Shown piece after piece: positions 1 through 64,000 of a stretch of 64,000 nucleotides of DNA (position 1 is its first letter; each line of letters begins with the position of its first letter). The DNA comes from Herbidospora yilanensis. Its GTDB lineage: Bacteria; Actinomycetota; Actinomycetes; Streptosporangiales; Streptosporangiaceae. A program made the position numbers and the translations under genes. Location of the stretch: assembly GCF_001570565.1 (NCBI RefSeq), contig NZ_BBXE01000026.1:62001-126000 (forward strand), written 5' to 3'. The notes below the pieces were generated by a model. It searched no databases, was not told the DNA's origin, and saw only the letters and a list, made by a program, of their open reading frames with translations.

Positions 1-230
1 GGCGACCGGCGATGAGGTCAAAGAAGAGCCTGAAAGCCATCAGGGCGTGGATCGCCCCTAACGGCATGACAAAGACTTATTAGAAAGACAAGTCTGCCAG
101 ACGTCTCGAAGGGCTTGGCCACTTTTCAGATAGCTTGGATGGCACCGTACGAACTGGAATCAGGAAAACCGTTTGATGCGACTCATTCGTAAGAGAGTGA
201 CCTATCCATTACCTGGGTCGCTTATTGCTG
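1..230. other. Non-coding left edge
   Basis: I find no supportable gene here. The base composition is clearly more AT-rich than the rest of the window, in keeping with the neighbouring restriction-modification island. A weak inverted repeat (AGACTT at 73-78 and AAGTCT at 90-95) has no T-tract and is not convincing as a terminator. Confidence 0.5.
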
Positions 231-1043
231 TCAGTTATTGGCAGATCGTAATTTCGACGCTGCGGAACGTCTCCTGTGAACTGTCTCAGCGACACGAGCC
301 GCGGCCTCTCTAGCAGGTTCATGTTCCCAGATCCGAATTACCTGCCACCCGGCGTCTCGCAGAACGCTGTCGGTCTCTCGGTCTCGTGCTCGGTTTGAGG
401 AGATCTTCTGGGACCAGAACTCGGCGTTCTTGCGTGCGGGACGGTAGTGCTCTTCGCACCCATGCCAATAGCAACCGTCGAGGAAAACCGCGATCTTGTC
501 TCTGGTGAAGACCATGTCAGCGGTGCGCCGCACTCCTGGCAGCGGACGAACGCCTACCCGATATCTCAATCCAAGGGCGTGAACCGCTGAGCGCAGTGCT
601 CGTTCCGGACGAGTGTCCCGCCCGCGATTGGCACGCATGACCGACCGCACCGCGGGACTCGATGCCCATGACTCGGCCATCGATTCGACCACGCTGGCAG
701 GTGGCTTCGCGCTGAGGAGACCACGGCGTACCGCCAGGAGCCAACCCTGTGCGAGGTTTTCCGCTCGCGTCTCGTGCTCGACCTCGCCAACATAGCGTGC
801 TGGTGAGCGGCCACGATCAGACCATCGCAGATACGCGCGAATGCGTCGCGTTTTGGGCAAAAGCTTTAGATAGATGGACGCGCACGCCTGACGCCCATCT
901 CCAAGATCTACGAACCGAACCTGGCGACCACCGGCCGCCCGGTCCTGTTCCTCCGCGGCCTGAGCGCGTGTGCGCCCTTCGCGCCCCCTCCAAGCCCGAT
1001 CCGGGGGAGGTCGACGCTTCCAGCGTCCCTCAGCCGCGGTCAT
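231..1043 (-). CDS. vsr: Vsr-like very short patch repair endonuclease
   Basis: Vsr enzymes nick beside T:G mismatches that arise when 5-methylcytosine deaminates, so they accompany C5 methyltransferases. The C-terminal ~150 residues carry the family pattern: RANRGRDTRPE, then RTADMVF with the catalytic Asp, then AVFLDGCYWHGC and EEHY with the conserved His residues, then GWQVIRIWEHE. The predicted protein is about 270 residues, against about 156 in E. coli Vsr, because of an extra N-terminal region of ~120 residues of unknown role. I chose ATG 1043 because it overlaps the methyltransferase stop by 14 bases, which suggests translational coupling. An in-frame start exists further upstream but lies deep inside the methyltransferase. 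Function is inferred from motifs and context. Confidence 0.85.
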   Translation of the reverse strand: MTAAEGRWKRRPPPDRAWRGREGRTRAQAAEEQDRAAGGRQVRFVDLGDGRQACASIYLKLLPKTRRIRAYLRWSDRGRSPARYVGEVEHETRAENLAQGWLLAVRRGLLSAKPPASVVESMAESWASSPAVRSVMRANRGRDTRPERALRSAVHALGLRYRVGVRPLPGVRRTADMVFTRDKIAVFLDGCYWHGCEEHYRPARKNAEFWSQKISSNRARDRETDSVLRDAGWQVIRIWEHEPAREAAARVAETVHRRRSAASKLRSANN

Positions 1044-2322
1044 GGCCTTGCCGTGCCTCTTCCAGGACTCGCGCGACCGCGCTCGCGAAAACCTCACCGA
1101 GCACCACGGGAACCGCGTTGCCAAGCTGCCGCATCTTCTCTCCTCTGGGGCCTTCAAGGCGCCAGTCGTCAGGGAAGGTCATAACGCGAGCCGTCTCCCG
1201 CACGGTCATATAGCGGTGTGTTCCGTTGTCCAGCATGACTACCGACTCACCACCGGGAACACCGTGAACCCCCGCCTTGACCGTCTTGGCCGGCCGATCA
1301 AGCTCGTTAGGAGTGTGACCCGTGTAGATCCGAGCCCCGGGCCAACCGATGTGATCACTCACGCCGCCCAGGTGTCTCTCTTTCCGGTCCATATGTTCCG
1401 GGAGGATGGGCGGGAGCGGCTTCTCACATCCCTGGATCTCCGGGATTCCCGCCAGCGCGTCTCGCATCGTTCGCCATGGGCGCATCCCGTCGTCCTCGAT
1501 TGTCATCTCTTGAGGAAGCCGCGCCAACACACGATTCCTGACCTGGTCTGGGACGTCATGGCGTGCCCAATAGTCGCCGTCCCACATCGACCGTATGAGG
1601 GCCGCTTCGGAGAAGCGAGGCTTGACGAGGTTCTCGAACCGCCTTATGTCAACACCCAGATCCGCGCGAAAAGCCACGATGATGATCCGTTGCCTGATCT
1701 GCGGCACACCGTAGTCGGCGGCGTTGACCGGGACCATCAGGACCTCATATCGGCGGGACGGGTCGCCATTCGCCGCTCCCAGCCGAGACCGCAGCACGGC
1801 GTCATGTTCCAGCCAACTCGCGCCTTCGTCGCGTTCCTCGAACGGGAGGCACATCTCACGCAGAATGTAATCGAAGTAGGGCTTGAACGATGGACGCAAA
1901 AGGCCTCGAACGTTCTCGCAGATGACGGCCTTGGGGCGGGTCTCGCGAATGGCCCGAAACATCTGCGGGAACATGTTGCGCTCGTCCTCGTCGCCTTTGG
2001 CGACACCACCCAGACTGAAGGGCTGGCAAGGTGGCCCTCCCGCCAGGACGTCAACCTTGCCCTCCAGGTAGCCGAACTCCACCTTGCGGATATCGCCCTC
2101 GATCAACGGCCATGGTTGGCCCGGACCGGGAATCCATGGATCGGCGCCTTCCTCGACGCGCCGCGCGCCGTTGGCCACGAGAGTCTCACAGGCTCTTCTC
2201 GCGAACTCGTTGAACAGCAATGGCCTGAAGCCAGCGCGGTGGACGGCCATGGCCAGACCTCCTCCACCAGCGAAGAGCTCGACAGCGGATCGACCGATGA
2301 CTTCTTCTCGCTGATCAGGCAT
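1030..2322 (-). CDS. DNA (cytosine-5) methyltransferase
   Basis: This is the modification enzyme of the adjacent restriction system and transfers a methyl group from S-adenosylmethionine to cytosine C5. All main family motifs are present in order: motif I (ELFAGGGG, ~15-22), motif IV with the catalytic Cys (GGPPCQPFS, Cys ~99), motif VI (ENVRGL, ~136), motif VIII (QIRQRIIIVAF), motif IX (RETARVMTFPDDW) and motif X (QLGNAVPVVLGEVFA). The length of 430 residues is normal. It is transcribed divergently from two Eco29kI-type endonucleases and is coupled to the downstream Vsr gene. Its target is probably the Eco29kI-like site CCGCGG, an inference from the partner nucleases. Codon use is less GC-rich than in the window's other genes. 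Confidence 0.95.
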   Translation of the reverse strand: MPDQREEVIGRSAVELFAGGGGLAMAVHRAGFRPLLFNEFARRACETLVANGARRVEEGADPWIPGPGQPWPLIEGDIRKVEFGYLEGKVDVLAGGPPCQPFSLGGVAKGDEDERNMFPQMFRAIRETRPKAVICENVRGLLRPSFKPYFDYILREMCLPFEERDEGASWLEHDAVLRSRLGAANGDPSRRYEVLMVPVNAADYGVPQIRQRIIIVAFRADLGVDIRRFENLVKPRFSEAALIRSMWDGDYWARHDVPDQVRNRVLARLPQEMTIEDDGMRPWRTMRDALAGIPEIQGCEKPLPPILPEHMDRKERHLGGVSDHIGWPGARIYTGHTPNELDRPAKTVKAGVHGVPGGESVVMLDNGTHRYMTVRETARVMTFPDDWRLEGPRGEKMRQLGNAVPVVLGEVFASAVARVLEEARQGHDRG

Positions 2323-2334
2323 GCCGAAAGCATA

Positions 2335-2340
2335 CCGCGG
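2335..2340. promoter_or_regulatory. CCGCGG site in the M/R intergenic region
   Basis: CCGCGG is the recognition sequence of Eco29kI, the family prototype. One copy lies 13 bases upstream of the methyltransferase start, between the divergent methylation and restriction genes. If this system shares that specificity, methylation here could influence expression. The sequence is present; the regulatory role is speculative, and CCGCGG is common in such DNA. Confidence 0.25.
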
Positions 2341-2408
2341 AGTTGATGATCTTCAAGAGCTTTGGGAAAAGTGTTCGATATCGAGATGATCGACGCTACT
2401 CTCTCGCC

Positions 2409-3020
2409 GTGACAGCCTTCACCCCTCGCTTCTATGACCCGATGGACACCCGGAACATCACCTCGGTCATCTGTCGTGAGCTTGAGGCGCAGCCCCTGAC
2501 ACCCCTCCCCGAGCTACCTCGTTTCGAGGGGTCGGGTCTCTACGCGATCTACTACACGGGGACCATCGAGACTCTGTACGTGCCCCTCGTAGGACACGAC
2601 GTTCCTGTGTACGTGGGCCAGTCCCACTCTCACAACAGCGCGACGGGCGTCGCCGTGAGTGGCCGAACCCCACTTTTCTCGCGTGTCAGCGGGCACGGGA
2701 GGTCCATCGCCGGCGGCAACCTCACATTGACGGACTTCGCCGTACGACTCCTTCTCATGCCCGATGTCCACGCCGACCTCGGGGAGAACGGCCTGCGTGT
2801 CAACTATCAGCCGGTCTGGAACGCGATCCTTCGTGGCTTCGGGAGCAACGAGCAAGGCTCCTCGACGAGAAAGAGCGCGCGCACTAAATGGGACACGGTC
2901 CACGCCGGGCGGAGCAGATCGTACGGGAGCAGTCCACACGATCGTGACGCGTTGATCGAGCGCGCCCGAGCACACATAGCCGAACGGATCGCGTTGATCG
3001 GCGAGATCCCGTGGCGGTAG
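2409..3020 (+). CDS. Eco29kI-family GIY-YIG restriction endonuclease, first paralog
   Basis: This is a type II restriction nuclease of the GIY-YIG fold. The family's active-site pattern is complete: GLYAIYY, PVYVGQ, an Arg and a His four residues apart in SRVSGH, then a Glu and an Asn 12 residues apart ending in QPVWN. These correspond to the Tyr, Tyr, Arg, His, Glu and Asn of the Eco29kI active site, as I recall it. GTG 2409 gives about 203 residues and places the conserved YDPMDTRN segment near the N terminus, as in the second paralog. An upstream ATG at 2343 lies close to the methyltransferase promoter. Compared with its neighbour it lacks the GFGnndpG and HPGR..WA consensus details, so it is the more diverged copy. 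Confidence 0.8.
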   Translation: MTAFTPRFYDPMDTRNITSVICRELEAQPLTPLPELPRFEGSGLYAIYYTGTIETLYVPLVGHDVPVYVGQSHSHNSATGVAVSGRTPLFSRVSGHGRSIAGGNLTLTDFAVRLLLMPDVHADLGENGLRVNYQPVWNAILRGFGSNEQGSSTRKSARTKWDTVHAGRSRSYGSSPHDRDALIERARAHIAERIALIGEIPWR

Positions 3021-3089
3021 CGGATGTATCCACAGGCACAAGGCGAGGGCACGGGCGGACGTAGCCGGGGTTGAATCTATTCTCACCAG

Positions 3090-3833
3090 ATGTCGGTTAT
3101 GTGGCTTAGCCTCTCTCTCGTGGACGACCACATCGAGCCGTACGAGCCGTACAACCCCTTGGATGAGAGGAATCTGGCCCAGAGCGTCGCCGACGCCCTG
3201 GAACGTGAACCCATCCGGTCACTACCACCTGACCCATTCGCGGGACCCGGCCTTTACGCCCTTTATTTTGTGGGGAGCACCGGTCTCTACGCTCCACTGG
3301 GCGAATTGTGTCGCCGCGGGGCCAACGCGGACCTCGGTGTCGGGCCCGACGCCGTGCCGATCTATGTGGGGAAGGCCACGGCGTCGGGCAGTCGTCACGG
3401 CAATCTGCGGAATTCCAAGGACAAGACCCTCAGTGATCGTATTCGGAAACATACTCGCTCCATCGAGATGGCGACGTCGACACTAAAGATCACCGATTTT
3501 CGAGTGCGCTATCTTCGAGTGAAGGACATCTGGATCCCACTGGGGGAATTTGGGCTACTGCAGCGATACACCCCGATTTGGAATCGAGTGCTTGACGGTT
3601 TCGGGAACAACGACCCCGGACGAGGCCGCTACGAGCAGGCTCGATCTCCATGGGACACCCTTCATCCCGGCAGAAGGTGGGCGGAGAAGCTACCGGTCAA
3701 CCCTGAGCCGCGGGAGCGCTTAGAAGCGAAGGTACGCAAAGCGATGAATGCGATCGTGTCTCGTTTTCCCATACCCGAGGACGTACTAGCGGACGAGCCC
3801 TCGTATGACCTTACGGGTTCTGGCGAGATTTGA
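3090..3833 (+). CDS. Eco29kI-family GIY-YIG restriction endonuclease, second paralog
   Basis: This second type II nuclease of the same family lies 69 bases downstream of the first. It matches the Eco29kI family closely: GLYALYF, PIYVGKA, DRIRKH (Arg and His), WIPLGEFGLLQ to PIWN (Glu and Asn), then GFGNNDPG, SPWDTLHPGRRWAEKL. Length is 247 residues from ATG 3090, or 237 if GTG 3120 is the true start; neither has a clear Shine-Dalgarno sequence. All catalytic positions seem intact, so this is probably the main restriction enzyme paired with the C5 methyltransferase. Codon use contains many A/T third positions, unlike most of the window. Confidence 0.9.
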   Translation: MSVMWLSLSLVDDHIEPYEPYNPLDERNLAQSVADALEREPIRSLPPDPFAGPGLYALYFVGSTGLYAPLGELCRRGANADLGVGPDAVPIYVGKATASGSRHGNLRNSKDKTLSDRIRKHTRSIEMATSTLKITDFRVRYLRVKDIWIPLGEFGLLQRYTPIWNRVLDGFGNNDPGRGRYEQARSPWDTLHPGRRWAEKLPVNPEPRERLEAKVRKAMNAIVSRFPIPEDVLADEPSYDLTGSGEI

Positions 3834-4050
3834 TTGTCACATTCTCTGGCCCAGGTTGAGCTCAGCTCGCGCGATCAGGAGTGAGTCGCGCCAAAACCCG
3901 CCCTAGTTTATCTGAAGTGCACGATCTCTTCGAGAACGCCCTACCGGGACCAGGGCCTTAATGTGTGTACAAATCGCGTTCGCAAGTCGCTCCCATACAC
4001 TTCCCGGGAAAATAGGTCGCGGCTCGCGCCCAGGGATTCACTCAGCGGAC

Positions 4051-4080
4051 GGGTGCGCCCGGTCAAGGCCAGGCGCACCC
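4051..4080 (-). terminator. GC-rich hairpin downstream of the metalloprotease gene
   Basis: GGGTGCGCC (4051-4059) pairs with GGCGCACCC (4072-4080), giving a 9-bp stem just past the stop codon at 4088. There is no T-tract, as is usual for high-GC terminators. The rest of 3834-4087 shows no supportable gene. Confidence 0.5.
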
Positions 4081-4087
4081 CTCCTAA

Positions 4088-5284
4088 TCAGAGCCCATAC
4101 CTGCTCTTCAGGTGGCGCCAGAAGTCACGCAGCATCCACGCGTCGAACTCCGTGATCTGTGATGCGCTGCCGGCCTTCATCAGGAAGCCGCCCACGCCCG
4201 TCGGAGTCCAGTCGTAGAAGTCGTCCAGCCCGAAGGTGTGCCCTATCTCGTGCAGCAGGATGTGCATGTTCGAGGCGTTGATGTTGTTCATGAAGTACTC
4301 GGAGCCCATGCGCTGCCCCCAGTCGCCGCCCGCGCCGCCGCCCATGCCGGCGGTCAGCCACAGTGACATGTCGTAGTGCCGCGCGACGCCTCCCGGGCAG
4401 TTCGGGTACGTCCCGCCCTGGTTGAAGAACCGGCCGCACGGCGGCGCGCACTGCGGCGCGTTCTCGCGGATGTCGCCCACGTAGATGTCGACGGAGTTGT
4501 CGGTCCACTGGAGTTGCGCCCGGTCGCGGACGGCCCAGCCGACGACCCTCACCGGCACGTCGGCGTAGGGCCAGGCGTTGTGCCCGGCCATGACGTCCAT
4601 CCACTTCTTGAACTGCCGCTGCAACGCGGCGTGGATGGCGTCGCGCTGGGCGGCGGTCACCGAGGCCGGGGAGTCCCAGCGCACGCAGTAGTTCACGTAG
4701 CCCCGGTTGGCCATGACCTGGTCCCAGCCGTAGTTGCGGAACCCGTAGAGGTTCCCGTAGGTGCTCTCGACGTGCGACCAGACCTGGTTGAGCGGGTTGA
4801 CCAGATTCGCGGGCGGGTTCCAGCCCGTCGAAGAGGTCGGAGTGGGCGTCGGGGAGGGAGTCGGCGAAGGAGTCGGCGAAGGTGGGACGGAGCCGCCGCA
4901 GGTCACCCCGTTGACCGAGTACGAACTCGGCACCGTGTTGGTCCCGCTGTAGGTCCCGTTGAGCCCCACCGTGACACTCGCGCCCGTGGACAGGACGGGC
5001 GCGTATCCCGGTGCGGTCACGGTCACGTTCTGGCCCGACTGGGCCCACGTCCCGTTCCAGCCCTGACCGACCTGCTGGTTCCCCGGCCAGGTGAATCGCA
5101 GGACCCACGGGTCGAGCGGGTCGCCGAGGTTGTTGATCGTCACGTTGGCCCCGAAGGCGCCGCCGTTGTCCCACGTCTTGGCGTAGGTCACGGAGCAGGC
5201 GACGGCCGCCTGCGCGGGCTGGGCGGCGATCACGCCCAGCGCGGCCATGACCGAGAAGGTCACGGCCCAGATGGATGTTCGCAT
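4088..5284 (-). CDS. Secreted cellulose-binding metalloprotease (CBM2 plus metzincin-type domain)
   Basis: The predicted product is a 398-residue exported protein that would attach to cellulose and act as a zinc protease. ATG 5284 starts a signal peptide ending near AQPAQA (residue 26). A CBM2-like domain follows (~29-130, with flanking Cys residues and WNGTW). Then comes a Pro/Thr/Ser-rich linker (~133-151) and a C-terminal domain holding HEIGHTFGLDDFYD (His ~345), which fits HExxHxxGxxD, and a later Met in FLMKAG that may be the Met-turn. An exact CebR/CelR-type operator lies two bases upstream of the start codon and overlaps the ribosome binding site, so expression is probably induced by cellobiose. 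Its substrate is unknown. The metzincin assignment rests on motifs. Confidence 0.85.
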   Translation of the reverse strand: MRTSIWAVTFSVMAALGVIAAQPAQAAVACSVTYAKTWDNGGAFGANVTINNLGDPLDPWVLRFTWPGNQQVGQGWNGTWAQSGQNVTVTAPGYAPVLSTGASVTVGLNGTYSGTNTVPSSYSVNGVTCGGSVPPSPTPSPTPSPTPTPTSSTGWNPPANLVNPLNQVWSHVESTYGNLYGFRNYGWDQVMANRGYVNYCVRWDSPASVTAAQRDAIHAALQRQFKKWMDVMAGHNAWPYADVPVRVVGWAVRDRAQLQWTDNSVDIYVGDIRENAPQCAPPCGRFFNQGGTYPNCPGGVARHYDMSLWLTAGMGGGAGGDWGQRMGSEYFMNNINASNMHILLHEIGHTFGLDDFYDWTPTGVGGFLMKAGSASQITEFDAWMLRDFWRHLKSRYGL

Positions 5285-5286
5285 TG

Positions 5287-5300
5287 TGGGAGCGCTCCCA
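5287..5300. promoter_or_regulatory. CebR/CelR-type operator TGGGAGCGCTCCCA
   Basis: This 14-bp perfect palindrome is identical to the operator bound by the LacI-family cellobiose regulators CebR (Streptomyces) and CelR (Thermobifida). It ends two bases before the metalloprotease start, so a bound repressor would cover the Shine-Dalgarno region. No cebR gene is in the window. Confidence 0.8.
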
Positions 5301-5359
5301 TTCAAGGGATAGGTGGGAGCGGGTGCCGTCCGGAAGAGTGACGGCACCCGCCGATGGAC

Positions 5360-8300
5360 CTAGTTCGCGAACGCCCGGACCTCAAGGAGTCCGAGTGACG
5401 CCGTGCCCGTGCTGGTCAGCACCACTCTCAGGCGGGTGCTGTTCACGGGTGTGAAGGTGACCGCGTTGAACTGGTTCTTCGCCAGGCCGTAGGTGCCCGG
5501 CAGGTCGACGTAGGACGACCCGTTCCAGTACTGGAGCTTCCAGGCCGACGGCATGTCGATGCCCTGCTCGTCGTCGAAGAAGTACACCTCCGCGCGGCCG
5601 AGCGTCTGGGCGGAGGGCCAGGTCAGTTCCGCCCACTGCTGACCGGTCTCCGGCCAGGTTCCCCACCGCGGGTTCACGGTGTCGTTCGACGACGGCGGCT
5701 GGATGCCGTCGTTCAGCGCCGCCACCGACTCCCACGATGAGGTGTAGGAAGCCGACGGCGTCGCCGACAGGGCCAGGTTGGTGACGGGAGGCGGGGTGCC
5801 GCCCCGGTTGTAGGCGGCGATCTCCGTCAGGCCGGTCTTGGCGCTTCCCGCGTTGGTCACCTGGACGCGGATCCGCGCCGTGGACACCGGCGGGAAGGTC
5901 ACCACGTTGTAGTTCGCCCGCGGCGCGGCGGGGGTCTTCGTCTGCGAGGGCACCGCCGTCCACGTCGATCCGTTCAGGTACTGGATCGTGTAGACGGATG
6001 GCGCTCGGTAGGTCGCCGAGGCGGGGCGTGAGTCCTTGAACCACAACCGCACCTCGTTGACCGGCTGTGACGAGCCCAGGTTCAGCTCGTACCAGTCGGT
6101 CGTCGACCCCGTGCCACCCCAGAACGGCTCGTTGACCGGCAACCCGTCGACCGCGCCGGCCACGTTGCCGCCCGATGCCGTCGTGGAGGCGCTGCCGGAG
6201 GCGGGGATGAGCCCGGGGGCCACGTTGATCCCGGCCTTGGCCAGGATGTCGGTCATCCGCCCGCTCGTGAAGGACACCTGCGACGGCGTCTGGAGGCCCG
6301 GGTACGCCTGGTTGTAGGCGACCGTTCCCGACGTGGTCACGGCGCCGGTCGCCGGGTCCCACGTGAACGGCACCAGGGAGTTCACCGTGGCGACGCGGGT
6401 GCCGTTGATGAAGATCGAGTAGCCCTGCGGCACACCCGGGTAGCGGGTCACCCCGTCGTTGGGGTCGTCCCAGGTGATGGTCAGGTCGGCGTTGCGGTAG
6501 CGCAGGTTGTTGACGGTGAAGTGGGTCCAGCCGATGTTGATCGGCGAGAGTTCCACCTTCGCGTCGTTGCGCGGGCGCAGGCCGGCGACGTCCTCGATCA
6601 CCGTCCAGTTGCCGCTGCCGAGGATGTTGTGGTGGATCCACGAGCGGTACTGCACCGAGTTGCCGTTCCAGTCGGCCCAGAACTCGTTGGCGTCGGGCCA
6701 GGCGGTGTTGCCGCCGACGTACTGGGCCCAGGTGTTCCAGTACAGCAGCTTCTTGTAGTCGTTGGCCGTCATCCACGAGTTCGGGTAGTTGCGCAGGACC
6801 GACGAGTAGAGGCGGAACTGCACGGTCGAGTTGATGGTGGAGAAGTTGTTCGACCCGGGCTCGCCCTGGGCCGCGGCGGCGGCCTTGTCGACCTGGTTGG
6901 CGGTGTAGAAGGGGAAGATCGGGTACTGCGCGGGGTCGTCGTAGAGCCGTAGCGCCTGCCGGTAGGTCGCCGTGTTGGGGATCGCGCCGACCGCGAACGG
7001 ATAGTAGTTGTTGATCTCCTTCCACGGCACGTGCTCGTTCGTCGACTTCAGCCGGTGTTCGAAGAGCTGCCGTGACGGGTTCCAGAGCACGTTCACGATG
7101 GCGTTCTGGATGTCGGTCGCCAGCGTCTGCATCTCGGCGGCCTTGGCGGTGTTGCCGACGGCGGCGTAGGCCTGGGCGGCGGCCAGCGCGCCGCTGTACT
7201 GGTAGGCCGACTCGGCGCGGTCCATCCGGCCCGGCTTCCAGTGGAACGACACCGCGTCGGCGTCGTTGCCGGTGAGGGCGCCCCAGTCGTACTCGATGAG
7301 CTTGTTGTTGTCGGTGTCGTAGTAGCTGAGCTGGCCCTTCACGTCACGCTCGGCATACCTGGCGAGCGCGCCCGCGATGGCCGGCTGGCCGCCGTGGATC
7401 TGGTAGGCCCGCCACGCCGCCTCGGAGATGTACTGGGTGTAGCTGTTCGACCAGTTCTCCGGGTCGCCGGGGTTGTCCATGAACCGGCCGTTCCTGGACG
7501 TCTGGCCCGTCGACAACCAGTTGCCGTAGGCGTACATCGGAGTTCGCAGGTACTTCAGGTCGTCGATGTGCATCGGCTGGGTCAGCGCGATGGCGTTGTT
7601 GTAGCCGAGCACGCCCTCCATCGACACCGGGAACTGGAAGGTCTGGCCGGGGATGTCCGCGTCGAGGTTGTTGTAGCGCATCAACCACCAGCGGTAGTAG
7701 ACGTTCTTCTTGATCGCCGGTTCGGCCAGGTCGATGTAGGGCAGGTTCCGCGCCCACCACAGGTTGTAGGCCCGCACGTGCGTCGCGAACGCGGTCGCGT
7801 TCGTATAGCCGCGGTAGGCGTTGTACTCGGTCAGCGAGTCGGGGATCTCGCTGGTCACGAAACCCATCACGACCTTCGCGGTCACGGTCGCGCCCGGCGC
7901 CACGGTGACCGAGCGGTTCAGGCCGCCGCCGCTGACGGTGAAGTCGTCGCCGCTGAGCCTGGGGAACAGCGTGGTCAGGTTGTTGTACGCGTTCACCTGC
8001 CCCGTCAGTTCGCCGCCCGACCCGCTGCTGGCGTACGGCGAGGTGGCCCTGATCTGGAGCGTCGACGACGACGTGCCGTTGTTGACGATCGAGAGGTTCG
8101 CCACGGCGACGTTGTTGTCGGTGATGAACTTCTGCTGCGTCACCACGAGAGACCCGCTCGTGTGCACGCTGCGCCAGTACGAAGGCGCCTGGAACCGCTG
8201 GGAGACCTGCTCGGAGAAGGTCCCCGGGGTGATCGCGACCGTGAAGGCGGAGGACCCGCCGATCGCCTCCCAGTACGCCACCTGGCCGGAGAAGCCCAGC

Positions 8301-8596
8301 GTGCCGGGGTTGTGCGTCTTCATGTAGAGCGCCCGGCCCCGCGTCATCAGCCAGTTCCCGGCCGGGTCGCTGCCTGTTCTGCCGAGGAGGCGGTCCATCC
8401 AGAAGTCGGTGCCGGAGGATTCGGCGTCGTACACGGCCTGCATCATGTCGCCGGTCGTGTAGGGCGCCGGTGCGGCCGGGATGGTCCCGCCGCTGAACGT
8501 GGGGAAGCCGATCGTCTGCGCCGCGTCAGCGGCTGGACCTGCGACGATCAGCCCGGCTAAGAGGGCCAGCGCGGTTGAGGTCCGGAGGAGTTTCAC
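5360..8596 (-). CDS. Large secreted (alpha/alpha)6-type glycoside hydrolase with two F5/8C domains
   Basis: This is a 1,078-residue exported enzyme. GTG 8596 overlaps the GH43 stop by four bases (GTGA) and starts a clear signal peptide. The first ~780 residues resemble MGH1-like/trehalase-like (alpha/alpha)6 glycosidases, with many aromatic segments such as YYRWWLMRYNN, WNTWAQYVGG and DANEFWADWNG. I cannot place it in a numbered GH family or name its substrate. Two discoidin/F5/8C (CBM32-like) domains follow (~790-930 and ~935-1078). The last one starts TNLALSATPSASYTSSWE and closely resembles the C-terminal domain of the neighbouring GH43 protein, so both probably bind the same glycan. The arabinan-type context suggests an arabinose-containing polymer. 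Confidence 0.75.
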   Translation of the reverse strand: MKLLRTSTALALLAGLIVAGPAADAAQTIGFPTFSGGTIPAAPAPYTTGDMMQAVYDAESSGTDFWMDRLLGRTGSDPAGNWLMTRGRALYMKTHNPGTLGFSGQVAYWEAIGGSSAFTVAITPGTFSEQVSQRFQAPSYWRSVHTSGSLVVTQQKFITDNNVAVANLSIVNNGTSSSTLQIRATSPYASSGSGGELTGQVNAYNNLTTLFPRLSGDDFTVSGGGLNRSVTVAPGATVTAKVVMGFVTSEIPDSLTEYNAYRGYTNATAFATHVRAYNLWWARNLPYIDLAEPAIKKNVYYRWWLMRYNNLDADIPGQTFQFPVSMEGVLGYNNAIALTQPMHIDDLKYLRTPMYAYGNWLSTGQTSRNGRFMDNPGDPENWSNSYTQYISEAAWRAYQIHGGQPAIAGALARYAERDVKGQLSYYDTDNNKLIEYDWGALTGNDADAVSFHWKPGRMDRAESAYQYSGALAAAQAYAAVGNTAKAAEMQTLATDIQNAIVNVLWNPSRQLFEHRLKSTNEHVPWKEINNYYPFAVGAIPNTATYRQALRLYDDPAQYPIFPFYTANQVDKAAAAAQGEPGSNNFSTINSTVQFRLYSSVLRNYPNSWMTANDYKKLLYWNTWAQYVGGNTAWPDANEFWADWNGNSVQYRSWIHHNILGSGNWTVIEDVAGLRPRNDAKVELSPINIGWTHFTVNNLRYRNADLTITWDDPNDGVTRYPGVPQGYSIFINGTRVATVNSLVPFTWDPATGAVTTSGTVAYNQAYPGLQTPSQVSFTSGRMTDILAKAGINVAPGLIPASGSASTTASGGNVAGAVDGLPVNEPFWGGTGSTTDWYELNLGSSQPVNEVRLWFKDSRPASATYRAPSVYTIQYLNGSTWTAVPSQTKTPAAPRANYNVVTFPPVSTARIRVQVTNAGSAKTGLTEIAAYNRGGTPPPVTNLALSATPSASYTSSWESVAALNDGIQPPSSNDTVNPRWGTWPETGQQWAELTWPSAQTLGRAEVYFFDDEQGIDMPSAWKLQYWNGSSYVDLPGTYGLAKNQFNAVTFTPVNSTRLRVVLTSTGTASLGLLEVRAFAN

Positions 8597-9963
8597 ACGC
8601 CCACCGTCCATTCGATCATTCCGGTCGAGAAACCGGCGCGAGAGGTCATGTTGAGCCGGAGCCGGGTGGTCGAGATCTGCGGGAAGGTCATCGTGTTGAA
8701 CTGATCGGCGGTGACCCCGCAGGAACCGATGTTCACGTAGGACGATCCGTTCCAGTACTGAAGCTGGCACGACGCCGGCAGGTCGATCCCCTGGTTGTCG
8801 TCGAACCAGTAGGCGGCGCTCTTCGAGATGTTCTGCGCCGTGGGCCAGCGATATTCGACCCATTGGGTGCCCTGCTGGTTCCAGTTGCCGTAGACACCGT
8901 GGGAGCGGTCGGCCGAGCTCGTCGGCGTGAACCCGTCCTTGACGGCGTTCAAGGTCTCCCACGAGGAGACGTAGGAGGTCGAGGCGGTGGCGCTCAGCGC
9001 CAGGTTCGACGAGGTGCCGCCGGAGGTCTGGACGACCTTCTGCATCGTCCCGTCGGCGTTGAAATAGAGCTTGTCGAGCGTCACCGACCTGCGGAAGTTG
9101 CCGCCGCCCGGCGCGGCGGCGTTGTGGTAGACCATGTACCACTGGCCCTTGTACTCGATGATCGCCGGGTGGTTGGTCGTCGAGCTGACCATGTCGAGCA
9201 CGACGCCGCGGTGCGTCCACGGGCCGAGCGGGTTCGACGCGGTCGCGTAGCGGACGCACGCGTAGCCCGGGGTGGCGCAGCCGGAGTCGTTGGCCGCGTA
9301 GGCCAGGTAGTAGGTGCCGTTGCGCTTGAACATCCACGGCGCCTCCCAGAAGTTCGACACCCCCTGCGGGGTGACGACCGAACCCTGGGTCGAGGTCATG
9401 TTGGCGTTCAGCCGCACGGCGCGCAGGCCGTAGTAGGAGCCCCAGTACATGTAGACCTGGCCGTCGTCGTCGGTGAAGACGGTCGGGTCGATGTTCAGCG
9501 GCGAGGAGTTCGGGGTGGAGTCGCTGATCAGCGGGCCGCCGATCGCGTCGGTGAACGGGCCGGTGGGGCTGTTGCCGACGGCCACGCCGATGTTCATCCA
9601 GCCGGGGCCGTTGCCGTTGACGGAGACGTACCAGTAGTAGCGCCCGTCGGCGCCGCGTTCGACCTCGCTCGCCCAGGCGTCGAGGCCGGCCCAGGAGAAG
9701 TTGGAGATCGCCAGGCGTGCGCCCTGGTCGGTGAAGGTGGCCGCGTCGGTGGAGGAGTAGACGTGCCAGTCGCGCATGACGAAGTTCTGGCCGGTGGACG
9801 AGGCCTCGTCATGGCCCGTGTAGAGGTAGAGCGTGTCGCCGACGACGAGCGCCGCGGGGTCGGCGGTGTAGATCTGGGTGGTGATCGGGGCGGCTGCCTG
9901 GGCGGGGAGGGTGAGGCCGAGTAACAGCAGGAGGGGCGTCAGGAGGGCTAATCGGCGTTTCAC
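8593..9963 (-). CDS. Secreted GH43-family glycosidase with C-terminal F5/8C domain
   Basis: GH43 enzymes hydrolyse arabinans, arabinoxylans or xylo-oligosaccharides. GTG 9963 follows a good Shine-Dalgarno (AGGAAAGGA) and begins a signal peptide (KRRLALLTPLLLLLGLTLP); a longer in-frame ATG at 9999 would lie inside the operator and is unlikely. The five-bladed propeller carries the expected acidic residues: Asp35 in TADPAAL, Asp in NIDPTVF and Glu in EAPWMF. A C-terminal F5/8C domain (~315-456) starts NLALSATASTSYVSSWE. The stop overlaps the next gene's start, so the two secreted enzymes are co-translated. A LacI-type palindrome lies just upstream. The exact substrate cannot be read from sequence; arabinan fits the neighbours. 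Confidence 0.9.
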   Translation of the reverse strand: MKRRLALLTPLLLLLGLTLPAQAAAPITTQIYTADPAALVVGDTLYLYTGHDEASSTGQNFVMRDWHVYSSTDAATFTDQGARLAISNFSWAGLDAWASEVERGADGRYYWYVSVNGNGPGWMNIGVAVGNSPTGPFTDAIGGPLISDSTPNSSPLNIDPTVFTDDDGQVYMYWGSYYGLRAVRLNANMTSTQGSVVTPQGVSNFWEAPWMFKRNGTYYLAYAANDSGCATPGYACVRYATASNPLGPWTHRGVVLDMVSSTTNHPAIIEYKGQWYMVYHNAAAPGGGNFRRSVTLDKLYFNADGTMQKVVQTSGGTSSNLALSATASTSYVSSWETLNAVKDGFTPTSSADRSHGVYGNWNQQGTQWVEYRWPTAQNISKSAAYWFDDNQGIDLPASCQLQYWNGSSYVNIGSCGVTADQFNTMTFPQISTTRLRLNMTSRAGFSTGMIEWTVGV

Positions 9964-9982
9964 GGGAGCGGTTCCTTTCCTC

Positions 9983-10000
9983 GATGTTAGCGCTAACATC
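9983..10000. promoter_or_regulatory. LacI-type palindromic operator GATGTTAGCGCTAACATC
   Basis: This 18-bp perfect palindrome with a central GCGC is typical of LacI-family operators. It lies 19 bases upstream of the GH43 start and 32 bases downstream of the lacI-type gene, so it could regulate the GH43-glycosidase pair. It is not the motif found at the lacI-type gene's own start. Confidence 0.75.
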
Positions 10001-10032
10001 CGTAGGGCACCACCCGGGTGGCGGTGCGAGGA

Positions 10033-11022
10033 TCAGGTGGAGTCGCGGATGACGAGCTGTACCGGCATGCGGTGCACGCCCGGGGTGGCACGGCCGTCGA
10101 TGGCCGCGAACAGATGCTGGGCCGCCGTGCGGCCGAGCACCTCCAGGTTGGGGTCGATGGTGGTCAGCGGGGGGCGGCTCTCGGCGGCCAGCACCTCCCA
10201 GTTGTCGTAACCGACGACGGCGATGTCCTCGGGGATGCGCCGCCCGCGTTCCCTGGCGGCCTCCACGAACCCGGCCGCGATCTGGTCGCTGCCACAGAAC
10301 ACCGCGTCGATCTCGGGGTCGGCGTGCAGCACCATCGCGGCGGCCTGGCGGCCCCAGCGCTGCGACCACTGGCCCCAGAACACCGGCCCGGGTTCCAGGC
10401 CCGCGTCGGCGAGCGCGGCGGCGGCGCCTTCGGCGCGTTCCCGTGCCGCCTGGTAGGTGGCCAGGCCGGTGACGTGCGCGATCCGGCGGCGGCCGAGGGT
10501 GACCAGGTGCTTGATGGCCGTGCGGGACCCTTCGAGGTCGTCGGGCACGAACGACACGTCGCCGGGATCGTCGGAGGGGCCGTAGGCGTACACGACCGGA
10601 ACGCCCAGGTCGCGGCTGATCGACGGGCGCGAGTCGGTGCTCTCGCCCACGACGATGATGCCGTCGACCCGGCGGGCCAGCAGCGTGCGGATGTAGTGCT
10701 GCTCCCTGATCGAGTCGCCACGCGCGTCACAGAGCAGCACGGCCATCTCGCCGGCGCCGAAGGCGTCCTCCGCTCCGAGCATCACCGGGATGCCGAAGCG
10801 GCCGACGCTGTCGCTGGTCAGCAGGCCGACGGTTCGCGTTGGACCGCCCAGCAGGCTCCGGGCGGCCGGATTGGGCTTGAACGACAGTTGCTCTGCCGCC
10901 TCCAGGACACGCTGCCGAGTCTCGGCGCGGACCTGGTCTTTGCCGTTGAGCGCCTTCGAAGCAGTGGCGACCGACACCCCGGCCAGGTGGGCCACATCGC
11001 TGATCGTGGCGATACGTTGCAT
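10033..11022 (-). CDS. LacI-family transcriptional regulator
   Basis: This 329-residue regulator has an N-terminal LacI helix-turn-helix (TISDVAHLAGVSVATASKALNG), a hinge helix around residues 45-58 and a periplasmic-binding-protein-like effector domain (GLLTSDSVGRFGIPVM onward). The recognition helix has Val and Ala at the positions that are Tyr17-Gln18 in LacI, and Lys at position 22. It is divergent from the sugar ABC operon and upstream of the two secreted glycosidases, so it probably controls both in response to an arabinose-type oligosaccharide. A near-palindromic motif at its own start codon recurs before the sugar-binding protein gene and is its most likely operator. Confidence 0.95.
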   Translation of the reverse strand: MQRIATISDVAHLAGVSVATASKALNGKDQVRAETRQRVLEAAEQLSFKPNPAARSLLGGPTRTVGLLTSDSVGRFGIPVMLGAEDAFGAGEMAVLLCDARGDSIREQHYIRTLLARRVDGIIVVGESTDSRPSISRDLGVPVVYAYGPSDDPGDVSFVPDDLEGSRTAIKHLVTLGRRRIAHVTGLATYQAARERAEGAAAALADAGLEPGPVFWGQWSQRWGRQAAAMVLHADPEIDAVFCGSDQIAAGFVEAARERGRRIPEDIAVVGYDNWEVLAAESRPPLTTIDPNLEVLGRTAAQHLFAAIDGRATPGVHRMPVQLVIRDST

Positions 11023-11023
11023 C

Positions 11024-11035
11024 GAAAGCCTTTTC
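11024..11035. promoter_or_regulatory. Candidate LacI-family operator, copy 1
   Basis: GAAAGCCTTTTC lies immediately upstream of the lacI-type start and includes its AAAAGG Shine-Dalgarno on the minus strand. It matches 11134-11145 in 11 of 12 bases and has inverted-repeat character. Autoregulation is inferred. Confidence 0.45.
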
Positions 11036-11133
11036 CGTAGTGGTGGTATACCCGCAGAAGGTAGCTGCGCATTTGTGACAGAGCAAGGGCTTCACACGCC
11101 CCCGATCGGGGCGTATGTTGCGGCTACATTTCC

Positions 11134-11145
11134 GAAAACCTTTTC
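11134..11145. promoter_or_regulatory. Candidate LacI-family operator, copy 2
   Basis: GAAAACCTTTTC has perfect GAAAA/TTTTC arms around CC. It lies 25 bases upstream of the sugar-binding lipoprotein start and is the partner of the copy at 11024-11035. It would let one repressor control both divergent transcripts. Confidence 0.5.
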
Positions 11146-11170
11146 AGTTTTTCGGTCGAGAGGAACCCCC

Positions 11171-12448
11171 ATGCTCAGAAGACTGCCCGCGCTCGCCGCG
11201 GCGGCGCTCCTCGCGACATCCATGGCCGCATGTGGTTCTGCCGCCCCGGAGGAAAGCGCCCCCGGTGGGACGGCCGCCGCAGGTCCGACCACCATCACGA
11301 TGTGGACCCGGGCGGCGACCCAGGCGCAGAGTGAGCGCCTGGTCGAGGCTTACAACAAGTCTCACACGAACCAGGTCAAACTGACCGTCATTCCGACGGA
11401 CAACTACCAGCCGCGCATCGCCGCGGCGGCCGGGGCCAAGCAGCTCCCCGACGTGTTCGCGGCCGACGTCATCTTCGTGCCGAACTACACGTCGCAGGGC
11501 CTGTTCGCCGACATCAGCGACCGCGTCGCGGCGCTCCCGTTCAAAGACTCGCTGGCCCCCTCGCACATGAGGCTCGGCACCTACGAGGGCCGCCAGTACA
11601 CCCTTCCGCACACCCTCGACCTGTCGGTCTGGTTCTGGAACAAGGACCTGTACGAGAAGGCCGGGCTCGACCCCGAGAAGGGCCCGGCCACCCTGAAGGA
11701 GTTCGCCGAGCAGGCCACGACCGTGCAGGAGAAGCTGGGCGCCGACGGCAAGGTGCACGGCACGTTCTTCGGCGGCAACTGCGGCGGCTGCTACGTCTTC
11801 ACCTTCTGGCCCTCGGTCTGGGCGGCCGGCGGCACGGTCATGAACGCCGAGGGCACCGAGTCGACCGTGGCCTCCTCCCCCATGACCGACGTGTTCTCCA
11901 TCTACCGGAGCCTGTACGACAACGGCGTCACCGGCCCGACCACGAAGGAGGAGCAGGGCCCGACCTGGACCGGCTTCTTCCCGAAGGGCGAGATCGGCGT
12001 CATGCCGATGCCGTCCACCACGCTCGGCTCGATGCCGGCCGACATGAAGATCGGCGTCGCGCCCATCGCCGGCCCCGACGGCGGCGAGTCTACGTTCGTC
12101 GGCGGCGACTCGGTCGGCATCTCCGCGACCTCGCAGAACGTCGACGCGGCCTGGGAGTTCCTGGCCTGGACGGTCTCCGACGAGGCCCAGGTCGAGATCA
12201 TGGCCAAGAACAAGGACGTGGTCGCCCGCACCGACCTGGCCGACAACAAGTACTCGGCCGAGGACCCGCGCGTCGTGCTGATCAACTCGCTCGTGGGCAA
12301 GGGCCAGACGCCCTACGCGCTGAAGTTCGGTGAAACGTACAACGACCCGCAGGGGCCGTGGTTGCGGTTCGCCCGTGAGGCGCTGTTCGGGGACGTCGCG
12401 AAGCTGCCCGAACTCAACGAGACCCTCAACCAGTCGCTCACGCAGTGA
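11171..12448 (+). CDS. Sugar ABC transporter substrate-binding lipoprotein
   Basis: This 425-residue extracellular solute-binding protein delivers a sugar to the two permeases that follow. ATG 11171 has the Shine-Dalgarno GAGAGGAA. The signal peptide ends in a lipobox (TSMAAC, Cys21), so it is lipid-anchored. The fold is family 1 extracellular solute-binding: TITMWTRAATQAQSERLVEAY at the start, then KLPDVFAAD-like and GEIGVMPMPS segments. The operon order (binding protein, two permeases, GH127 enzyme) points to arabino-oligosaccharides as ligand, possibly beta-L-arabinofuranosides. It is preceded by a candidate LacI-family operator. Confidence 0.95.
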   Translation: MLRRLPALAAAALLATSMAACGSAAPEESAPGGTAAAGPTTITMWTRAATQAQSERLVEAYNKSHTNQVKLTVIPTDNYQPRIAAAAGAKQLPDVFAADVIFVPNYTSQGLFADISDRVAALPFKDSLAPSHMRLGTYEGRQYTLPHTLDLSVWFWNKDLYEKAGLDPEKGPATLKEFAEQATTVQEKLGADGKVHGTFFGGNCGGCYVFTFWPSVWAAGGTVMNAEGTESTVASSPMTDVFSIYRSLYDNGVTGPTTKEEQGPTWTGFFPKGEIGVMPMPSTTLGSMPADMKIGVAPIAGPDGGESTFVGGDSVGISATSQNVDAAWEFLAWTVSDEAQVEIMAKNKDVVARTDLADNKYSAEDPRVVLINSLVGKGQTPYALKFGETYNDPQGPWLRFAREALFGDVAKLPELNETLNQSLTQ

Positions 12449-13320
12449 CCAGTCCGTTGTCGACCGCCCCCCGGCTCCGGCGCCGCCGCGCGCTGGCCGG
12501 GTGGGCGTACGCCGCTCCCACGGCGGTGATCGTGGCGGTGCTGTTCATCGCACCGCTGGTGCTCGTCGTGATCATGTCGCTGCACAAGTGGCCGCTGCTG
12601 GGCCAGGCCAGGCCCAACTTCCCGGCCAACTACACGAAGATCCCCGACGACCCGCTGTTCCTCGACTCGGTGCTGTTCACCCTGAAGTACACGGTGATCG
12701 TCACGATCCTGCTCTCGGCGGTGGCGCTCGGGCTGGCGCTGCTGGTGCAGGACCGCCGGCCGGGGGTCGGCTTCTTCCGTACCGCGTTCTTCCTGCCCGG
12801 AGCGGTCGGGTTCGCCGCGGCGGCGCTGCTGTTCTACGGCCTGCTGAACAACGACTTCGGGCCGTTCGGGTTCCTCGGCGTCAACTGGATCGGCTCCCCG
12901 AACATGGCGCTGACCTCGACGATCCTGCTGGTCCTGTGGAGGTTCGCCGGGTTCAACATGCTGATCCTGCTGACCGGTCTGCAGGCCATCCCGGTCGAGG
13001 TGTACGAGGCGGCGCGCGCCGACGGGGCGAACCGGTGGCAGATCTTCACCCGGATCACCCTGCCGCTGCTGCGGCCGACGCTCGCGCTGATGCTGATCCT
13101 GTCGATCACGGGGTCGCTGCTGGCGTTCGACCAGTTCTTCATCTTCACCAACGGCGGCCCCGACAACAGCACGGTGTCGATGGTGATGGTCGTCTACCGC
13201 AACGCGTTCTTCCGTTTCGACCTGGGCGGCGCGGCGGCGTTGTCGGTGGTGCTGCTGGTCGTGCTGGTCGCCCTGAACGCCGTCCAGATGCGCATCCTCA
13301 GGGGGGCGACGACCAAGTGA
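12445..13320 (+). CDS. Sugar ABC transporter permease (MalF-like)
   Basis: This 291-residue inner-membrane permease has about six membrane spans, beginning with WAYAAPTAVIVAVLFIAPLV. It carries the EAA loop that contacts the ATPase (VYEAARADGANRWQIFTRITLP). GTG 12445 overlaps the binding-protein stop by four bases. Together with the next gene it forms the membrane channel. No ATP-binding subunit is encoded nearby, so a shared ATPase such as MsiK probably serves it, as in Streptomyces sugar importers (inference). Confidence 0.95.
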   Translation: MTSPLSTAPRLRRRRALAGWAYAAPTAVIVAVLFIAPLVLVVIMSLHKWPLLGQARPNFPANYTKIPDDPLFLDSVLFTLKYTVIVTILLSAVALGLALLVQDRRPGVGFFRTAFFLPGAVGFAAAALLFYGLLNNDFGPFGFLGVNWIGSPNMALTSTILLVLWRFAGFNMLILLTGLQAIPVEVYEAARADGANRWQIFTRITLPLLRPTLALMLILSITGSLLAFDQFFIFTNGGPDNSTVSMVMVVYRNAFFRFDLGGAAALSVVLLVVLVALNAVQMRILRGATTK

Positions 13321-14096
13321 AGTACTACTCGCCCAGGCTGGCCCTGGCGGTCATCTTCCTGTTCCCGCTGATCTGGAGCGGCTGGGCGTCGGTGCGGGGT
13401 CCTGAGGGCTTCACGCTGGCCAACTATCGGAGCATCACCGGCTACGGGGAAGGGCTGGCGACCTATGTCGGCAACAGCCTGATGCTCTCCGGCATGACCG
13501 TCGTCGGCACCCTGGTCGTCGCCACGTTGGGCGGCTACGCGTTCGCCCGGTTCCACTTCCCCGGGAAGAACCTGCTGTTCCTGGCCGCGCTGGCGATCCT
13601 CATGGTCCCGTACGCGACCATCCTGATCCCCCTGTACGTCCTGCTCGACCACGTCGGGCTGCAGAACTCGCTGCTCGGGCTGAGCCTGGTGTTCGTCATG
13701 TTCCAGTTGCCGTTCGCGCTGTACATGATGCGGAACTCGTTCGAGGCGATCCCGCGGGAGATCGAGGAGTCGGCGCTCGTCGACGGCGCGGGGTCGGTCA
13801 AGGTGCTGCTGTCGGTGTTGCTGCCCGCGGTCCGGCCGGGCCTGGTGACCGTCGGGCTGTTCGCGTTCCTGGCGTCGTGGAACGACTTCTTCGCGCCGCT
13901 GATCCTGCTCAGCGACGGGGCGAGCTTCCCGCTGCCGGTGGCCGTGGTGAGCATGACGCAGCGTACCTTCGGCGCGATCGACTACGGCGTGCTCCAGGCG
14001 GGCGTCATGGTCATGGCCGTTCCCTGCCTGGTTCTGTTCCTCGTTCTCCAGCGCTACTACGTGCGCGGATTCATGTCTGGAGCTCTGCGTGGATAG
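13317..14096 (+). CDS. Sugar ABC transporter permease (MalG-like)
   Basis: This is the second permease of the importer, about 259 residues. GTG 13317 overlaps the previous stop by four bases (GTGA). It shows several membrane spans and the EAA motif (EIEESALVDGAGSVKVLLSVLLP). The N terminus is slightly short for MalG-type proteins: the first span begins almost at residue 9. Its stop overlaps the GH127 start by eight bases, so the whole operon is translationally coupled. Confidence 0.93.
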   Translation: MKYYSPRLALAVIFLFPLIWSGWASVRGPEGFTLANYRSITGYGEGLATYVGNSLMLSGMTVVGTLVVATLGGYAFARFHFPGKNLLFLAALAILMVPYATILIPLYVLLDHVGLQNSLLGLSLVFVMFQLPFALYMMRNSFEAIPREIEESALVDGAGSVKVLLSVLLPAVRPGLVTVGLFAFLASWNDFFAPLILLSDGASFPLPVAVVSMTQRTFGAIDYGVLQAGVMVMAVPCLVLFLVLQRYYVRGFMSGALRG

Positions 14097-15825
14097 TCCT
14101 GTCGTTCCGTCGGGCGGCGTGCTGACGCCTCTGGGGGTCTCTTCGGTACGTCTGAATCCCGGCTTCTGGGGTTCGCTGCCCACCGAGACGATCATCGATC
14201 ACTGCTACGAATGGATCTGCCGGGTCGGCTGGGCGGCCAACTTCACCGGCGCCTCGCGCCGGGGCCGGGAGTTCAGCGACTCCGAGGTCTACAAGCTGAT
14301 GGAGGGCATGGCCTGGACCCATGACCCCCGGCTCGACGAGCTGACCTCGCTGATCGCCGGGGCCCAGGAGTCCGACGGCTACCTGAACACGAAGTGGGGC
14401 CACGCCCGCTACAGCGACCTGGAATGGGGCCACGAGCTGTACTGCTACGGCCACCTCATCCAGGCGGGGGTGGCCCAGGCGCGGGCGTCCGGCGGCGGGG
14501 AGCTCTTCGAGCTGGTGAAGCGGGCCGCCGACCACGTCTGCGACGTGTTCATGAACAGCCGAGGCGTCTGCGGGCACCCCGAGATCGAGATGGCCCTGAT
14601 CGAGCTCTACCGGGTCACCCGGGCCGAGCGCTACCTGGAGATGGCCCGCCGGTTCATCGACCGCCGGGGCACCCCGGCGCTGGCCGACATCGAACTGGGC
14701 CGCTCCTACTTCCAGGACGACGTACCGGTCCGGAAGGCCGAGGTCTTCCGGGGCCACGCGGTCAGGGCCCTCTACCTGGCGAGCGCGGTGGTCGACCTCG
14801 CCGTCGAGACGAACGACCGCGACCTGCTCGACCTGGTCGAACGCCAGTGGGAGCGGACCGTCGCCCGCCGCACCCACCTCACCGGCGGCATGGGCTCCCG
14901 GCACAACGGCGAGTCGTTCGGCGAGGACTGGGAGCTGCCGCCCGACCGGGCCTACAACGAGACGTGCGCCGGGGTGGCCTCGTTCATGTTGTCGCACCGC
15001 CTGCTGCTGGCCACCGGCAACCGCCGCTACGCCGACCTGGCCGAACGCACCTTCTACAACGTCATCGCCGCCGGGCCCGCGCTCGACGGCCGGTCGTTCT
15101 TCTACACCAACCCGCTTCAGGTCAGAGTCGCCGGAGAGGCCACATCGGGAGTCAGCCCGCGCGCGGACGGCGGACTGCGTGCCTCCTGGCGAGCGGTGTC
15201 CTGCTGCCCCACGAACCTGGCGCGCACCTTCGCCGCCCTCCCCGCCTACGTCGCCACCGGCACCGACGCGGGGCTGCAGATCCACCACCTGACCCCGGCC
15301 CGCGTCGAGCACGACGGCTTCGTGGTGGAGGTGGACACCGAGATGCCGTGGCGGGGCGCCGCCACCCTGCGCGTGGTCCAGGCCCCCGACCGGTTGCGGG
15401 TGTTGTCGTTGCGGCTGCCGATCTGGGCCGGCGGCGGCACGGCCGAATGGTCCCGCGTCTGGGCGCCGGGCGAGGAGGTGTCGGTCGACCTGCGGATGAC
15501 CCCCCGCTGGGTCGAACCCGACCCCCGGATCGACGCGCTGCGCGGCTGCGTCGCGGTCGAACGCGGCCCGCTCGTCTACTGCGCCGAGTCCCCCGGCGAC
15601 GAGCCGCCGCTGACGCGGATCACGGTCGACACCTCCCGCGCCCCCGAGGTCGCCGACGAGGAGATCGAGGTCTCGGCCAGTGTGACCTCGGCCGAAGACC
15701 AGCCCTGGCCGTACGGGCCGCGCCCCCGGACCGAGGCCGAACCGGTCCGGCTGCGGTTGCGCCCCTATTACCAGTGGGGCAACCACGGTCCGGCGACGAT
15801 GCGGGTGTGGTTGCCCCAGGGGTGA
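14089..15825 (+). CDS. GH127-family beta-L-arabinofuranosidase
   Basis: GH127 enzymes such as HypBA1 release L-arabinose from beta-L-arabinofuranosyl oligosaccharides. They use a Cys nucleophile held by a zinc site of one Glu and three Cys. The matching motifs are visible: NETCAGVAS (Glu and first Cys) and VSCCPTNLAR (Cys-Cys, nucleophile and ligand). The length of 578 residues is slightly shorter than HypBA1. There is no signal peptide, so it acts in the cytoplasm on imported oligosaccharides, consistent with being the last gene of the importer operon. GTG 14089 overlaps the permease stop. The stop lies two bases from the convergent transporter gene. Confidence 0.92.
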   Translation: MDSPVVPSGGVLTPLGVSSVRLNPGFWGSLPTETIIDHCYEWICRVGWAANFTGASRRGREFSDSEVYKLMEGMAWTHDPRLDELTSLIAGAQESDGYLNTKWGHARYSDLEWGHELYCYGHLIQAGVAQARASGGGELFELVKRAADHVCDVFMNSRGVCGHPEIEMALIELYRVTRAERYLEMARRFIDRRGTPALADIELGRSYFQDDVPVRKAEVFRGHAVRALYLASAVVDLAVETNDRDLLDLVERQWERTVARRTHLTGGMGSRHNGESFGEDWELPPDRAYNETCAGVASFMLSHRLLLATGNRRYADLAERTFYNVIAAGPALDGRSFFYTNPLQVRVAGEATSGVSPRADGGLRASWRAVSCCPTNLARTFAALPAYVATGTDAGLQIHHLTPARVEHDGFVVEVDTEMPWRGAATLRVVQAPDRLRVLSLRLPIWAGGGTAEWSRVWAPGEEVSVDLRMTPRWVEPDPRIDALRGCVAVERGPLVYCAESPGDEPPLTRITVDTSRAPEVADEEIEVSASVTSAEDQPWPYGPRPRTEAEPVRLRLRPYYQWGNHGPATMRVWLPQG

Positions 15826-15827
15826 CG

Positions 15828-17141
15828 TCATACGCCGGCGGTCTCGCGGCGGCCGAGGTCGGCCGTGGGCACCTGGTACGTCTCCTTCGCGGTCAGCACG
15901 GAGATCGCGCTGACCGCGCAGAGCACGGCGGTGAAGATCCCCACGCCGACCCAGCCCCGCAGCCCGAGCCAGCCGTCGTCGGTCATGATCCCGGCCGCCG
16001 AGGCGACCGCGAAGCCGGCCACCGCGAACCCGATCTGGGTGCCGATGGCCATGCCCGACAGTCGGACGCGGGTGGTGAACATCTCGCCGTAGAGGGCGGG
16101 CCAGATGCCGTTGGACGCCGAGTAGACGACGCCGAAGCAGAGGCAGCCCGCCAGGAAGACCAGGACGTAGTCGCCCGAGTTGATCGCGGCCAGGTAGGCG
16201 AAGATCATGATCGGGCTGCCGATCGCGCCGACCAGGAAGACGGGCCGGCGGCCGATGCGGTCGGACAACCGGGCCCACAGCGGGATCGTGCCGAGCGCGA
16301 CCACGTTGGCCAGCACGCCGACCCACAACATGACCGCGCGGTCGAGCCCGACGGCGTCGCTCGTCGCGTAGTTGAGCGCCCACACGGTGAAGATGGTGCT
16401 GACCGTCGCGATCAGGGCGGCGCCGACGACGCGCAGCACGTCGGCCCAGTGGGTGCGGAACAGCTCGGCCAGCGGCATCTTCGGCACCGAGCCGTCGTCG
16501 ACCTGCGCCTGGAAGGCCGGGGTCTCGTCGAGGTGGCGGCGGATGAGGTAGCCGACGACCGCCACGACGACGCTCAACCAGAACGGCACCCGCCAGCCCC
16601 ACGACAGCAGTTGCTCCTCGGGTAACGCCGCGACCGGGATGAAGACGAGCGTGGCGAGGATCTGGCCGAACTGGGTGCCGTTCAGAGTGAAGCTGGTGAA
16701 GTAGCCGCGCCGGTTCTCGGGGGCGTGTTCCAGCGTCATCGAGTTCGCGCTGGCCTGCTCACCCGCCGCCGACAATCCCTGGAGGACACGCAGCACGACC
16801 AGCAGCACGGGCGCGAGGCCGCCGATCTGCTCCCTGGTCGGCAGGCAGCCGATCAGGAACGTCGCCACCCCCATCAGGACCAGCGTGAAGACCATGATGC
16901 GGCGGCGGCCGAACCGGTCGCCGATGTGGCCGAGGATGAGGGCGCCCACCGGGCGGGCGGCGTACGCCACGCCGAAGGACGCGAGCGACTGCAGGGTCGC
17001 GGTCGCGGGGTCGGAGTCGTCGAAGAAGACCTTGGAGAAGATCAGCGCGGCGGCGCTGCCGTAGATGAAGAAGTCGTAGTACTCCAGGGCGCTGCCGATC
17101 CAGGCGGCGAGGGCGGCGCGGCGGGGGGTGGCCTGGGTCAT
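15828..17141 (-). CDS. MFS transporter, metabolite:H+ symporter (MHS) family, probable quinate/shikimate uptake
   Basis: This 437-residue membrane protein has about 12 spans and MHS-family features: SALEYYDFFIYGSAAAL at the start and motif A GHIGDRFGRRR. ATG 17141 is chosen because the segment upstream is the shared promoter region. Its promoter carries one copy (17153-17170) of the operator also found before the dehydroshikimate dehydratase and quinate/shikimate dehydrogenase genes, so it probably imports quinate, shikimate or dehydroshikimate. The substrate is inferred from context; MHS proteins also carry alpha-ketoglutarate, citrate or benzoates. Confidence 0.88.
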   Translation of the reverse strand: MTQATPRRAALAAWIGSALEYYDFFIYGSAAALIFSKVFFDDSDPATATLQSLASFGVAYAARPVGALILGHIGDRFGRRRIMVFTLVLMGVATFLIGCLPTREQIGGLAPVLLVVLRVLQGLSAAGEQASANSMTLEHAPENRRGYFTSFTLNGTQFGQILATLVFIPVAALPEEQLLSWGWRVPFWLSVVVAVVGYLIRRHLDETPAFQAQVDDGSVPKMPLAELFRTHWADVLRVVGAALIATVSTIFTVWALNYATSDAVGLDRAVMLWVGVLANVVALGTIPLWARLSDRIGRRPVFLVGAIGSPIMIFAYLAAINSGDYVLVFLAGCLCFGVVYSASNGIWPALYGEMFTTRVRLSGMAIGTQIGFAVAGFAVASAAGIMTDDGWLGLRGWVGVGIFTAVLCAVSAISVLTAKETYQVPTADLGRRETAGV

Positions 17142-17152
17142 GAAGCTTGTCC

Positions 17153-17170
17153 TAACTGGATAGTTCATAA
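17153..17170. promoter_or_regulatory. Shared TetR-type operator, copy A
   Basis: TAACTGGATAGTTCATAA carries the AACT-N4-AGTT arms seen in copies B and C, but is diverged in the spacer and right flank. It sits 12 bases upstream of the transporter start. Confidence 0.55.
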
Positions 17171-17226
17171 CGTGTGGCCGCAATGCTGCGTTCACGCCAT
17201 CAGCGTGTCAAGATGATGGAGTCAAA

Positions 17227-17246
17227 TAACTCACTAGTTCGTACAT
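17227..17246. promoter_or_regulatory. Shared TetR-type operator, copy B
   Basis: TAACTCACTAGTTCGTACAT lies 16 bases upstream of the dehydroshikimate dehydratase start. It is identical over 20 bases to copy C at 19539-19558 and shares its arms with copy A. The TetR gene downstream is the likely binder. Confidence 0.75.
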
Positions 17247-17262
17247 TATCTGTGAGGGCCCC

Positions 17263-18855
17263 ATGCGGAAGTCGATCGCGACCGTCTCCGTGAGCGGGAC
17301 ACTGCCGGAGAAGCTGCGGGCCGTCGCGGCGGCCGGGTTCGACGGGTTCGAACTGTTCGAGAACGACCTCGTCGCCTGCCCGCTCTCCCCCGAGGACATC
17401 CGCGACATGGCCGCCGACCTGGGCCTGCGCGTCGAGCTCTACCAGCCGTTCCGCGACTTCGAGGCGGCGCCCGCCGACCGGCTGGCCGACAACCTGCGGC
17501 GGGCCGAGCACAAGTTCCGGCTCATGGCCCGGCTCGGCGCCGACCTGCTGCTGGTCTGCTCGAACGTGTCGCCGCAGGCAGTCGACGACGACGCCCTGGC
17601 GGCCGGCCACCTGCGCCTGCTGGCCGAACGGGCCGCCGAACACGGTGTCCGGATCGCCTACGAGGCGCTGGCGTGGGGCCGCCACGTCGACGACTATCTG
17701 CGGTCGTGGCGGATCGTCCGGATGGCCGACCATCCGGCGCTCGGGGTGTGCCTGGACAGTTTCCACATCCTGTCGAAGGGCACCGACCCGGGCGGCATCG
17801 AGGCCATCCCCGGCGACAAGATCTTCTTCCTCCAGCTCGCAGACGCGCCCCGGCTGACCATGGACACCCTCCAGTGGTCGCGGCACTACCGCTGTTTCCC
17901 CGGTCAGGGCGACTTCGACCTGACCGGGTTCACGCGGCACGTCCTCGCCGCGGGATATCGCGGGCCCCTGTCGCTGGAGGTGTTCAACGACGTCTTCAGA
18001 CGCTCGGATCCGGCGAAAACCTCCTCCGACGCCATGTTGTCGCTGCGGTTCCTGGAGAACAGCGTCCTGGGCGCCGGCGCGCCGCCCGACCTGACCGGCT
18101 TCGCCCACGTCGAGCTCGCCACCGGTCCCGACGGCGACCGGCTGCGCCGCCTGGTCGAGACCCTCGGGTTCGACCGCGCCCGGCTGGTCGACGGAGGCGA
18201 GGCGGCGGAGCTCCGCGCGATCGGCATCCAGACACCCGATCCCGTCGCGGCGGCCGGGCACGCGGCGGCGTTGTCGGCCCCGGCAGAGGCACCCGACGGC
18301 ACCCGGATCGACTTCCGCACGGCCGGCCCCGGCCGTTCCACCATCGACCACGTGGCGCTGACCGCCCCCTTCGCCGAGGCGTCGTTGTGGTGCCGGTGTG
18401 TGCTCGGGCTGCGCCCGCACGAGAGCCTCGACCTGCCCGATCCTTATGGGCTGGTCCGCAGCAGGGCCATGACCAGCGCCGACGGCAGCGTGATGCTGGC
18501 GCTCAACATGGCCGACACCGCGTCGAACGTGCCGTGGCAGCATGTCGCCGTCGCGTGTGACGACGTCGTCGGCATGGCCCGGCGGCTCATGGCGGCCGGC
18601 GAGCCGCCGCTGCGCATCCCCGCCAACTACTACGACGACCTCGACGCCCGTTTCCCCGGCGCCCCCGACCTGCGCGGCACCGACGTCCTCTACGACCGGG
18701 CCGACGACGGCGAGTTCCTGCACCTCTACACGGCCACGATCGGGCGGGTCTTCTTCGAGGTGGTGCAGCGCATCGGGGGATACTCCGGCTATGGCGCGGC
18801 GAACACGCCCGTCAGGCTGGCGGCGCAGCACGGTCATAAAATGAGGCGCGAGTAG
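17263..18855 (+). CDS. quiC: Bifunctional-type 3-dehydroshikimate dehydratase (TIM barrel plus HPPD-like domain)
   Basis: It is predicted to convert 3-dehydroshikimate to protocatechuate in quinate/shikimate breakdown. The N-terminal ~275 residues are a sugar-phosphate isomerase/epimerase-type TIM barrel, with metal-site candidates in IAYEAL, CLDSFH and LSLEVFND. The C-terminal ~240 residues are a VOC/4-hydroxyphenylpyruvate-dioxygenase-like half (STIDHVAL, WQHVAVAC, GRVFFEVVQRI). This two-domain layout matches Pseudomonas QuiC-type enzymes. The 530-residue protein starts at ATG 17263 after GTGAGGG. It is followed 24 bases later by the TetR gene, probably in one transcript. The symbol reflects family resemblance only. 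Confidence 0.85.
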   Translation: MRKSIATVSVSGTLPEKLRAVAAAGFDGFELFENDLVACPLSPEDIRDMAADLGLRVELYQPFRDFEAAPADRLADNLRRAEHKFRLMARLGADLLLVCSNVSPQAVDDDALAAGHLRLLAERAAEHGVRIAYEALAWGRHVDDYLRSWRIVRMADHPALGVCLDSFHILSKGTDPGGIEAIPGDKIFFLQLADAPRLTMDTLQWSRHYRCFPGQGDFDLTGFTRHVLAAGYRGPLSLEVFNDVFRRSDPAKTSSDAMLSLRFLENSVLGAGAPPDLTGFAHVELATGPDGDRLRRLVETLGFDRARLVDGGEAAELRAIGIQTPDPVAAAGHAAALSAPAEAPDGTRIDFRTAGPGRSTIDHVALTAPFAEASLWCRCVLGLRPHESLDLPDPYGLVRSRAMTSADGSVMLALNMADTASNVPWQHVAVACDDVVGMARRLMAAGEPPLRIPANYYDDLDARFPGAPDLRGTDVLYDRADDGEFLHLYTATIGRVFFEVVQRIGGYSGYGAANTPVRLAAQHGHKMRRE

Positions 18856-18879
18856 ATCCCGCCCACCTCATGGAGCCGA

Positions 18880-19521
18880 ATGTCCACCCCCGGGGACCGC
18901 CAGCGCGACGCCGACCGCACCCGCGCCGAGATCCTCGACGTGGCGATGGCCGAGTTCGCCCGCAGCGGCTACGCCGGCGCCCGGGTCGACGAGATCGCCG
19001 ACCTGACCCGCACGACCAAGCGGATGATCTACTACTACTTCGGCGGCAAGGAGCAGCTCTACATCGCCGTGCTGGAGAAGGCCTACTCCGAGGTCAGGGC
19101 GGTCGAGAAGACGGTCGACGTCGACCACCTCGATCCGGTCGAGGCGATCCGCACCCTCGCCCAGCTCACCTTCGACCACCACGACGCCCACCGCGACTTC
19201 ATCGCGCTCGTGGCCATCGAGAACGTCCACCGGGCCGAGCACATCCGCAAGTCCGAGGTGCTGGCCAACCTGGGCGCCCCGGTCCTCGACCTGATCTCGC
19301 GCATCCTCGACGCGGGCCATGAGAGTGGCGACTTCACCACCGAGGCCGACGCGATCGACGTCCACATGATGATCAGCTCGTTCTGTTTCTTCCGGGTCGC
19401 CAACCAGCACACCTTCGGCGCCCTCTTCGGGCGCGACATGACCGCGCCGGAACACCGCGAGCGGCTGCGGACCATGGTGGGCGAGATGGTCGTGGCCTAT
19501 CTCAAGGGTGCCGGGAGGTGA
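18880..19521 (+). CDS. TetR-family regulator of the quinate/shikimate genes
   Basis: This 213-residue regulator has an N-terminal TetR HTH (AEILDVAMAEFARSGYAGARVDEIADLTRTT as two pieces of one domain, then KRMIYYYFGGKEQLY) and a helical ligand-binding domain. It follows the dehydroshikimate dehydratase gene and precedes the dehydrogenase gene. Three copies of an AACT-N4-AGTT operator flank this group, one upstream of its own probable transcript, so it is the likely local repressor with an aromatic-acid or hydroaromatic inducer. ATG 18880 has a modest Shine-Dalgarno (GGAG). Confidence 0.93.
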   Translation: MSTPGDRQRDADRTRAEILDVAMAEFARSGYAGARVDEIADLTRTTKRMIYYYFGGKEQLYIAVLEKAYSEVRAVEKTVDVDHLDPVEAIRTLAQLTFDHHDAHRDFIALVAIENVHRAEHIRKSEVLANLGAPVLDLISRILDAGHESGDFTTEADAIDVHMMISSFCFFRVANQHTFGALFGRDMTAPEHRERLRTMVGEMVVAYLKGAGR

Positions 19522-19538
19522 CGATGTGGGTTATAAGT

Positions 19539-19558
19539 TAACTCACTAGTTCGTACAT
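19539..19558. promoter_or_regulatory. Shared TetR-type operator, copy C
   Basis: TAACTCACTAGTTCGTACAT is identical to copy B. It lies directly before the GGAGG of the quinate/shikimate dehydrogenase gene, giving that gene its own regulated promoter. Confidence 0.75.
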
Positions 19559-19570
19559 AGGAGGACCGCA

Positions 19571-20437
19571 ATGACGTCCTACCTCATCGGGCTGATCGGC
19601 ACGGGCATCGGCCCCTCCCTCAGCCCCGCCCTCCACGAACACGAAGCCGACCACCACGGCCTCCGCTACCTCTACCGGCCCATCGAGTTCACCGAGCCGA
19701 TCGGCGACCTGATCAGAGCCGCCCGCCTCACCCTGTACGACGGCCTCAACGTCACCCACCCGGTCAAGCAGACCGTGATCGACCACCTCGACGAGTTGTC
19801 ACCGGACGCCGCGAAACTCGGCGCGGTGAACACCGTGGTCCTCCGAGACGGCCGGGCCGTCGGCCACAACACCGACTGGACCGGCTTCGCCGAGTCGTTC
19901 CGGCGCGGGCTGCCCGGAGCCGCGACCCGGCACGTGGTGCAACTGGGCGCGGGCGGCGCGGGGGCGGCCGTCGCCCACGCGCTGCTCACCCTGGGAGCGG
20001 GCCGGGTGACGGTGGTCGACGTGGATCCCACCCGGCCGACGGAGCTCGCCGCCCGCCTGAACGCGGCGATCGACCGGCCGGCACGGGCGGCAGTGCCGGC
20101 CGCCGCCGAGCCTGGCACGATACGCGCGGCCGGTCCCGCCGAGTTGCCCGCGCTCCTCGCCGACGCCGACGGGCTCGTCAACGTCACCCCGGTGGGCATG
20201 GCCGCCCACCCCGGCGTCCCGCTCGACCCCGGCCTGCTGCGCCAGGACATGTGGGTGGCCGACGTGGTCTACCGGCCGCTGGAGACCGAACTGCTGCGGC
20301 ACGCCCGGCGGCTCGGCTGCCGGACCCTGGACGGGAGCGGGATGGTCGTCTTCCAGGCGGCCGGGTCGTTCCGGCTGTTCACGGGGGTGGAACCGGATGT
20401 GGAGCGCATGCTCGCGCACCTGACGGAACTGATCTGA
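19571..20437 (+). CDS. Quinate/shikimate dehydrogenase (AroE family)
   Basis: It is predicted to oxidise quinate and/or shikimate to the 3-dehydro compounds that feed the dehydratase. The family features are clear: IGPSLSPALHE (substrate site), GLNVTHPVKQ with the catalytic Lys, NTDWTGF with the catalytic Asp, and the nucleotide loop QLGAGGAGAAVAHAL. The residue stretch after it, VVDVDPTRP, has Asp where NADP-dependent biosynthetic AroE has NRT..R, which suggests NAD and a catabolic role. Length is 288 residues. ATG 19571 follows GGAGG, and an operator shared with the neighbouring genes lies immediately upstream. Confidence 0.92.
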   Translation: MTSYLIGLIGTGIGPSLSPALHEHEADHHGLRYLYRPIEFTEPIGDLIRAARLTLYDGLNVTHPVKQTVIDHLDELSPDAAKLGAVNTVVLRDGRAVGHNTDWTGFAESFRRGLPGAATRHVVQLGAGGAGAAVAHALLTLGAGRVTVVDVDPTRPTELAARLNAAIDRPARAAVPAAAEPGTIRAAGPAELPALLADADGLVNVTPVGMAAHPGVPLDPGLLRQDMWVADVVYRPLETELLRHARRLGCRTLDGSGMVVFQAAGSFRLFTGVEPDVERMLAHLTELI

Positions 20438-20453
20438 TCACTCCGCGCCTGAC

Positions 20454-20467
20454 GACCCGCGAGGGTC
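20454..20467. terminator. Possible hairpin between convergent genes
   Basis: GACCC (20454-20458) and GGGTC (20463-20467) could form a short 5-bp stem with a GCGA loop between the dehydrogenase and the convergent PIN gene. It is short and lacks a T-tract, so support is weak. Confidence 0.25.
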
Positions 20468-20472
20468 ATCGG

Positions 20473-20901
20473 TCATTCGGGGTCTTCGGTGATCTCGATG
20501 ATGTGAAGCGGGTGCTCCAGCGCCTTGGACGGACCCTGCCACTTCTTGGCGTCGACGGTCAGGATCGGACAGACACTCGCGTCGGCGACGGCCGCGACGT
20601 GTCCGTCCCACGGGTCCAGGCCCGTGACGGAGGTGACGCGGGCCAGGCGGAAGCCCTGTTCCACGCCTTTGAGCGGCGCGACAGTGACCACCTCCAGATT
20701 CGCCACGCCGGTCAGGAGGTCTTCGGCGTCGGTGTCGTGGTGCATCGACGTGCCGACCCCGGCCAACGCCAGGGAGGGGACGACGAGCGACTGTCCGATG
20801 CTGTCACAACGCTGAAGAAACGTGATCAACTGGGCGTCGCCCCGGGCGACCTCGTCCAGAACACTCACATCCAGCACCCATGGGGTCGGGACGTGGGTCA
20901 C
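20473..20901 (-). CDS. PIN-domain VapC-like toxin, one acidic residue missing
   Basis: VapC toxins are PIN-fold ribonucleases neutralised by a partner antitoxin. This 142-residue protein shows the first Asp (PWVLDVSVLDE), the third (DPWDGHVAAVADA) and the fourth (ILTVDAKKW). The region that normally holds the conserved Glu (alvlaEv) reads SLALAGVGT here, so that acidic residue appears to be absent. Its start overlaps the upstream antitoxin stop by four bases (ATGA), the classic vapBC arrangement. It may be an active variant, a weakened enzyme or an inactive relic. Confidence 0.85.
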   Translation of the reverse strand: MTHVPTPWVLDVSVLDEVARGDAQLITFLQRCDSIGQSLVVPSLALAGVGTSMHHDTDAEDLLTGVANLEVVTVAPLKGVEQGFRLARVTSVTGLDPWDGHVAAVADASVCPILTVDAKKWQGPSKALEHPLHIIEITEDPE

Positions 20902-21179
20902 GCGGCACCGGCGTCGGGGAGTCCCTGCTCACGAAGCTGGCGGTTGACCGAGGCCATCATCCGGTCCACCTTCTCACCGGCCGCGGGATCGGCGGCGGCC
21001 TCGTCGAGCTTGTCCTGCCACGCCTTGGCCGCCCGCAGATCCCGGGCGTGCAGGCTGGCCAGAGCTGTCGAGACGACCGCGCTGACCGACGCGGCGCGTC
21101 CGGTCTCGACCATGCGCTCGGCGAAGTCGTTGAGCGCGTGATCCACCGTGACGGTGATCCGCTTCTTCGTTTCGCTCAT
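20898..21179 (-). CDS. Ribbon-helix-helix antitoxin (VapB-like)
   Basis: This 93-residue protein pairs with the PIN toxin. ATG 21179 starts MSETKKRITVTVDHALNDFAERM, typical of an RHH beta strand and helix; longer in-frame starts run into non-coding sequence. The C-terminal half is charged and Ala-rich, as expected for the toxin-binding tail. The stop codon overlaps the toxin start. Autoregulation is usual for the family, but I did not identify an operator. Confidence 0.85.
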   Translation of the reverse strand: MSETKKRITVTVDHALNDFAERMVETGRAASVSAVVSTALASLHARDLRAAKAWQDKLDEAAADPAAGEKVDRMMASVNRQLREQGLPDAGAA

Positions 21180-21374
21180 ACAAAAATCATACTTTTCCTG
21201 ATGGGTGGTCGCCAGCGGTTCCGCCGGATTCGGCCAACGGCTCGGCACATCGTCGGAACAGGTCGAGCCGGGCAGACGGGGTCGCCCGGCTCGACCTGCT
21301 TCGAGACGTGGCGCCCGACCCGGTCGGGTGGCCGGGCGGGCGGAGCCGTAACGGAAGAAGGCTCTTGGAAGTCG

Positions 21375-23375
21375 TCAGCCGCAGACGCGGCCGTTGAGTT
21401 TGAAGCCGGTCGGATAGACGTTGGGGCCCGAGTAGTTCCCCACGTAGCCGATGTTGATCGTGGCTCCCGTGGCCACGGTCTTGTTGAAGTCGGCGTTGGT
21501 CACCGTCACCGTCTGGCCCGTCTGGGTCCACGTGCCGTTCCAGCCGCTGCCGAGGCTCTGCCACGCCCGCGGCCAGGTGAACGTCAGGGTCCAGCCGTCG
21601 ATGGGGTCGCCCAGGTTGGTGACGTCGAGTGAGCCGACGTAGCCGTTGCCCCAGTTCGACGCGTCGGTGAAGGTCACCTTGCAGCCGCCGGGTGCGGGGT
21701 TGCCGGTGGTGAAGGTCAGCGGGACCGACGGGCGGGAGGTGCCGCCGCCGGTGTCGCGGGTGATCACGTTGACGACGTAGCGGGTGTTCGGGGTCAGGTT
21801 GTTGAGGGTGAGGGTGGTCCCGGTGGTCTCGCCGAACTGGCCGCCGGCCTGGTTGTGGACCTCGTACTTGCTGATCGGCCGGGATCCGGCCGTGGCGGCG
21901 GGCCAGGTGACGGTGGCGGTGGTGCCGGTGACGGCGGAGACGACCGGCTGGCCGGGGCGGCCGGGCAGGCCCGCGGGGTTCGACGACGCCTTGACCACGA
22001 AGGTGGTCATCGACAGCGGCGCCAGGGTCGTGGAGGGCGAGGTGGACAACGCGGTCGCGCCGTTGGTGTGCAGCCACCCGGTGGGGGCGGCGGCCGAGGG
22101 GGTGAAGCCCTGGTAGCCGAGGCTGACCGTGCGGGTGGTGTCGTGCGAGGTGTTCAGCAGCATGACGGCGAGGTCGCCGTTGGGGCGGCGGGCGGCGTGC
22201 GCGACCACGGCCGGGTCGCCCGAGGTGGCCTTCACGAACTGGTCGCCGGGGCGGACGAACTTGCTCATCATCTGGAGGGCGAAGTAGGGCGCGAAGGGGG
22301 TGTTGAACGCCGGTTCGCAGACCGTGCCGTCGCTGGTGCAGCCGCCGCTCGACAGCAGGCCGAAGTCGCCGTAGTCGGTGTGGCCGGCGACCTGGCCGAT
22401 GGCGCCGATGCCGTTGTGGACGTTCCACCAGTCGACCGAGAACACCCCGCCGGCGAGCAACTGGGCGTAGGAGTCGGCGGCGGCGACCGCGCCCGGCTGG
22501 GTGGTCGCGCCGTTGGCGCTGCTGCCGGTGTTGAACTCGGTCATGGCGATGCCGATGTCGGAGCGGCCGGTGTGCCGGGCGACCTGCTCCTTGGCGAGCT
22601 GGATCATGTCGGTGATGCGGTCGGTGCGGTCGGTCGCGCCCGGATACCAGTGCAGGATGACGAAGTCGATCTTGGCGGCGGCGTTGGTGAGGACGACCTG
22701 GTTCCACGGCCCGGCGTCGCCGGAGGCCGTGATGGCGTCGGGCCACTCGCCCGGCGTGGTCAGCACGGCGCCGATCTTGATGGTCGGGTCGACGGCCTTC
22801 ATCGCGTCCGCGTAGGCGACCACCTGGCGGGCGTACTCGGCCGGGCTCTTGTCCTCGCGGTTGTCGGCCTCCCAGGGGGTGCCGTAGCGGCCGTTGCCGT
22901 AGTTCTCGTTGCCGATCTCCCAGTACTTGACGCCGTAGCCCTTGGTGACGTTGGCGTACTCGACCCAGCCCGCGGCCTCCTCGGCCGTCCCGGTGCCGTA
23001 GTTGGCGGTGATCATCGGTACCGCGCCGGTCCGCCGGGCCCCGGCCATGAACGTGTCGAAGTCGGTGTTGGGCGCGACGTAGCCGCCGGGGGCGGTGTGC
23101 GTCTCCCAGTGGTAGATGTCCGAGTAGGACCCGCCGGGGTAGCGCACCAACTGCACTCCGGCCTCCTTCAGCAGGTCGGCGGTCTCGTCGGCGCCCAGGG
23201 TGGTGTCCCAGATGGCGTGGTTGGCGCCGATTCCGGTGTCGGGTACGACGGCGAGCCCGGCCCTGGCGTTCACGGTCACCGGAACGGGCGCGGGCGGGTC
23301 GGCATGGGCCGCGGTCGGGGTGAGGAGCGGCGCCAGCAACAACAACGACGCGGCTCGCAGGAGGATTTTCGGCAT
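21375..23375 (-). CDS. Secreted clan GH-A glycosidase (GH51-like) with FN3 and CBM2 domains
   Basis: This is a 666-residue exported enzyme. ATG 23375 begins a signal peptide (KILLRAASLLLLAPLLTPTAAHA). The catalytic part has the clan GH-A pattern: acid/base Glu in YWEIGNENYG (~157) and nucleophile Glu in IAMTEFNTG (~280), like GH51 alpha-L-arabinofuranosidases, though the family is not certain. A fibronectin type III domain (~478-565) and a C-terminal CBM2 (~570-666, starting GGCKVTFTDASNWGNGY, ending LNGRVCG) follow. It is divergent from an acetylxylan esterase gene, so xylan or arabinoxylan attached to cellulose is a sensible target. Confidence 0.85.
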   Translation of the reverse strand: MPKILLRAASLLLLAPLLTPTAAHADPPAPVPVTVNARAGLAVVPDTGIGANHAIWDTTLGADETADLLKEAGVQLVRYPGGSYSDIYHWETHTAPGGYVAPNTDFDTFMAGARRTGAVPMITANYGTGTAEEAAGWVEYANVTKGYGVKYWEIGNENYGNGRYGTPWEADNREDKSPAEYARQVVAYADAMKAVDPTIKIGAVLTTPGEWPDAITASGDAGPWNQVVLTNAAAKIDFVILHWYPGATDRTDRITDMIQLAKEQVARHTGRSDIGIAMTEFNTGSSANGATTQPGAVAAADSYAQLLAGGVFSVDWWNVHNGIGAIGQVAGHTDYGDFGLLSSGGCTSDGTVCEPAFNTPFAPYFALQMMSKFVRPGDQFVKATSGDPAVVAHAARRPNGDLAVMLLNTSHDTTRTVSLGYQGFTPSAAAPTGWLHTNGATALSTSPSTTLAPLSMTTFVVKASSNPAGLPGRPGQPVVSAVTGTTATVTWPAATAGSRPISKYEVHNQAGGQFGETTGTTLTLNNLTPNTRYVVNVITRDTGGGTSRPSVPLTFTTGNPAPGGCKVTFTDASNWGNGYVGSLDVTNLGDPIDGWTLTFTWPRAWQSLGSGWNGTWTQTGQTVTVTNADFNKTVATGATINIGYVGNYSGPNVYPTGFKLNGRVCG

Positions 23376-23465
23376 CACAAACACCTGACTCGGGAGCGGT
23401 GAACGGAAGCCTCCTCCTGACCAGAAGGCACGATGATCGTGCGCCGGACGGCCCGCTCCCGTCAA

Positions 23466-23505
23466 GTTCCGAAAGTTTCTGTTACTTATTGACAATTTTC
23501 GGAAC
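23466..23505. promoter_or_regulatory. Inverted repeat in the divergent glycosidase/esterase promoter
   Basis: GTTCCGAAA (23466-23474) and TTTCGGAAC (23497-23505) are perfect 9-bp inverted copies 22 bases apart. The spacing would suit two half-sites or a looped operator between the divergent genes. The binder is unknown. Confidence 0.5.
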
Positions 23506-23518
23506 ACGTTCCCAGAAT
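23489..23518 (+). promoter_or_regulatory. Candidate promoter of the acetylxylan esterase gene
   Basis: TTGACA (23489-23494) is followed after 18 bases by CAGAAT (23513-23518), close to a housekeeping -35/-10 pair. The -35 lies inside the loop of the inverted repeat, so a bound regulator would block it. Confidence 0.45.
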
Positions 23519-23553
23519 GCGTCGGTAACCGCTCGCCACCCGGAGGTTTCGTG

Positions 23554-24531
23554 ATGCGTCTGAGAACCATCCTGCTCACCGCGGCAGTCGCCCTGGCCGG
23601 AGCGCTCGTCTCCGTCCCGGCGAAAGCCGCCGACTGCAGCGCCGGCTACGTCGGCCTGACCTACGACGACGGCCCAGGAGGCAACACCAACACCCTGCTG
23701 AACGCCCTGCGCAACGCCGGCCTGCGGGCCACCATGTTCAACACCGGCCAGAACGCCGCCGCCAACCCCGCGCTGGTCCGCGCCCAGGTCAGCGCCGGCA
23801 TGTGGGTCGGCAACCACAGCTACACTCATCCGCACCTGACCCAGATGAGCAGCTCGCAGATCCAGTCGGAACTGTCCCGCACCCAGACCGCCATCCAGTC
23901 GGCCACCGGCACCGCCCCGCGCCTGTTCCGCCCGCCCTACGGCGAGACCAACGCGACTCTGAGGTCGATCGAGCAGCAGCTCGGCCTGACCGAGGTGCTG
24001 TGGGACGTCGATTCCCAGGACTGGAACGGCGCCAGCACCTCGGCCATCGTCCAGGCGGCCGGCCGCCTGCAGAACGGCCAGGTCATCCTGATGCACGACC
24101 AGTACGCCACCACCGTGGCCGCCGTACCGCAGATCGCCCAGAACCTGGCGAGCCGCAACCTGTGCGCCGGCATGATCTCCCCCACCACCGGGCGCGCGGT
24201 GGCCCCGACCGACGGAAACCCCAGCCCGAACCCCACGCCGACCCCCACCCCGACCGGCGGCGGGGGCTCGTGCACGGCCAGCCTCTCGGCGGGTTCGTCG
24301 TGGAGCGACCGCTACAACCTGAACGTCTCGGTGTCCGGTTCGAGCAACTGGACGGTGACGATGAACGTGCCGTCGCCCGCCCGGATCATCGCGACGTGGA
24401 ACATCAGCGCGGCCTACCCCAACGCCCAGACGCTGACCGCGCGCCCGAACGGCAGCGGTAACAACTGGGGCGTGACGATCCAGCACAACGGCAACCGCAA
24501 CTGGCCGACCGTCTCCTGCCGGGTGGGCTGA
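23554..24531 (+). CDS. Secreted CE4 acetylxylan esterase (polysaccharide deacetylase) with C-terminal CBM2-like domain
   Basis: It is predicted to remove acetyl groups from xylan. The NodB-type domain is complete: [10 protein letters not shown] (Asp pair, ~38-39), [10 protein letters not shown] (His ligands), [21 protein letters not shown] and VILMHD. The sequence closely recalls Streptomyces lividans AxeA. A signal peptide (ATG 23554, [14 protein letters not shown]) precedes it. A Pro/Thr linker near residue 225 leads to a ~85-residue C-terminal binding domain ([18 protein letters not shown] to SCRVG). ATG 23554 is seven bases from GGAGG and preferred to GTG 23551. The neighbouring CBM2 glycosidase suggests joint work on xylan-cellulose. 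Confidence 0.92.
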
Positions 24532-24554
24532 AAGTTTCGGGCTCTCGGCGCCGC

Positions 24555-25724
24555 CTACCAGGCGACGGGAAGCGTCGAGAGCCCGTACACGAAGTGATGC
24601 GACCGGAACACCGCGCCCGGTTCGGTCTCGCGCAGGCCCGGGAACCGGGCGAACAGCGCGGGGAACGCGATGCGCATCTCCATGCGCGCCAGCGGCGCGC
24701 CCAGGCAGTGGTGCGCGCCGTAGCCGAAGGCGACGTGCGCGTGGTTCTCCCGGCCGATGTCGAGCCGGTCGGGGTCTTCGGCGAAGGCGGGGTCGCGGTT
24801 GGCGGCCGGGAGCGAGACCACCACGACGTCGCCCTCGCGGATCTTGGTGCCGGAGAGCTCGACGTCGCGGGTGGCGACCTTGGCGACCCCGGCGTGCAGG
24901 ATGCTGAGGTAACGCAGCAGCTCCTCGACGGCGCCGTCGACGTCGCCGGGCAGCTTGGCGAGCTGGTCGGGGTTGCGCAGCAGGGCGAGGGCGCCGAGGC
25001 CCAGCATGTTCGTGGTCGTCTCGTGGCCCGCGATCAGCAGCAGCCCGCCGATCCCGATGAGCTCGTCGGTCTCCAGGTCGTGCTCCCGGATGAGCATGCC
25101 GAGCAGGTCGTCGCCGGGTGTCGCGGTGTGCCGCGCGACCAGGTCGGCCATGTAGTCGCGGGCCTCCCGCTGCGCGCTGACGCGCTTCTCGGGCGGGCAG
25201 GCGAAGTCCATCATCGTGGCGGTGCGTTCCTGGAACGCCGCCCGGTCCCGGTAGGGCACCCCGAGCAGTTCGCAGATGACCAGCGACGGAACCGGCATGG
25301 CGAAGTCGGTGACCAGGTCGGCCGGCGGCCCCTTGGCCTCGATCGCGTCGAGGTGGTCGTGGACGATCTCCGTGACCCGGGGTTCCAGGCGGCGGATGCG
25401 CCGCATCGTGAACTCGGGCGTCAGCATCCGCCGCAGCCGGGTGTGCTCGGGCGGGTCCATCATGAGCATCGCGCCCGCGCGCATCTGGACCCGCTCCTCC
25501 GGCGTGGGCTCCGGCAGGTCGGGGAAGCGCAGGTTCAGGCTCAGCGCGTTGCTGAACGTCTCGGTGTCGCGCAGCACGTCGCGCACCTCGTCGTAGCGGG
25601 TGACCAGCCAGGCCTCCGGCCCGCCGTAGAGCGTCGGGACCCGGGCGAGGCCTTCCTGGCCGAGCAGCCCGGTCAGATCGGGGTGGGGGTCGAACTCCTG
25701 ACGGCGCATGTGCAGAGGCAGCAT
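24555..25724 (-). CDS. Cytochrome P450
   Basis: This 389-residue soluble bacterial P450 would need ferredoxin partners encoded elsewhere. The hallmark motifs are all present: the I-helix oxygen-binding motif AGHETT, the K-helix EELLR (ExxR) and the heme loop FGYGAHHCLGAPLARME with the Cys ligand. ATG 25724 follows AGGAG. It is divergent from an SGNH hydrolase gene with only 49 bases between the starts. No biosynthetic cluster surrounds it, so its substrate is unknown. Confidence 0.95.
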   Translation of the reverse strand: MLPLHMRRQEFDPHPDLTGLLGQEGLARVPTLYGGPEAWLVTRYDEVRDVLRDTETFSNALSLNLRFPDLPEPTPEERVQMRAGAMLMMDPPEHTRLRRMLTPEFTMRRIRRLEPRVTEIVHDHLDAIEAKGPPADLVTDFAMPVPSLVICELLGVPYRDRAAFQERTATMMDFACPPEKRVSAQREARDYMADLVARHTATPGDDLLGMLIREHDLETDELIGIGGLLLIAGHETTTNMLGLGALALLRNPDQLAKLPGDVDGAVEELLRYLSILHAGVAKVATRDVELSGTKIREGDVVVVSLPAANRDPAFAEDPDRLDIGRENHAHVAFGYGAHHCLGAPLARMEMRIAFPALFARFPGLRETEPGAVFRSHHFVYGLSTLPVAW

Positions 25725-25773
25725 GACAACTCCTGAATGACGAACCGTGTTCATACAGCTACATTCAGTGATT

Positions 25774-26505
25774 ATGAGCGTTGTCACCTTGATGATCGTC
25801 GGCGACTCCATCAGCCACGGCAGCAGCGGCGACTGGACCTGGCGATACCGCCTGTTCAAGCACCTCAAGCAGCACGACGTCACCCTCGACTTCGTCGGTC
25901 CCCGCAACGACCTCGACGCCATCGCCACCCCCGAGCAGGGCGACGGCGACGACACCTACGCCGACCCCGACTTCGACCCCGACCACAACGCCCGGTGGGG
26001 CCGCCCCTACTGCCGGGAGATGACGGAGATCGCCCAGAAGGTGGCCGCCCACCGGCCCGAATACCTGCTGGTCCTGCTCGGGATCAACGATCTGTTCTGG
26101 TACGGCCACTCCGCCGACCAGAACGAGGCCAACCTGCGGGCCTTCATCTCCAACGCCAGAACCGGCAACCAGAACGTGAAGATCGTCCTCGGCACGGTCC
26201 TCGACACCCACCGGGCCTCCGTCGACCCCGAGTTCAACGCCCGAGTGTCGGAGTTCAACCGCCGGTTGGTCCTCACGGCCTGCGACATGACGACCACCCG
26301 CTCCCCGATCGTCATCGCCGCGACCCACGCCGAGTTCGTCGCCTCGGCCCACACCTGGGACGGCACCCACCCCAACGGCCAGGGCGAACTGCGCATCGCG
26401 GCGGCCTTCGCCGACACGCTGTCGGGCCAGTTCGGCGTGGGCGCGCCCTATCCGAGGCCGTTCCCGGTGGTCGTCGAGGCGCGCAAACCCGCCCCGGCGG
26501 TCTAG
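25774..26505 (+). CDS. SGNH/GDSL-family hydrolase, probable carbohydrate esterase
   Basis: This 243-residue predicted esterase carries the SGNH blocks: IVGDSISHGSSGDW (catalytic Ser), VLLGINDLFW (Asn block) and DGTHPNGQGEL (catalytic Asp-His). I see no signal peptide, so it may be cytoplasmic. ATG 25774 brings the catalytic Ser to about residue 12; a GTG at 25747 is possible. There is no strong Shine-Dalgarno. It may deacetylate sugars, given the many polysaccharide enzymes nearby, but nothing in the sequence fixes the substrate. Confidence 0.85.
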   Translation: MSVVTLMIVGDSISHGSSGDWTWRYRLFKHLKQHDVTLDFVGPRNDLDAIATPEQGDGDDTYADPDFDPDHNARWGRPYCREMTEIAQKVAAHRPEYLLVLLGINDLFWYGHSADQNEANLRAFISNARTGNQNVKIVLGTVLDTHRASVDPEFNARVSEFNRRLVLTACDMTTTRSPIVIAATHAEFVASAHTWDGTHPNGQGELRIAAAFADTLSGQFGVGAPYPRPFPVVVEARKPAPAV

Positions 26506-26630
26506 GAGACCGCCGCGCCCACCGACACCCCGCGCAACACGATCCGCCGGCCCGTGCCGGGCGGTTCCGCCCCCTCGACGAGCAGGAACGGCCCGTCACG
26601 GGTGCCGGTGATCGTGAACTCGCCGGGCAC
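26502..26630 (-). CDS. Possible 42-residue small protein or gene remnant
   Basis: An open frame from GTG 26630, one base after the HNH nuclease stop, runs 42 codons to a TAG that overlaps the convergent SGNH stop. About 40 of 42 codons end in G or C, the bias of real genes here. The product (GEFTITGTRDGPFLLVEGAE and onward) looks like a strand-rich C-terminal fragment. I do not recognise it. It could be a true small gene co-transcribed with the nuclease, or the tail of a decayed gene. Confidence 0.4.
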   Translation of the reverse strand: MPGEFTITGTRDGPFLLVEGAEPPGTGRRIVLRGVSVGAAVS

Positions 26631-26631
26631 C

Positions 26632-27213
26632 TCAGCAGGTGAGCAGCATGTCCAGAAGCGCCGCCTTCTCCGCGTCCTGGAGAGTCAGCGTGTACGCGTG
26701 TTTGACCGCGATCCACGACTTCGCGTACACGCACTGGAAGTCCCGCCGCGGCGGCTTCCAGTCGGACGGGTCCTTGTCGCCCTTGGCCTGGTTGACGTTG
26801 TCGGTCACCGCCCAGAGTTGCGGCCCGTCGAGATCGTTGGCGAACCGGCGCCGCTTCTCGGTCGTCCACGCCCAGGCGCCCGACCGCCACGCCTCCTTGA
26901 GCGGGACCATGTGGTCGATGTCCACGTCGGAGTCCCTGGTCCAGATCCCGCCGTCGTAGGGGCTGTGCCACGTGCCGGAGACCGCCCGGCAGGCCGCGTC
27001 GGAGACGACGCCGACCCCGTCGCGCCTGAGCACGGTCTCGCGGGTGTTGCAGGTGCCCGACACGGTCGACCAGTGCGGGAACAGCACCCGGTCGTAGGTG
27101 GACGCGTTCCGCTCCTCGGCGACCTCCAGCGTCTCCAGTTGGTTGAGCGCCTCGGCGACGGTCGGCACCCCCGGCACCTCGGCCAGCAGAAAAGCGGCCA
27201 GAACCCAGCTCAT
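26632..27213 (-). CDS. Secreted HNH-type nuclease (DUF1524-like)
   Basis: This 193-residue protein has a short N-terminal hydrophobic segment (WVLAAFLLAEVPG) and an HNH/DUF1524 core. DVDIDHMVPLKEAW supplies the first metal-site His, and LWAVTDNVNQAKGDKDPSDW holds the Asn and Lys region. Paired Cys residues (GTCNTRE, AACRAV, QCVYAK) fit an extracellular, disulfide-bonded enzyme. Proteins of this type are widespread in actinomycetes as putative secreted nucleases. ATG 27213 follows GAGGA. A second member of the same family begins at 63648. Confidence 0.85.
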   Translation of the reverse strand: MSWVLAAFLLAEVPGVPTVAEALNQLETLEVAEERNASTYDRVLFPHWSTVSGTCNTRETVLRRDGVGVVSDAACRAVSGTWHSPYDGGIWTRDSDVDIDHMVPLKEAWRSGAWAWTTEKRRRFANDLDGPQLWAVTDNVNQAKGDKDPSDWKPPRRDFQCVYAKSWIAVKHAYTLTLQDAEKAALLDMLLTC

Positions 27214-27345
27214 CGGTCATTCCTCACGTTCCGCCGGGCCCCCGTGGTCCGGCGAACGTGATCATGACGTCACCGGGTCGCGGTTTCCATGACCTCGTCG
27301 TCCCACGGCAAGTCGCGCCCCGGCGACCTCTATAAAGTCGGCCGC

Positions 27346-27975
27346 ATGCAACGGCTGGTCCTGTTCGACATGGACAACACGCTCATCGATCTCGACGGGG
27401 CGTTCGGCGCCTGGGCCGCCGAGTTCGCCGACGTCCACGGCCTGGGTGACGACGGGGTCCGGTGGCTGGTCGATCTGGACATCCCGCATCGGGACCTGAT
27501 GTTCCGGTGGATCAAGTATCACTTCGACCTCGCCGCGTCCGCAGAAGAACTGTGGGCCGGATACCGCGCCCGGATGCCCCATCTCGTGCGCTGCCGCCCG
27601 GAGGTGCTCGCGATGCTGGCCCGGCTGCGCGGCGGCGGCTGGAAGGTCGGGATCGTGGCCAACGGCATGGCCGACAACCAGCTCGGCAAACTGCGCGCCA
27701 CGGGGCTGGCCGACGCGGTCGACGGGTTCGCCGTCGCCGGCGTCGAAGGGATCAGGAAGCCCGACGTCGCCCTCTTCGAGATCGCCGCCTCGCGGTGCGG
27801 GGTGCCGCTGGCGGGCGGCGGGTGGATGGTGGGCGACAACTCCGTCGCCGACATCGAAGGGGGCCGGGCGGCCGGGCTGCGCACGATCTGGGTCACCCGG
27901 GAGCCGCACGGCTCCGGCGCCGACCACATCGTCGCCGACGTCCTGGAGTCGGAAGCCCTGATCTCGGGTGACTAG
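27346..27975 (+). CDS. HAD-superfamily hydrolase
   Basis: This 209-residue phosphatase-type protein has HAD motif I FDMDNTLID (nucleophile Asp), motif II VANGMAD, a Lys in IRKPDVALFE (motif III) and GWMVGDNSVADIEGG (motif IV). The substrate is unknown. A TATAAA sequence (27331-27336) lies ten bases upstream of ATG 27346, which suggests a very short or absent leader. The gene stands upstream of, and in the same direction as, the aldo/keto reductase gene. Confidence 0.9.
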   Translation: MQRLVLFDMDNTLIDLDGAFGAWAAEFADVHGLGDDGVRWLVDLDIPHRDLMFRWIKYHFDLAASAEELWAGYRARMPHLVRCRPEVLAMLARLRGGGWKVGIVANGMADNQLGKLRATGLADAVDGFAVAGVEGIRKPDVALFEIAASRCGVPLAGGGWMVGDNSVADIEGGRAAGLRTIWVTREPHGSGADHIVADVLESEALISGD

Positions 27976-28011
27976 TCTCGGACCCGCAGATTCCACTATG
28001 GAAGGAAAGAC

Positions 28012-28989
28012 GTGGAACACCGCACACTCGGCCGGACCGGCCGCGACGTGTCCGTGGTCGGCCTCGGCACCTGGCAGCTCGGCGCCGACTGGGGCGACGT
28101 CAGCGAGGAGACCGCCTTCGCCGTCCTGGAGACCGCCGTCGAGACGGGCGTCGACTTCTTCGACACCGCCGACGTCTACGGCGACGGCCGCAGCGAGCAG
28201 TTCATCGGCCGCTTCATCAAGGACCACCCCGGCATCCTGGTGGCGACCAAGATGGGCCGCCGGGTCGAGCAGACCCCCGAGAACTACAACCTCGGCAACT
28301 TCCGCGCCTGGAACGACCGGTCACGCCAGAACCTGGGCGTCGACACCCTCGACCTGGTCCAGCTCCACTGCCCGCCCACGCCGGTCTACTCAAGCGACGA
28401 GGTCTTCGACGCCCTCGACACCATGGTCGCCGAGGGCCGCATGAAGAACTACGCGGTCAGCGTGGAGACCCGCGAGGAGGCCCTGAAGGCGATCGCCCGT
28501 CCGGGCGTGGCCAGCGTGCAGATCATCCTGAACATGCTGCGCCTCGGCCCGCTCGCGGAGGTGCTCCCCGCCGCCCGGAAGGCCGGGGTCGGCCTCATCG
28601 CCCGGGTCCCGCTGGCGAGCGGCCTCCTCTCCGGCCGGTACGACGCCGCCACGACCTTCCCGGAGAACGACCACCGCAACTACAACCGCCACGGCGCGGC
28701 CTTCGACGTCGGCGAGACCTTCTCGGGCGTCGACTTCGAGACGGGCCTGGAAGCGGTCCGCCGCCTGGCCCCGCTCGTCCCCGAGGGCGCCACGATGGCC
28801 CAGTTCGCGCTCCGCTGGATCATCGACCAGCCGGGTGTGAGCGCTATCATCCCGGGCGCCAGCAACCCGGCCCAGGCCCGCTCGAACAGCGCCGCCGCGG
28901 ATCTCGCGCCCCTGAGCGGCGAGACCCTGGCCGCGGTCAACAATATCTACGACGAACTGATCGCTCCCCAGGTCGCCGATCGGTGGTGA
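28012..28989 (+). CDS. Aldo/keto reductase
   Basis: This 325-residue NADPH-type oxidoreductase starts at GTG 28012 after GGAAGGAAAG. Family features are GLGTWQLG, the catalytic Asp and Tyr in FFDTADVYGDGRSE, the Lys in VATKMG, the His in VQLHCPPT and the nucleotide-binding end IIPGASNPAQARSN. The physiological aldehyde or ketone is unknown. It lies 36 bases after the HAD gene, so the two may share a transcript. Confidence 0.93.
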   Translation: MEHRTLGRTGRDVSVVGLGTWQLGADWGDVSEETAFAVLETAVETGVDFFDTADVYGDGRSEQFIGRFIKDHPGILVATKMGRRVEQTPENYNLGNFRAWNDRSRQNLGVDTLDLVQLHCPPTPVYSSDEVFDALDTMVAEGRMKNYAVSVETREEALKAIARPGVASVQIILNMLRLGPLAEVLPAARKAGVGLIARVPLASGLLSGRYDAATTFPENDHRNYNRHGAAFDVGETFSGVDFETGLEAVRRLAPLVPEGATMAQFALRWIIDQPGVSAIIPGASNPAQARSNSAAADLAPLSGETLAAVNNIYDELIAPQVADRW

Positions 28990-29000
28990 CCTCAGTCACA
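28985..29000. promoter_or_regulatory. Crp/GlxR-like site
   Basis: GGTGACCTCAGTCACA differs from TGTGA-N6-TCACA only at the first base. It overlaps the reductase stop and ends nine bases before the start of the toxin-antitoxin pair, a position suited to repression. The central bases are not the usual TA. Confidence 0.35.
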
Positions 29001-29009
29001 CTGGGAGAC

Positions 29010-29330
29010 ATGGATCCGAAGGGGTACGGAGCGCTCCGGCCATACGTCGTTCCCGCGACGTTGGAAGAGCTCAGCGGGCCGGTGACCGGCGCCGTCAAGC
29101 TCCCCAGGCACATCGACTGGGGGCCGGAGCGGGCCTACCGGCTCGACCAGATCACCGACGTACGCCTGCTCTACATGCGGGTGATCAGAGAGAGCGCCAC
29201 ACCCGACGATCTACGGCAGTTCCTCGACGCCACGATTCTGCGCAAGGTCTGGCACGAACTGGTGCTGCCACCCCGGGTGCGCTCGCTGTGGCACGAACGG
29301 TTCCCTGAGCTGCGGCGTCGAGCGGCCTGA
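29010..29330 (+). CDS. Small partner protein of an AbiEii-type nucleotidyltransferase
   Basis: I do not recognise a named domain in this 106-residue protein. It directly precedes, and overlaps by one base (TGATG), an AbiEii/MenT-type nucleotidyltransferase gene, so it is probably the antitoxin or accessory partner. ATG 29010 is preferred because GTG codons upstream lie in the reductase stop region. GGGAG is close to the ATG (two bases), so translation may be weak. The protein is rich in Arg and Leu, with no DNA-binding motif that I can identify with confidence. Confidence 0.6.
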   Translation: MDPKGYGALRPYVVPATLEELSGPVTGAVKLPRHIDWGPERAYRLDQITDVRLLYMRVIRESATPDDLRQFLDATILRKVWHELVLPPRVRSLWHERFPELRRRAA

Positions 29331-29971
29331 TGGACGACTTCCATGAGCGGCTGGCACGCGTGGCGCTGCGGGCGTCCGCCGACCACGGGTTCGCCCTGGC
29401 CGGCGGCTACGCCGTGCAGGCTCACGGTTTACTCCAGCGTCCGAGCGAGGATCTCGACCTTTTCACGTCCAGCGTCCGCAAGGACTTCGCAGAAGGTGTC
29501 GGCAAGATCCGCGACGCATTCGCGTCTCATGGTCTGGCGGTAGCGGTCGACATCGACAGCCCTCAGTTCGTACGGCTCACGGTCGCCGACCCCGCCACCG
29601 ATCAGACCAGCAAGGTCGAACTGGCCGCCGACTTGCGTGCGCATCCGCCGGTGACCATGGAGATCGGCCCGGTCGTTCACCTCGACGACGTCGCGGGCGG
29701 CAAGGTCGAGGCCCTCTTCAGCCGGGCCGAGGTCCGTGACTTCATCGACGTCGACGCTTTTCTGTCCAGCGGCAGGTTCACTCGGGAACGACTGCTGGAG
29801 CTCGCCGCCTCCCGTGATCTCGGCTTCGATCGCGCCGTCTTCGGAGAGATGTTGTCCGCGCTGGACCTCTACCCTGACAGCGAGTTCCTGGCATACGGGC
29901 TCTCCGAGGCCGACACCGGGCGGCTCAGGGAGCAGTTCTCCGAATGGCGAAGGGTCTTGGCCATCGGATAG
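29330..29971 (+). CDS. AbiEii-type nucleotidyltransferase toxin
   Basis: AbiEii/MenT toxins are nucleotidyltransferases; some block growth by modifying tRNA, and relatives abort phage infection. The 213-residue protein has the core pattern FALAGGYAVQAHGLLQRPSEDLDLF (Gly-Gly followed by Asp-x-Asp, as two adjacent motifs), a third acidic candidate in SKVELAADL, and DVAGGKVEALFSRAEVRDFIDV, typical of the family. Its start overlaps the upstream gene's stop, indicating coupled expression as a two-gene defence or addiction module. Confidence 0.85.
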   Translation: MDDFHERLARVALRASADHGFALAGGYAVQAHGLLQRPSEDLDLFTSSVRKDFAEGVGKIRDAFASHGLAVAVDIDSPQFVRLTVADPATDQTSKVELAADLRAHPPVTMEIGPVVHLDDVAGGKVEALFSRAEVRDFIDVDAFLSSGRFTRERLLELAASRDLGFDRAVFGEMLSALDLYPDSEFLAYGLSEADTGRLREQFSEWRRVLAIG

Positions 29972-29994
29972 TCCCGGGCCTGCCGGTGTCAGAC

Positions 29995-30639
29995 TCAACG
30001 GCCGAGGCCGGCGTCCCTCGCGCGGATGATGGCCTCGGCTCGGTCGGCCGCCTGGAGTTTGCCCATGACGGCGTACACGTGGTTGCGGACGGTCTTCTGG
30101 GACAGGAAGAGGCGGGCGGCGATCTGGCCGTTCGACAGGCCGGCCGCCACCAGGTCGAGGACCTCGCGTTCCCGGGCCGTCAGGGTCGGGAACGTCTCGC
30201 CCGAGGTGGCCGGAGATCGGGGGGCGAGGAAGTCGGCGATGCGGCCGGCGAGGACGGCGCCGAAGACCACGCCTCCGCCGGCCACCGTGGTGATGGCGCG
30301 TACGACCTCGTCGGGTTCGGCGCCTTTCAGCAGGTAGCCGCGGGCGCCGGCGCGGAGGGCGTCGAAGATCGTGCCGTCCTCCTCCGACATGGTCAGGACG
30401 ACCACGCCGGTTCCCGGGTGGTCGGCCAGGATGCGGCGGGTGGCCTCGATGCCGTCCATCTCGGGCATCGAGACGTCCATGACGACCACGTCGGGATGGT
30501 GGTCGCGGACGGACGCCACGGCTTCGCGGCCGTTCGCGGCGGTGCCGATCACGTCGATCTCGTCGATGCTGCCCAGGAGGGCGGCGAAGCCCTCGCGGAA
30601 CACCGGGTGGTCGTCGACGACCAGGACCTTGATGGTCAT
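29995..30639 (-). CDS. LuxR/NarL-family response regulator
   Basis: This 214-residue DNA-binding response regulator is paired with the upstream histidine kinase. The receiver domain shows VVDDHPVF, the phospho-acceptor Asp in VVVMDVSMPEMDG, the Thr in VLTMSEED and the Lys in YLLKGAEP. The C-terminal LuxR HTH reads LTAREREVLDLVAAGLSN then AARLFLSQKTVRNHV. ATG 30639 overlaps the kinase stop by four bases (ATGA). Confidence 0.96.
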   Translation of the reverse strand: MTIKVLVVDDHPVFREGFAALLGSIDEIDVIGTAANGREAVASVRDHHPDVVVMDVSMPEMDGIEATRRILADHPGTGVVVLTMSEEDGTIFDALRAGARGYLLKGAEPDEVVRAITTVAGGGVVFGAVLAGRIADFLAPRSPATSGETFPTLTAREREVLDLVAAGLSNGQIAARLFLSQKTVRNHVYAVMGKLQAADRAEAIIRARDAGLGR

Positions 30640-32633
30640 ACCGTCACCTCGTCGCGGGCGGGCAGCCTGGTCAGCACGCGGGTTCCTCTCGGCTCCATCG
30701 GGGCGATCACGCAGGTGCCGCCGAGTTCGGCGGCGCGTTCGCGCATGGACACCAGGCCCACCCCGGTCGTCGCGGCCGCTTCCAGGCCGACGCCGTCGTC
30801 GGTGATCTCGACGGACAGGACGCCGTCGGCGCGGGTCAGGGTCACGGTGCAGGTCGTCGCGCGGGCGTGGCGGCGGACGTTCGTGATCGCCTCGGCGGCG
30901 ATCCGGTAGGCGGCCACCTCGACCGCCGCGGGCAGGCCCGTCAGGTCGCCGTGTTCCGCCACGCGCATCGTCAGGTCGGGGGCGAGCTGGCGGATCGCCC
31001 CGACCAGGCCGACGTCGTCGAGTGCCGGGGGGCGCAGGCCGTGGACCAGGCGTCTGACCTCGGCGAGCAGGCCCGTGAGCTCCTGGCGGGCCTGGCCGAG
31101 GATCTGGTCGGCGTCGTCGCCGGAGCGGCGGGCGGTGATCCTGGCCATGTCGATGCGGGCGGCGACGGCCGCCAGGGTCGGGCCGAGGCCGTCGTGGAGC
31201 TCGCGGCGCAGGCGGCGGCGTTCGTCCTCGACGGCCGACACGATCCTCTCCCGGCCGCGTTGCAGCTCCTCCGCGAGGTGGACGGCCCGCGCCGCCGCCG
31301 CGGCCTGGCGGATCACGTCGGCGAGCAGCCGCTCGTCGCCCGACGTCGGGCGGGTGACCCGGGCGGGCAGCACCAGCCGGCCGACGCGTTCTCCCCGGTA
31401 GGCGATGGGCAGCGCCCGGGTCTCGGCCGGGCGTTCGCCGTCTTCGACGAGAAGCGCGTCGGTGATCTCGACGGCGACGTACGACGACCGGAACGCCCGC
31501 CGGACCGTGCGGGCCAGCGTGAGGAGCTGCGCCTCGGAGTCGTCGGTCGCCTCCAGGCGCTCGGCCAGGCCGGAGACGACGTGGTAGGGGTCGTCGCGGT
31601 CGCCCACGACCCAGCGGCGGACCAGCCGCCACAACCGGTGGCGCAGTTGCGCGTAGCCGATGGCGACCGCGAACACCGCGATGACCAGGCGTTCGCCGTC
31701 GTTGAGGCGGGAGCCGAGGTACTGCCCGACGCTGCCCAGGACGACCAGGTCGAGCACGAAGGTCAGGGCCAGCAGCAGGGCGTACACGACGGTTCCGCCG
31801 AGCAGCCGGTCGACGTCGACGAGGTCGGGCCGGACGACGCCGATCGCGACCGCCGCGGCCGTGAGGGTCACGCCGGCGGCCAGGCCGATGGCCGTCCACG
31901 AGTGGGGCAGCAGCCGGAAGGTCAGCATGACCATGAGGTCGACCACGCCCGCCCAGACCAGCCAGCGCAGCCGGGTCCGGTCGAGCCCCGCCGAGGCGCG
32001 ATAACGCCGGACGACCACGACGAACGGCGCGACCAGGCTCAGCGGCACGCAGAGCTGGGCCACGCGCAGCAGCACCGTCCACACGTCGTCGGGCAGCGGC
32101 ACGTAGAGCAGGTCGAGGTTCAGCGCCAGCAGCGGCGCGGGGATCGGCCCGGATTCCGCGGTGGCCTGGGCGATCTCCGAGGGCGCCGCGATCAGCGCCA
32201 GCGGGAGCAGGCTGGTCAGGCCGAGGCTGACCAGCGCGACCACCCGCCACCGGCCCGTGGGCAGCCTCCCGTCGGGGAACAGCAGCAGGACGAGCGGCAG
32301 CAGCAGCGTGAGCCCCGCGCCGAGCCGCTGGTAGATCAGGAAGGCCGCCGAACCGCCGGGCAGCCCCGCGGAGGTGGCGTACGCCAGCCACGACGCCGCC
32401 AGCCCGTCGAGCGCCCACCACGCGCCGAAGACCGACATCAGCCACCCGAGGGCGTGGCGCGGGAACCGGCCGAGGACCGCCAGCCCGGCCGCCGCGAGCG
32501 CGACCCCGGTCAGCGTGTCGACCACGCCCGGCTGGAGTTGCAGCAGCGCGCGATGGGCCGCCGGAACCCGTACGTCGACGAGGGCCGCGGCGGGCAGGGC
32601 GGCCACCGCGACCGCGAAGAGCACCTTCCGCAC
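30636..32633 (-). CDS. Membrane sensor histidine kinase (HisKA_3 type)
   Basis: This 665-residue sensor has an N-terminal half with roughly ten hydrophobic spans (for example ALLLALTFVLDLVVLG) and a GAF-like middle region around residues 370-450. It then has the HisKA_3 dimerisation motif with the phosphorylated His (RRELHDGLGPTL) and a HATPase domain (EAITNVRRHA, EITDDGVGL). The signal is unknown; the multi-span sensor may detect membrane-associated or envelope cues. GTG 32633 is the best in-frame start, though I see no good Shine-Dalgarno; upstream codons are not initiators. It is co-transcribed with the response regulator. Confidence 0.9.
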   Translation of the reverse strand: MRKVLFAVAVAALPAAALVDVRVPAAHRALLQLQPGVVDTLTGVALAAAGLAVLGRFPRHALGWLMSVFGAWWALDGLAASWLAYATSAGLPGGSAAFLIYQRLGAGLTLLLPLVLLLFPDGRLPTGRWRVVALVSLGLTSLLPLALIAAPSEIAQATAESGPIPAPLLALNLDLLYVPLPDDVWTVLLRVAQLCVPLSLVAPFVVVVRRYRASAGLDRTRLRWLVWAGVVDLMVMLTFRLLPHSWTAIGLAAGVTLTAAAVAIGVVRPDLVDVDRLLGGTVVYALLLALTFVLDLVVLGSVGQYLGSRLNDGERLVIAVFAVAIGYAQLRHRLWRLVRRWVVGDRDDPYHVVSGLAERLEATDDSEAQLLTLARTVRRAFRSSYVAVEITDALLVEDGERPAETRALPIAYRGERVGRLVLPARVTRPTSGDERLLADVIRQAAAAARAVHLAEELQRGRERIVSAVEDERRRLRRELHDGLGPTLAAVAARIDMARITARRSGDDADQILGQARQELTGLLAEVRRLVHGLRPPALDDVGLVGAIRQLAPDLTMRVAEHGDLTGLPAAVEVAAYRIAAEAITNVRRHARATTCTVTLTRADGVLSVEITDDGVGLEAAATTGVGLVSMRERAAELGGTCVIAPMEPRGTRVLTRLPARDEVTV

Positions 32634-32662
32634 CAGGAAAGTGTGCCGCAGCAGGTCAGCGA

Positions 32663-32675
32663 AGTCCCTAGGACT
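32663..32675. promoter_or_regulatory. Candidate response-regulator site AGTCCCTAGGACT
   Basis: AGTCC and GGACT arms around CTA form a short palindrome in the divergent promoter region between the kinase and the small membrane protein gene. NarL-type regulators often bind such sites near their own promoter. The assignment is speculative. Confidence 0.35.
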
Positions 32676-32780
32676 CCCGTCCCATTTGTGCCGGGCACCG
32701 GAACAGGACGCCACGCCCTGCCGGTCCGGGCCGTGCGATCCGCAACATGGTCGTCGTCGCCGAGAGACGAAGGATGCACG

Positions 32781-33377
32781 ATGACCCTCACCGCCACCCC
32801 CGCCGAGACCGAGACCACCACCCGCAGACTGGCCCTGGGCCTGTCGTCCGGCGCGCTGATCTGGTCGGCCGCCAGCTTCTTCTACGGCTTCCAGCCGACC
32901 ACCGACCTGGGCTGGAAGCTCACCGACCTGGGCGGACTGGCCTTCCAGTTCGGGCTGATGTGCCTGCTGGCCCTCATGATCCGCACCCAGGCGACCGGGA
33001 CGAGCCGGCCGGCCCGCGCCATGCTGCAGGTCGAGCGGGTGCTGCTGGCGCCGGCGATGGTCTGGAGCCTGCTGCACGCCCTGCTGCCGGGCGAGCGCGA
33101 CGCCGGCTGGCTGGCGATCCTCGACGTCTTCTGGCCGCTCTCGATGCTCGGCATGTTCGTGATCGGGATCAAGGTCGCCTTCGCCGGGCGCTGGCGCGGT
33201 CTGGCCCGCGTGTGGCCGGTGGTCGCCGAGAGCTGGGCCGTGGTGACGATCCCGGCCATGGGCATTCTCGGCCCGGAGACGGGCAACGTGGTCGGCGCGG
33301 TGCACCTGCTGGCCGGGTACGCCACGCTCGGCCTGATCATCGCCTTCCGGCCGGAGCTGGTCCGTACGGAGAGGTAG
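32781..33377 (+). CDS. Hypothetical integral membrane protein
   Basis: This 198-residue protein has about five or six hydrophobic spans (SSGALIWSAASFFYGF, LAFQFGLMCLLALMI, ILDVFWPLSMLGMFVIGI and two near the end). I know no function. ATG 32781 is three bases after GATGCAC and has a weak Shine-Dalgarno (GAAGGA). It is divergent from the sensor kinase, and a likely regulator site lies between them. It may be the target or a helper of that two-component system. A strong terminator follows directly. Confidence 0.8.
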   Translation: MTLTATPAETETTTRRLALGLSSGALIWSAASFFYGFQPTTDLGWKLTDLGGLAFQFGLMCLLALMIRTQATGTSRPARAMLQVERVLLAPAMVWSLLHALLPGERDAGWLAILDVFWPLSMLGMFVIGIKVAFAGRWRGLARVWPVVAESWAVVTIPAMGILGPETGNVVGAVHLLAGYATLGLIIAFRPELVRTER

Positions 33378-33408
33378 GAGAAGGGCGCCCCGGCGGGGCG
33401 CCCTTCTC
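33378..33408. terminator. Strong bidirectional hairpin
   Basis: GAGAAGGGCGCCCC (33378-33391) pairs perfectly with GGGGCGCCCTTCTC (33395-33408) around a three-base loop. It separates the small membrane protein gene from the convergent GH95 gene and can serve both. Confidence 0.85.
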
Positions 33409-33411
33409 ATG

Positions 33412-36400
33412 TCAGGACACCGTGAAGGAGTCCACGTCGAACAGCGAGCCCGCGCCTCCCGTGAAGACCAGGTAGAGCGGCCCGGAGGCCGATCCGGTCA
33501 GCGTCGTGGAGACCGTCACGTGGGTGTCCCAGCCGCCTGTCGGCGCCACCGCGACCGAGCCGAGCAGCGTGCCGGTCGGCGAGCCCGACCTGATCTGGAT
33601 GGTGCCGCCGGCCCCGGCCGACGACACCCGGGCGCTGAAGGCGCGCAGGCCCGAGGTGTTCACCCCCGAGTAGGCCGTCCAGTCGCCGTTGTCGATGTAG
33701 CCGACCGAGTATCCGCCCTGGGCGTTCGGGTGGTCGGCCTGCTGCACCCCGCTCATCGAGGTCCAGGCCTCACCCTGGACGGTCACCGGCTGCGGGCCAC
33801 CGCCGGTGGTCGACACGGTGATGGTGTCGACGTCGAGCAGGCTGCCCGCGCCGCCGGAGAAGACGAGGTGGAGCGGGCCTGAGCCGGTCCCGGTCAGCGT
33901 CGTCGTCACGGTCGTGAACGTGTCCCAGCTCCCGGTCGGCGCGACCGCCACCGACCCGAGCACGGTCCCGGTCGGCGATCCGGCCCTGATCGTGATCGTC
34001 CCGCCGGGGCCGCCCGAGGAGACCCGGGCGCTGAAGGTGCGCAGGCCCGCGGTGCTGACCTGCGAGTAGGCCGCCCAGTCGCCGTTGTCGATGTAGCCGG
34101 CGGTCTGGCCGCCGCTGGCGGCGGCGTGCCCGGCGGGCTGCACGCCCGACTGGGAGGTGTACGCCTCGCCCTCGACGGTCTGGCTGGTGCCGCCACCGGC
34201 CGTGAAGCTGATCGTGTACGTCTTCCCGGCGGTCGCGTTCCAGCTCAGCGTGTCACCGGTCCGGGTGGCGGCGACGGTCGCGCCGGTCTCGTCCTTGACC
34301 GAGTAAACGCCCGTGGCGGCGGCCGTGCGGACCTTGATCGGGTTGGTCCGGGCGGTCCGCAGGATGATCGTCTCGGCCGCGCCCGACTTCCACGTCGTGT
34401 CGACGGTGATGTCACCGCGCGCCTTGAGTCCCGTCACCGAGCCGTTGGCCCAGGTCGAGGGCAGGGCCGGCAACACGTGCACGGTGTCGTGCTGGCTCTG
34501 CACGAGCATCTCGGCGACGCCCGAGGTCGCGCCGAAGTTGCCGTCGATCTGGAACGGCGGGTGGGTGTCCCACAGGTTGTCGAGCGTGGACGACTTGAGC
34601 TGCTCCGACAGCAGCTTGTGGGCGCGGTCGCCGTCGAGGAGACGTGCCCAGAAGTTGATCTTCCAGGCCTTCGACCAGCCGGTGCCGCCGTCGCCGCGCG
34701 CGTTCAGCGAGACGCGGGCGGCGTTGGCCTCGGCCGTGCCCGGGAGGATCTGGTTGCCCGGATGCAGCGCGAACAGGTGGGAGACGTGGCGGTGGGTGTC
34801 GGTCTGGGAGTCCCAGTCGGTCTTCCACTCCTGGAGCTGGCCCCAGCGGCCGATGCGCAGGCCCGGGTCGAGCCGCGACAACGCGGTGGTCAGCTCGTTC
34901 TGGAGCGCGGTGTCGACGCCCAGGGTGCGGGCGGCGGCCAGGGCGTTGGTGAAGACCTCCCGCACGATCTGCTGCGACATCGACGCGCCGGCCGAGAAGT
35001 CGCCGTTCTCCGGGGAGTACGACGGCGAGACCACCAGGCGGTTGTCACGCGGGTCGACGTGCAGGAAGTCGAGCCAGAACTCGGCCGCGCCCTTGATCGC
35101 CGGGTAGGCGGTGGTGCGCAGGTAGTTCACGTCGCCGTTGAAACGGTAGCTGTCGTAGAGGTGCTGGGTCGTCCAGGCGGCGGCCTCGGGGAACCAGAAC
35201 GACTGCGGGTAGTTGTGCACGCCGGTGAAGCCGTAGGGGTTGGTCTCGTTGTTGACCACCCAGCCCCGGGCGCCGTACATGTTCTGGGCGGTGACCCGGC
35301 CGGGGGCGACCATCGAGTTCACGTAGCGGTCGTAGGGCCTGGTGGTCTCGCGGAGGTTGGTCTGCTCGGCCGGCCAGTAGTTCATCTGCAGGTTGATGTT
35401 GACGTGGTAGTCGGCGTCCCATGGCGGGTTCACCACGTTGTTCCACACGCCCTGCAGGTTGGCCGGCAGGATGTCGTTCTCCCGCGAGGAGGAGATGAGC
35501 AGGTAGCGGCCGTACGCGAAGAACATCGCCTCCAGCGCCCGGTCCTGCGTCGACGAACCGCCGGTGTAGCCGGCGCGCAGCGTGTTCGTCGGCACGGCCG
35601 GGTTGGTCTGGCCGATGTTCAGCTTCACCCGGTCGAACAGGTTCCTGTAGTCGGCCAGGTGGGCGGCCTTCAGCTCGTCCCAGCTCTTGGCCGCGGCCGT
35701 CGTCACCCGTGAGGTGACCCCGGCGGCCGGGTCGGCCCCCCGGTAGGTCGGGTAGACGTCGGAGTAGCCGGTGCCGGCCGACAGGACCAGCAGCACGCTG
35801 TTCGCGCCGGTGACGGTGACCCGGTCACCGGCGTCGGTGCGGGTGCCGCCCTGGTTGACGACCTGGACCTGGGCCTCGAACTTGAGCCCGTTGTTCGCCA
35901 GCGTGCCCTTGATGGTCAGCCGCCCGTTCGAGGCGGTGATCGTCTTGTCGTTGCGCGGCGAGGTGTGCCGCAGTGTGAACGACACCCGGCCGGTCTGGTT
36001 GGCCGAGATGCGGGCCACGATCACGTTGCCGGGGTTGCTGGCGAAGTACTCGCGGGTGTACTCGACGCCGCCCGCCGTGTAGCCCACGCGGGCGACGGCC
36101 TCGCGGAGGCTGAGCTCGCGGCGGTATTCGCCGGTGCTCGTGGGCGGGTTGGCGAAGTCGAGGAACAGGTCGCCGAAGGTCTGGTAGGAGCCGAAGTTCG
36201 TCTTGCCCTGGCCGAGAGCGTTGGCCACGGTCTGCGGAGTGATCCGGCCCTGCTGGTCGATCTGCGCCTGGATGCCGTCGACGGCCCCGGGGCGGGGGGA
36301 GGTCCAGTTGCCGTGGTTGTAGCCGCCCTGCGCGCCGGGGCCGCCGGTCCACAGCGTCTTCTCGTTGAACTGGATCTGCTCGGAGGCGACGCCGCCGAAC

Positions 36401-36594
36401 ACCTTGGCCCCCAGCGGGCCGTTGCCGATCGGGAGGGCCTGGGTCTCCCAGTTGGTGGCCGGGGAGTCGTACCAGAGGGTCAGGTCGTCGGTGGGCGGCA
36501 GGGCCAGCGCGGACGCCTGCGTCTGGGTGATCGCGGTCATACCGGCCACCATGGCGAACACCGCCAATCCGGCGATGCATAATCTTCGGCGCAC
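33412..36594 (-). CDS. Secreted GH95-family alpha-L-fucosidase (or galactosidase) with two CBM6-like domains
   Basis: This 1,060-residue exported enzyme has a signal peptide at its start (RRRLCIAGLAVFAMVAGMTA). GH95 enzymes cleave alpha-1,2-L-fucosides, and some act on alpha-L-galactosides, for instance on xyloglucan side chains. The family motifs are clear: LPIGNGPLGAKVFGG, NINLQMNYWPAEQTNL (catalytic Asn region), SPSYSPENGD (catalytic Glu) and FQIDGNFGATSG (catalytic Asp). Two CBM6-like domains form the C terminus, about residues 805-930 and 932-1060. They are near copies of each other, each with VGYIDNGDW- or AGYIDNGDW-type binding motifs and DVDxxTVS endings. Confidence 0.93.
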   Translation of the reverse strand: MRRRLCIAGLAVFAMVAGMTAITQTQASALALPPTDDLTLWYDSPATNWETQALPIGNGPLGAKVFGGVASEQIQFNEKTLWTGGPGAQGGYNHGNWTSPRPGAVDGIQAQIDQQGRITPQTVANALGQGKTNFGSYQTFGDLFLDFANPPTSTGEYRRELSLREAVARVGYTAGGVEYTREYFASNPGNVIVARISANQTGRVSFTLRHTSPRNDKTITASNGRLTIKGTLANNGLKFEAQVQVVNQGGTRTDAGDRVTVTGANSVLLVLSAGTGYSDVYPTYRGADPAAGVTSRVTTAAAKSWDELKAAHLADYRNLFDRVKLNIGQTNPAVPTNTLRAGYTGGSSTQDRALEAMFFAYGRYLLISSSRENDILPANLQGVWNNVVNPPWDADYHVNINLQMNYWPAEQTNLRETTRPYDRYVNSMVAPGRVTAQNMYGARGWVVNNETNPYGFTGVHNYPQSFWFPEAAAWTTQHLYDSYRFNGDVNYLRTTAYPAIKGAAEFWLDFLHVDPRDNRLVVSPSYSPENGDFSAGASMSQQIVREVFTNALAAARTLGVDTALQNELTTALSRLDPGLRIGRWGQLQEWKTDWDSQTDTHRHVSHLFALHPGNQILPGTAEANAARVSLNARGDGGTGWSKAWKINFWARLLDGDRAHKLLSEQLKSSTLDNLWDTHPPFQIDGNFGATSGVAEMLVQSQHDTVHVLPALPSTWANGSVTGLKARGDITVDTTWKSGAAETIILRTARTNPIKVRTAAATGVYSVKDETGATVAATRTGDTLSWNATAGKTYTISFTAGGGTSQTVEGEAYTSQSGVQPAGHAAASGGQTAGYIDNGDWAAYSQVSTAGLRTFSARVSSGGPGGTITIRAGSPTGTVLGSVAVAPTGSWDTFTTVTTTLTGTGSGPLHLVFSGGAGSLLDVDTITVSTTGGGPQPVTVQGEAWTSMSGVQQADHPNAQGGYSVGYIDNGDWTAYSGVNTSGLRAFSARVSSAGAGGTIQIRSGSPTGTLLGSVAVAPTGGWDTHVTVSTTLTGSASGPLYLVFTGGAGSLFDVDSFTVS
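33415..34182 (-). repeat. Tandem duplicated CBM6-like modules in the GH95 gene
   Basis: Two adjacent ~125-codon modules share long stretches at protein level (GEAxTSxSGVQ, YIDNGDW, RAGSPTGT/RSGSPTGT, GSVAVAPTG). The similarity indicates a fairly recent internal duplication. Confidence 0.75.
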
Positions 36595-36748
36595 GGGGTC
36601 CTCCGGTCAGGTGAGGGGGGTCAAGTCAAGGAAATAGCATCGAAACAACCTCGAAACAAGGCTTGGCATCCGATGTTTCCTCGACTATCAGGCGATTCCT
36701 GACCGGTTGATCCCGTCATTGCTCTTCACAGATCGGATGTATTTCGAG

Positions 36749-37807
36749 TTATCTGAACGGGATGCCCGACTTCGCCCCGAAGACGGTGCCCCGCGTAACC
36801 TGCTCCTTGAGCACGGCCCCGGCGCGTCCGGCCAGGTAGGCCCTGCGGGGGGAGTCGTCGAAGTGGGTGAATTGGGCCACCGCGTCCGCCCGGCCGAGGC
36901 TGACGCAGAGGGCGACGAACCGCACGACGTGCGGGGTCAGCTCGCGGCCCTGGATCGTCCGTGCCACGTTGAGGGCCGCCGTGGCGCCCTGGGGCTCCGA
37001 GGCCTGGCAGGACATCCGCGCCCCCGGCACGGACGCGCAATCGCCGGCGGCGAAGATGCGCGGGTCGTCGACGCTGCGCAGGAACTCGTCGACGACGAGG
37101 CGGCCCTCCTCGTCGACGGTCAAGCCGCTGCGCGCGGCGAGGTCGGGGACGCCCGAGACGATGCCCCACAGGGTGAGGTCGGTGGCGAGAGCCGTACCGG
37201 ACCGGAGCACGACCTGCCCGTCGGCCACCGCCGTGACGCCGTCTTCGACGACCTCCACCCCGATCCGGTCGAGCCCGGCGCGCACCCGGCGCCGCGCCCC
37301 TTCGGCGAAGCCGCCGGCGACGGCCGTGCCCACGAGTCGGACCCGCAGATCAGGGCGGGCGGCGGCGATCTCGGCCGCCGTCTCGATGCCCGTCGGGCCG
37401 CCGCCGATCACCGTGACGACCGCCCCGGGGTCCAGCGTGGCGAGCGCGGCGCGCGCCTGTTCCGCGCCCTCCCAGGTGGCCGCCGGGATGGTGCCCGGCA
37501 TGGGCTGGGCCGTGCTGCCGACGGCCAGCACCGCGAGGTCGAAGGAGAGCGAGGCGCCGTCGTCGAGCGTGACGAGCCCGTCACCGATCTTCTCGACCGT
37601 CCCGATCCTGGTCGTGATCCCGGCGCGCAGCATCGATGTGAGCGGGGCCTGCGCCGGGGAGGTGCCCGACACCCGCTGGTGCAGGCGCACCCGCTCGACG
37701 AAGTGGCCGCGCGGGTTGACCACTGTGATGTCGGCCTTGGTCTTCCTGGCCAGGATGTTCGCCGCGTAGGTGCCCGCGTATCCGGCTCCGATCACCACGA
37801 TCTGCAT
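36749..37807 (-). CDS. FAD-dependent pyridine nucleotide oxidoreductase (NDH-2-like)
   Basis: This 352-residue flavoprotein has an N-terminal FAD fold (VVIGAGYAGTYAANIL), a central NAD(P) fold (VVTVIGGGPTGIETAAEI) and the FAD-ribityl motif IFAAGDCAS. ATG 37807 follows AAGGAG. It is divergent from an ECF41-type sigma factor gene. ECF41 loci characteristically control a neighbouring carboxymuconolactone decarboxylase, oxidoreductase or epimerase gene, and an ECF41-like promoter points at this gene. Electron acceptor and physiological role are unknown. Confidence 0.9.
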   Translation of the reverse strand: MQIVVIGAGYAGTYAANILARKTKADITVVNPRGHFVERVRLHQRVSGTSPAQAPLTSMLRAGITTRIGTVEKIGDGLVTLDDGASLSFDLAVLAVGSTAQPMPGTIPAATWEGAEQARAALATLDPGAVVTVIGGGPTGIETAAEIAAARPDLRVRLVGTAVAGGFAEGARRRVRAGLDRIGVEVVEDGVTAVADGQVVLRSGTALATDLTLWGIVSGVPDLAARSGLTVDEEGRLVVDEFLRSVDDPRIFAAGDCASVPGARMSCQASEPQGATAALNVARTIQGRELTPHVVRFVALCVSLGRADAVAQFTHFDDSPRRAYLAGRAGAVLKEQVTRGTVFGAKSGIPFR

Positions 37808-37841
37808 TGCCGTCTCCTTGTCTCGACTGCCTCGGACAGGA

Positions 37842-37895
37842 GATGCTCGGCGCGACTTCTTTGTGACATGTCACGAAACGACCGGTTCCGGCATC
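37842..37895. promoter_or_regulatory. Symmetric divergent ECF41-type promoters sharing a palindromic -35
   Basis: The palindrome GTGACATGTCAC (37863-37874) gives TGTCAC on both strands. Each is followed at N16 by CATC: plus strand 37892-37895, and minus strand 37845 down to 37842. The ECF41 consensus is TGTCACA-N16-CGTC. The arrangement would drive the sigma gene and the oxidoreductase gene from one shared element. Confidence 0.65.
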
Positions 37896-37903
37896 TGATG
37901 GAT

Positions 37904-38788
37904 ATGACCGATCCCGCGACGGAGACCTTCGTCGCCCACCGCACCCTGCTCTTCACCGTCGCCTACGAGCTGCTGGGCTCGGCCGCCGACGCCGAGGACG
38001 TCGTCCAGGAGACGTGGCTGAAGTGGACCGGCGTGGACCTCTCGGCGGTCCGCGACCAGCGCGCCTACCTGGTCACCATCGCCACCCGGCAGGCGCTCGG
38101 GCGGCTGCGTGTCCTGGGCCGCCGCAAGGAGACCTATTTCGGCCCGTGGTTGCCCGAGCCCCTGCTGACCACGCCCGACGTCGCCGAGGACGTCGAACTG
38201 GCCGACAACCTGTCGACGGCGATGTTGCTGGTCCTGGAGACCCTCACCCCGACCGAGCGGGCCGTCTTCGTGCTCCGCGAGGTCTTCGACTTCGAGTACG
38301 CCGAGGTCGCCGAGGCCGTCGGCAAGACCCAGGCGGCGGTCCGGCAGATCGCCCACCGCGCCCGCGCCCACGTGGCCGCCCGCCGCCCCCGGGCCGCCAC
38401 CAACCGGCAGCAGACCAGAGACGCGATGGCCGCCTTCCAGCACGCGATCGAGACCGGGAACCCGCAGGCCCTGCTCGACCTGCTGGCCCCCGACGTGGTG
38501 CTGCTGGCCGACGGCGGCGGCAACGTCCAGGCCATGCACCGGCCTCTCGTGGGCGCGGACCGGATGGTGCGCTTCTACGCGGGCGTCCTCCGCTCCTACG
38601 GCACGATGATGACGCTGGAGCCGACCGAGGCCAACGGCTGGCCGGCCTTCCTCGCCTACCTCGGCGACGTCCTCGACGGACTCATGACCATGCGCGTCGA
38701 GGACGGCCTGATCACCGAGGTCTACTACGTCAGGAACCCGGAGAAGTTGTGCCGCCTGACCGAGGAGACGCCGCTGAGCACGCGGTGA
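37904..38788 (+). CDS. ECF41-type (SigJ-like) sigma factor with SnoaL-like C-terminal domain
   Basis: This sigma factor has about 294 residues. Sigma region 2 reads LFTVAYELLGSAADAEDVVQETWLKW and region 4 reads LTPTERAVFVLREVFDFEYAEVAEAVGKT. The linker carries PWLPEPL and the C-terminal extension carries DGGGN, NGWPA and YYVRNPEKL. These match motifs reported for ECF41 proteins, in which this domain, rather than an anti-sigma factor, controls activity. ATG 37904 fits because a -10-like CATC ends nine bases upstream, predicting an almost leaderless mRNA. ATG 37868 would lie inside the -35 palindrome. Its 3' end overlaps the convergent glycosyltransferase by 59 bases. Confidence 0.9.
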   Translation: MTDPATETFVAHRTLLFTVAYELLGSAADAEDVVQETWLKWTGVDLSAVRDQRAYLVTIATRQALGRLRVLGRRKETYFGPWLPEPLLTTPDVAEDVELADNLSTAMLLVLETLTPTERAVFVLREVFDFEYAEVAEAVGKTQAAVRQIAHRARAHVAARRPRAATNRQQTRDAMAAFQHAIETGNPQALLDLLAPDVVLLADGGGNVQAMHRPLVGADRMVRFYAGVLRSYGTMMTLEPTEANGWPAFLAYLGDVLDGLMTMRVEDGLITEVYYVRNPEKLCRLTEETPLSTR

Positions 38789-39992
38789 GCAGTTCCTCCC
38801 ACTGGGGGCCGATCGCGGCCATGTCGTACTCCTTGGCCGTGACCAGGCCGTTCTCGGCCAGGTGGGTGCGCAGATCGGGGTCGACGATGAGGCGGCCGAT
38901 GGCGTCGGCCATGGCGTGGATCTTGCCGGCCGGGACGAGCAGGCCGTTGTGGCCGTCGGTGATGATCTCGGCCGGGCCCGTCGGGCAGTCGTAGGCGACG
39001 ACCGGCACGCCCACGCTCATGGCCTCCAGGATGGTCATCGGCATGCCCTCGCGGCGGCTGCTGAGCACGTTGATCGACGCCTCGGCCAGCACCGCGGCCA
39101 CATCGGTGGCCGGGCCCATGAGGCGCACGCAGCCGGTCAGCTCCTTCTTCTCGATCGACGCCTGGAGCTTGTCGTGGCGGGGGCCCGAGCCGTAGATGCG
39201 CAACTCCCACTCGGGGTGGGCGCGGTGGACGTGGGCCCAGGCGCGGATCAGCAGGTCGTAGCCCTTGACGTGGGCGAGCCGCCCGATCGCCACCACGACC
39301 GGCGCGGTGCGCCGCGCCGTCACGCCGGTCAGCTTGGGGACCGCGTTGGGGATCCGGACCAGGTGGGCCGGGCGCTTCCTCAGGGCCTTCCGGTACGACC
39401 GCAGGTCGGTCTCGGTGAGCGTGGCCACGGCGGTCAGGCGGCCGTAGCGGCGGACGATCTGCTTCGTGGTCTCCTCGCCGTGCGAGGGGAGGTTCGCGTG
39501 CTCCTGGCCGATGGTGATCACCTCGGGTCCGGCGAACCGGGCGATCAGCAGGTTGAGGGCCGGGCGGGTGCCGATGAGGACGCCGCCGCGGCGGCCGCGG
39601 ATGTAGCGGGCCAGGGCGAGGTCGGTCTTCAGGGTGAACCAGTGGGCGGCGGCCTCGTCGGGCGGCGTCAGGCGGCTGCGGAAGCGGTTGAGCAACCCTT
39701 TTCTGCCGTTCACGCGATCGTCCAGATAGGTGATCCGCACGCCGGGTGGCGGTTCGAAGAAGAAATCGGGCAGTTCGCGTACGACGCTGACGATCTCGAC
39801 GTCATGGCGTTCGGCCAGGTGGGCGGCCAGGTTGAAGACCGTTCTGATGGTGCCGCCCAAACCGTAGGCGTGGAGCAGGAGAATGCGGATCTCGCGAGTG
39901 TCGGGTGGTGGCGCCTTTCTGGCCCGCCGATGGTCGCGTTTCTCCAGCAATCGGATGACGAATCGTCGTAAAGCTCCCGAAATAGGCAACAT
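38730..39992 (-). CDS. Family 4 glycosyltransferase (GT-B)
   Basis: This 420-residue cytosolic glycosyltransferase probably acts on a surface polysaccharide or glycolipid. The N-terminal half has LLLHAYGLGGTIRTVFNLAAHL, with the GT-B glycine loop. The C-terminal half has VVAIGRLAHVKGYDLLIRAW (phosphate-binding Arg and Lys) and SSRREGMPMTILEAMSVGVPVVA (the E-x7-E motif). There is no signal peptide; basic N-terminal residues may associate with the membrane. Acceptor and sugar are unknown. A perfect Crp-type palindrome lies 64 bases upstream of ATG 39992. Confidence 0.92.
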   Translation of the reverse strand: MLPISGALRRFVIRLLEKRDHRRARKAPPPDTREIRILLLHAYGLGGTIRTVFNLAAHLAERHDVEIVSVVRELPDFFFEPPPGVRITYLDDRVNGRKGLLNRFRSRLTPPDEAAAHWFTLKTDLALARYIRGRRGGVLIGTRPALNLLIARFAGPEVITIGQEHANLPSHGEETTKQIVRRYGRLTAVATLTETDLRSYRKALRKRPAHLVRIPNAVPKLTGVTARRTAPVVVAIGRLAHVKGYDLLIRAWAHVHRAHPEWELRIYGSGPRHDKLQASIEKKELTGCVRLMGPATDVAAVLAEASINVLSSRREGMPMTILEAMSVGVPVVAYDCPTGPAEIITDGHNGLLVPAGKIHAMADAIGRLIVDPDLRTHLAENGLVTAKEYDMAAIGPQWEELLTACSAASPRSGGTTSPGS

Positions 39993-40055
39993 TTTCCCCC
40001 TTTGAAATGTGTGCTTTCCCCGGTATTAAGACGCAGTGAACACACAATTCGCTTA

Positions 40056-40071
40056 TGTGATCTAGATCACA
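40056..40071. promoter_or_regulatory. Perfect Crp/GlxR-type site TGTGATCTAGATCACA
   Basis: This 16-bp perfect palindrome is the ideal TGTGA-N6-TCACA consensus with a central TA. It overlaps the stop codon of the flavoprotein gene and sits upstream of the glycosyltransferase on the same strand, where a cAMP-dependent Crp/GlxR regulator could act. Confidence 0.75.
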
Positions 40072-41363
40072 CTTGGCCACCGCGCGATCGCGTCGATGAC
40101 GTGGGGGGCGAGCGTGGCGGCCTGGCCGCGGATCTCGGGGACGGCCGTGGTCTCGTAGCGGCTGCCCCTCAGCACCGGGCCGAGGGTGACGAGCCGGTCG
40201 TCGGCGCGGCCGGTGGCGTCGACGAGGCGTCCGCGCGCGTCGGCCTCCACGCCGAGCCCGAGCCGGTCGGCCCGCACCAGGCCGTCGCCCATGAGGCGGG
40301 TCAGCAGCGGGTCGCGGGCGCAGACCGAGCCCGGCCCGGTCGCGTTGACCACCCAGGAGACGGGCAGGTCGTGGTCTTCCAGGTGCACCGTCACCCCATC
40401 GGCGCGGGGCGTGACCCCCTCGACACAGCCGCTCAGCAGTCTCAGCCGGCCCGACGACCGCAGGTCCTCGATCCTCGCGGCGGTGACCGGCGGGATCCGG
40501 TGCCGGTGGATCTCCCAGTAGCGTGCGGCCAGCGCCAGGAACCGGCGCTGCTCCTCCAGCGGGAGCCGGGACCACAACTCCGGCACCCGGGGCCGCAGCC
40601 CGTCGACCACCCCCCGCCAGTCGTCGCGCGCCGCCGCCTCGCGCACCGCCCGGACGAGCTCCCGCAGGGTCAGCGGCCCGTCGGGCAGCGTGACCGGGCG
40701 GGGCGTCACCGGGCCCTCGACGTGCACGCGGGGCAGCAGGCCGTGCCGCGACACCGCGTAAACCGTGCGGCCGGGCACGCGGCTGAGCGTGACGGCCATG
40801 TCGACCATGGTCAGGCCGGTCCCCACGACGAGCACGTCACCGTCGGCGACCCGGTCGAGCGCGCCCACCGCCCAGGGGTCGTTGGTACATCGTTCCCCCG
40901 GCAGCCGCAGCCCCGGGGCCGCGTTCCCGGTGGCCAGCACGATGGCGTCGGCGTCGAAGCGCCTCCCGTCGGCGAGGCTCACCCGGTAGGGCCGCCGCGA
41001 GACCGTCGCGACCTCGCCGGTGACCCGCTCGACGGTGCGGGCGGGCCCGTCCTGGGCACGCTCCAGAACGTCGCGCAGGTAGTGGCCATAGGTCTGCCGG
41101 GGCAGGAAGGCGCATTCCGGCGCCCTGGCCCAGCGCACGAAGTCGTCGGGGTCGTGCTGGAGGGCGCTCATCTTCGCCGCGGCGGCGTTGAGGAGGTGCG
41201 CGGGATCGGTGGTGGAGTAGGCCTGACCGAGGCCGTGCCGGGCGTACCGGTCGATCAGCACGACCCGCAGGGGGAGCCGGCGGGCGCGCGCGTTGTGCAG
41301 CAGGTGAACGGCGGCCAGGGTGCCACTGGCCCCACCGCCCACGACCACGATGACGGGAGTCAT
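40062..41363 (-). CDS. FAD/NAD(P)-binding protein (FAD_NAD_binding family)
   Basis: This 433-residue flavoprotein has the FAD fold VVVGGGASGTLAAVHLL, then GLGQAYSTTDPAHLLNAAAAKMSAL, typical of the pfam13454-type family. A second nucleotide motif follows (DVLVVGTGLTMVDMAVTLS), with NATGPGS near the C terminus. The natural substrate is unknown. ATG 41363 follows TGGAGG. The gene lies 27 bases downstream of the luciferase-like oxidoreductase on the same strand, so both may belong to one redox operon with the MMPL gene. Confidence 0.88.
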   Translation of the reverse strand: MTPVIVVVGGGASGTLAAVHLLHNARARRLPLRVVLIDRYARHGLGQAYSTTDPAHLLNAAAAKMSALQHDPDDFVRWARAPECAFLPRQTYGHYLRDVLERAQDGPARTVERVTGEVATVSRRPYRVSLADGRRFDADAIVLATGNAAPGLRLPGERCTNDPWAVGALDRVADGDVLVVGTGLTMVDMAVTLSRVPGRTVYAVSRHGLLPRVHVEGPVTPRPVTLPDGPLTLRELVRAVREAAARDDWRGVVDGLRPRVPELWSRLPLEEQRRFLALAARYWEIHRHRIPPVTAARIEDLRSSGRLRLLSGCVEGVTPRADGVTVHLEDHDLPVSWVVNATGPGSVCARDPLLTRLMGDGLVRADRLGLGVEADARGRLVDATGRADDRLVTLGPVLRGSRYETTAVPEIRGQAATLAPHVIDAIARWPSVI

Positions 41364-41373
41364 GCCTCCAGGA

Positions 41374-41389
41374 TAGGCAACTTTACCTA
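41374..41389. promoter_or_regulatory. Imperfect palindrome, iron-box-like
   Basis: TAGGCAACTTTACCTA is palindromic at 12 of 16 positions and faintly resembles DtxR/IdeR sites (TTAGGTTAG...). It lies just upstream of the FAD-binding protein start. Support is weak. Confidence 0.2.
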
Positions 41390-41390
41390 C

Positions 41391-42416
41391 CTAATTTATA
41401 GGCAATCTCAGGCGCGGCAGGAGCTCCCGGCCGAGCCTGGCCACGTTCTCCAGCGTCCTGCGGTGCTCGCCCGCGCCTTCCACCAGGAGGATCACCCGGT
41501 TCAGGCCGGTCTTGCGCAGCGTCTCGCGCATGACCCGCGCGCAGTGCTCCGGCGAGCCGACCGGGTGGATGCGGCAGAGCAGGTCGACGTAGGCGTCGAC
41601 GTCCCGGGCGGGGCGCGGGCGGTCGTCGACCGGGACGTAACCGGCCAGGCCGGGGCGGAGCCATCGCGGCATGGCCTGCTTCAGTTCGGCCACGGCCTGG
41701 TCGGTCGTGTCGGCCACGAAGCCGACGGCCGCCCCGATGTGGTCGGCCGATGCCGCCCCGCTCGCGTAGCGGGCGAGCGTGGCGGCCTTCTCGTCGTCGC
41801 CGACGTGCATGCCCAGCAACATCGGCAGGCCGCGCGCGGCGGCCAGGTCGGCGGTCTCGTCCGACGTGCAGGCGACGACCGGGCACAGGCCGGGTGGCGA
41901 GGGCGTCATCGGCACCTCGCGGAAGCGGAAGAACTCCCCGTCGGCCGAGACGCTCTCCCGGGTCAGCGCCGCGCGCAGCAGGTCGAGGGACTCGGCGAAG
42001 CCCCGCTCGAAGCGGGGCAGGCCGGTGCCGAAGACCTCCAGGTCGACCCACGGGCCGCCGCGCCCCACGCCGAGTTCGAACCGGCCGCCCGACGCGTGGT
42101 GCAGGATCGCGGCCTCCTCGGCGAGGGCGACCGGATGGCGGGTGGACAACACGCTCACCGCCGTCCCGACGCGGATCCGCGACGTGCGGCCCAGGGCCAC
42201 CCCCGCCAGCGTGACGGCCGAGGGGATCACCCCGTAGGACATGAAGTGGTGTTCGGCGAGCCAGGCGTCGTCGAAGCCGGCCCGCTCGGCGGCGACGACG
42301 GTCTCGACGGTGTTCCGCAGCACCTCGCCGGAGGTCTGGCCGGGGAACAACGCGCCGACCAGGAAGATCCCGATGCGGATCAGCGGCGTCTCCTTGTCAG
42401 TAGTCGCGGCGCCCAC
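41391..42416 (-). CDS. Luciferase-like (LLM) flavin-dependent oxidoreductase
   Basis: This TIM-barrel monooxygenase family uses reduced FMN or F420. The 341-residue protein shows IGIFLVGALFPGQTSGEVL at the start, AWLAEHHFMSYG (typical of the group), IRVGTAVSVLSTRHPVALAEEAA, and FELGVGRGGPWVDLEVFG. GTG 42416 overlaps the MMPL gene's end by 37 bases. An alternative start around CTG 42383, with AAGGAG before it, would remove the first 11 residues. The substrate is unknown. Proximity to the MMPL exporter and its TetR gene suggests co-expression. Confidence 0.88.
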   Translation of the reverse strand: MGAATTDKETPLIRIGIFLVGALFPGQTSGEVLRNTVETVVAAERAGFDDAWLAEHHFMSYGVIPSAVTLAGVALGRTSRIRVGTAVSVLSTRHPVALAEEAAILHHASGGRFELGVGRGGPWVDLEVFGTGLPRFERGFAESLDLLRAALTRESVSADGEFFRFREVPMTPSPPGLCPVVACTSDETADLAAARGLPMLLGMHVGDDEKAATLARYASGAASADHIGAAVGFVADTTDQAVAELKQAMPRWLRPGLAGYVPVDDRPRPARDVDAYVDLLCRIHPVGSPEHCARVMRETLRKTGLNRVILLVEGAGEHRRTLENVARLGRELLPRLRLPIN

Positions 42417-44413
42417 CAGTTCGCCTGCCCGGCCAGCGCCATCGCGGCGGGCAGCAGCACCCCTCTGATGATCGTCGCGTCGACCACGACCGCGAGGGCC
42501 ATTCCCACGCCCAGCATCTGGAGGAAGACGACGCCGGAGGTGGCGTACACGGCGAAGGAGGCCGCCAGGATCGCGGCCGCCGCGGTGACGAGCGGCGCGC
42601 TCCGCGCGATCCCGTTCGGTACGGAGGTCACGACGTCACCGGTGCGGTCGTACTCCTCCTTGATCCGGGAGAGCAGGAAGACCTCGTAGTCCATGGACAG
42701 GGCGTAGGCGACGCAGAACATCAGGATCGGGATGCTGGGCTCGATGCTGCCCGTTCGGTCCTGGAAGAGGAAGACCAGCGCGCCGAACATCACCGACAGG
42801 CTCAGCAGGTTCAGCGCCGCCGCCTTCAGCGGGGCCACGACGCTGCCGCTCATCACGAACAGCACCACACACGTGACCAGCACGATCAGCCCGGCGACCA
42901 GCGGCAGGCGGCCGACGACGCCGTCGCGGTAGTCGGTCAGCTCGGCCGGGTAGCCGCCGACGACGACCTCGGCGGGAGCCGGCACGGACCGGATGTCGGC
43001 GACCAGCTCCAGCCGGTCGCCGGAGGCCACGACCGACAACCAGGTCGCGCCTCCGGCCGCGAACCGGGTCCCCTCGGGCGTCTCGACCGGCCGCCCGTCG
43101 GCGAACGACCCGGCGGCCGAGTCGACCCGGGCGACGCCCTCGATCCGGGACAACTCCGCCGCGTAGGCGGCCGGAAGGATCCCCGAGGGCGCGACGACCT
43201 GGACCGCGTCCGCCTCCTCGACCGGGAAACCGGCTCTGACCTGGTCGTAGAGCTGACGGGCCGGGGCCGATTCCGGCAGCACGCGGTCGTCGGGCAGGCC
43301 GAACCTGATGCCGAGGAACGGCGCGCCGAGCAGCAGGACGAGCGCCAGCGCGGCCCCGCCGAGCAACAGCGGCCGGCGCATGACCCGGGTGGCCACCTCC
43401 CCCCAGAAGACCGGCGGAGCCGCCGCGCGCCGCCGGGTGACCCGGTGGCCCAGCAGCCGCAGCGCCGCGGGCAGCAGCACCGTGGCGCTGGGGACGGCGG
43501 CGGCGACGACCGCGAGGCCTGCGTACCCGAACGACCGGAGGAACGGGAACGGGAAGGCGAGCAGGACCGCGAGCGCGGCGGCGACGGTGACGCCGCTGAA
43601 CACGACGGTCCGCCCGGCGGTCCGGACGGTCCGGGCGACCGCCTCGGCGACCTCCGCGCCCCGGCCGAGCTCCTCGCGGAACCGGAAGACGACGAACAGG
43701 CCGTAGTCGACGCCGAGGCCGACGCCCATGACGAGGGCGAGGTTGGCGGCGAACGTGGAGACGTCGGTGAACAGGGTCACCCCGCGGATCAGCGCCAGCG
43801 AGCCGGCCACGGCCGCGACGCCGACGGCGAGGGTGACCAGCGCGGCGGCGAACCGGCGGTAGACCAGCCAGAGCAGCAGCAGGACCATCGGCAGCACGAC
43901 CAGCTCGGCGCGCAGGAAGTCGGCCCTGGCCTGCTCCATGACCTGCCGGAACACCTCGTCTCCCCCGCCGACCTCGACCTTGACCAGCGGCCCGTCGCGG
44001 GTGAACGACGGGACCAGCGCGGGCAGCACGGCGCGCCGCACCGTGTCGGCGTCGCCGGGGATCCAGGCGAGCACGAGCGCCTGGCGGGCGTCCTGGCTGC
44101 GCAGGGTGGCCGAGCCGCGGGTCCAGTACGACCAGGCGTCCCCGGACCGGGCGGCGAGTTCGCGGGTCAGCTCGCGGCCCGCCTCGGCCACCTCCGGGTC
44201 GTCGACGGTGCCCCGCCGGGCCGTGACGAGGAGGGCGAGGTTGGGACTGCCGGTGCCGAACCGGTCGGCGAGCGCCTCCTTGGCCCGCATCGACTCCGAG
44301 CCGGGGGCCTCGAAGCGGTTGAGGGACAGGGCGTTGAGCGTTCCGGCGGCCACGGCTCCGGCGGCGAGCGTGATCAGGACACCCAGGACGAGCACCCATC
44401 TGGCTCCGCGCAC
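42380..44413 (-). CDS. MMPL-family RND transporter
   Basis: This 677-residue inner-membrane exporter has two homologous halves. Each has a periplasmic loop followed by clustered spans (LVVLPMVLLLLWLVYRRF, then MGVGLGVDYGLFVVFRFREEL in the first; LIVLVTCVVLFVMSGS, then CVAYALSMDYEVFLLSRIKEEY in the second). The paired GxDYG and SMDYE motifs in the membrane are those of MMPL proton relay residues. It probably exports a lipid or drug. Two TetR-type operators lie between it and the divergent TetR gene. Confidence 0.93.
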   Translation of the reverse strand: MRGARWVLVLGVLITLAAGAVAAGTLNALSLNRFEAPGSESMRAKEALADRFGTGSPNLALLVTARRGTVDDPEVAEAGRELTRELAARSGDAWSYWTRGSATLRSQDARQALVLAWIPGDADTVRRAVLPALVPSFTRDGPLVKVEVGGGDEVFRQVMEQARADFLRAELVVLPMVLLLLWLVYRRFAAALVTLAVGVAAVAGSLALIRGVTLFTDVSTFAANLALVMGVGLGVDYGLFVVFRFREELGRGAEVAEAVARTVRTAGRTVVFSGVTVAAALAVLLAFPFPFLRSFGYAGLAVVAAAVPSATVLLPAALRLLGHRVTRRRAAAPPVFWGEVATRVMRRPLLLGGAALALVLLLGAPFLGIRFGLPDDRVLPESAPARQLYDQVRAGFPVEEADAVQVVAPSGILPAAYAAELSRIEGVARVDSAAGSFADGRPVETPEGTRFAAGGATWLSVVASGDRLELVADIRSVPAPAEVVVGGYPAELTDYRDGVVGRLPLVAGLIVLVTCVVLFVMSGSVVAPLKAAALNLLSLSVMFGALVFLFQDRTGSIEPSIPILMFCVAYALSMDYEVFLLSRIKEEYDRTGDVVTSVPNGIARSAPLVTAAAAILAASFAVYATSGVVFLQMLGVGMALAVVVDATIIRGVLLPAAMALAGQANWWAPRLLTRRRR

Positions 44414-44442
44414 GACGAATCGATCCCCTTGGTAGGATTTTT

Positions 44443-44458
44443 GCGAGCAATCGCTCGC
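44443..44458. promoter_or_regulatory. TetR-type operator 1 of the MMPL/TetR promoter
   Basis: GCGAGCAATCGCTCGC has perfect 6-bp arms. Together with the second site, 27 bp away centre to centre, it lies in the 91-base divergent promoter. Confidence 0.75.
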
Positions 44459-44469
44459 GTTTGAACAAT

Positions 44470-44485
44470 ACGAGCGGTCGCTCGC
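44470..44485. promoter_or_regulatory. TetR-type operator 2 of the MMPL/TetR promoter
   Basis: ACGAGCGGTCGCTCGC repeats the arms CGAGC/GCTCG of operator 1 and, like it, is followed by GTTT. It lies 19 bases upstream of the tetR start. Confidence 0.75.
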
Positions 44486-44504
44486 GTTTTCAAGGGAGAT
44501 CGTG

Positions 44505-45104
44505 ATGGAGCGACGCCGGCAGGCGCGCGGTGAGCGGCGGATGGCCGAGATCCTCGACGCGGCGGCCGACGCCTTCGCCGAACTGGGCTACGAGAAGGCG
44601 TCCACGAACGCCATCGCCGCACGGGCCGGCATCTCGCCCGGGTCGCTCTACCAGTTCTTCCCGAGCAAGGAGGCGGTGGCCCGCGCGCTGGCCGACCGGT
44701 TCGTGACCGACATGCGGGCCGCCCACGCCTCGGCGTTCGGCGGGGCCGACGTCGCGGGCATGGACCTCGGCGAGCTGCTCGACCTGGTGGTCGACCCGCT
44801 GGTGGCGTTCAACCTCGCCAACCCGGGGTTCAAGGCCCTGTTCGCCCGGCCCGACATGCCGTCGGCGCTCGCCGAGTCGTCGCAGCCGATCCAGGCGGCG
44901 ATGCTGGGGCAGGTCGAGTCGATCCTGGACGCCCGGGTGCCGGGGCTCGCCCCGGCCGACAGGGCGAGGAGCGCGCGGGTGCTGGTCCGCGTCTTCCAGG
45001 CCATGACGCCGCTCGTGGCGGCGGCGCCGGAGGAGGAGCGCCCGGCCGAGATCGCCGAGCTCAAACGGGTGCTGGGGGGATATCTGACGTCGCTCAGCGC
45101 GTAG
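44505..45104 (+). CDS. TetR/AcrR-family regulator of the MMPL exporter
   Basis: This 199-residue repressor has an HTH at residues ~15-60 (EILDAAADAFAELGYEKAST, then AIAARAGISPGSLYQFFPSKEA) and a helical effector domain. ATG 44505 is six bases from GGGAG and preferred to GTG 44502. It is divergent from the MMPL gene, with paired operators between them, so both are probably derepressed by an exported compound. Its 3' end overlaps the convergent DUF11 gene by 11 bases. Confidence 0.94.
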   Translation: MERRRQARGERRMAEILDAAADAFAELGYEKASTNAIAARAGISPGSLYQFFPSKEAVARALADRFVTDMRAAHASAFGGADVAGMDLGELLDLVVDPLVAFNLANPGFKALFARPDMPSALAESSQPIQAAMLGQVESILDARVPGLAPADRARSARVLVRVFQAMTPLVAAAPEEERPAEIAELKRVLGGYLTSLSA

Positions 45105-45651
45105 CGCTCGTCCGGCGGCGCCACACGAGCACCAGCAGCACCGCCAGCAGGGCGGCGCCCGCCCCCCAGGCCACCGGCACCGACGACCCCTGGGTCTTCA
45201 TGGCCACCGGCGCGGGGGCGGCCACGGGGGCGGAGTCGGTCGCGCACACCAGGGGCCGCGCCTCACCCGAGCGGGCCGCGCACGAGACCACCGCCAGGCG
45301 CTTCAGGCCCGGGGTCAGCCGCTTCACGTCCATGGTCACGCTGAACGTCACGGTCTCGCCGGCCCTCAGCGGGTGCGTCCAGCGCACCCGGCCGTCGGCC
45401 GCCTTCCCCGACGGCGACGACGAGACCAGCGTCAGGCCGGGGTCGATCGTCTGGCTGATGTCGAGGGACCTGGCGTCGCCGGCGCCGGTGTTGGTCACCG
45501 TCGTCGTGTAGGTCAGCCGCTGCCCCTGCCGGATCGCATCGCCGCCGCCCTCGACCGCGATGGTCAACTGGACTTTCGGTTTCGCGTGTGCGGCCGGCGC
45601 CGCGAACAGCAGCACGGCGATTATCGCCGCGACTTTTCCCCAAAACGCCAT
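45094..45651 (-). CDS. DUF11-domain protein with C-terminal membrane anchor (surface-complex gene 4)
   Basis: This 185-residue exported protein has a signal peptide (AAIIAVLLFAAPAAHA), a single DUF11-type Ig-like domain (LTYTTTVTNTGAGDARSLDIS, then GLTLVSSSPSG and RWTHPLRAGETVTFSVTMDV), and a C-terminal span VAWGAGAALLAVLLVLVWRRR with a basic tail. It lacks an LPxTG motif, so it is likely membrane-anchored. ATG 45651 follows GGAGGGACC. It is the last gene of the operon holding the giant DUF11 protein and probably provides a membrane docking point with the same fold (inference). Confidence 0.8.
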   Translation of the reverse strand: MAFWGKVAAIIAVLLFAAPAAHAKPKVQLTIAVEGGGDAIRQGQRLTYTTTVTNTGAGDARSLDISQTIDPGLTLVSSSPSGKAADGRVRWTHPLRAGETVTFSVTMDVKRLTPGLKRLAVVSCAARSGEARPLVCATDSAPVAAPAPVAMKTQGSSVPVAWGAGAALLAVLLVLVWRRRTSATR

Positions 45652-45701
45652 GGTCCCTCCAGAGGCCGGCGGACGAATATTCCGCCGGCCATTCTCCGGC
45701 A

Positions 45702-46211
45702 TTAGAGCGTGGTGGCGATGTAATTCAGCGTGCCCGTGTAGGTGTCGGGGCGGACGAACGGAACGGTGATGCGGTAGTTGTTCGCGATGACGTCGCCCGT
45801 GGGCGCCGACGCGGACGCCTTGGTGTCGACGACGACCGGCGCCGCCGGGTTCACGGGAGTGAAGGTGCCCGCCTGCGCCGGGCCGCTCACCTCCAGCAGC
45901 GAGGCCGGGATGACGTCGGCGGAGCCGCCGATCGACGGCAGCAGGTTGGGCGTCGTCGGCTGCACCGTCACGGTGTAGCCGGCGAAGTTGTTCGTGGTCA
46001 CGCGCATGGTCACCGGGGACGCGGTGGTCACGACCGCACCCGGCACGCCGGTCAGCGTGAACGACGGGGTCAGCTCGGTGAGAGTGATCTCGTCGGTGAC
46101 CGCGACGATCGCCTCGGTGTTGCCGGTGGCCGTGTCGGCGGCGGCGGGCACGGCGTGCAGCACGCCCGCGAGGCAGGCGAAAGCCGCGCACGCGATTTTG
46201 ATGTCAGGCAT
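45702..46211 (-). CDS. Small secreted WxL-like surface protein (CscB-like)
   Basis: This 169-residue exported protein has a signal peptide ending near VPAAA. Its mature part aligns by eye with the last ~130 residues of the giant neighbour: LTELTPSFTLTGVPGA against LADLTRNFTLTGPPDS, NNFAGYTVTV against NSPTGYTVTV, NNYRITVPFV against NDYEVDIPFV, and the endings DTYTGTLNYIATTL against GSYSVTLDYIASTS. The ending resembles the terminal strand of Firmicute WxL domains (YTGTITWTL-type) with Tyr replacing Trp. ATG 46211 is preferred to TTG 46229. It lies 62 bases downstream of the giant gene in the same operon. Confidence 0.75.
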   Translation of the reverse strand: MPDIKIACAAFACLAGVLHAVPAAADTATGNTEAIVAVTDEITLTELTPSFTLTGVPGAVVTTASPVTMRVTTNNFAGYTVTVQPTTPNLLPSIGGSADVIPASLLEVSGPAQAGTFTPVNPAAPVVVDTKASASAPTGDVIANNYRITVPFVRPDTYTGTLNYIATTL

Positions 46212-46273
46212 TTGTCCCATCCCTTTCAATTAACCTCGTCAGCCATGATCACCGCGTTTTACCGTAGTTAAAC

Positions 46274-49200
46274 TCACGATGTGCTGGCAATGTAGTCGAG
46301 GGTCACCGAATAGCTCCCGCTCGGAACAAAAGGAATATCAACCTCATAATCATTCGAGAGTGAATCTCCGATTTGCGCCGACGGCCGGGACTGCTGGTGC
46401 ACCACGATCGGCGTCGTCGCCGACAGCGGCCGGAACCCCGACGTCCCGGGCGACCGCACCTTCAGCGCGGAGATCGGGATCGAGGCGCCGGTCACCGGCG
46501 AGGTCAGCGCGGTCGCCGACGACCGCACGGTCACCGTGTAGCCGGTCGGGCTGTTGGTGATGACGTTCATCGTCACGACGCCGTCGCCGCGTCGCGTGCT
46601 GTCGGGTGGGCCGGTCAGGGTGAAGTTCCTGGTCAGGTCGGCCAGGGCGATGCTCTGGGCGAGCACGCCGATGGTCGTCGAGCAGCGCGGGTCGGACGAA
46701 CCCACCGCACAGTTGGAGCCCCGGGTGGGCGACGTGATCGTGGTGGCCAGGGTGCCGTTCCCGGCGGCCGGGTCGATCCGCGCCGAATAGGTGACGGTCG
46801 CCGTCACGCCCTCCGCCAGGTCGCCCGTCCAGATCAGCTCGCCGTCGACAGGCGACACGAAGCCCGAGGACGCCCAGGCGTCGCCGCCGTAGATCGCCAC
46901 GCCGACCGGGTCGGTGTAGGTCGCCCCCGTGTACGACGTCTCCCCCGTGTTGGCGACCGTCACGGTGTAGTGCACGATGCCCCCGCCCACGATGCTCGCC
47001 GTGTCGGCCTGTTTGGTGATCGTGAGTTGTGGCGTCAGCACCCGCACGGTCGTCGAGCACGACGGGCCGCCCGGACAGGTCGCGCCGCTCGTCGGCGACA
47101 CGACCTGCTGGGTGAGCCGGTCGTCGCCCGGATCCGGATCCTTGACGCGCACCGAGAAGGTGACCGTGACGACCGCGCCGACGGCCAGGTCGCCGGTCCA
47201 CGACAACGTCGGCTCGGCGTAGTTCACCACGCCCGAGGTCGCCGTGGCGTCGCCGCCGTAGTCCGCGTCGCCGAGCACACCGACCAGGGACGTGCTCCAG
47301 GTCGCGTCCTGGTAGGGCGCCTCGCCGGTGTTCGCGGCGGTGATCGTGTAGGTCACGACGTCGCCCGGGGTCGCGGTCTGCCGGTCGGCGACCGTGGTCA
47401 GGGTCAGTTCCGGGATGAGGACGGTGACCGTGGTCGTACAGGCCTGGCAGTCGAGGCCCGGCGTCGTGGAGGCGAGTTCGCTGGTCAGCGTGCCGCCGTC
47501 GCCGCCCGGGTCGATCACGGTGATCGAGGCGGTCGCGGTGACCGACTCGCCGGGGGCCAGCGGGCCGTTCCAGGTGACCGAGCCGTCGAGGTTGAAGGTC
47601 AGGGCGCCGCCGCCGACCAGGGCGTCGTTGTTGTACTCGGCGTTCGCCAGCGCGCCGGCCAGCGACAACGTGAAGTCGCCGGGGGTGAGGTCCGTGCGGC
47701 CGGTGTTGGTCGCCGTCACCGTGTAGCGGACGACGTCACCCGGCATCGCGACCGTGCGGTCGGTGGCGGTGACGACGGTGAACACCGCCACCGGCACGTC
47801 GGTCCCGCAGCGCGGGTCGGTCCCGCAGTTGCCGCCGGTCGTCGGGGAGGTGATCCGGCTCGACAACATCCGGTCGCCCGGGTCGGGGTTCCGGACGGTG
47901 ACCGAATAGGTGATCGTCGCCGACTGGCCGGGAGCCAGCGCGCCCGTCCAGGCGAGTTCGCCGGGCGAGTAGCCGACGGTCCCCCTCGTGGCGCCGCCGT
48001 CGTCGTTGTAGACGGCGTCGTCGAGCACCCCCGCCAGCGCGTCGGTGAACGTGGCCGCCGGGTGGCTCGTCTGCCCGGAGTTGGTGGCCGTGATCGTGTA
48101 GGTCACCGTCCCGCCCGGGGCCGTCGACCCCGGGCTCGCCGACTTCACGATCGTCAGCGCCGGGGTGAGGATCTGGACGCTGCTCGCGCACGCCCCGCAC
48201 GACACTCCTTCGGCGTCCGACGTCACCGTGTTGGCCATGATCTTGTCGCCCGGGTCGGGCGACCGCACGGTCATCGTGTAGGTCACCGTCGCCGACACTC
48301 CCACCGCCAGGTCGCCGGTCCAGGTCAGCGCCGAGTCGGCGAAGGCCGCCGAACCGGTCGTGGCGGCGGCGTCCGCGCCGTACACCGCGTCGTCGAGCGT
48401 GCCCGCCAGCGGGTCGGTGACGCTGATCCCCGTGTAGGGCGTCTCGCCGGTGTTCGCGATCGTGATCGTGTACGCCACCACGTCGCCCGGCTCGGCCGTC
48501 ACGCGGTCGGCCGTCTTGGCGATGGTGAGCTCCGGCACCAGCACGGGCACGTCGAGCGCGCACGACGGGCCGGAGCCGCCCGCCGGGCAGTTCGAGCCCG
48601 GCGCGGCCGACACCACCCGGGTCGCGATCCGCCGGTTCCCGGTCGGCGGCGCGTTGGCCGTGAACGGCGACGCCACCGTGACGCTGCCGCCGACGGGGAC
48701 GTCGCCCGTCCAGACGAGGTCGAGACCCTCGACCGACAACGTCCCCGAGGTGAGCGTCGTGTCGCCGGTCGGCGTGGCCGCGTCGACCAGGTCCCCGGCG
48801 GGGATCGACACGCGGATCCCGCGATAGGGCGTCTGCCCGGTGTTGGTGAACACGGCGGTGAGCTGCAACGCCTGCCCCGGCTTGACGCTGCCGGCGCTGG
48901 ACGACACGGCGATGTCCAGCTCCGACACGGTGACCCCGGCCGAGCAGCGCGGGTCGGCGCCGCCGGCCGGGCAGTTGCCCCCGGGCGAGGCCGAGGTGAG
49001 CGCGCCGGTGAGCAGGTCGTCGCCGGAGCCGCGCACCGGATCGACCGTCACCGAGTAGGTGACCGTCACCGCGCCCCCGGCCGGGACGTTCCCGGTCCAG
49101 GTCACGTTCGGCGACGTGAAGGCGGCCGTGCCCGACGTCGCGGTCAGGTCGCCGTTGTACGTGGCGTCGTCCAGCACCCCCGTCAGCGGGTCGGTGAAGG

Positions 49201-52200
49201 TCGCCCCCACATAGGTCGTGGCGGCGGAGTTGGCCACGGTGATCGTGTACGTCACCACCCCGCCCCGCACCACCGACGACGGGTCGGCCGTCTTGGTGAA
49301 GGTGAGGTCGGTGACGTCGGTGACCGGCACGGTGACCGCGCACGGCGTGCCGGCCGACCCCGCCGGGCAGTCGGCGCCCTTGGCCGCCGAGGTGGTCACC
49401 GCGGTCAGCCGCCTGTCGCCCAGGTCGGGGTTGTCGACGACCGCCGTGAAGGTGATCGTCGTACCGGCGCCGACGGCGAGGCCGCCGGTCCAGGTGAGCA
49501 CCGGCGCCGTGTAGGCCACCGACCCCGACGTGGCGACGGCGTCGCCGCCGTACGCGGCGTCGTCGAGCAGCCCCGCCAGGTCGGTGAGCGCCGTGGTGCC
49601 CAGGTAGGGCGTCTGGCCGGTGTTGGTGATCGTCGTGGTGAAGGTGACGGTGTCGCCGGGAACGGCGGTCTGCCGGTCGGCCGAGGTCGCCACGGTCAGC
49701 GCCGGAGTCAGCACGACCACCCTCGACGTGCAGGCCGGGACGCACGTGCTGCCCGGCGCGGCCGAGGTCACCGCGTTGATGAGCTGCTTGTCGCCCGGAT
49801 CGGGGTCGCGGACGGTCACGCTGTAGGTGACGATCGCGGAGGCCCCGACGGCCAGGTCGCCCGTCCAGGTCAGTTGCGGCGTGGCGAAGACGGCCGTGCC
49901 CGTCGTGGCCGACGCGTCGTTGCCGTAGACGGCGTCGTCGAGCAGACTGCTCAGGTCGTCGGTCACGCTGATCCCGGTGTAGGGCGTCTGGCCGGTGTTG
50001 GTGATCGTCGTCGTGTAGTGGACGACGCCGCCGGGCTCCTGGGTGGTGGTGCCGGGCGTGGTCGTGATGGTCAGGGCGGGGACCAGCACGTCGATCCGCG
50101 CGGTGCAGGCCGGGTCGGTCCCGCCGGCCGGGCAGGAGCCGCCCGGCGCGTCGGAGACGAGCGTGCCCCGGATGACCTTGTTTCCGGTGCCGGGGTTCCG
50201 CACGGTCAGCGTGCCGGTGACGGTCACCGTGCCGCCGACGGGGATGTCGCCCGTCCAGTTGATGCCGGTTGGACCCAGGACGAGGTTCCCCGAGCTGGCG
50301 ACCTGGTCGCCGTTCGGGACGGCGTCGTCGATCACGTCGGCGCTGGAGGCCGCCACGGTGAGGCCCGTGTAGGGCATCTGGCCCGTGTTGGCGAACGTCG
50401 CGCTCAGGTGGATGACCGAGCCGGGTGTGGTGCTCGTCTCGGTGAAGGCCTGGCTGAGGGCGAGCCTGGACAGGCGCACCGTCGAGGAGCAGCCGGTCGG
50501 GCAGGTCGACCCGGGGTCGGTCGAGACGACCGTCCCGGTGATCAGGCCGTCGCCGGGGTCGGGGTCGCGCACCGTCACCGAATAGGTGATCGTCGTGGTC
50601 GCGCCGACGGCGAGGTTCCCCGTCCAGGTCAGGTTCGGCGCGGTGTACGTCACCGTGCCGGAGCTCGCGGCGGCGTCGCCGTTGTAGACGGCGTCGTCGA
50701 GGAGCTGGGCGAGCTGGTCGGTCAGGCTCGCCCCGGTGTAGGGCGTCTGGCCGGTGTTCTCGGCCGTGATCGTGTAGCGGATCACGTCGCCCTGGACGGC
50801 GCCGGTCCGGTCGGCCTGCCGCGTGATCGACAGGCCGGGCACGAGCACGTTCACCACGGAGGTGCAGTTCGGGTTCGACGACCCCGAAGGGCAGGTGCTG
50901 CCCAGCGTCGACGACACCACTGTGTTGATCATGAGGCGGTCGCCGGGATCGGGGTTCTTCACGGTCACCGTGTACGTCACCGTCGCCGTGGCCCCCACCG
51001 CGAGGTCGCCCGTCCACGACAGCACCGGGGCGTTGTAGGAGAGCGTGCCGGAGGTGGCCGCGGCGTCGCCGTTGTAGACGGCGTCGTTGAGCACGCCGGC
51101 CAGCGACTCGGTGAAGGTCGCGCCCTGGTAGGGAGTCTGGCCGGTGTTGGCGGCGGTGATCGTGTAGGTGACCGTGTCGCCGGGTGTGACGGTCGGGGAG
51201 CTCGCGGTCTTCGTCAGGGTGAGCCGCGGTTGCAGGATCGGGACGGACGTCGTACACGACACGCAGTTCAGGCCGGCCGTCGTCGAGGTGACGTTGCCGG
51301 TCACCGCGCCCGTGGCGGGATTGCCGACGGTGACCGACGCGGTGGCGGTCACCGACTGGCCGGGCGCGAGCGGGCCGGTCCAGGTGATCGTCCCGTTCGG
51401 GTTCAGCGTCAGGTTGCCCGAGGTGGCGGTCGCGTCGTTGCCGTATGTCGCGTCTCCGGCCGGCGCGAGCGTGAAGTTCGCCGCCGGATAGGTCGTCTGC
51501 CCGGTGTTGGTGGCGGTCACCGTGTAGCGCACCACCCCGGTCGGCGTCGTGCTCGACACGTCGGTGGCGGTGGTGACGGTGAGCCGCGGCACCAGCGTCG
51601 TGACGGTGCTCGTGCACGGGCAGTTGTTCCCCGGACTGGCCGAGGTCACCGTGTTGGTCAGCGAGCGGTCGCCGGGGTCGGGGTCGCGGACCGTCACCGA
51701 GTAGGTGATGGTGGCCGACGCGCCCGCGGGCAGGTTGCCCGACCACGACAACGTCGGCGCACCGTAGTTCACGGTGCCCGAGGTCGCCGCCGCGTCATTG
51801 TTGTACGTCGCGTCGTCGAGCACTCCTGCGAGCGCGTCGGAGAACGTGGCCGGGGAGTACGCCGTCTTCCCGGTGTTGGTCACCGTGATGGTGTAGTTCA
51901 CGGTCGCCCCCGGCGTGGGGCCGGCCGCGTCGGCCGTCTTGCCGATGACGAGCGCCTGCAGCGTGACCGTCGACCGGCAGCGGCTGTCGCCGCTCGACGC
52001 GGCGCAGTTGGTGCCCGAGGCCGGCGAGGAGACCGTGTCGGTCAGGATGCCGTTCCCGCCCGTCCGCACGGTCACCGAGTAGGTGATCGTCGCGGTCGCC
52101 CCGGCGGCCAGATTGCCGGTCCAGGTGACGTTCTGCCCGGCGAACGAGACGTTCCCGAGCGAGGCGGCGAGGTCGCCGTCGTAGGTGGCGTCGTCGAGCA

Positions 52201-55150
52201 CGTCGGCCAGCGGGTCGCTCAGGGTGACCCCGGTGAAGGCCGACGGACCGGTGTTCGCCACGGTGATCGTGTAGGAGACGGTGGATCCCGGGACCGCGGC
52301 CGACTGGTCGGCCGTCTTGGTGATGACCAGCGGCCCGGCCCCGACCGTGACCGTGCCCGACCTGGTGTCGCTCTGCCCGTTCGTGTCGGTGACCTTCACC
52401 GTGAAGGCGTAGGCGCCCTGCGTGGTCGGGGTGCCCGAGATCAGCCCGGTCGAGGTGTTCAGCGTCACCCCGGGCGGCAGCGTCCCCGAGGCGAGCGAGT
52501 AGGTGTAGGGGCCGGTGCCGCCCGACACCGAAAGCGGCAGGTTGTAGGCCACGGCCACCTGCGCGGCCGGTGGCGTCGGAACGGTCAGCACGGGAGGCGG
52601 CACGATCGTCACCGTCGCCGCCCGGGTGTCGCTCTGCCCGCCGGCGTCGACGATCCTGACGGTGAAGTCGTAGGTGCCCGCCGACGTCGGCGTGCCCGAC
52701 AGCAGGCCGGTGGACGGGTTGAGCGTCACCCCCGGAGGCGGCGACCCGGCGCTGATCGACCACGTGGTCGGCGCGGTGCCGCCCGTCATCGTCAGCGGCA
52801 CGTTGTAGGCGACGTTCACCTGACCACCCGGCGGCGGCCCGAAGGTTAGCCGCGGGTTGGCGTTCGGCGTCACGGTCGCGGACACCGTGGACGGCGACCC
52901 CGTGCCGGCCGCGTTCACCGCCGCGACCGTGAAGGTGTACGACGCCCCCGCCGTCAGCCCGGTCACCGTCTGCGTCGTCGCCGTGGACGGATAGGAGATC
53001 GGCGTCTGCTCCACCCCGTTGAGATAGGGCGTGACGATGTAACCGGTGACCGCGCTGCCGCCGTTCGCGGCCGGCGGCGACCAGGTCAGCGTGGCCGACA
53101 GGTCTCCGGCGGTCGCCGAGGTGATCGTCGGCCGCCCCGGCACGGTGTAGGGCACCACCGCGTTCGACTGCGCGCTCGCCGTTCCGGTCCCGATGGTGTT
53201 CACGGCCGCCACGGTGAAGGTGTAGGAGGCCCCGGCCGTCAGGCCGGTGAGCGTCTGCGTCGTCGCGGTGGAGGAGTAGGAGATCGGCGTCTGCGCGACG
53301 CCGTTCAGGTAGGGCGTGACGACGTAGCCCGTGATCGGGCTGCCGTTCGGCGACGGCGCGGTCCACGTCACGGTCGCGCTGGTCGCGCCCGCCGTCGCGG
53401 TGGGCGCGGCGGGGGTGCCGGGCGCGGAGGTGTAGGTGTAGGCGGCGGACCCCGCCACGCCCTGGGTCACCACCGTCACCGTCACGGCCGCCGCCGACGG
53501 GCGCGACGGCATCGACGAGATCGTCAGCGTGCCGTTGGCGTTGGCGGTGAAGCAGTTCGTGGTGATCACGCTGGAGCACGGCAGCAGCACGACCGGGGTG
53601 CCGGCCTGCTGCTCGGCCGTGGTGCCGATCTCGACGGCGGTCGCGCCGGTCAGGTTCGACCCGCTGACGGTCACGCTTCCGCCGCCCGCGATGGTGCCGC
53701 TGGTGGTCGACAACGTGAGGCCGGACGGCGCGGCCGGGATCGTGCCCGCCGTGGTGGTGGTCGCGATGCCCGGGTTTCCGTCGTTGGAGGAGACCGTCAC
53801 CGTCGAACCGGTCTGGACCGTCGAGGGCGTCACCGAGCTCCCGGTGACGATGCCGACGACGGTGATCGTGGGCAGGGTCGTGCCGCCGGCGAAGGGGGTG
53901 CCGGAGTTCGTACAGGTGATCTTCTGCCCTGACGGCGCCCCGCAGACCCAGCCGGCGCCGAACGCGCCCACGGGCACCACACCCGCCGGGAGCGTCTCGG
54001 TCACCGAGATCGGCAGCGTCTCGTTGGCGCCCGTCGCCGACACCACCGGCCTGACCGTGTACGTCACCGGGTCGCCCGGCTTCGGCGCCGAGCCGTTGTA
54101 GCTCGTCTGCGTCACGCTCAGGTCGGGCACCGGGTTGAGGCTGTTGACCACGACGTTGTCGATCTCGTGGAAGTCGGTGACGCCGCCCGTCGAGGCGACC
54201 CAGCCGAACGCGAGCTGCCGGGGGATGCCCGCCGCCGTCGTCCACGTGGACGACGGGTAGAGGCTCGACGACACCGTGGGCAGTGTGCCCGTCAGCGTGC
54301 GGGAGGCGCCGCTGACCGGGGTGAACTGGACCACGTAGGTGCCCGCCGCGACCGACAACCCGGCGGCGGTGGTCAGCGTGCTCGACGTCGGGTTGATCGC
54401 GACCGCGACCGGGACCACCGACACCGAACGGGTGGTGCTCCGCAGCCGGAGGGCAGCCGAGTTCGTCGAGGTGGCCGTGCTGTTGATCGCGCAGTAGCCG
54501 ACGGTGCCCGCGCCGGGCCCGCGCACCACGACCTGACCGGGCACGGTCGTGGTGGTCGAGATGTAGGGCGGGTTGCTGCACCCGCTGCCCTGGTAGGAGG
54601 AGTTGCTGAAGTTGCCGTACGCGTCGAACCCGAACCCCAGATAGGCGTTGGCCAGCCCGTCCCCGGCCGAGAACGGCGAATACCCCAGCGAACCGCCGGG
54701 CCGCCCGATGGTGGCGGGCGGCACCGGGTTGGCCGGATCTACGGCCGCGACGACGAACGCCAGGCCGTCGGCGCCGCCGCCGCCGTACTGGTACATGTTG
54801 AACGTCACGTCGAGGCCCTGCGACGTCGGCACCGACGTGGCGCCGAAGACCCCGCCCTGCTGACTGGTGACGGCGCTGGTCAGCCGCAACACGCCCGAAC
54901 CGTTGGCGTCGGTCGAGGTGGTGCAGCTCTTGAGCCCGGTCCCGGTGGTGTTCCCGGCGGCCGACAGGCAGACGGCGTTGGTGCCGGCCGACCCGGCGGG
55001 CAGCGCCGGGATCGACACCGGATAGGCGGAGGCGATCGTGTTGTTCTTGAACGGCTGCACGAACAGCGTCGACCCGGCGGCGTGCGACACCGACGCGGGA
55101 ACGTGGACGACCGCCGCGACGAGGCCGACGGCGAGCGCCCGCCTAAACAC
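46274..55150 (-). CDS. Giant secreted multi-domain adhesin-like protein with 15 DUF11 repeats
   Basis: This ~2,958-residue exported protein is the main component of a putative surface complex. In order it shows: a signal peptide (VFRRALAVGLVAAVVHVPAS); a lectin-like N-terminal domain (~30-320, with GLDVTFNMYQYGGGGADGLAF and YLGFGFDAYGNFSN); a DUF11-type region; an IPT/TIG-like segment; two FN3 domains (PGTPAAPTATAGATSATVTW; PGRPTITSATAGDLSATLTW); two Ig-like putative-Ig (He_PIG) modules; then 15 DUF11 repeats of ~125 residues; then a WxL-like C-terminal domain. I chose GTG 55150, which follows GGGAGTGGGAGCC and overlaps the DUF916 stop; GTG 55174 is the alternative. The N-terminal lectin and C-terminal wall-binding domains suggest it bridges the cell wall and an external glycan. 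Confidence 0.85.
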   Translation of the reverse strand: MFRRALAVGLVAAVVHVPASVSHAAGSTLFVQPFKNNTIASAYPVSIPALPAGSAGTNAVCLSAAGNTTGTGLKSCTTSTDANGSGVLRLTSAVTSQQGGVFGATSVPTSQGLDVTFNMYQYGGGGADGLAFVVAAVDPANPVPPATIGRPGGSLGYSPFSAGDGLANAYLGFGFDAYGNFSNSSYQGSGCSNPPYISTTTTVPGQVVVRGPGAGTVGYCAINSTATSTNSAALRLRSTTRSVSVVPVAVAINPTSSTLTTAAGLSVAAGTYVVQFTPVSGASRTLTGTLPTVSSSLYPSSTWTTAAGIPRQLAFGWVASTGGVTDFHEIDNVVVNSLNPVPDLSVTQTSYNGSAPKPGDPVTYTVRPVVSATGANETLPISVTETLPAGVVPVGAFGAGWVCGAPSGQKITCTNSGTPFAGGTTLPTITVVGIVTGSSVTPSTVQTGSTVTVSSNDGNPGIATTTTAGTIPAAPSGLTLSTTSGTIAGGGSVTVSGSNLTGATAVEIGTTAEQQAGTPVVLLPCSSVITTNCFTANANGTLTISSMPSRPSAAAVTVTVVTQGVAGSAAYTYTSAPGTPAAPTATAGATSATVTWTAPSPNGSPITGYVVTPYLNGVAQTPISYSSTATTQTLTGLTAGASYTFTVAAVNTIGTGTASAQSNAVVPYTVPGRPTITSATAGDLSATLTWSPPAANGGSAVTGYIVTPYLNGVEQTPISYPSTATTQTVTGLTAGASYTFTVAAVNAAGTGSPSTVSATVTPNANPRLTFGPPPGGQVNVAYNVPLTMTGGTAPTTWSISAGSPPPGVTLNPSTGLLSGTPTSAGTYDFTVRIVDAGGQSDTRAATVTIVPPPVLTVPTPPAAQVAVAYNLPLSVSGGTGPYTYSLASGTLPPGVTLNTSTGLISGTPTTQGAYAFTVKVTDTNGQSDTRSGTVTVGAGPLVITKTADQSAAVPGSTVSYTITVANTGPSAFTGVTLSDPLADVLDDATYDGDLAASLGNVSFAGQNVTWTGNLAAGATATITYSVTVRTGGNGILTDTVSSPASGTNCAASSGDSRCRSTVTLQALVIGKTADAAGPTPGATVNYTITVTNTGKTAYSPATFSDALAGVLDDATYNNDAAATSGTVNYGAPTLSWSGNLPAGASATITYSVTVRDPDPGDRSLTNTVTSASPGNNCPCTSTVTTLVPRLTVTTATDVSSTTPTGVVRYTVTATNTGQTTYPAANFTLAPAGDATYGNDATATSGNLTLNPNGTITWTGPLAPGQSVTATASVTVGNPATGAVTGNVTSTTAGLNCVSCTTSVPILQPRLTLTKTASSPTVTPGDTVTYTITAANTGQTPYQGATFTESLAGVLNDAVYNGDAAATSGTLSYNAPVLSWTGDLAVGATATVTYTVTVKNPDPGDRLMINTVVSSTLGSTCPSGSSNPNCTSVVNVLVPGLSITRQADRTGAVQGDVIRYTITAENTGQTPYTGASLTDQLAQLLDDAVYNGDAAASSGTVTYTAPNLTWTGNLAVGATTTITYSVTVRDPDPGDGLITGTVVSTDPGSTCPTGCSSTVRLSRLALSQAFTETSTTPGSVIHLSATFANTGQMPYTGLTVAASSADVIDDAVPNGDQVASSGNLVLGPTGINWTGDIPVGGTVTVTGTLTVRNPGTGNKVIRGTLVSDAPGGSCPAGGTDPACTARIDVLVPALTITTTPGTTTQEPGGVVHYTTTITNTGQTPYTGISVTDDLSSLLDDAVYGNDASATTGTAVFATPQLTWTGDLAVGASAIVTYSVTVRDPDPGDKQLINAVTSAAPGSTCVPACTSRVVVLTPALTVATSADRQTAVPGDTVTFTTTITNTGQTPYLGTTALTDLAGLLDDAAYGGDAVATSGSVAYTAPVLTWTGGLAVGAGTTITFTAVVDNPDLGDRRLTAVTTSAAKGADCPAGSAGTPCAVTVPVTDVTDLTFTKTADPSSVVRGGVVTYTITVANSAATTYVGATFTDPLTGVLDDATYNGDLTATSGTAAFTSPNVTWTGNVPAGGAVTVTYSVTVDPVRGSGDDLLTGALTSASPGGNCPAGGADPRCSAGVTVSELDIAVSSSAGSVKPGQALQLTAVFTNTGQTPYRGIRVSIPAGDLVDAATPTGDTTLTSGTLSVEGLDLVWTGDVPVGGSVTVASPFTANAPPTGNRRIATRVVSAAPGSNCPAGGSGPSCALDVPVLVPELTIAKTADRVTAEPGDVVAYTITIANTGETPYTGISVTDPLAGTLDDAVYGADAAATTGSAAFADSALTWTGDLAVGVSATVTYTMTVRSPDPGDKIMANTVTSDAEGVSCGACASSVQILTPALTIVKSASPGSTAPGGTVTYTITATNSGQTSHPAATFTDALAGVLDDAVYNDDGGATRGTVGYSPGELAWTGALAPGQSATITYSVTVRNPDPGDRMLSSRITSPTTGGNCGTDPRCGTDVPVAVFTVVTATDRTVAMPGDVVRYTVTATNTGRTDLTPGDFTLSLAGALANAEYNNDALVGGGALTFNLDGSVTWNGPLAPGESVTATASITVIDPGGDGGTLTSELASTTPGLDCQACTTTVTVLIPELTLTTVADRQTATPGDVVTYTITAANTGEAPYQDATWSTSLVGVLGDADYGGDATATSGVVNYAEPTLSWTGDLAVGAVVTVTFSVRVKDPDPGDDRLTQQVVSPTSGATCPGGPSCSTTVRVLTPQLTITKQADTASIVGGGIVHYTVTVANTGETSYTGATYTDPVGVAIYGGDAWASSGFVSPVDGELIWTGDLAEGVTATVTYSARIDPAAGNGTLATTITSPTRGSNCAVGSSDPRCSTTIGVLAQSIALADLTRNFTLTGPPDSTRRGDGVVTMNVITNSPTGYTVTVRSSATALTSPVTGASIPISALKVRSPGTSGFRPLSATTPIVVHQQSRPSAQIGDSLSNDYEVDIPFVPSGSYSVTLDYIASTS
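46676..52337 (-). repeat. Array of 15 DUF11 repeats within the giant protein
   Basis: I count 15 copies of a ~125-residue module, each with a core like TPGDTVTYTITxxNTGQTPY, a middle VLDDAxYNGDAAATSG and an end GDLAVGATxTVTYSVTVRxPDPGD. The copies are diverged, not identical, so the array is not an assembly artefact. The boundaries given are approximate. Confidence 0.8.
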
Positions 55151-56057
55151 GGCTCCCACTCCCGGCCAGCTCACGCGCGGCCGCCTCGACCCGGCGCCGG
55201 TACCGGTGCCGGGCGACGACCCAGATCAGCGCGCCGCCCATCACGAGGGCGACGAGGACGACGACCAGGTGCAGCGGGAAGACGACCACCTGCACCGTCC
55301 GGGTGTTGCCGCCGGGGACCGCCACGGTCACGTCGCAGAAGCAGACGAGCGGCGTGTCCCAGGTCGCCGCCACCTCACGGGTCGCGCCCCGCACGACGGT
55401 GAAGTCGGGGAACAGCAGGTCCGACCCGCCGGCCCGGATCCTGAGGCGCTCCGCCCCCCGGAAGTCGCGGTGCACCGTGCCGGTGCCGCGGATCCGCGCG
55501 GTGATCGGCACCGGCCCGCCGAGCACGAACCCGGGCGCCCGCAGTTCGGCGATCTCCGCTGATCTGTCGATCGCCCCTGGCACGGTGACGAACACCGGCG
55601 CGGCGATCCCCCGGTTGATCCGGATGTTCGCCGTGGTCTTCGTCGCCGGGACCTTGAAGATGACCGCGAACTGGTGGTCGCCGGGTTCGGGGGTCCGGGG
55701 CACGACCACCCGCAGCGTCACCGGCCGGGTCTCCCCCGGCGGCACCGTCAGTCGCGCCGGACTCACCTCGGCCCAGGCCGCCGCCGCGTAGGGCGCTCCG
55801 GCCTGGAATCGCATCGCCCCCGACTCACCGGCGACGAAGTCGGATTTCTCGACGGTGACCTGGAACGCCTCCCGGCCCTTGTTGGTCACGTCGAACCGGT
55901 GCTCGGAGGTCCCGGCCGGGACGATCAGCCGGGTCGGCGTGACCTGCATCGAGAAGGCGGGCTCTGGTTCGGCCGCCCGAACCGGTGTGCCTTGGGTCAA
56001 GAAAAGACACAACACGACGAGGAATCCCGCCGTGCCACCCCGAACCGAATTGACCAT
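55143..56057 (-). CDS. DUF916 (WxL-partner, peptidoglycan-binding) membrane protein, CscA-like
   Basis: This 304-residue exported protein is followed by a C-terminal span. In Firmicutes, DUF916 proteins (CscA) accompany WxL proteins and bind peptidoglycan. The N terminus has a signal peptide (GFLVVLCLFLTQGTPVRA). The DUF916 region shows FSMQVTPTRLIVPAGTSEHRFDVTNKG, PARLTVPPGETRPVTLRVVVP and DHQFAVIFKV. A second Ig-like half follows, then the anchor LHLVVVLVALVMGGALIWVVA with a basic tail. ATG 56057 lies eight bases from GGGGGG. It is the first gene of the operon; the giant DUF11 gene starts at its stop codon. Confidence 0.88.
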   Translation of the reverse strand: MVNSVRGGTAGFLVVLCLFLTQGTPVRAAEPEPAFSMQVTPTRLIVPAGTSEHRFDVTNKGREAFQVTVEKSDFVAGESGAMRFQAGAPYAAAAWAEVSPARLTVPPGETRPVTLRVVVPRTPEPGDHQFAVIFKVPATKTTANIRINRGIAAPVFVTVPGAIDRSAEIAELRAPGFVLGGPVPITARIRGTGTVHRDFRGAERLRIRAGGSDLLFPDFTVVRGATREVAATWDTPLVCFCDVTVAVPGGNTRTVQVVVFPLHLVVVLVALVMGGALIWVVARHRYRRRVEAAARELAGSGSRV

Positions 56058-56253
56058 CCGCAATGCCCCCCATAGCGATCAATTCGAGAAGGTAGTCAAT
56101 CGACCGCCAAGAGGACTGCTCAAGATCGTCCGTGGATTCCTAGTCTCCATCCATGGTTTTCAGTGGGGTCATATTCCGTAAAGCTTCCTCCGATGCGCCT
56201 TACTTCCCCCAATTGGGTATATGGGCCGGAGGGCAGTGATATACGGGGGAGAA

Positions 56254-56787
56254 ATGAGAAAAGGCATCGCCGCGCTGGCGGGACTGTTGTTCGCGGCCGT
56301 CACACCGGCAGCCGCGCTGGCGTCGGAGGATCCTGGCTCGATGGGGGTCTCGATCCGGGTGCTGCCCCCAGACGGTCCGGTCGACCCGGTGGATCCGGTC
56401 GACCCTGTGAACCCGGCGCATCCGGCGCATCCGGTGGACCCGTCCGCCGAGGAGCCGGACGGGCACCGCGGAAGGCCGATGACCCATCATGTCGACGACG
56501 GCCATAGGGGTGGTGTCGACGGCATTCAGGGCAATGTCGACGGCCAAAACTTCGAGGGCGGCTCAGACAACTCAGACATTAACCGCGATTCGACAATTCA
56601 CCGGGATTCCGGCGTTCAAGGCAGTTCGGAGGCGAACCGCGAATCCGGGGCCAGGCCCGAGGAATTGCCGTTCACCGGAATGAACGGCGACGCCCTCCTG
56701 GTCCTCGCCCTCGCGGGCGCGGTCGCGTCGCTGGAGGGCGCCGCTCTGATCGTGCTGACCCGTCGCCGGTTCAGACGCTCACCTTGA
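56254..56787 (+). CDS. Small LPFTG cell-wall-anchored protein (CscD-like)
   Basis: This 177-residue exported protein has a signal peptide (GIAALAGLLFAAVTPAAALA). A PVDPVDPVDPVNPAHPAHPV repeat segment, an acidic/Asn-rich low-complexity middle and a sorting signal follow. The sorting signal is LPFTG, then a hydrophobic span (LLVLALAGAVASLEGAALIVL), then TRRRFRR. A sortase should attach it to peptidoglycan; none is encoded in the window. ATG 56254 follows GGGGGAG. It is divergent from the DUF916 operon, with a 196-base promoter region containing the palindrome CCCAATTGGG (56208-56217). Its last codons lie in an 18-base repeat also found at the end of asnB. Confidence 0.85.
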   Translation: MRKGIAALAGLLFAAVTPAAALASEDPGSMGVSIRVLPPDGPVDPVDPVDPVNPAHPAHPVDPSAEEPDGHRGRPMTHHVDDGHRGGVDGIQGNVDGQNFEGGSDNSDINRDSTIHRDSGVQGSSEANRESGARPEELPFTGMNGDALLVLALAGAVASLEGAALIVLTRRRFRRSP

Positions 56788-56788
56788 C
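56771..56788. repeat. 18-bp direct repeat, left copy, flanking the GHKL-nuclease gene
   Basis: TCAGACGCTCACCTTGAC lies at the 3' end of the LPFTG gene and is identical to 58826-58843. The next three bases match at two positions. An 18-base match between the ends of two unrelated genes is very unlikely by chance. Confidence 0.85.
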
Positions 56789-56801
56789 CTCCGGCCGGAG
56801 G
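56788..56801. terminator. Palindrome CCTCCGGCCGGAGG between convergent genes
   Basis: This 14-base perfect palindrome follows the LPFTG stop codon immediately and precedes the convergent GHKL gene's stop. It could form a terminator-type hairpin. Confidence 0.5.
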
Positions 56802-56809
56802 CGGGCGCT

Positions 56810-58753
56810 TCAGGGACGCACCTCAGGTTCCCGCAGCGCCGGAGGCAGAAGTCGGGCATGCACCCGGCGGAGGTATTCGATCCCCTCGTCTCTGCTCGAT
56901 CGGTGCTGGAGACTGTCGGCGACGAACTTCAAGCGATGCTTCGCGTCAGTGATCGCCTCGGCCCAGGTCTTGGCGATCACGCGGTAGCGTTTCGTCTGTT
57001 TCACCACCCCGACGGGGCGGTCTGGCGAAGTCGCTTCCTCACGCACATAGTCGTCCAGTTCGTTGCCGATGATCCAGAACTCCCAATGGACATTGGGTTG
57101 GTTGAAGCGTTCGTCCTGGGCAACGGCGAACGCGTAGTCTTCGATCTGCTGAAGTTCGGCACGCCCGATCTTCACCTTGGGCCGCTTCAATTCGACCACC
57201 AGATGCTCCAGCCGGTTGTCCCGATTCTTCAGCGGACGCGACAGAACGAGATCCGGAATCGCCTCGGTCCCGTCGAGGCGAGTGATCGGCTCGTCTCCGG
57301 CAAGCTCTACGTCCTCACCAAGGGCGGCAAGATGCTTCCGGAGTACGACAAGCAGACGATCGTCGTCGCCGGTCAATGCGTACTCCTCACCGAACAACCA
57401 GGTCTCTTCGGCGAGAATTCGGTGGAGTTGTCGTCGTTCAAGGGTCTGCCGCCTGGGCTCCGCGTCGAAGAGAAGCGCGTCCAAGCCATCCAGGAAGTTC
57501 AGTCGGTCGGCGATTGTGCGGGCGGACACGATCACCGATGTCAGTGGAGCGCGCTGCAGCAGATGGGCCAGGTCGCTCACCTGTTCGTCTGACAGCTCAA
57601 GGACATCCGACAGGACGGATTTCAGATTCGTGGGCTTCGTCTCCAGAGCTTCTTTCAGAAGACGAAGAGCCAGTCGCCGTGCCTGCCTGTCCGATGACTC
57701 AAGAGGTTTGGCAGCGCTCAACGCCACGACGTCGAACAGTTCCCGTTCGCGTTCCTCGATGGAATCGGCCGGTGGCCCGGAGAAGGGATAGCTCTGCTCG
57801 GCCTTCCAGCGTGTGACCATCTGCTGGCGTTTCTCGTCGACACGGGCCCTGAAGTGAGCTTTCAGCGTATCCCGCGCTGCTTGAACGATGGAGGCGGTGG
57901 CTTCGTGCTCCATGTCTGCCAGCAGGATGTCATGGCCGATATGGCGAAACCCGTCCCAGCGCACGTAGGCCGTGAAGTCAAAGCCGGGTGCCTGAACATT
58001 GGGCTGCATCTCGTGCAACGCCTGTCCGTTGGCATCACAGAGATAGAGCAGCCGCCGCACCTTCTTCCGCCATTCGATCACCACGAGGGTCGCCGCTCCG
58101 GCGCCAGGCAGAGAAAGCGGGTATTCCTTGCGAATCTCCTGCAGATCCCGGGGGGCCACCAACAGCCCTTGCCATGTGATCCGGAGCGGATAGGACTCCA
58201 GATAGAGAGCGAATGTCGTCGTCAGGTAGGTGAGAACACCAGGGCGCTCAAGTGCAAGGCTCGCCGCAGCCCCCAGTCTGTCGATCGATACGCGGGTGCC
58301 CGTCTCGGCCACCACCGCGATCGGCGATGAGACCTCGAATTCATCCAATCTCTCGCGTACACCCGTTATTGCGATCTCAAAATTGCCGGCACCCTCGTGG
58401 GTAGCCACGGACTTCCAGACGACCGTGTCGCCGATCCCGAACGCCGCATAACGGCCCTTGCCCTGGCTTCCGTGCAGGGCGCGCTTCCGGTTTCTGGAGA
58501 CGACAGCCTTCGGTTTCCATGATTCGCCGAGCGCGCCGAAGTCTCGCTCCGCTTCGACCTGGGTCATGCCATGCCCGTCGTCTTCGACAAGCACGGAACA
58601 GATGATGTCAGCCGAGTCGCGGTCAACCGTGATGTCGACGACTGTCGCATCTGCGTCCAAGGCGTTCCAGATGAGCTCGGCCAGCCCATGAACAGCGGAC
58701 CTGATCTGACCTGCCAGATGATCTCGCCCGAGTCGAACGGTTACGCGTGACAT
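56810..58753 (-). CDS. GHKL/Hsp90-type ATPase with C-terminal PD-(D/E)xK-like nuclease motif, probable defence protein
   Basis: This 647-residue protein is of unassigned function. The N-terminal ~200 residues are a GHKL ATPase: N-box LAELIWNALDADA, EDDGHGMT (DxGxG) and HGSQGKGRYAAFGIGD (G2). A long helical middle follows. The C-terminal ~170 residues contain AIPDLVLSRP, then a Glu-Leu-Lys in LVVELKRPKVKIG, then ELQQIEDYAFAV. These together resemble a PD-(D/E)xK nuclease core as found in phage-defence proteins of the Shedu/DUF4263 type. ATG 58753 starts MSRVTVRLGR. Codon use is less GC-rich than its neighbours, and 18-bp direct repeats flank the gene, suggesting acquisition. Anti-phage action is inference. 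Confidence 0.75.
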   Translation of the reverse strand: MSRVTVRLGRDHLAGQIRSAVHGLAELIWNALDADATVVDITVDRDSADIICSVLVEDDGHGMTQVEAERDFGALGESWKPKAVVSRNRKRALHGSQGKGRYAAFGIGDTVVWKSVATHEGAGNFEIAITGVRERLDEFEVSSPIAVVAETGTRVSIDRLGAAASLALERPGVLTYLTTTFALYLESYPLRITWQGLLVAPRDLQEIRKEYPLSLPGAGAATLVVIEWRKKVRRLLYLCDANGQALHEMQPNVQAPGFDFTAYVRWDGFRHIGHDILLADMEHEATASIVQAARDTLKAHFRARVDEKRQQMVTRWKAEQSYPFSGPPADSIEERERELFDVVALSAAKPLESSDRQARRLALRLLKEALETKPTNLKSVLSDVLELSDEQVSDLAHLLQRAPLTSVIVSARTIADRLNFLDGLDALLFDAEPRRQTLERRQLHRILAEETWLFGEEYALTGDDDRLLVVLRKHLAALGEDVELAGDEPITRLDGTEAIPDLVLSRPLKNRDNRLEHLVVELKRPKVKIGRAELQQIEDYAFAVAQDERFNQPNVHWEFWIIGNELDDYVREEATSPDRPVGVVKQTKRYRVIAKTWAEAITDAKHRLKFVADSLQHRSSRDEGIEYLRRVHARLLPPALREPEVRP

Positions 58754-58825
58754 GCCAAGGATTCTCGCAGGCACAACCGTTTGTCGTACGGGTTCACGAC
58801 AGGCCCGGCGCTTATGCGGCAAATG

Positions 58826-58843
58826 TCAGACGCTCACCTTGAC
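58826..58843. repeat. 18-bp direct repeat, right copy, 3' end of asnB
   Basis: TCAGACGCTCACCTTGAC on the plus strand contains the last codons and stop of asnB. The identical left copy is at 56771-56788. The ~2.05-kb interval holds only the GHKL-nuclease gene, so the 3' end of asnB may have served as an integration site. Confidence 0.85.
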
Positions 58844-60664
58844 GTCGTAGTCCTTCAGCCAGGCGTCGAGTTGGAGCAGGCGCTCCAGCGGCGGCCTCGG
58901 CAGCGGCTCGCCGTCGGTTCGGCTCACCATCCTGCGGGCGTCGACGAGGTCCATGACCTCCTGGCTCGGCAGGTAGTCGCCGCGCAGCAGGTCGCGTGCG
59001 GCGTCGCGGAGCGCGACCCCGTACGACGGGTCCTGGGTCGAGGGGTAGGGCGACTTGACCCGGCGCAGGATCGAGTCGGGCAGGATGTCCGCGCAGGCCG
59101 CCCGCAGCAGGCTCTTCTCCCGGCCGTCGAACGTCTTCATCGCCCAGGGCGCGTTGAAGACGTAGGTGACGAGGCGGTGGTCGCAGAAGGGCACGCGGAC
59201 CTCCAGCCCGACGGCCATGCTCATGCGGTCCTTGCGGTCGAGCAGCATCTGCACGAACCGGGTGAGGTTGAAGTAGCTGATCTCCCGCATCCGCGCCTGC
59301 AGCCCGGTCTCGCCGGGCACGCGTGGCACCTCGGCCATCGCGTCGTGGTAGCTGTCGGCCTGGTAGCCGGGGATGTCGAGCAGCCGCAGCAGGTCCTGGT
59401 CGACCAGATCCAGGTTCACCTGGCCCACGACGTCGCCGACGGCCAGCCACGGGAAGGTGTCGGCGTTGACCGCCCTGGGGTCGTGGAACCACTGGTAGCC
59501 GCCGAAGACCTCGTCGGCCGACTCGCCCGACAGGGCCACCGTCGAGTGGCTGCGGATCGCGCGGAACAGCAGGTAGAGCGAGGTGTCCATGTCGCCCATG
59601 CCGACCGGCAGGTCGCGGGCGCGCAACACCGCCGCCCTGACGGCGGGGTCGATGAGGTCGGCCGAGTCGAGCACGATGTCGGTGTGGTCCGACCCGACGT
59701 GCCGCACCAGGTCGTGGGCGTAGGGCCCGTCGGGAGTCGACCGGGCGGCGTCGGGCTTGAAGTTCTCGGTGTAGCCGGTGAAGTCGACCGAGAACGACCG
59801 GACCCTGCCGAGGCCCTGCGCCTTCAGGTCGTGCGCGGCCAGCGCGGTGACGGCGCTGGAGTCGAGCCCGCCCGACAGCAGCGTGCACAGCGGCACGTCG
59901 CTGATGAGCTGGCGGGCGATGATGTCGTCGAGCAGCCCCCGGACGTTCAGCACGGTGGCCGCGATGTCGTCGGTGTGCTCGTACGAGGTGAGCCGCCAGT
60001 AGCGGCGCTTGGTGATGCCCTCCCGGCGGATCTTGACGATCTGGCCGGGGCGGACCTCGTACATGCCCTTGAAGATCGCCATCTCCGGCGTCTTCACGAA
60101 CGCGAGCATCTCGCGCAGCCCGTCGGCGTCGACGACCCGCTCGGCCATCGGGTTGGCCAGGATCGCCTTCGGCTCCGAGCCGAACAGCACCCCGTCGTGC
60201 GTCGGGTAGTAGTAGAGCGGCTTGATCCCCATCCGGTCGCGGACCAGGATGAGCTGCTCGGCGCGGGTGTCCCAGACGGCGAACGCGAACATGCCGTTCA
60301 GGTGGTCGGCGAGGTCCTCGCCCCACTCCAGGTAGGCGTGCAGGAGGACTTCGGTGTCGCTGTACGTCCGGAACGTGTGCCCCCGCGAGACCAATTCGTC
60401 GCGGAGTTCCTGGAAGTTGTAGACCTCACCGCTGTAGGTGAGCACCGCCAGCTCGCGTCCGTCGTCCTCGGCGACCATCGGCTGCCGTCCTCCGGCGAGG
60501 TCGATGATGGCGAGACGCCGGTGCCCGATCGCGGCGTGCGGAGAGAGCCAGAGCCCCTCGTCGTCGGGCCCCCGACAGCTCATCGTGTCGGTCATGGCCT
60601 GCGCGATCTCCCGTGCTCCCGTCAGATCACGCTCGTAGTCCACCCAGCCGGTGATTCCACACAT
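58826..60664 (-). CDS. asnB: Asparagine synthetase (glutamine-hydrolysing)
   Basis: It makes asparagine from aspartate, glutamine and ATP. The mature N terminus starts MCGITGW, so Cys2 is the glutaminase nucleophile, with RLAIIDLAGGRQPM and YSGEVYNFQELR following. The synthetase half has the PP-loop LLSGGLDSS (~260) and SGESADEVFGGY. Length is 612 residues. ATG 60664 follows GGGAG and is fixed by the requirement for Cys2. No biosynthetic cluster is adjacent, so a housekeeping or cell-envelope amidation role is likely. The stop codon lies inside a repeat shared with the other side of the GHKL gene. Confidence 0.96.
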   Translation of the reverse strand: MCGITGWVDYERDLTGAREIAQAMTDTMSCRGPDDEGLWLSPHAAIGHRRLAIIDLAGGRQPMVAEDDGRELAVLTYSGEVYNFQELRDELVSRGHTFRTYSDTEVLLHAYLEWGEDLADHLNGMFAFAVWDTRAEQLILVRDRMGIKPLYYYPTHDGVLFGSEPKAILANPMAERVVDADGLREMLAFVKTPEMAIFKGMYEVRPGQIVKIRREGITKRRYWRLTSYEHTDDIAATVLNVRGLLDDIIARQLISDVPLCTLLSGGLDSSAVTALAAHDLKAQGLGRVRSFSVDFTGYTENFKPDAARSTPDGPYAHDLVRHVGSDHTDIVLDSADLIDPAVRAAVLRARDLPVGMGDMDTSLYLLFRAIRSHSTVALSGESADEVFGGYQWFHDPRAVNADTFPWLAVGDVVGQVNLDLVDQDLLRLLDIPGYQADSYHDAMAEVPRVPGETGLQARMREISYFNLTRFVQMLLDRKDRMSMAVGLEVRVPFCDHRLVTYVFNAPWAMKTFDGREKSLLRAACADILPDSILRRVKSPYPSTQDPSYGVALRDAARDLLRGDYLPSQEVMDLVDARRMVSRTDGEPLPRPPLERLLQLDAWLKDYDVKVSV

Positions 60665-60819
60665 GCTCCCGATCCCCCAATCGCTTGCACACCTGTGGCA
60701 ACCCACGCTCGGGGGCTCGATATGCCCGGATAAAAGTTTTTTGGAGCCCTGATGTCGAAACCACGGCAACCCGGACGACGCGTTGACGGAAGACCAAGAA
60801 TCCGAAGGAGACACCAAAG

Positions 60820-61428
60820 ATGAGCAAGGTCATCACCGGCGGCACGATGTCCCTCGACGGCTTCATCGCCGGCCCCGGCGAGAGCGGCTTCGACCTGCTG
60901 TTCCAGTGGTACGGCAACGGCGACGTCGAGGTCGTGGGCGCGAGCCCGAACGTCCCTCCGCTGCGCCTGTCGCGCGCCAGCGCCGACCTGATGGCCGAGG
61001 AGCACGGCGGCATCGGCGCCCTGGTCGTCGGCCGCCACCTCTACGACATGACCGACGCGTGGGGCGGCACGCATCCGATGGGCGTCCCGGTGGTCGTGCT
61101 GACGCACCGCGTCCCGGAGGAGCGGCCGAACTTCGTGTTCGTCGACGAGGGCATCGAGGCGGCCGTGGCGAAGGCGAAGGAGATCGCGGGCGGCAGGGAC
61201 GTCGTGGTGAACGGCGGCCAGATGGCCCGCCAGGCGCTGGAGGCCGGCCTGATCGACGAGGTCGGCGTGGAACTCGTCCCGGTGCTGCTCGGCGGCGGCA
61301 CCCCGCTGTTCGCGGACCTGGGCATCGCGCCCGTCCAGTTCGAGGGGCCGGTCAGGGTGGTCGAGGGCGCCGGAGTCACGCACCTGCGCTACCGCGTGCG
61401 CCGATCCGGTGACGGCGGCCCCGCCTAG
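60820..61428 (+). CDS. Dihydrofolate-reductase-family (RibD C-terminal) protein
   Basis: This 202-residue NADPH-dependent reductase family member has TGGTMSLDGFIAGPGE at its start, LVVGRHLYDMTDAWGG and VVVNGGQMARQALEAGLIDEV, typical of the RibD_C/DHFR-like group found singly in actinomycetes. The substrate is unknown. ATG 60820 follows AAGGAG. It stands 27 bases before the BlaI gene and may share its transcript. Confidence 0.9.
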   Translation: MSKVITGGTMSLDGFIAGPGESGFDLLFQWYGNGDVEVVGASPNVPPLRLSRASADLMAEEHGGIGALVVGRHLYDMTDAWGGTHPMGVPVVVLTHRVPEERPNFVFVDEGIEAAVAKAKEIAGGRDVVVNGGQMARQALEAGLIDEVGVELVPVLLGGGTPLFADLGIAPVQFEGPVRVVEGAGVTHLRYRVRRSGDGGPA

Positions 61429-61455
61429 AGACCCGGTTTGCGTACTCTGTAGGGC

Positions 61456-61809
61456 ATGGCACGGCTGGGCACTCTTGAGCGCTCGATCATGGACGCCCTG
61501 TGGGAACACCCCGACGGGGTCTTCGCCCACGACCTGACGGCGAGGTTGCCGTCCAAGCCGGCGATCACCACGGTCCTGACCGTACTGGTGCGGCTGACGC
61601 ACAAGGGCCTGGTCTCCCGCGAGCGGGTCGGCCGCGCCCACCTCTACCGGGCCGCCGTCGACAAGGACGCCGTCGTCGCCGAGGCGATGCGGGCCGCGCT
61701 CGACGAGGCCGGCGACCTCGAAGGTGCCGTGCAGCGGTTCGTCGGCACGGTCTCCCCCGAGGTCGCCGCCGCCCTGCGCGAGGCCCTCGACGCGAGGGAC
61801 GCCCGATGA
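61456..61809 (+). CDS. BlaI/MecI-family winged-helix repressor
   Basis: This 117-residue repressor has the winged-helix segment GTLERSIMDALWEHPDGVFAHDL split over two helices, then TTVLTVLVRLTHKGLVSRE, with a C-terminal dimerisation part. BlaI proteins are removed by proteolysis when a partner M56 peptidase senses a ligand. Its stop overlaps the M56 gene's start by four bases (ATGA). The target genes and signal are unknown; no beta-lactamase is nearby. Confidence 0.93.
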   Translation: MARLGTLERSIMDALWEHPDGVFAHDLTARLPSKPAITTVLTVLVRLTHKGLVSRERVGRAHLYRAAVDKDAVVAEAMRAALDEAGDLEGAVQRFVGTVSPEVAAALREALDARDAR

Positions 61810-62750
61810 CCCCGTGGTTGCTGTCCGCCCTGGTCGCGCTGCTGCCGATGAGCTTCGCGGCACGGCTGGCGAAGGCCGAATGGGCGTGGCGGCACCCCCG
61901 GGCGGCGCTGGCGCTCTGGCAGGCCGTCGCCCTGTCGGCCGGGCTCGGCGCGGTCACCGCCGGGCTGGTCGCGGCGGTCGCCCCGCTCGACGCGGTCTTC
62001 CCGCACGGCATGCACACGTTCGTCCGCCAACTGGCGTGGGGCCACGGCTTCCACGGCCTGGGCTGGGCCGAGTTCGCCGCGCTGGCCTGGTCGGCCGGGG
62101 TGCTGGTCTGGCTGGCGGCCCACACGGTGAAGGCGGCGCTGGTGGCGCTGGCCGAACGACGCCGCCAGCGGCTGCTGGTCGACGTGGCGGCGGAGCACCT
62201 CCCCGATTCCGACGTGTACGTCCTCCCGAGCGCCCGCCGCCTCGCCTACTGCGTGCCGGGGGCGGGCGGCCGGGTGGTGCTCAGCCAGGGGGCCGTCGAC
62301 TCGTTGTCGGCGGCCGAGCTCCAGGCCGTGCTGAGACACGAACGGGCCCACGCGAGGGGCCGCCACGACCTGGTGCTGCTGCCGTTCGTGGCGCTGGCCA
62401 AGGCGTTCGCCTGGTTGCCGTTCGCCCGCACCGCCCGGCAGGCCGTGGCGGTGCTGCTGGAGATGATCGCCGACGACCACGCCCGCGACCCGATCCCGCT
62501 GGCCCACGCCCTGGTCGCGATGACGGCCCCGGCCCCCGCCGGCGGGCTGGGCGTCGCCGACGCCGGGGTGGTCGAGCGGGTCCGCCGCCTGCTGGCCCGC
62601 GGCCGTCGGGCGGTGTGGTGGGTGTCGGTGCTGGCCTACTCGTCGGCGCTGCTGGTGCTCAGCGGGCCGGTGGCCGTGCTGGTCGCGCCGTGGTTGTGGT
62701 GGGACTGCCACCCGTCGGCCGACCTGCTCACCTGCGTACCGGACAACTGA
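61806..62750 (+). CDS. M56-family membrane metallopeptidase (BlaR1-like, no sensor domain)
   Basis: This 314-residue membrane protease has several spans at both ends, with the zinc motif HERAH in ELQAVLRHERAHARGRHDLV and a downstream acidic residue in LLEMIADDHARD. It pairs with the overlapping BlaI repressor. Unlike BlaR1 it ends after the last span without an extracellular penicillin-binding sensor domain, so the stimulus must be sensed differently. The arrangement is common in actinomycetes, but its role is not well known. Confidence 0.92.
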   Translation: MTPWLLSALVALLPMSFAARLAKAEWAWRHPRAALALWQAVALSAGLGAVTAGLVAAVAPLDAVFPHGMHTFVRQLAWGHGFHGLGWAEFAALAWSAGVLVWLAAHTVKAALVALAERRRQRLLVDVAAEHLPDSDVYVLPSARRLAYCVPGAGGRVVLSQGAVDSLSAAELQAVLRHERAHARGRHDLVLLPFVALAKAFAWLPFARTARQAVAVLLEMIADDHARDPIPLAHALVAMTAPAPAGGLGVADAGVVERVRRLLARGRRAVWWVSVLAYSSALLVLSGPVAVLVAPWLWWDCHPSADLLTCVPDN

Positions 62751-62754
62751 AGTA

Positions 62755-63180
62755 GTGCGGCTCGATCAGTTGCGGCAGGTCCGCCTGGCCAAAGACGCCA
62801 TGGACCGCGACTGGGCCGCCCCGCTCGACCTCGACGCGGTCGCCGCCCACGCCGGCTACTCGCGCTACCACTTCGTCCGTCTCTTCAGGGCCGTCTACGG
62901 CCTGACCCCCGGCCAATACCTGAGCCGCCGCCGGATCGAACGGGCCGAGAACCTGCTGCGCACGGCCAACCTGTCGGTCACCGAGATCTGCGCCCTGGTC
63001 GGGTTCGCCAGCCTCGGGTCCTTCTCCGCGACGTTCAAGAAGGAGACCGGCCTGACGCCCGGCGAATACCGGTCCCGGCACGCCGGAACCGCGATGGTCC
63101 CCGGCTGCTACACGCTGCTCTGGCACGGCGCCTTCAAGACCGCAATCCAGGAGAAGCCCGGTCCGCAGGCCGCTGACTAG
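62755..63180 (+). CDS. AraC-family transcriptional regulator (short form)
   Basis: This 141-residue regulator consists mainly of the AraC double HTH: LDLDAVAAHAGYSRYHFVRLFRAVYG, and after a spacer VTEICALVGFASLGSFSATFKKETG. It ends with a short extra tail and has no N-terminal ligand domain. GTG 62755 is four bases after the M56 stop. It precedes a glyoxalase-fold protein by ten bases; such AraC-VOC pairs are common, and the VOC protein is probably its target. Confidence 0.92.
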   Translation: MRLDQLRQVRLAKDAMDRDWAAPLDLDAVAAHAGYSRYHFVRLFRAVYGLTPGQYLSRRRIERAENLLRTANLSVTEICALVGFASLGSFSATFKKETGLTPGEYRSRHAGTAMVPGCYTLLWHGAFKTAIQEKPGPQAAD

Positions 63181-63190
63181 CCTCGACACC

Positions 63191-63613
63191 ATGATTAAAG
63201 GACTGTCCATAGCGAACGTCTGGGTCCTCGACCACGAGCGGGCCAAGGCGTTCTACACCGAGAAACTGGGCCTGGAGGTCCGCTCCGACGTGGTCATGGG
63301 CGAGGGCGGGCTGCGCTGGCTCACCGTCGGCGCCGAAGACCAGCCCGACGTCGAGATCACGCTCATGGTCCCCGGCCCGCCCGCCCTCGACCCCGAGTCG
63401 GCCGAGGCGCTGAAGACCCTGATCGCGAAGGGCGTTCTGGGCGCCGGGGTCTTCTCCACCGACGACATCCACGCCGACTACGCCGCCCTGAAGGCACGCG
63501 GCGTGGAGTTCCTCCAGGAACCGGTCGAACGCCCCTATGGCACGGAGGCCATCTTCCGCGACGACTCCGGGACGTGGTTCTCCTTCACCCAGCGCCGCGA
63601 CCGGCTCGACTGA
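63191..63613 (+). CDS. VOC/glyoxalase-superfamily protein
   Basis: This 140-residue single-domain protein has the paired beta-alpha-beta modules of the VOC fold (SIANVWVLDHERAKAFYTEK, then DDIHADYAALKARGVEF). The ending GTEAIFRDDSGTWFSF matches resistance- or glyoxalase-type members. Metal ligands cannot be fixed from sequence alone. It starts ten bases after the AraC gene and is probably co-transcribed. Confidence 0.9.
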   Translation: MIKGLSIANVWVLDHERAKAFYTEKLGLEVRSDVVMGEGGLRWLTVGAEDQPDVEITLMVPGPPALDPESAEALKTLIAKGVLGAGVFSTDDIHADYAALKARGVEFLQEPVERPYGTEAIFRDDSGTWFSFTQRRDRLD

Positions 63614-63647
63614 CTACTGAGTGTAATCACGGGGTATCGCCAGGGTC

Positions 63648-64000
63648 ATGACCGCCGCTCTCATGACCGCCCTGCTCCTCTCCGCCACCCTGCCGGCCTC
63701 GGCCGGAACACTCCCGGCCCGCACCGCGCTGGAGCGGCTGCACGTGAAGCCCGCCAGCGCCCTGATCCTCGCCCGCTACGAGCGCTCGAAGTTCATGACC
63801 GGCTGGCGGCGCGACGGAGCCGAGGGTTGCGACACCCGCCAGCGTGTCCTGCTGCGCAGTGACCGATCGCCCGGCACCGGCGAGGAGTGCGGCGGCGCGG
63901 AAGGGCGTTGGCTCAGCCCCTACGACGACCGGACCCTGACGAACACCGCACAGATCGACGTCGACCACGTGGTGCCGCTCGCCAACGCGTGGATCTCGGG
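63648..64000 (+). CDS. Secreted HNH-type nuclease (DUF1524-like), cut by the window end
   Basis: The first ~117 residues are visible. They hold a signal peptide (MTALLLSATLPASA), then ERSKFMTGWRRDG, CDTRQRVLLR, EGRWLSPYDD and the metal-site motif AQIDVDHVVPLANAW. This matches the architecture of the HNH protein at 26632-27213, with the same SPYD and DVDHxVPL signatures. The remainder lies beyond position 64000. ATG 63648 or ATG 63663 may be the start; neither has a strong Shine-Dalgarno. Confidence 0.85.
   Translation, partial: MTAALMTALLLSATLPASAGTLPARTALERLHVKPASALILARYERSKFMTGWRRDGAEGCDTRQRVLLRSDRSPGTGEECGGAEGRWLSPYDDRTLTNTAQIDVDHVVPLANAWIS

Follow-up and report, generated by a model that had tools for sequence, protein, structure and literature searches.

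A lone GHKL ATPase–nuclease gene inserted at the 3′ end of asnB in Herbidospora yilanensis and flanked by an 18 bp gene-end duplication

Introduction

The paraMORC3 proteins described by Iyer et al. (2008; PMC2292703) combine a GHKL ATPase with a nuclease, and that account places their stand-alone forms mostly in proteobacteria and Bacteroidetes. The gene reported here has in common with them a predicted N-terminal GHKL ATPase and C-terminal restriction-endonuclease-fold domain with E-D-ExK, the existence of stand-alone members and a patchy spread; it differs in belonging to an actinomycete and in having an insertion scar that is still legible. VcSduA from Vibrio cholerae is reported to be anti-phage and to require both its ATPase and its nuclease residues (PMC12137116). 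It too joins a GHKL ATPase and a PD-(D/E)xK nuclease in one protein; its nuclease is DUF4263 (Shedu), a domain that profile searches did not establish in the present protein. In P4-like satellites a hotspot for anti-phage genes lies between psu and int (PMC9122126); the words HATPase, GHKL, MORC and DUF4263 are all absent from the main text of that paper. In the three E. coli records examined a homologue of the present gene fills the psu–int slot, whereas the insert described below has no psu, no int and no tRNA/tmRNA target. GHKL–nuclease defence candidates, with anti-phage activity reported for VcSduA, are extended here to actinomycetes and to P4-like satellites.

The window analysed is a stretch of 64,000 bp from Herbidospora yilanensis (contig NZ_BBXE01000026.1, positions 62,001–126,000), and all coordinates refer to it. 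To our knowledge, the movement of lone defence genes without mobility genes between chromosomes is poorly understood. A base-exact scar, six empty sites, a measured background of insertions without such scars and a second homologue with a comparable gene-end duplication make such movement testable at this locus.

The insert and its flanking genes

The features of the locus are as follows.
56221–56787, plus strand: gene for a predicted surface protein, the intact left host gene (start codon uncertain)
56771–56788, plus strand: left copy of the 18 bp direct repeat, formed by the 3′ end and stop codon of the sortase-anchored-protein-like gene
56789–56809, no strand: 21 bp from the nuclease-gene stop to the left repeat, including a palindrome
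56789–58825, no strand: inserted segment, 2,037 bp, GC 0.614, missing in all six congeners
56810–58753, minus strand: GHKL ATPase gene with a C-terminal PD-(D/E)xK nuclease, 647 amino acids, likely start ATG at 58753
58754–58825, minus strand: 72 bp from the asnB end to the gene start, upstream of the gene and presumably holding its promoter
58826–58843, plus strand: right copy of the repeat, formed by the 3′ end and stop codon of asnB (minus strand)
58826–60664, minus strand: asnB (asparagine synthase), the intact right host gene

The sequence TCAGACGCTCACCTTGAC was found exactly at 56771–56788 and 58826–58843 by a search of the window, and the asnB stop codon (TCA) starts at 58826; the original prediction, which had placed the right copy at the asnB terminus, was correct on both points. 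It had overlooked that the left copy is also a gene end (the TGA stop of the left host gene lies at 56785–56787, inside the copy) and that the repeat corresponds to the stretch in which two convergent genes ancestrally overlapped, with one further base. At up to three mismatches just these two copies occur in 64 kb, against 0.05 expected, and the match extends to 21 bp with a single mismatch at position 19. The three bases after the left copy are CTC, which also occurs in the empty sites of L002, L003 and L005 (G005, G001 and G004); those after the right copy are GTC, shared with L006 and L007 (G002 and G006).

As had also been predicted, the interval contains only the nuclease gene, a single ORF extendable to 56810–58822 on the minus strand, and its GC content (0.614) is lower than that of the window (0.696). 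Third-position GC is 0.72 in the nuclease gene, 0.96 in asnB and 0.76 in the left host gene; since the latter is likewise low, a foreign origin is only weakly indicated by composition taken by itself. The inserted single-gene unit is probably foreign. The palindrome CTCCGGCCGGAG occupies 56789–56800. The left host protein has an LPFTG sortase-type motif and a hydrophobic C-terminal tail, and a family search with it gave no significant match. None of the identified neighbours of the nuclease gene is a defence gene, and the original term 'candidate defence island' is generous for a single gene.

The sole gene-sized frame in the insert with homologues is no recombinase, so that the insert carries neither recombinase nor integrase. 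No pair linking both insert ends was present among the best 25 of 28 inverted pairs. A transposon with a target-site duplication was rejected: no terminal inverted repeats were seen and the single gene is not a transposase.

Insertion and empty sites

In all six congeners a single copy of the repeat is present and the flanks are joined directly (asnB 91–96% identical), which is the arrangement that the original prediction had expected of relatives lacking the gene. The surface-protein-like gene and asnB are convergent there, with a tail-to-tail overlap of 17 bp (6/6), and the duplicated 18 bp are this overlap plus one base, so that both flanking genes remained intact. The repeat marks a genuine insertion. 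We infer the polarity from parsimony across the six empty congeners, and the insertion is best explained as confined to the H. yilanensis lineage among those sampled. The insert-encoded protein had no match at E ≤ 1e-10 in any of the six, none has a GHKL–nuclease gene adjoining asnB, and the search for other genes at the asnB 3′ site that the original prediction had proposed found none in them. Genome-wide, the 18-mer occurs twice in H. yilanensis, once exactly in four of the six congeners and once with one mismatch in the fifth; it was not found at up to one mismatch in the sixth.

Insertions in this lineage do not ordinarily leave a duplication like that of 18 bp. Twelve clean indels between the contig and the nearest congener had boundary repeats of 5, 5, 5, 6, 6, 7, 7, 7, 8, 8, 12 and 18 bp, the last being the asnB-site insert and the 12 bp repeat belonging to an indel with a 95 bp flank overlap. 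Six pairwise comparisons yielded 58 clean indels, which are not independent of one another; among them the sole other repeat of at least 12 bp was one of 45 bp, which bounds a 26 kb island at a tRNA-Thr gene in a congener. Random 2 kb intervals of the window provided a weaker control, as the window includes a giant repeat-rich gene: an 18 bp flank repeat was reached by 2/60 and the flank alignment score was not extreme (p 0.08).

The encoded protein

HATPase_c_3 was present in 23/23 aligned sequences, in which WN29–30, D58xGxG and GxxG (95–98) are invariant and E26 is nearly so; the ATPase-module model matches MutL, MORC and TRAP1. The putative nuclease residues E439, D501 and E521-L-K523 are invariant in the same 23 sequences. 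The C-terminal domain is predicted to adopt the restriction-endonuclease fold with E-D-ExK, the fold being assigned from weak PDB matches, of which EndoMS and SgrAI stand first and none reaches E ≤ 0.001 (best E 2.2e-3). The protein resembles the stand-alone paraMORC3 proteins as described in print, and its most likely role is that of an anti-phage nuclease of this stand-alone type, a function suggested by its domains and relatives.

Membership of Shedu was not established: DUF4263 was absent from the window protein at E ≤ 1 and from the families listed for the 23 relatives at E ≤ 0.01, the PADLOC SduA model gave a weak match in one of these 23 (E = 0.004) and no Shedu structure was named among the 50 PDB matches listed for the C-terminal model. 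The BbrUII/HgiDII restriction enzymes (NCBIfam NF050001) share the GHKL N-terminal domain (E 1.1e-15, two stretches), but the assignment was rejected at 57.3 bits against a curated cut-off of 550, the best stretch covering residues 47–183 only; unlike these enzymes, the window gene has no methyltransferase gene with it in the insert.

Genomic contexts of homologues

The nearest homologue found is from Actinomadura soli (67%). Two of the five homologue loci scanned for neighbours lie beside defence genes, one having BrxC/D and helicase neighbours (BREX) and another pPIWI-RE and adjoining N6 methylases; the scanned neighbours of the nearest homologue (L058) include DUF3644, PP2C and GntR, among others, with no clear defence system. 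A plasmid homologue adjoins Drt2 and restriction–modification genes. In E. coli P4-like satellites, which adjoin ssrA, the homologue is the sole annotated gene between psu and the integrase in all three of the records examined out of 11 E. coli matches. Homologues also occur in prophages and plasmids, and 39 loci lie within viral contigs; near-identical plasmid copies of the window gene were not found. In one genus the gene is present in 7/54 genomes, namely the query genome and six at 78–84% DNA identity, two of which hold it only in part; in these six the gene lies on one contig and the counterpart of its adjoining flank in the query genome on another. The gene family looks mobile, in keeping with the original view of the cargo.

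Repeats flanking homologues

A tighter repeat test used 150 bp flanks and 1,044 control ORFs. Repeats of at least 18 bp within 150 bp of both ends were found for 2/27 homologues and 1/1,044 controls (Fisher p 0.0018; 0.048 without the window); the single control with a long repeat, L239 with 28 bp, proved to be a CRISPR array and was kept in the statistic, so that the p-values are conservative. A gene-end duplication like that in the window was found in one of the 26 other homologues tested (G130/L139), where 35 of 38 columns match, 19 bp of them exactly, and the copies begin at the stop codon of an adjoining aspS-like gene, the left copy having a 1 nt deletion. Tight repeats are absent from the remaining 25 of the 27, where the longest is 10 bp, and likewise from 17 further loci (longest 12 bp), some of which are partial or distant and one of which is already among the 27.

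The genus of G130 has three genomes, of which the other two lack synteny with its left flank, and no empty site was shown there; the match lists for the G169 and G235 regions contained no clean empty site, and the G314 region matches relatives on one side only. With 800 bp flanks the next longest repeats (L143, 16 bp; L144, 15 bp; L150, 14 bp) are not clearly exceptional in their distances or against the null, and L151 has a gapped GC-rich flank match (p 0.02). A whole-locus scan, the complexity filter of which discarded the known L139 repeat, gave repeats on either side of L152 (up to 42 bp), L153 (up to 76 bp), L148 (18 bp), L143 and L156 (16 bp each), mostly kilobases away.

Origin of the insertion

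Direct repeats at a gene 3′ end and empty sites are both present, as for a site-specifically integrated element. The original attribution of the repeats to insertion is supported by the six empty sites; the repeat may stem from site-specific integration or from another process. Our favoured explanation, with a probability of about 0.5, is a Campbell-type integration of gene-bearing DNA that brought its own host-gene end, the cargo providing paraMORC3-type defence. A foreign single-gene unit would have entered the 17 bp overlap of the two convergent genes as a small molecule (∼2.06 kb if circular) that brought a second asnB 3′ end with it, and a crossover within the common 18–21 bp, catalysed by a recombinase from elsewhere, would have left an 18 bp duplication (perhaps originally 21 bp) with both genes whole. 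Once the gene is expressed, ATP-dependent dimerization of the GHKL module may gate the C-terminal PD-(D/E)xK nuclease, which would cut invading DNA. We infer the incoming gene-end copy, the circle and the recombinase; the copy is suggested by repeats that start at a stop codon here as well as in G130, by the CTC after the left copy and by the 1 nt deletion in G130. The inner ends of the window, L139 (G130) and L058 inserts have no clear similarity, and those of the window and G130 thus point to no shared recognition site. Against this integration, the insert includes no recombinase, and its non-coding DNA amounts to just 72 + 21 bp.

Neither a donor nor an attP was found in 297 family genomes and viral contigs. 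The 18-mer occurs at up to one mismatch in nine of the 297 (H. yilanensis, five congeners and three others); in the three others it lies within predicted genes, and two matches in viral contigs look like chance coding matches. Another element using the asnB attachment site was rejected, the remaining matches being intragenic or apparently due to chance. The open-licence literature yielded no relevant report of single-gene insertions with repeats and without an integrase, which is weak evidence of absence.

Nearly as likely as integration with its own gene-end copy, at somewhat under even odds, is a single event in which a break captured linear foreign DNA; here two nicks ∼18–21 bp apart would have been filled in and joined end to end, and selection would have retained just those events that left asnB and its neighbour whole. 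The genome encodes Ku, neither a recombinase nor a common end sequence is present and most tested homologues lack repeats. To spare both genes, any insertion into the overlap must duplicate at least 17 bp, and selection alone could therefore explain the repeat, which at overlap plus one base is near this minimum. Random breaks, however, would not favour a repeat starting exactly at a stop codon, as is seen here and again in G130, and the other clean indels nearby have no such duplication.

It is rather unlikely that homologous recombination brought in asnB and the gene as one segment from a congener outside the sample in which the insertion was already present, whether in this form or with one-sided homology in asnB and an illegitimate joint on the far side. 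Such an import would fit a right copy followed by GTC as in L006/L007 and a left copy followed by CTC as in L002/L003/L005, and identity to the nearest congener is 93% over the final 150 bp of asnB, at the low end of the 93–99% range along the gene. This dip nevertheless falls within the scatter along the gene, the nuclease gene lies beside asnB in none of the six congeners and the origin would merely be shifted elsewhere.

It is improbable that the insert is what is left of a larger element with an integrase, for instance a satellite or integrative plasmid, of which the defence gene and both attachment sites survive. P4-like satellites beside ssrA do carry homologues, and a congener has the 26 kb island with its 45 bp repeat at a tRNA-Thr gene, but deletions on two sides would have had to end 21 bp and 72 bp short of the gene while sparing both sites, and the same deletions would be required for G130. 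That the gene and both repeats are ancestral is hardly credible: recombination between the repeats would yield exactly the observed empty site, but the loss is required in all six congeners, the third-position GC of the gene differs from that of asnB (although that of the left host gene is also low) and the nearest homologue found is the one in Actinomadura soli.

Beyond the favoured integration, a broader proposal, which we regard as doubtful, is that some genes of this family move naked, as a promoter and one ORF without a recombinase, into the 3′ ends of housekeeping genes. These ends would be asnB here and aspS in G130, with a short carried copy of the end regenerating the host gene.

Insertion site and empty sites

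The direct repeat predicted at the 3' end of asnB was confirmed at its predicted coordinates: the 18-mer is exact and is found twice in the 64 kb window (0.05 matches expected with up to three mismatches allowed, two found), and it lengthens to 21 bp if one mismatch is accepted. The interval between the copies had been claimed to hold only a lower-GC GHKL-nuclease gene, and it indeed consists of 2,037 bp with one gene and a GC fraction of 0.614 (0.696 for the whole window).

56771–56788, left repeat copy, end of the plus-strand surface-protein-like gene (left host gene)
56789–58825, insert with one minus-strand gene (GHKL ATPase with C-terminal PD-(D/E)xK nuclease, 647 aa)
58826–58843, right repeat copy, end of asnB (minus strand)

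The likely start of the inserted gene (ATG 58753) is separated from the asnB stop by 72 bp and its stop from the left repeat copy by 21 bp. Empty sites were searched for in 60 relatives using asnB as the query, and six congeners were found (91–96% identity). In all six a single repeat copy joins the left flank directly to asnB, as had been expected of strains lacking the gene, and no match to the GHKL-nuclease protein was obtained in any of them at E ≤ 1e-10. The window's genome contains two copies of the 18-mer; four congeners have one exact copy, a fifth has one copy differing at a single base, and the genome of the sixth has none within one mismatch. Because the six congeners have joined flanks, one repeat copy at the site and no GHKL match, the segment is best read from these alignments as a derived insertion rather than as two separately constrained sequences, which supports the mobile insertion of the original prediction.

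At all six empty sites the plus-strand left host gene (C-terminus of the product: LPFTG motif, hydrophobic stretch, RRRFRR(S/A)P) overlaps asnB tail to tail by the final 17 bp. The 18-bp duplication corresponds to this ancestral overlap plus one base, and after insertion each copy ends one host gene. An insertion within the overlap can spare both genes only by duplicating 17 bp or more, and the repeat by itself is therefore no proof of a site-specific recombinase. The 18-mer is followed by CTC in the left copy and in congener loci L002, L003 and L005, by GTC in the right copy and in L006 and L007, and by TTC in L004; this pattern would fit either a duplication of 21 bp in which one base later changed or an incoming right copy.

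Background of insertions in the lineage

The window's contig was compared with that of the nearest congener, and the 12 clean indels of at least 300 bp had boundary repeats of 5, 5, 5, 6, 6, 7, 7, 7, 8, 8, 12 and 18 bp, the last being the GHKL-nuclease insertion and the 12-bp repeat belonging to an indel with flanks overlapping by 95 bp. Six pairwise comparisons of the window's genome and three congeners (13 to 236 kb aligned) yielded 58 clean, non-independent indels. Those with repeats of at least 12 bp were the GHKL-nuclease insertion, recorded three times, the indel with the 12-bp repeat and a 26-kb island with one of 45 bp. Since several scar-free indels between the window's contig and the nearest congener are also apparent single genes (simple ORF caller), the 18-bp scar stands out as unusual in the lineage. 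In a weaker control, random intervals from the same window, which contains a giant repeat-rich gene, the repeat is less remarkable (2/60 attain 18 bp; p 0.08).

The 26-kb island (G002 contig C2, ∼441243–467688; L249 and L250) lies at a tRNA-Thr gene (L249 1168–1242) and is missing from congener G005. Compared with the nearest congener, window 4825–15849 is very variable and contains several clean 1.9–5.2-kb insertions that lack boundary repeats. A minus-strand ORF at 46274–55174 (2,966 aa, many similar repeat domains) adjoins a predicted membrane-anchored protein. Congener G004 carries a CRISPR array (L239, ∼5370–6480), the 28-bp repeat of which is GTCGGCCCCGCGCCTGCGGGGATGGTCC.

A second scar and the mode of entry

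In genome G130 a homologue with an internal stop (L139 7857–10014) is flanked by two copies of the final 38 bp of an aspS-like gene. The copies agree at 35 of 38 columns (19 bp exact); they differ by one mismatch adjoining the stop codon, another adjoining the exact block and the loss of 1 nt from the distal copy. Both here and in the window the repeat copies start at the host-gene stop codon and the inserted gene follows in the same direction as the host gene. A search of the two other genomes of its genus yielded no demonstrable empty site for the G130 insert. Repeats of at least 18 bp within 150 bp of both ends were found for 2/27 homologues and, among 1,044 control ORFs, for one, which proved to be the CRISPR array of L239 (Fisher p 0.0018; 0.048 without the window, which had prompted the test). 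In a further 17 loci (several partial or distant, one duplicating a homologue among the 27) the longest repeat was 12 bp.

The more interesting question is the precise entry of a naked gene. In two independent cases the repeats start at the stop codon, and the distal copies look like the host's original gene end; this suggests that the DNA that came in brought a copy of the end of the host gene with it. Recombination of a circular molecule at that copy would produce the observed structure in one step. The inner ends of the window and G130 inserts had no clear similarity in common, and no donor was found among the 297 family genomes or viral contigs searched. It is almost as probable that linear DNA was captured at a staggered break and that selection favoured intact genes; Ku is encoded in the window's genome. 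Import of the segment from an unsampled congener would account for the GTC/CTC difference but leaves the origin of the insertion unexplained.

The protein

GHKL was the sole significant Pfam domain of the window protein; HSDR_N_2 was found in 12 of 23 relatives. In the alignment of these 23, E26 is nearly invariant and WN29–30 and D58xGxG (ATPase) and, near the C-terminus, E439, D501 and E521-L-K523 are invariant. The full-length predicted structure (pLDDT 82.6, pTM 0.55) matched TRAP1, MutL and MORC, and that of the C-terminal part (pLDDT 87) gave weak matches only, with EndoMS and SgrAI at the top. The protein fits the description of paraMORC3 in PMC2292703 (GHKL plus a restriction endonuclease-fold domain with E-D-ExK, stand-alone in some members). 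Among proteins of similar kind, VcSduA is the one that has been tested: PMC12137116 reports anti-phage protection dependent on its ATPase and nuclease residues alike; Shedu membership of the window-protein family is not established. The gene adds a new member, from an actinomycete, to a kind already known, the stand-alone GHKL-nuclease defence candidates.

Distribution and neighbours of homologues

The protein was found in 27/297 family genomes (own genome included; some are fragments) and, at E ≤ 1e-60, in 10/394 class and 3/396 phylum genomes (own included); the closest homologue found was from Actinomadura soli (67%). In genus g4 it was present in 7/54 genomes, the query genome and six others (78–84% DNA identity, two partial). 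The flank adjoining it in the query genome matched in 54/54, in one as pieces, and in the six other carriers, mostly draft assemblies, homologue and flank lie on different contigs.

Selected neighbours were scanned at five loci, picked as the nearest relative (L058) or for large neighbours. They included pPIWI-RE and N6 methylases at L154, BREX BrxC/D and a helicase at L157, a DEAD helicase at L155 and, at L059, ArdC/TraG from a conjugative element, with no clear defence system among those scanned at L058. Homologues were also found in 46 plasmid records, two phage records and 39 viral-contig loci (a few with a partial match only). Drt2 and a restriction-modification pair adjoin the homologue on a Psychrobacter plasmid; the Salmonella and Streptomyces plasmid records examined had no plain defence cluster around it.

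Of 5,426 complete E. coli genomes, 11 contain a gene closely matching the homologue from Salmonella. In the three E. coli chromosomal records examined (L278, L279 and L280, 7001–8986) a distant homologue alone is annotated in the interval from psu, the polarity-suppression gene, to the integrase. The E. coli element, beside ssrA, is read as a P4-like satellite, the psu–integrase slot of which is a hotspot according to PMC9122126. In Pasteurella phage Pmp14 (L277 4001–5959) the homologue lies amid hypothetical genes between the tail genes and the tape-measure gene, placed as added cargo would be.
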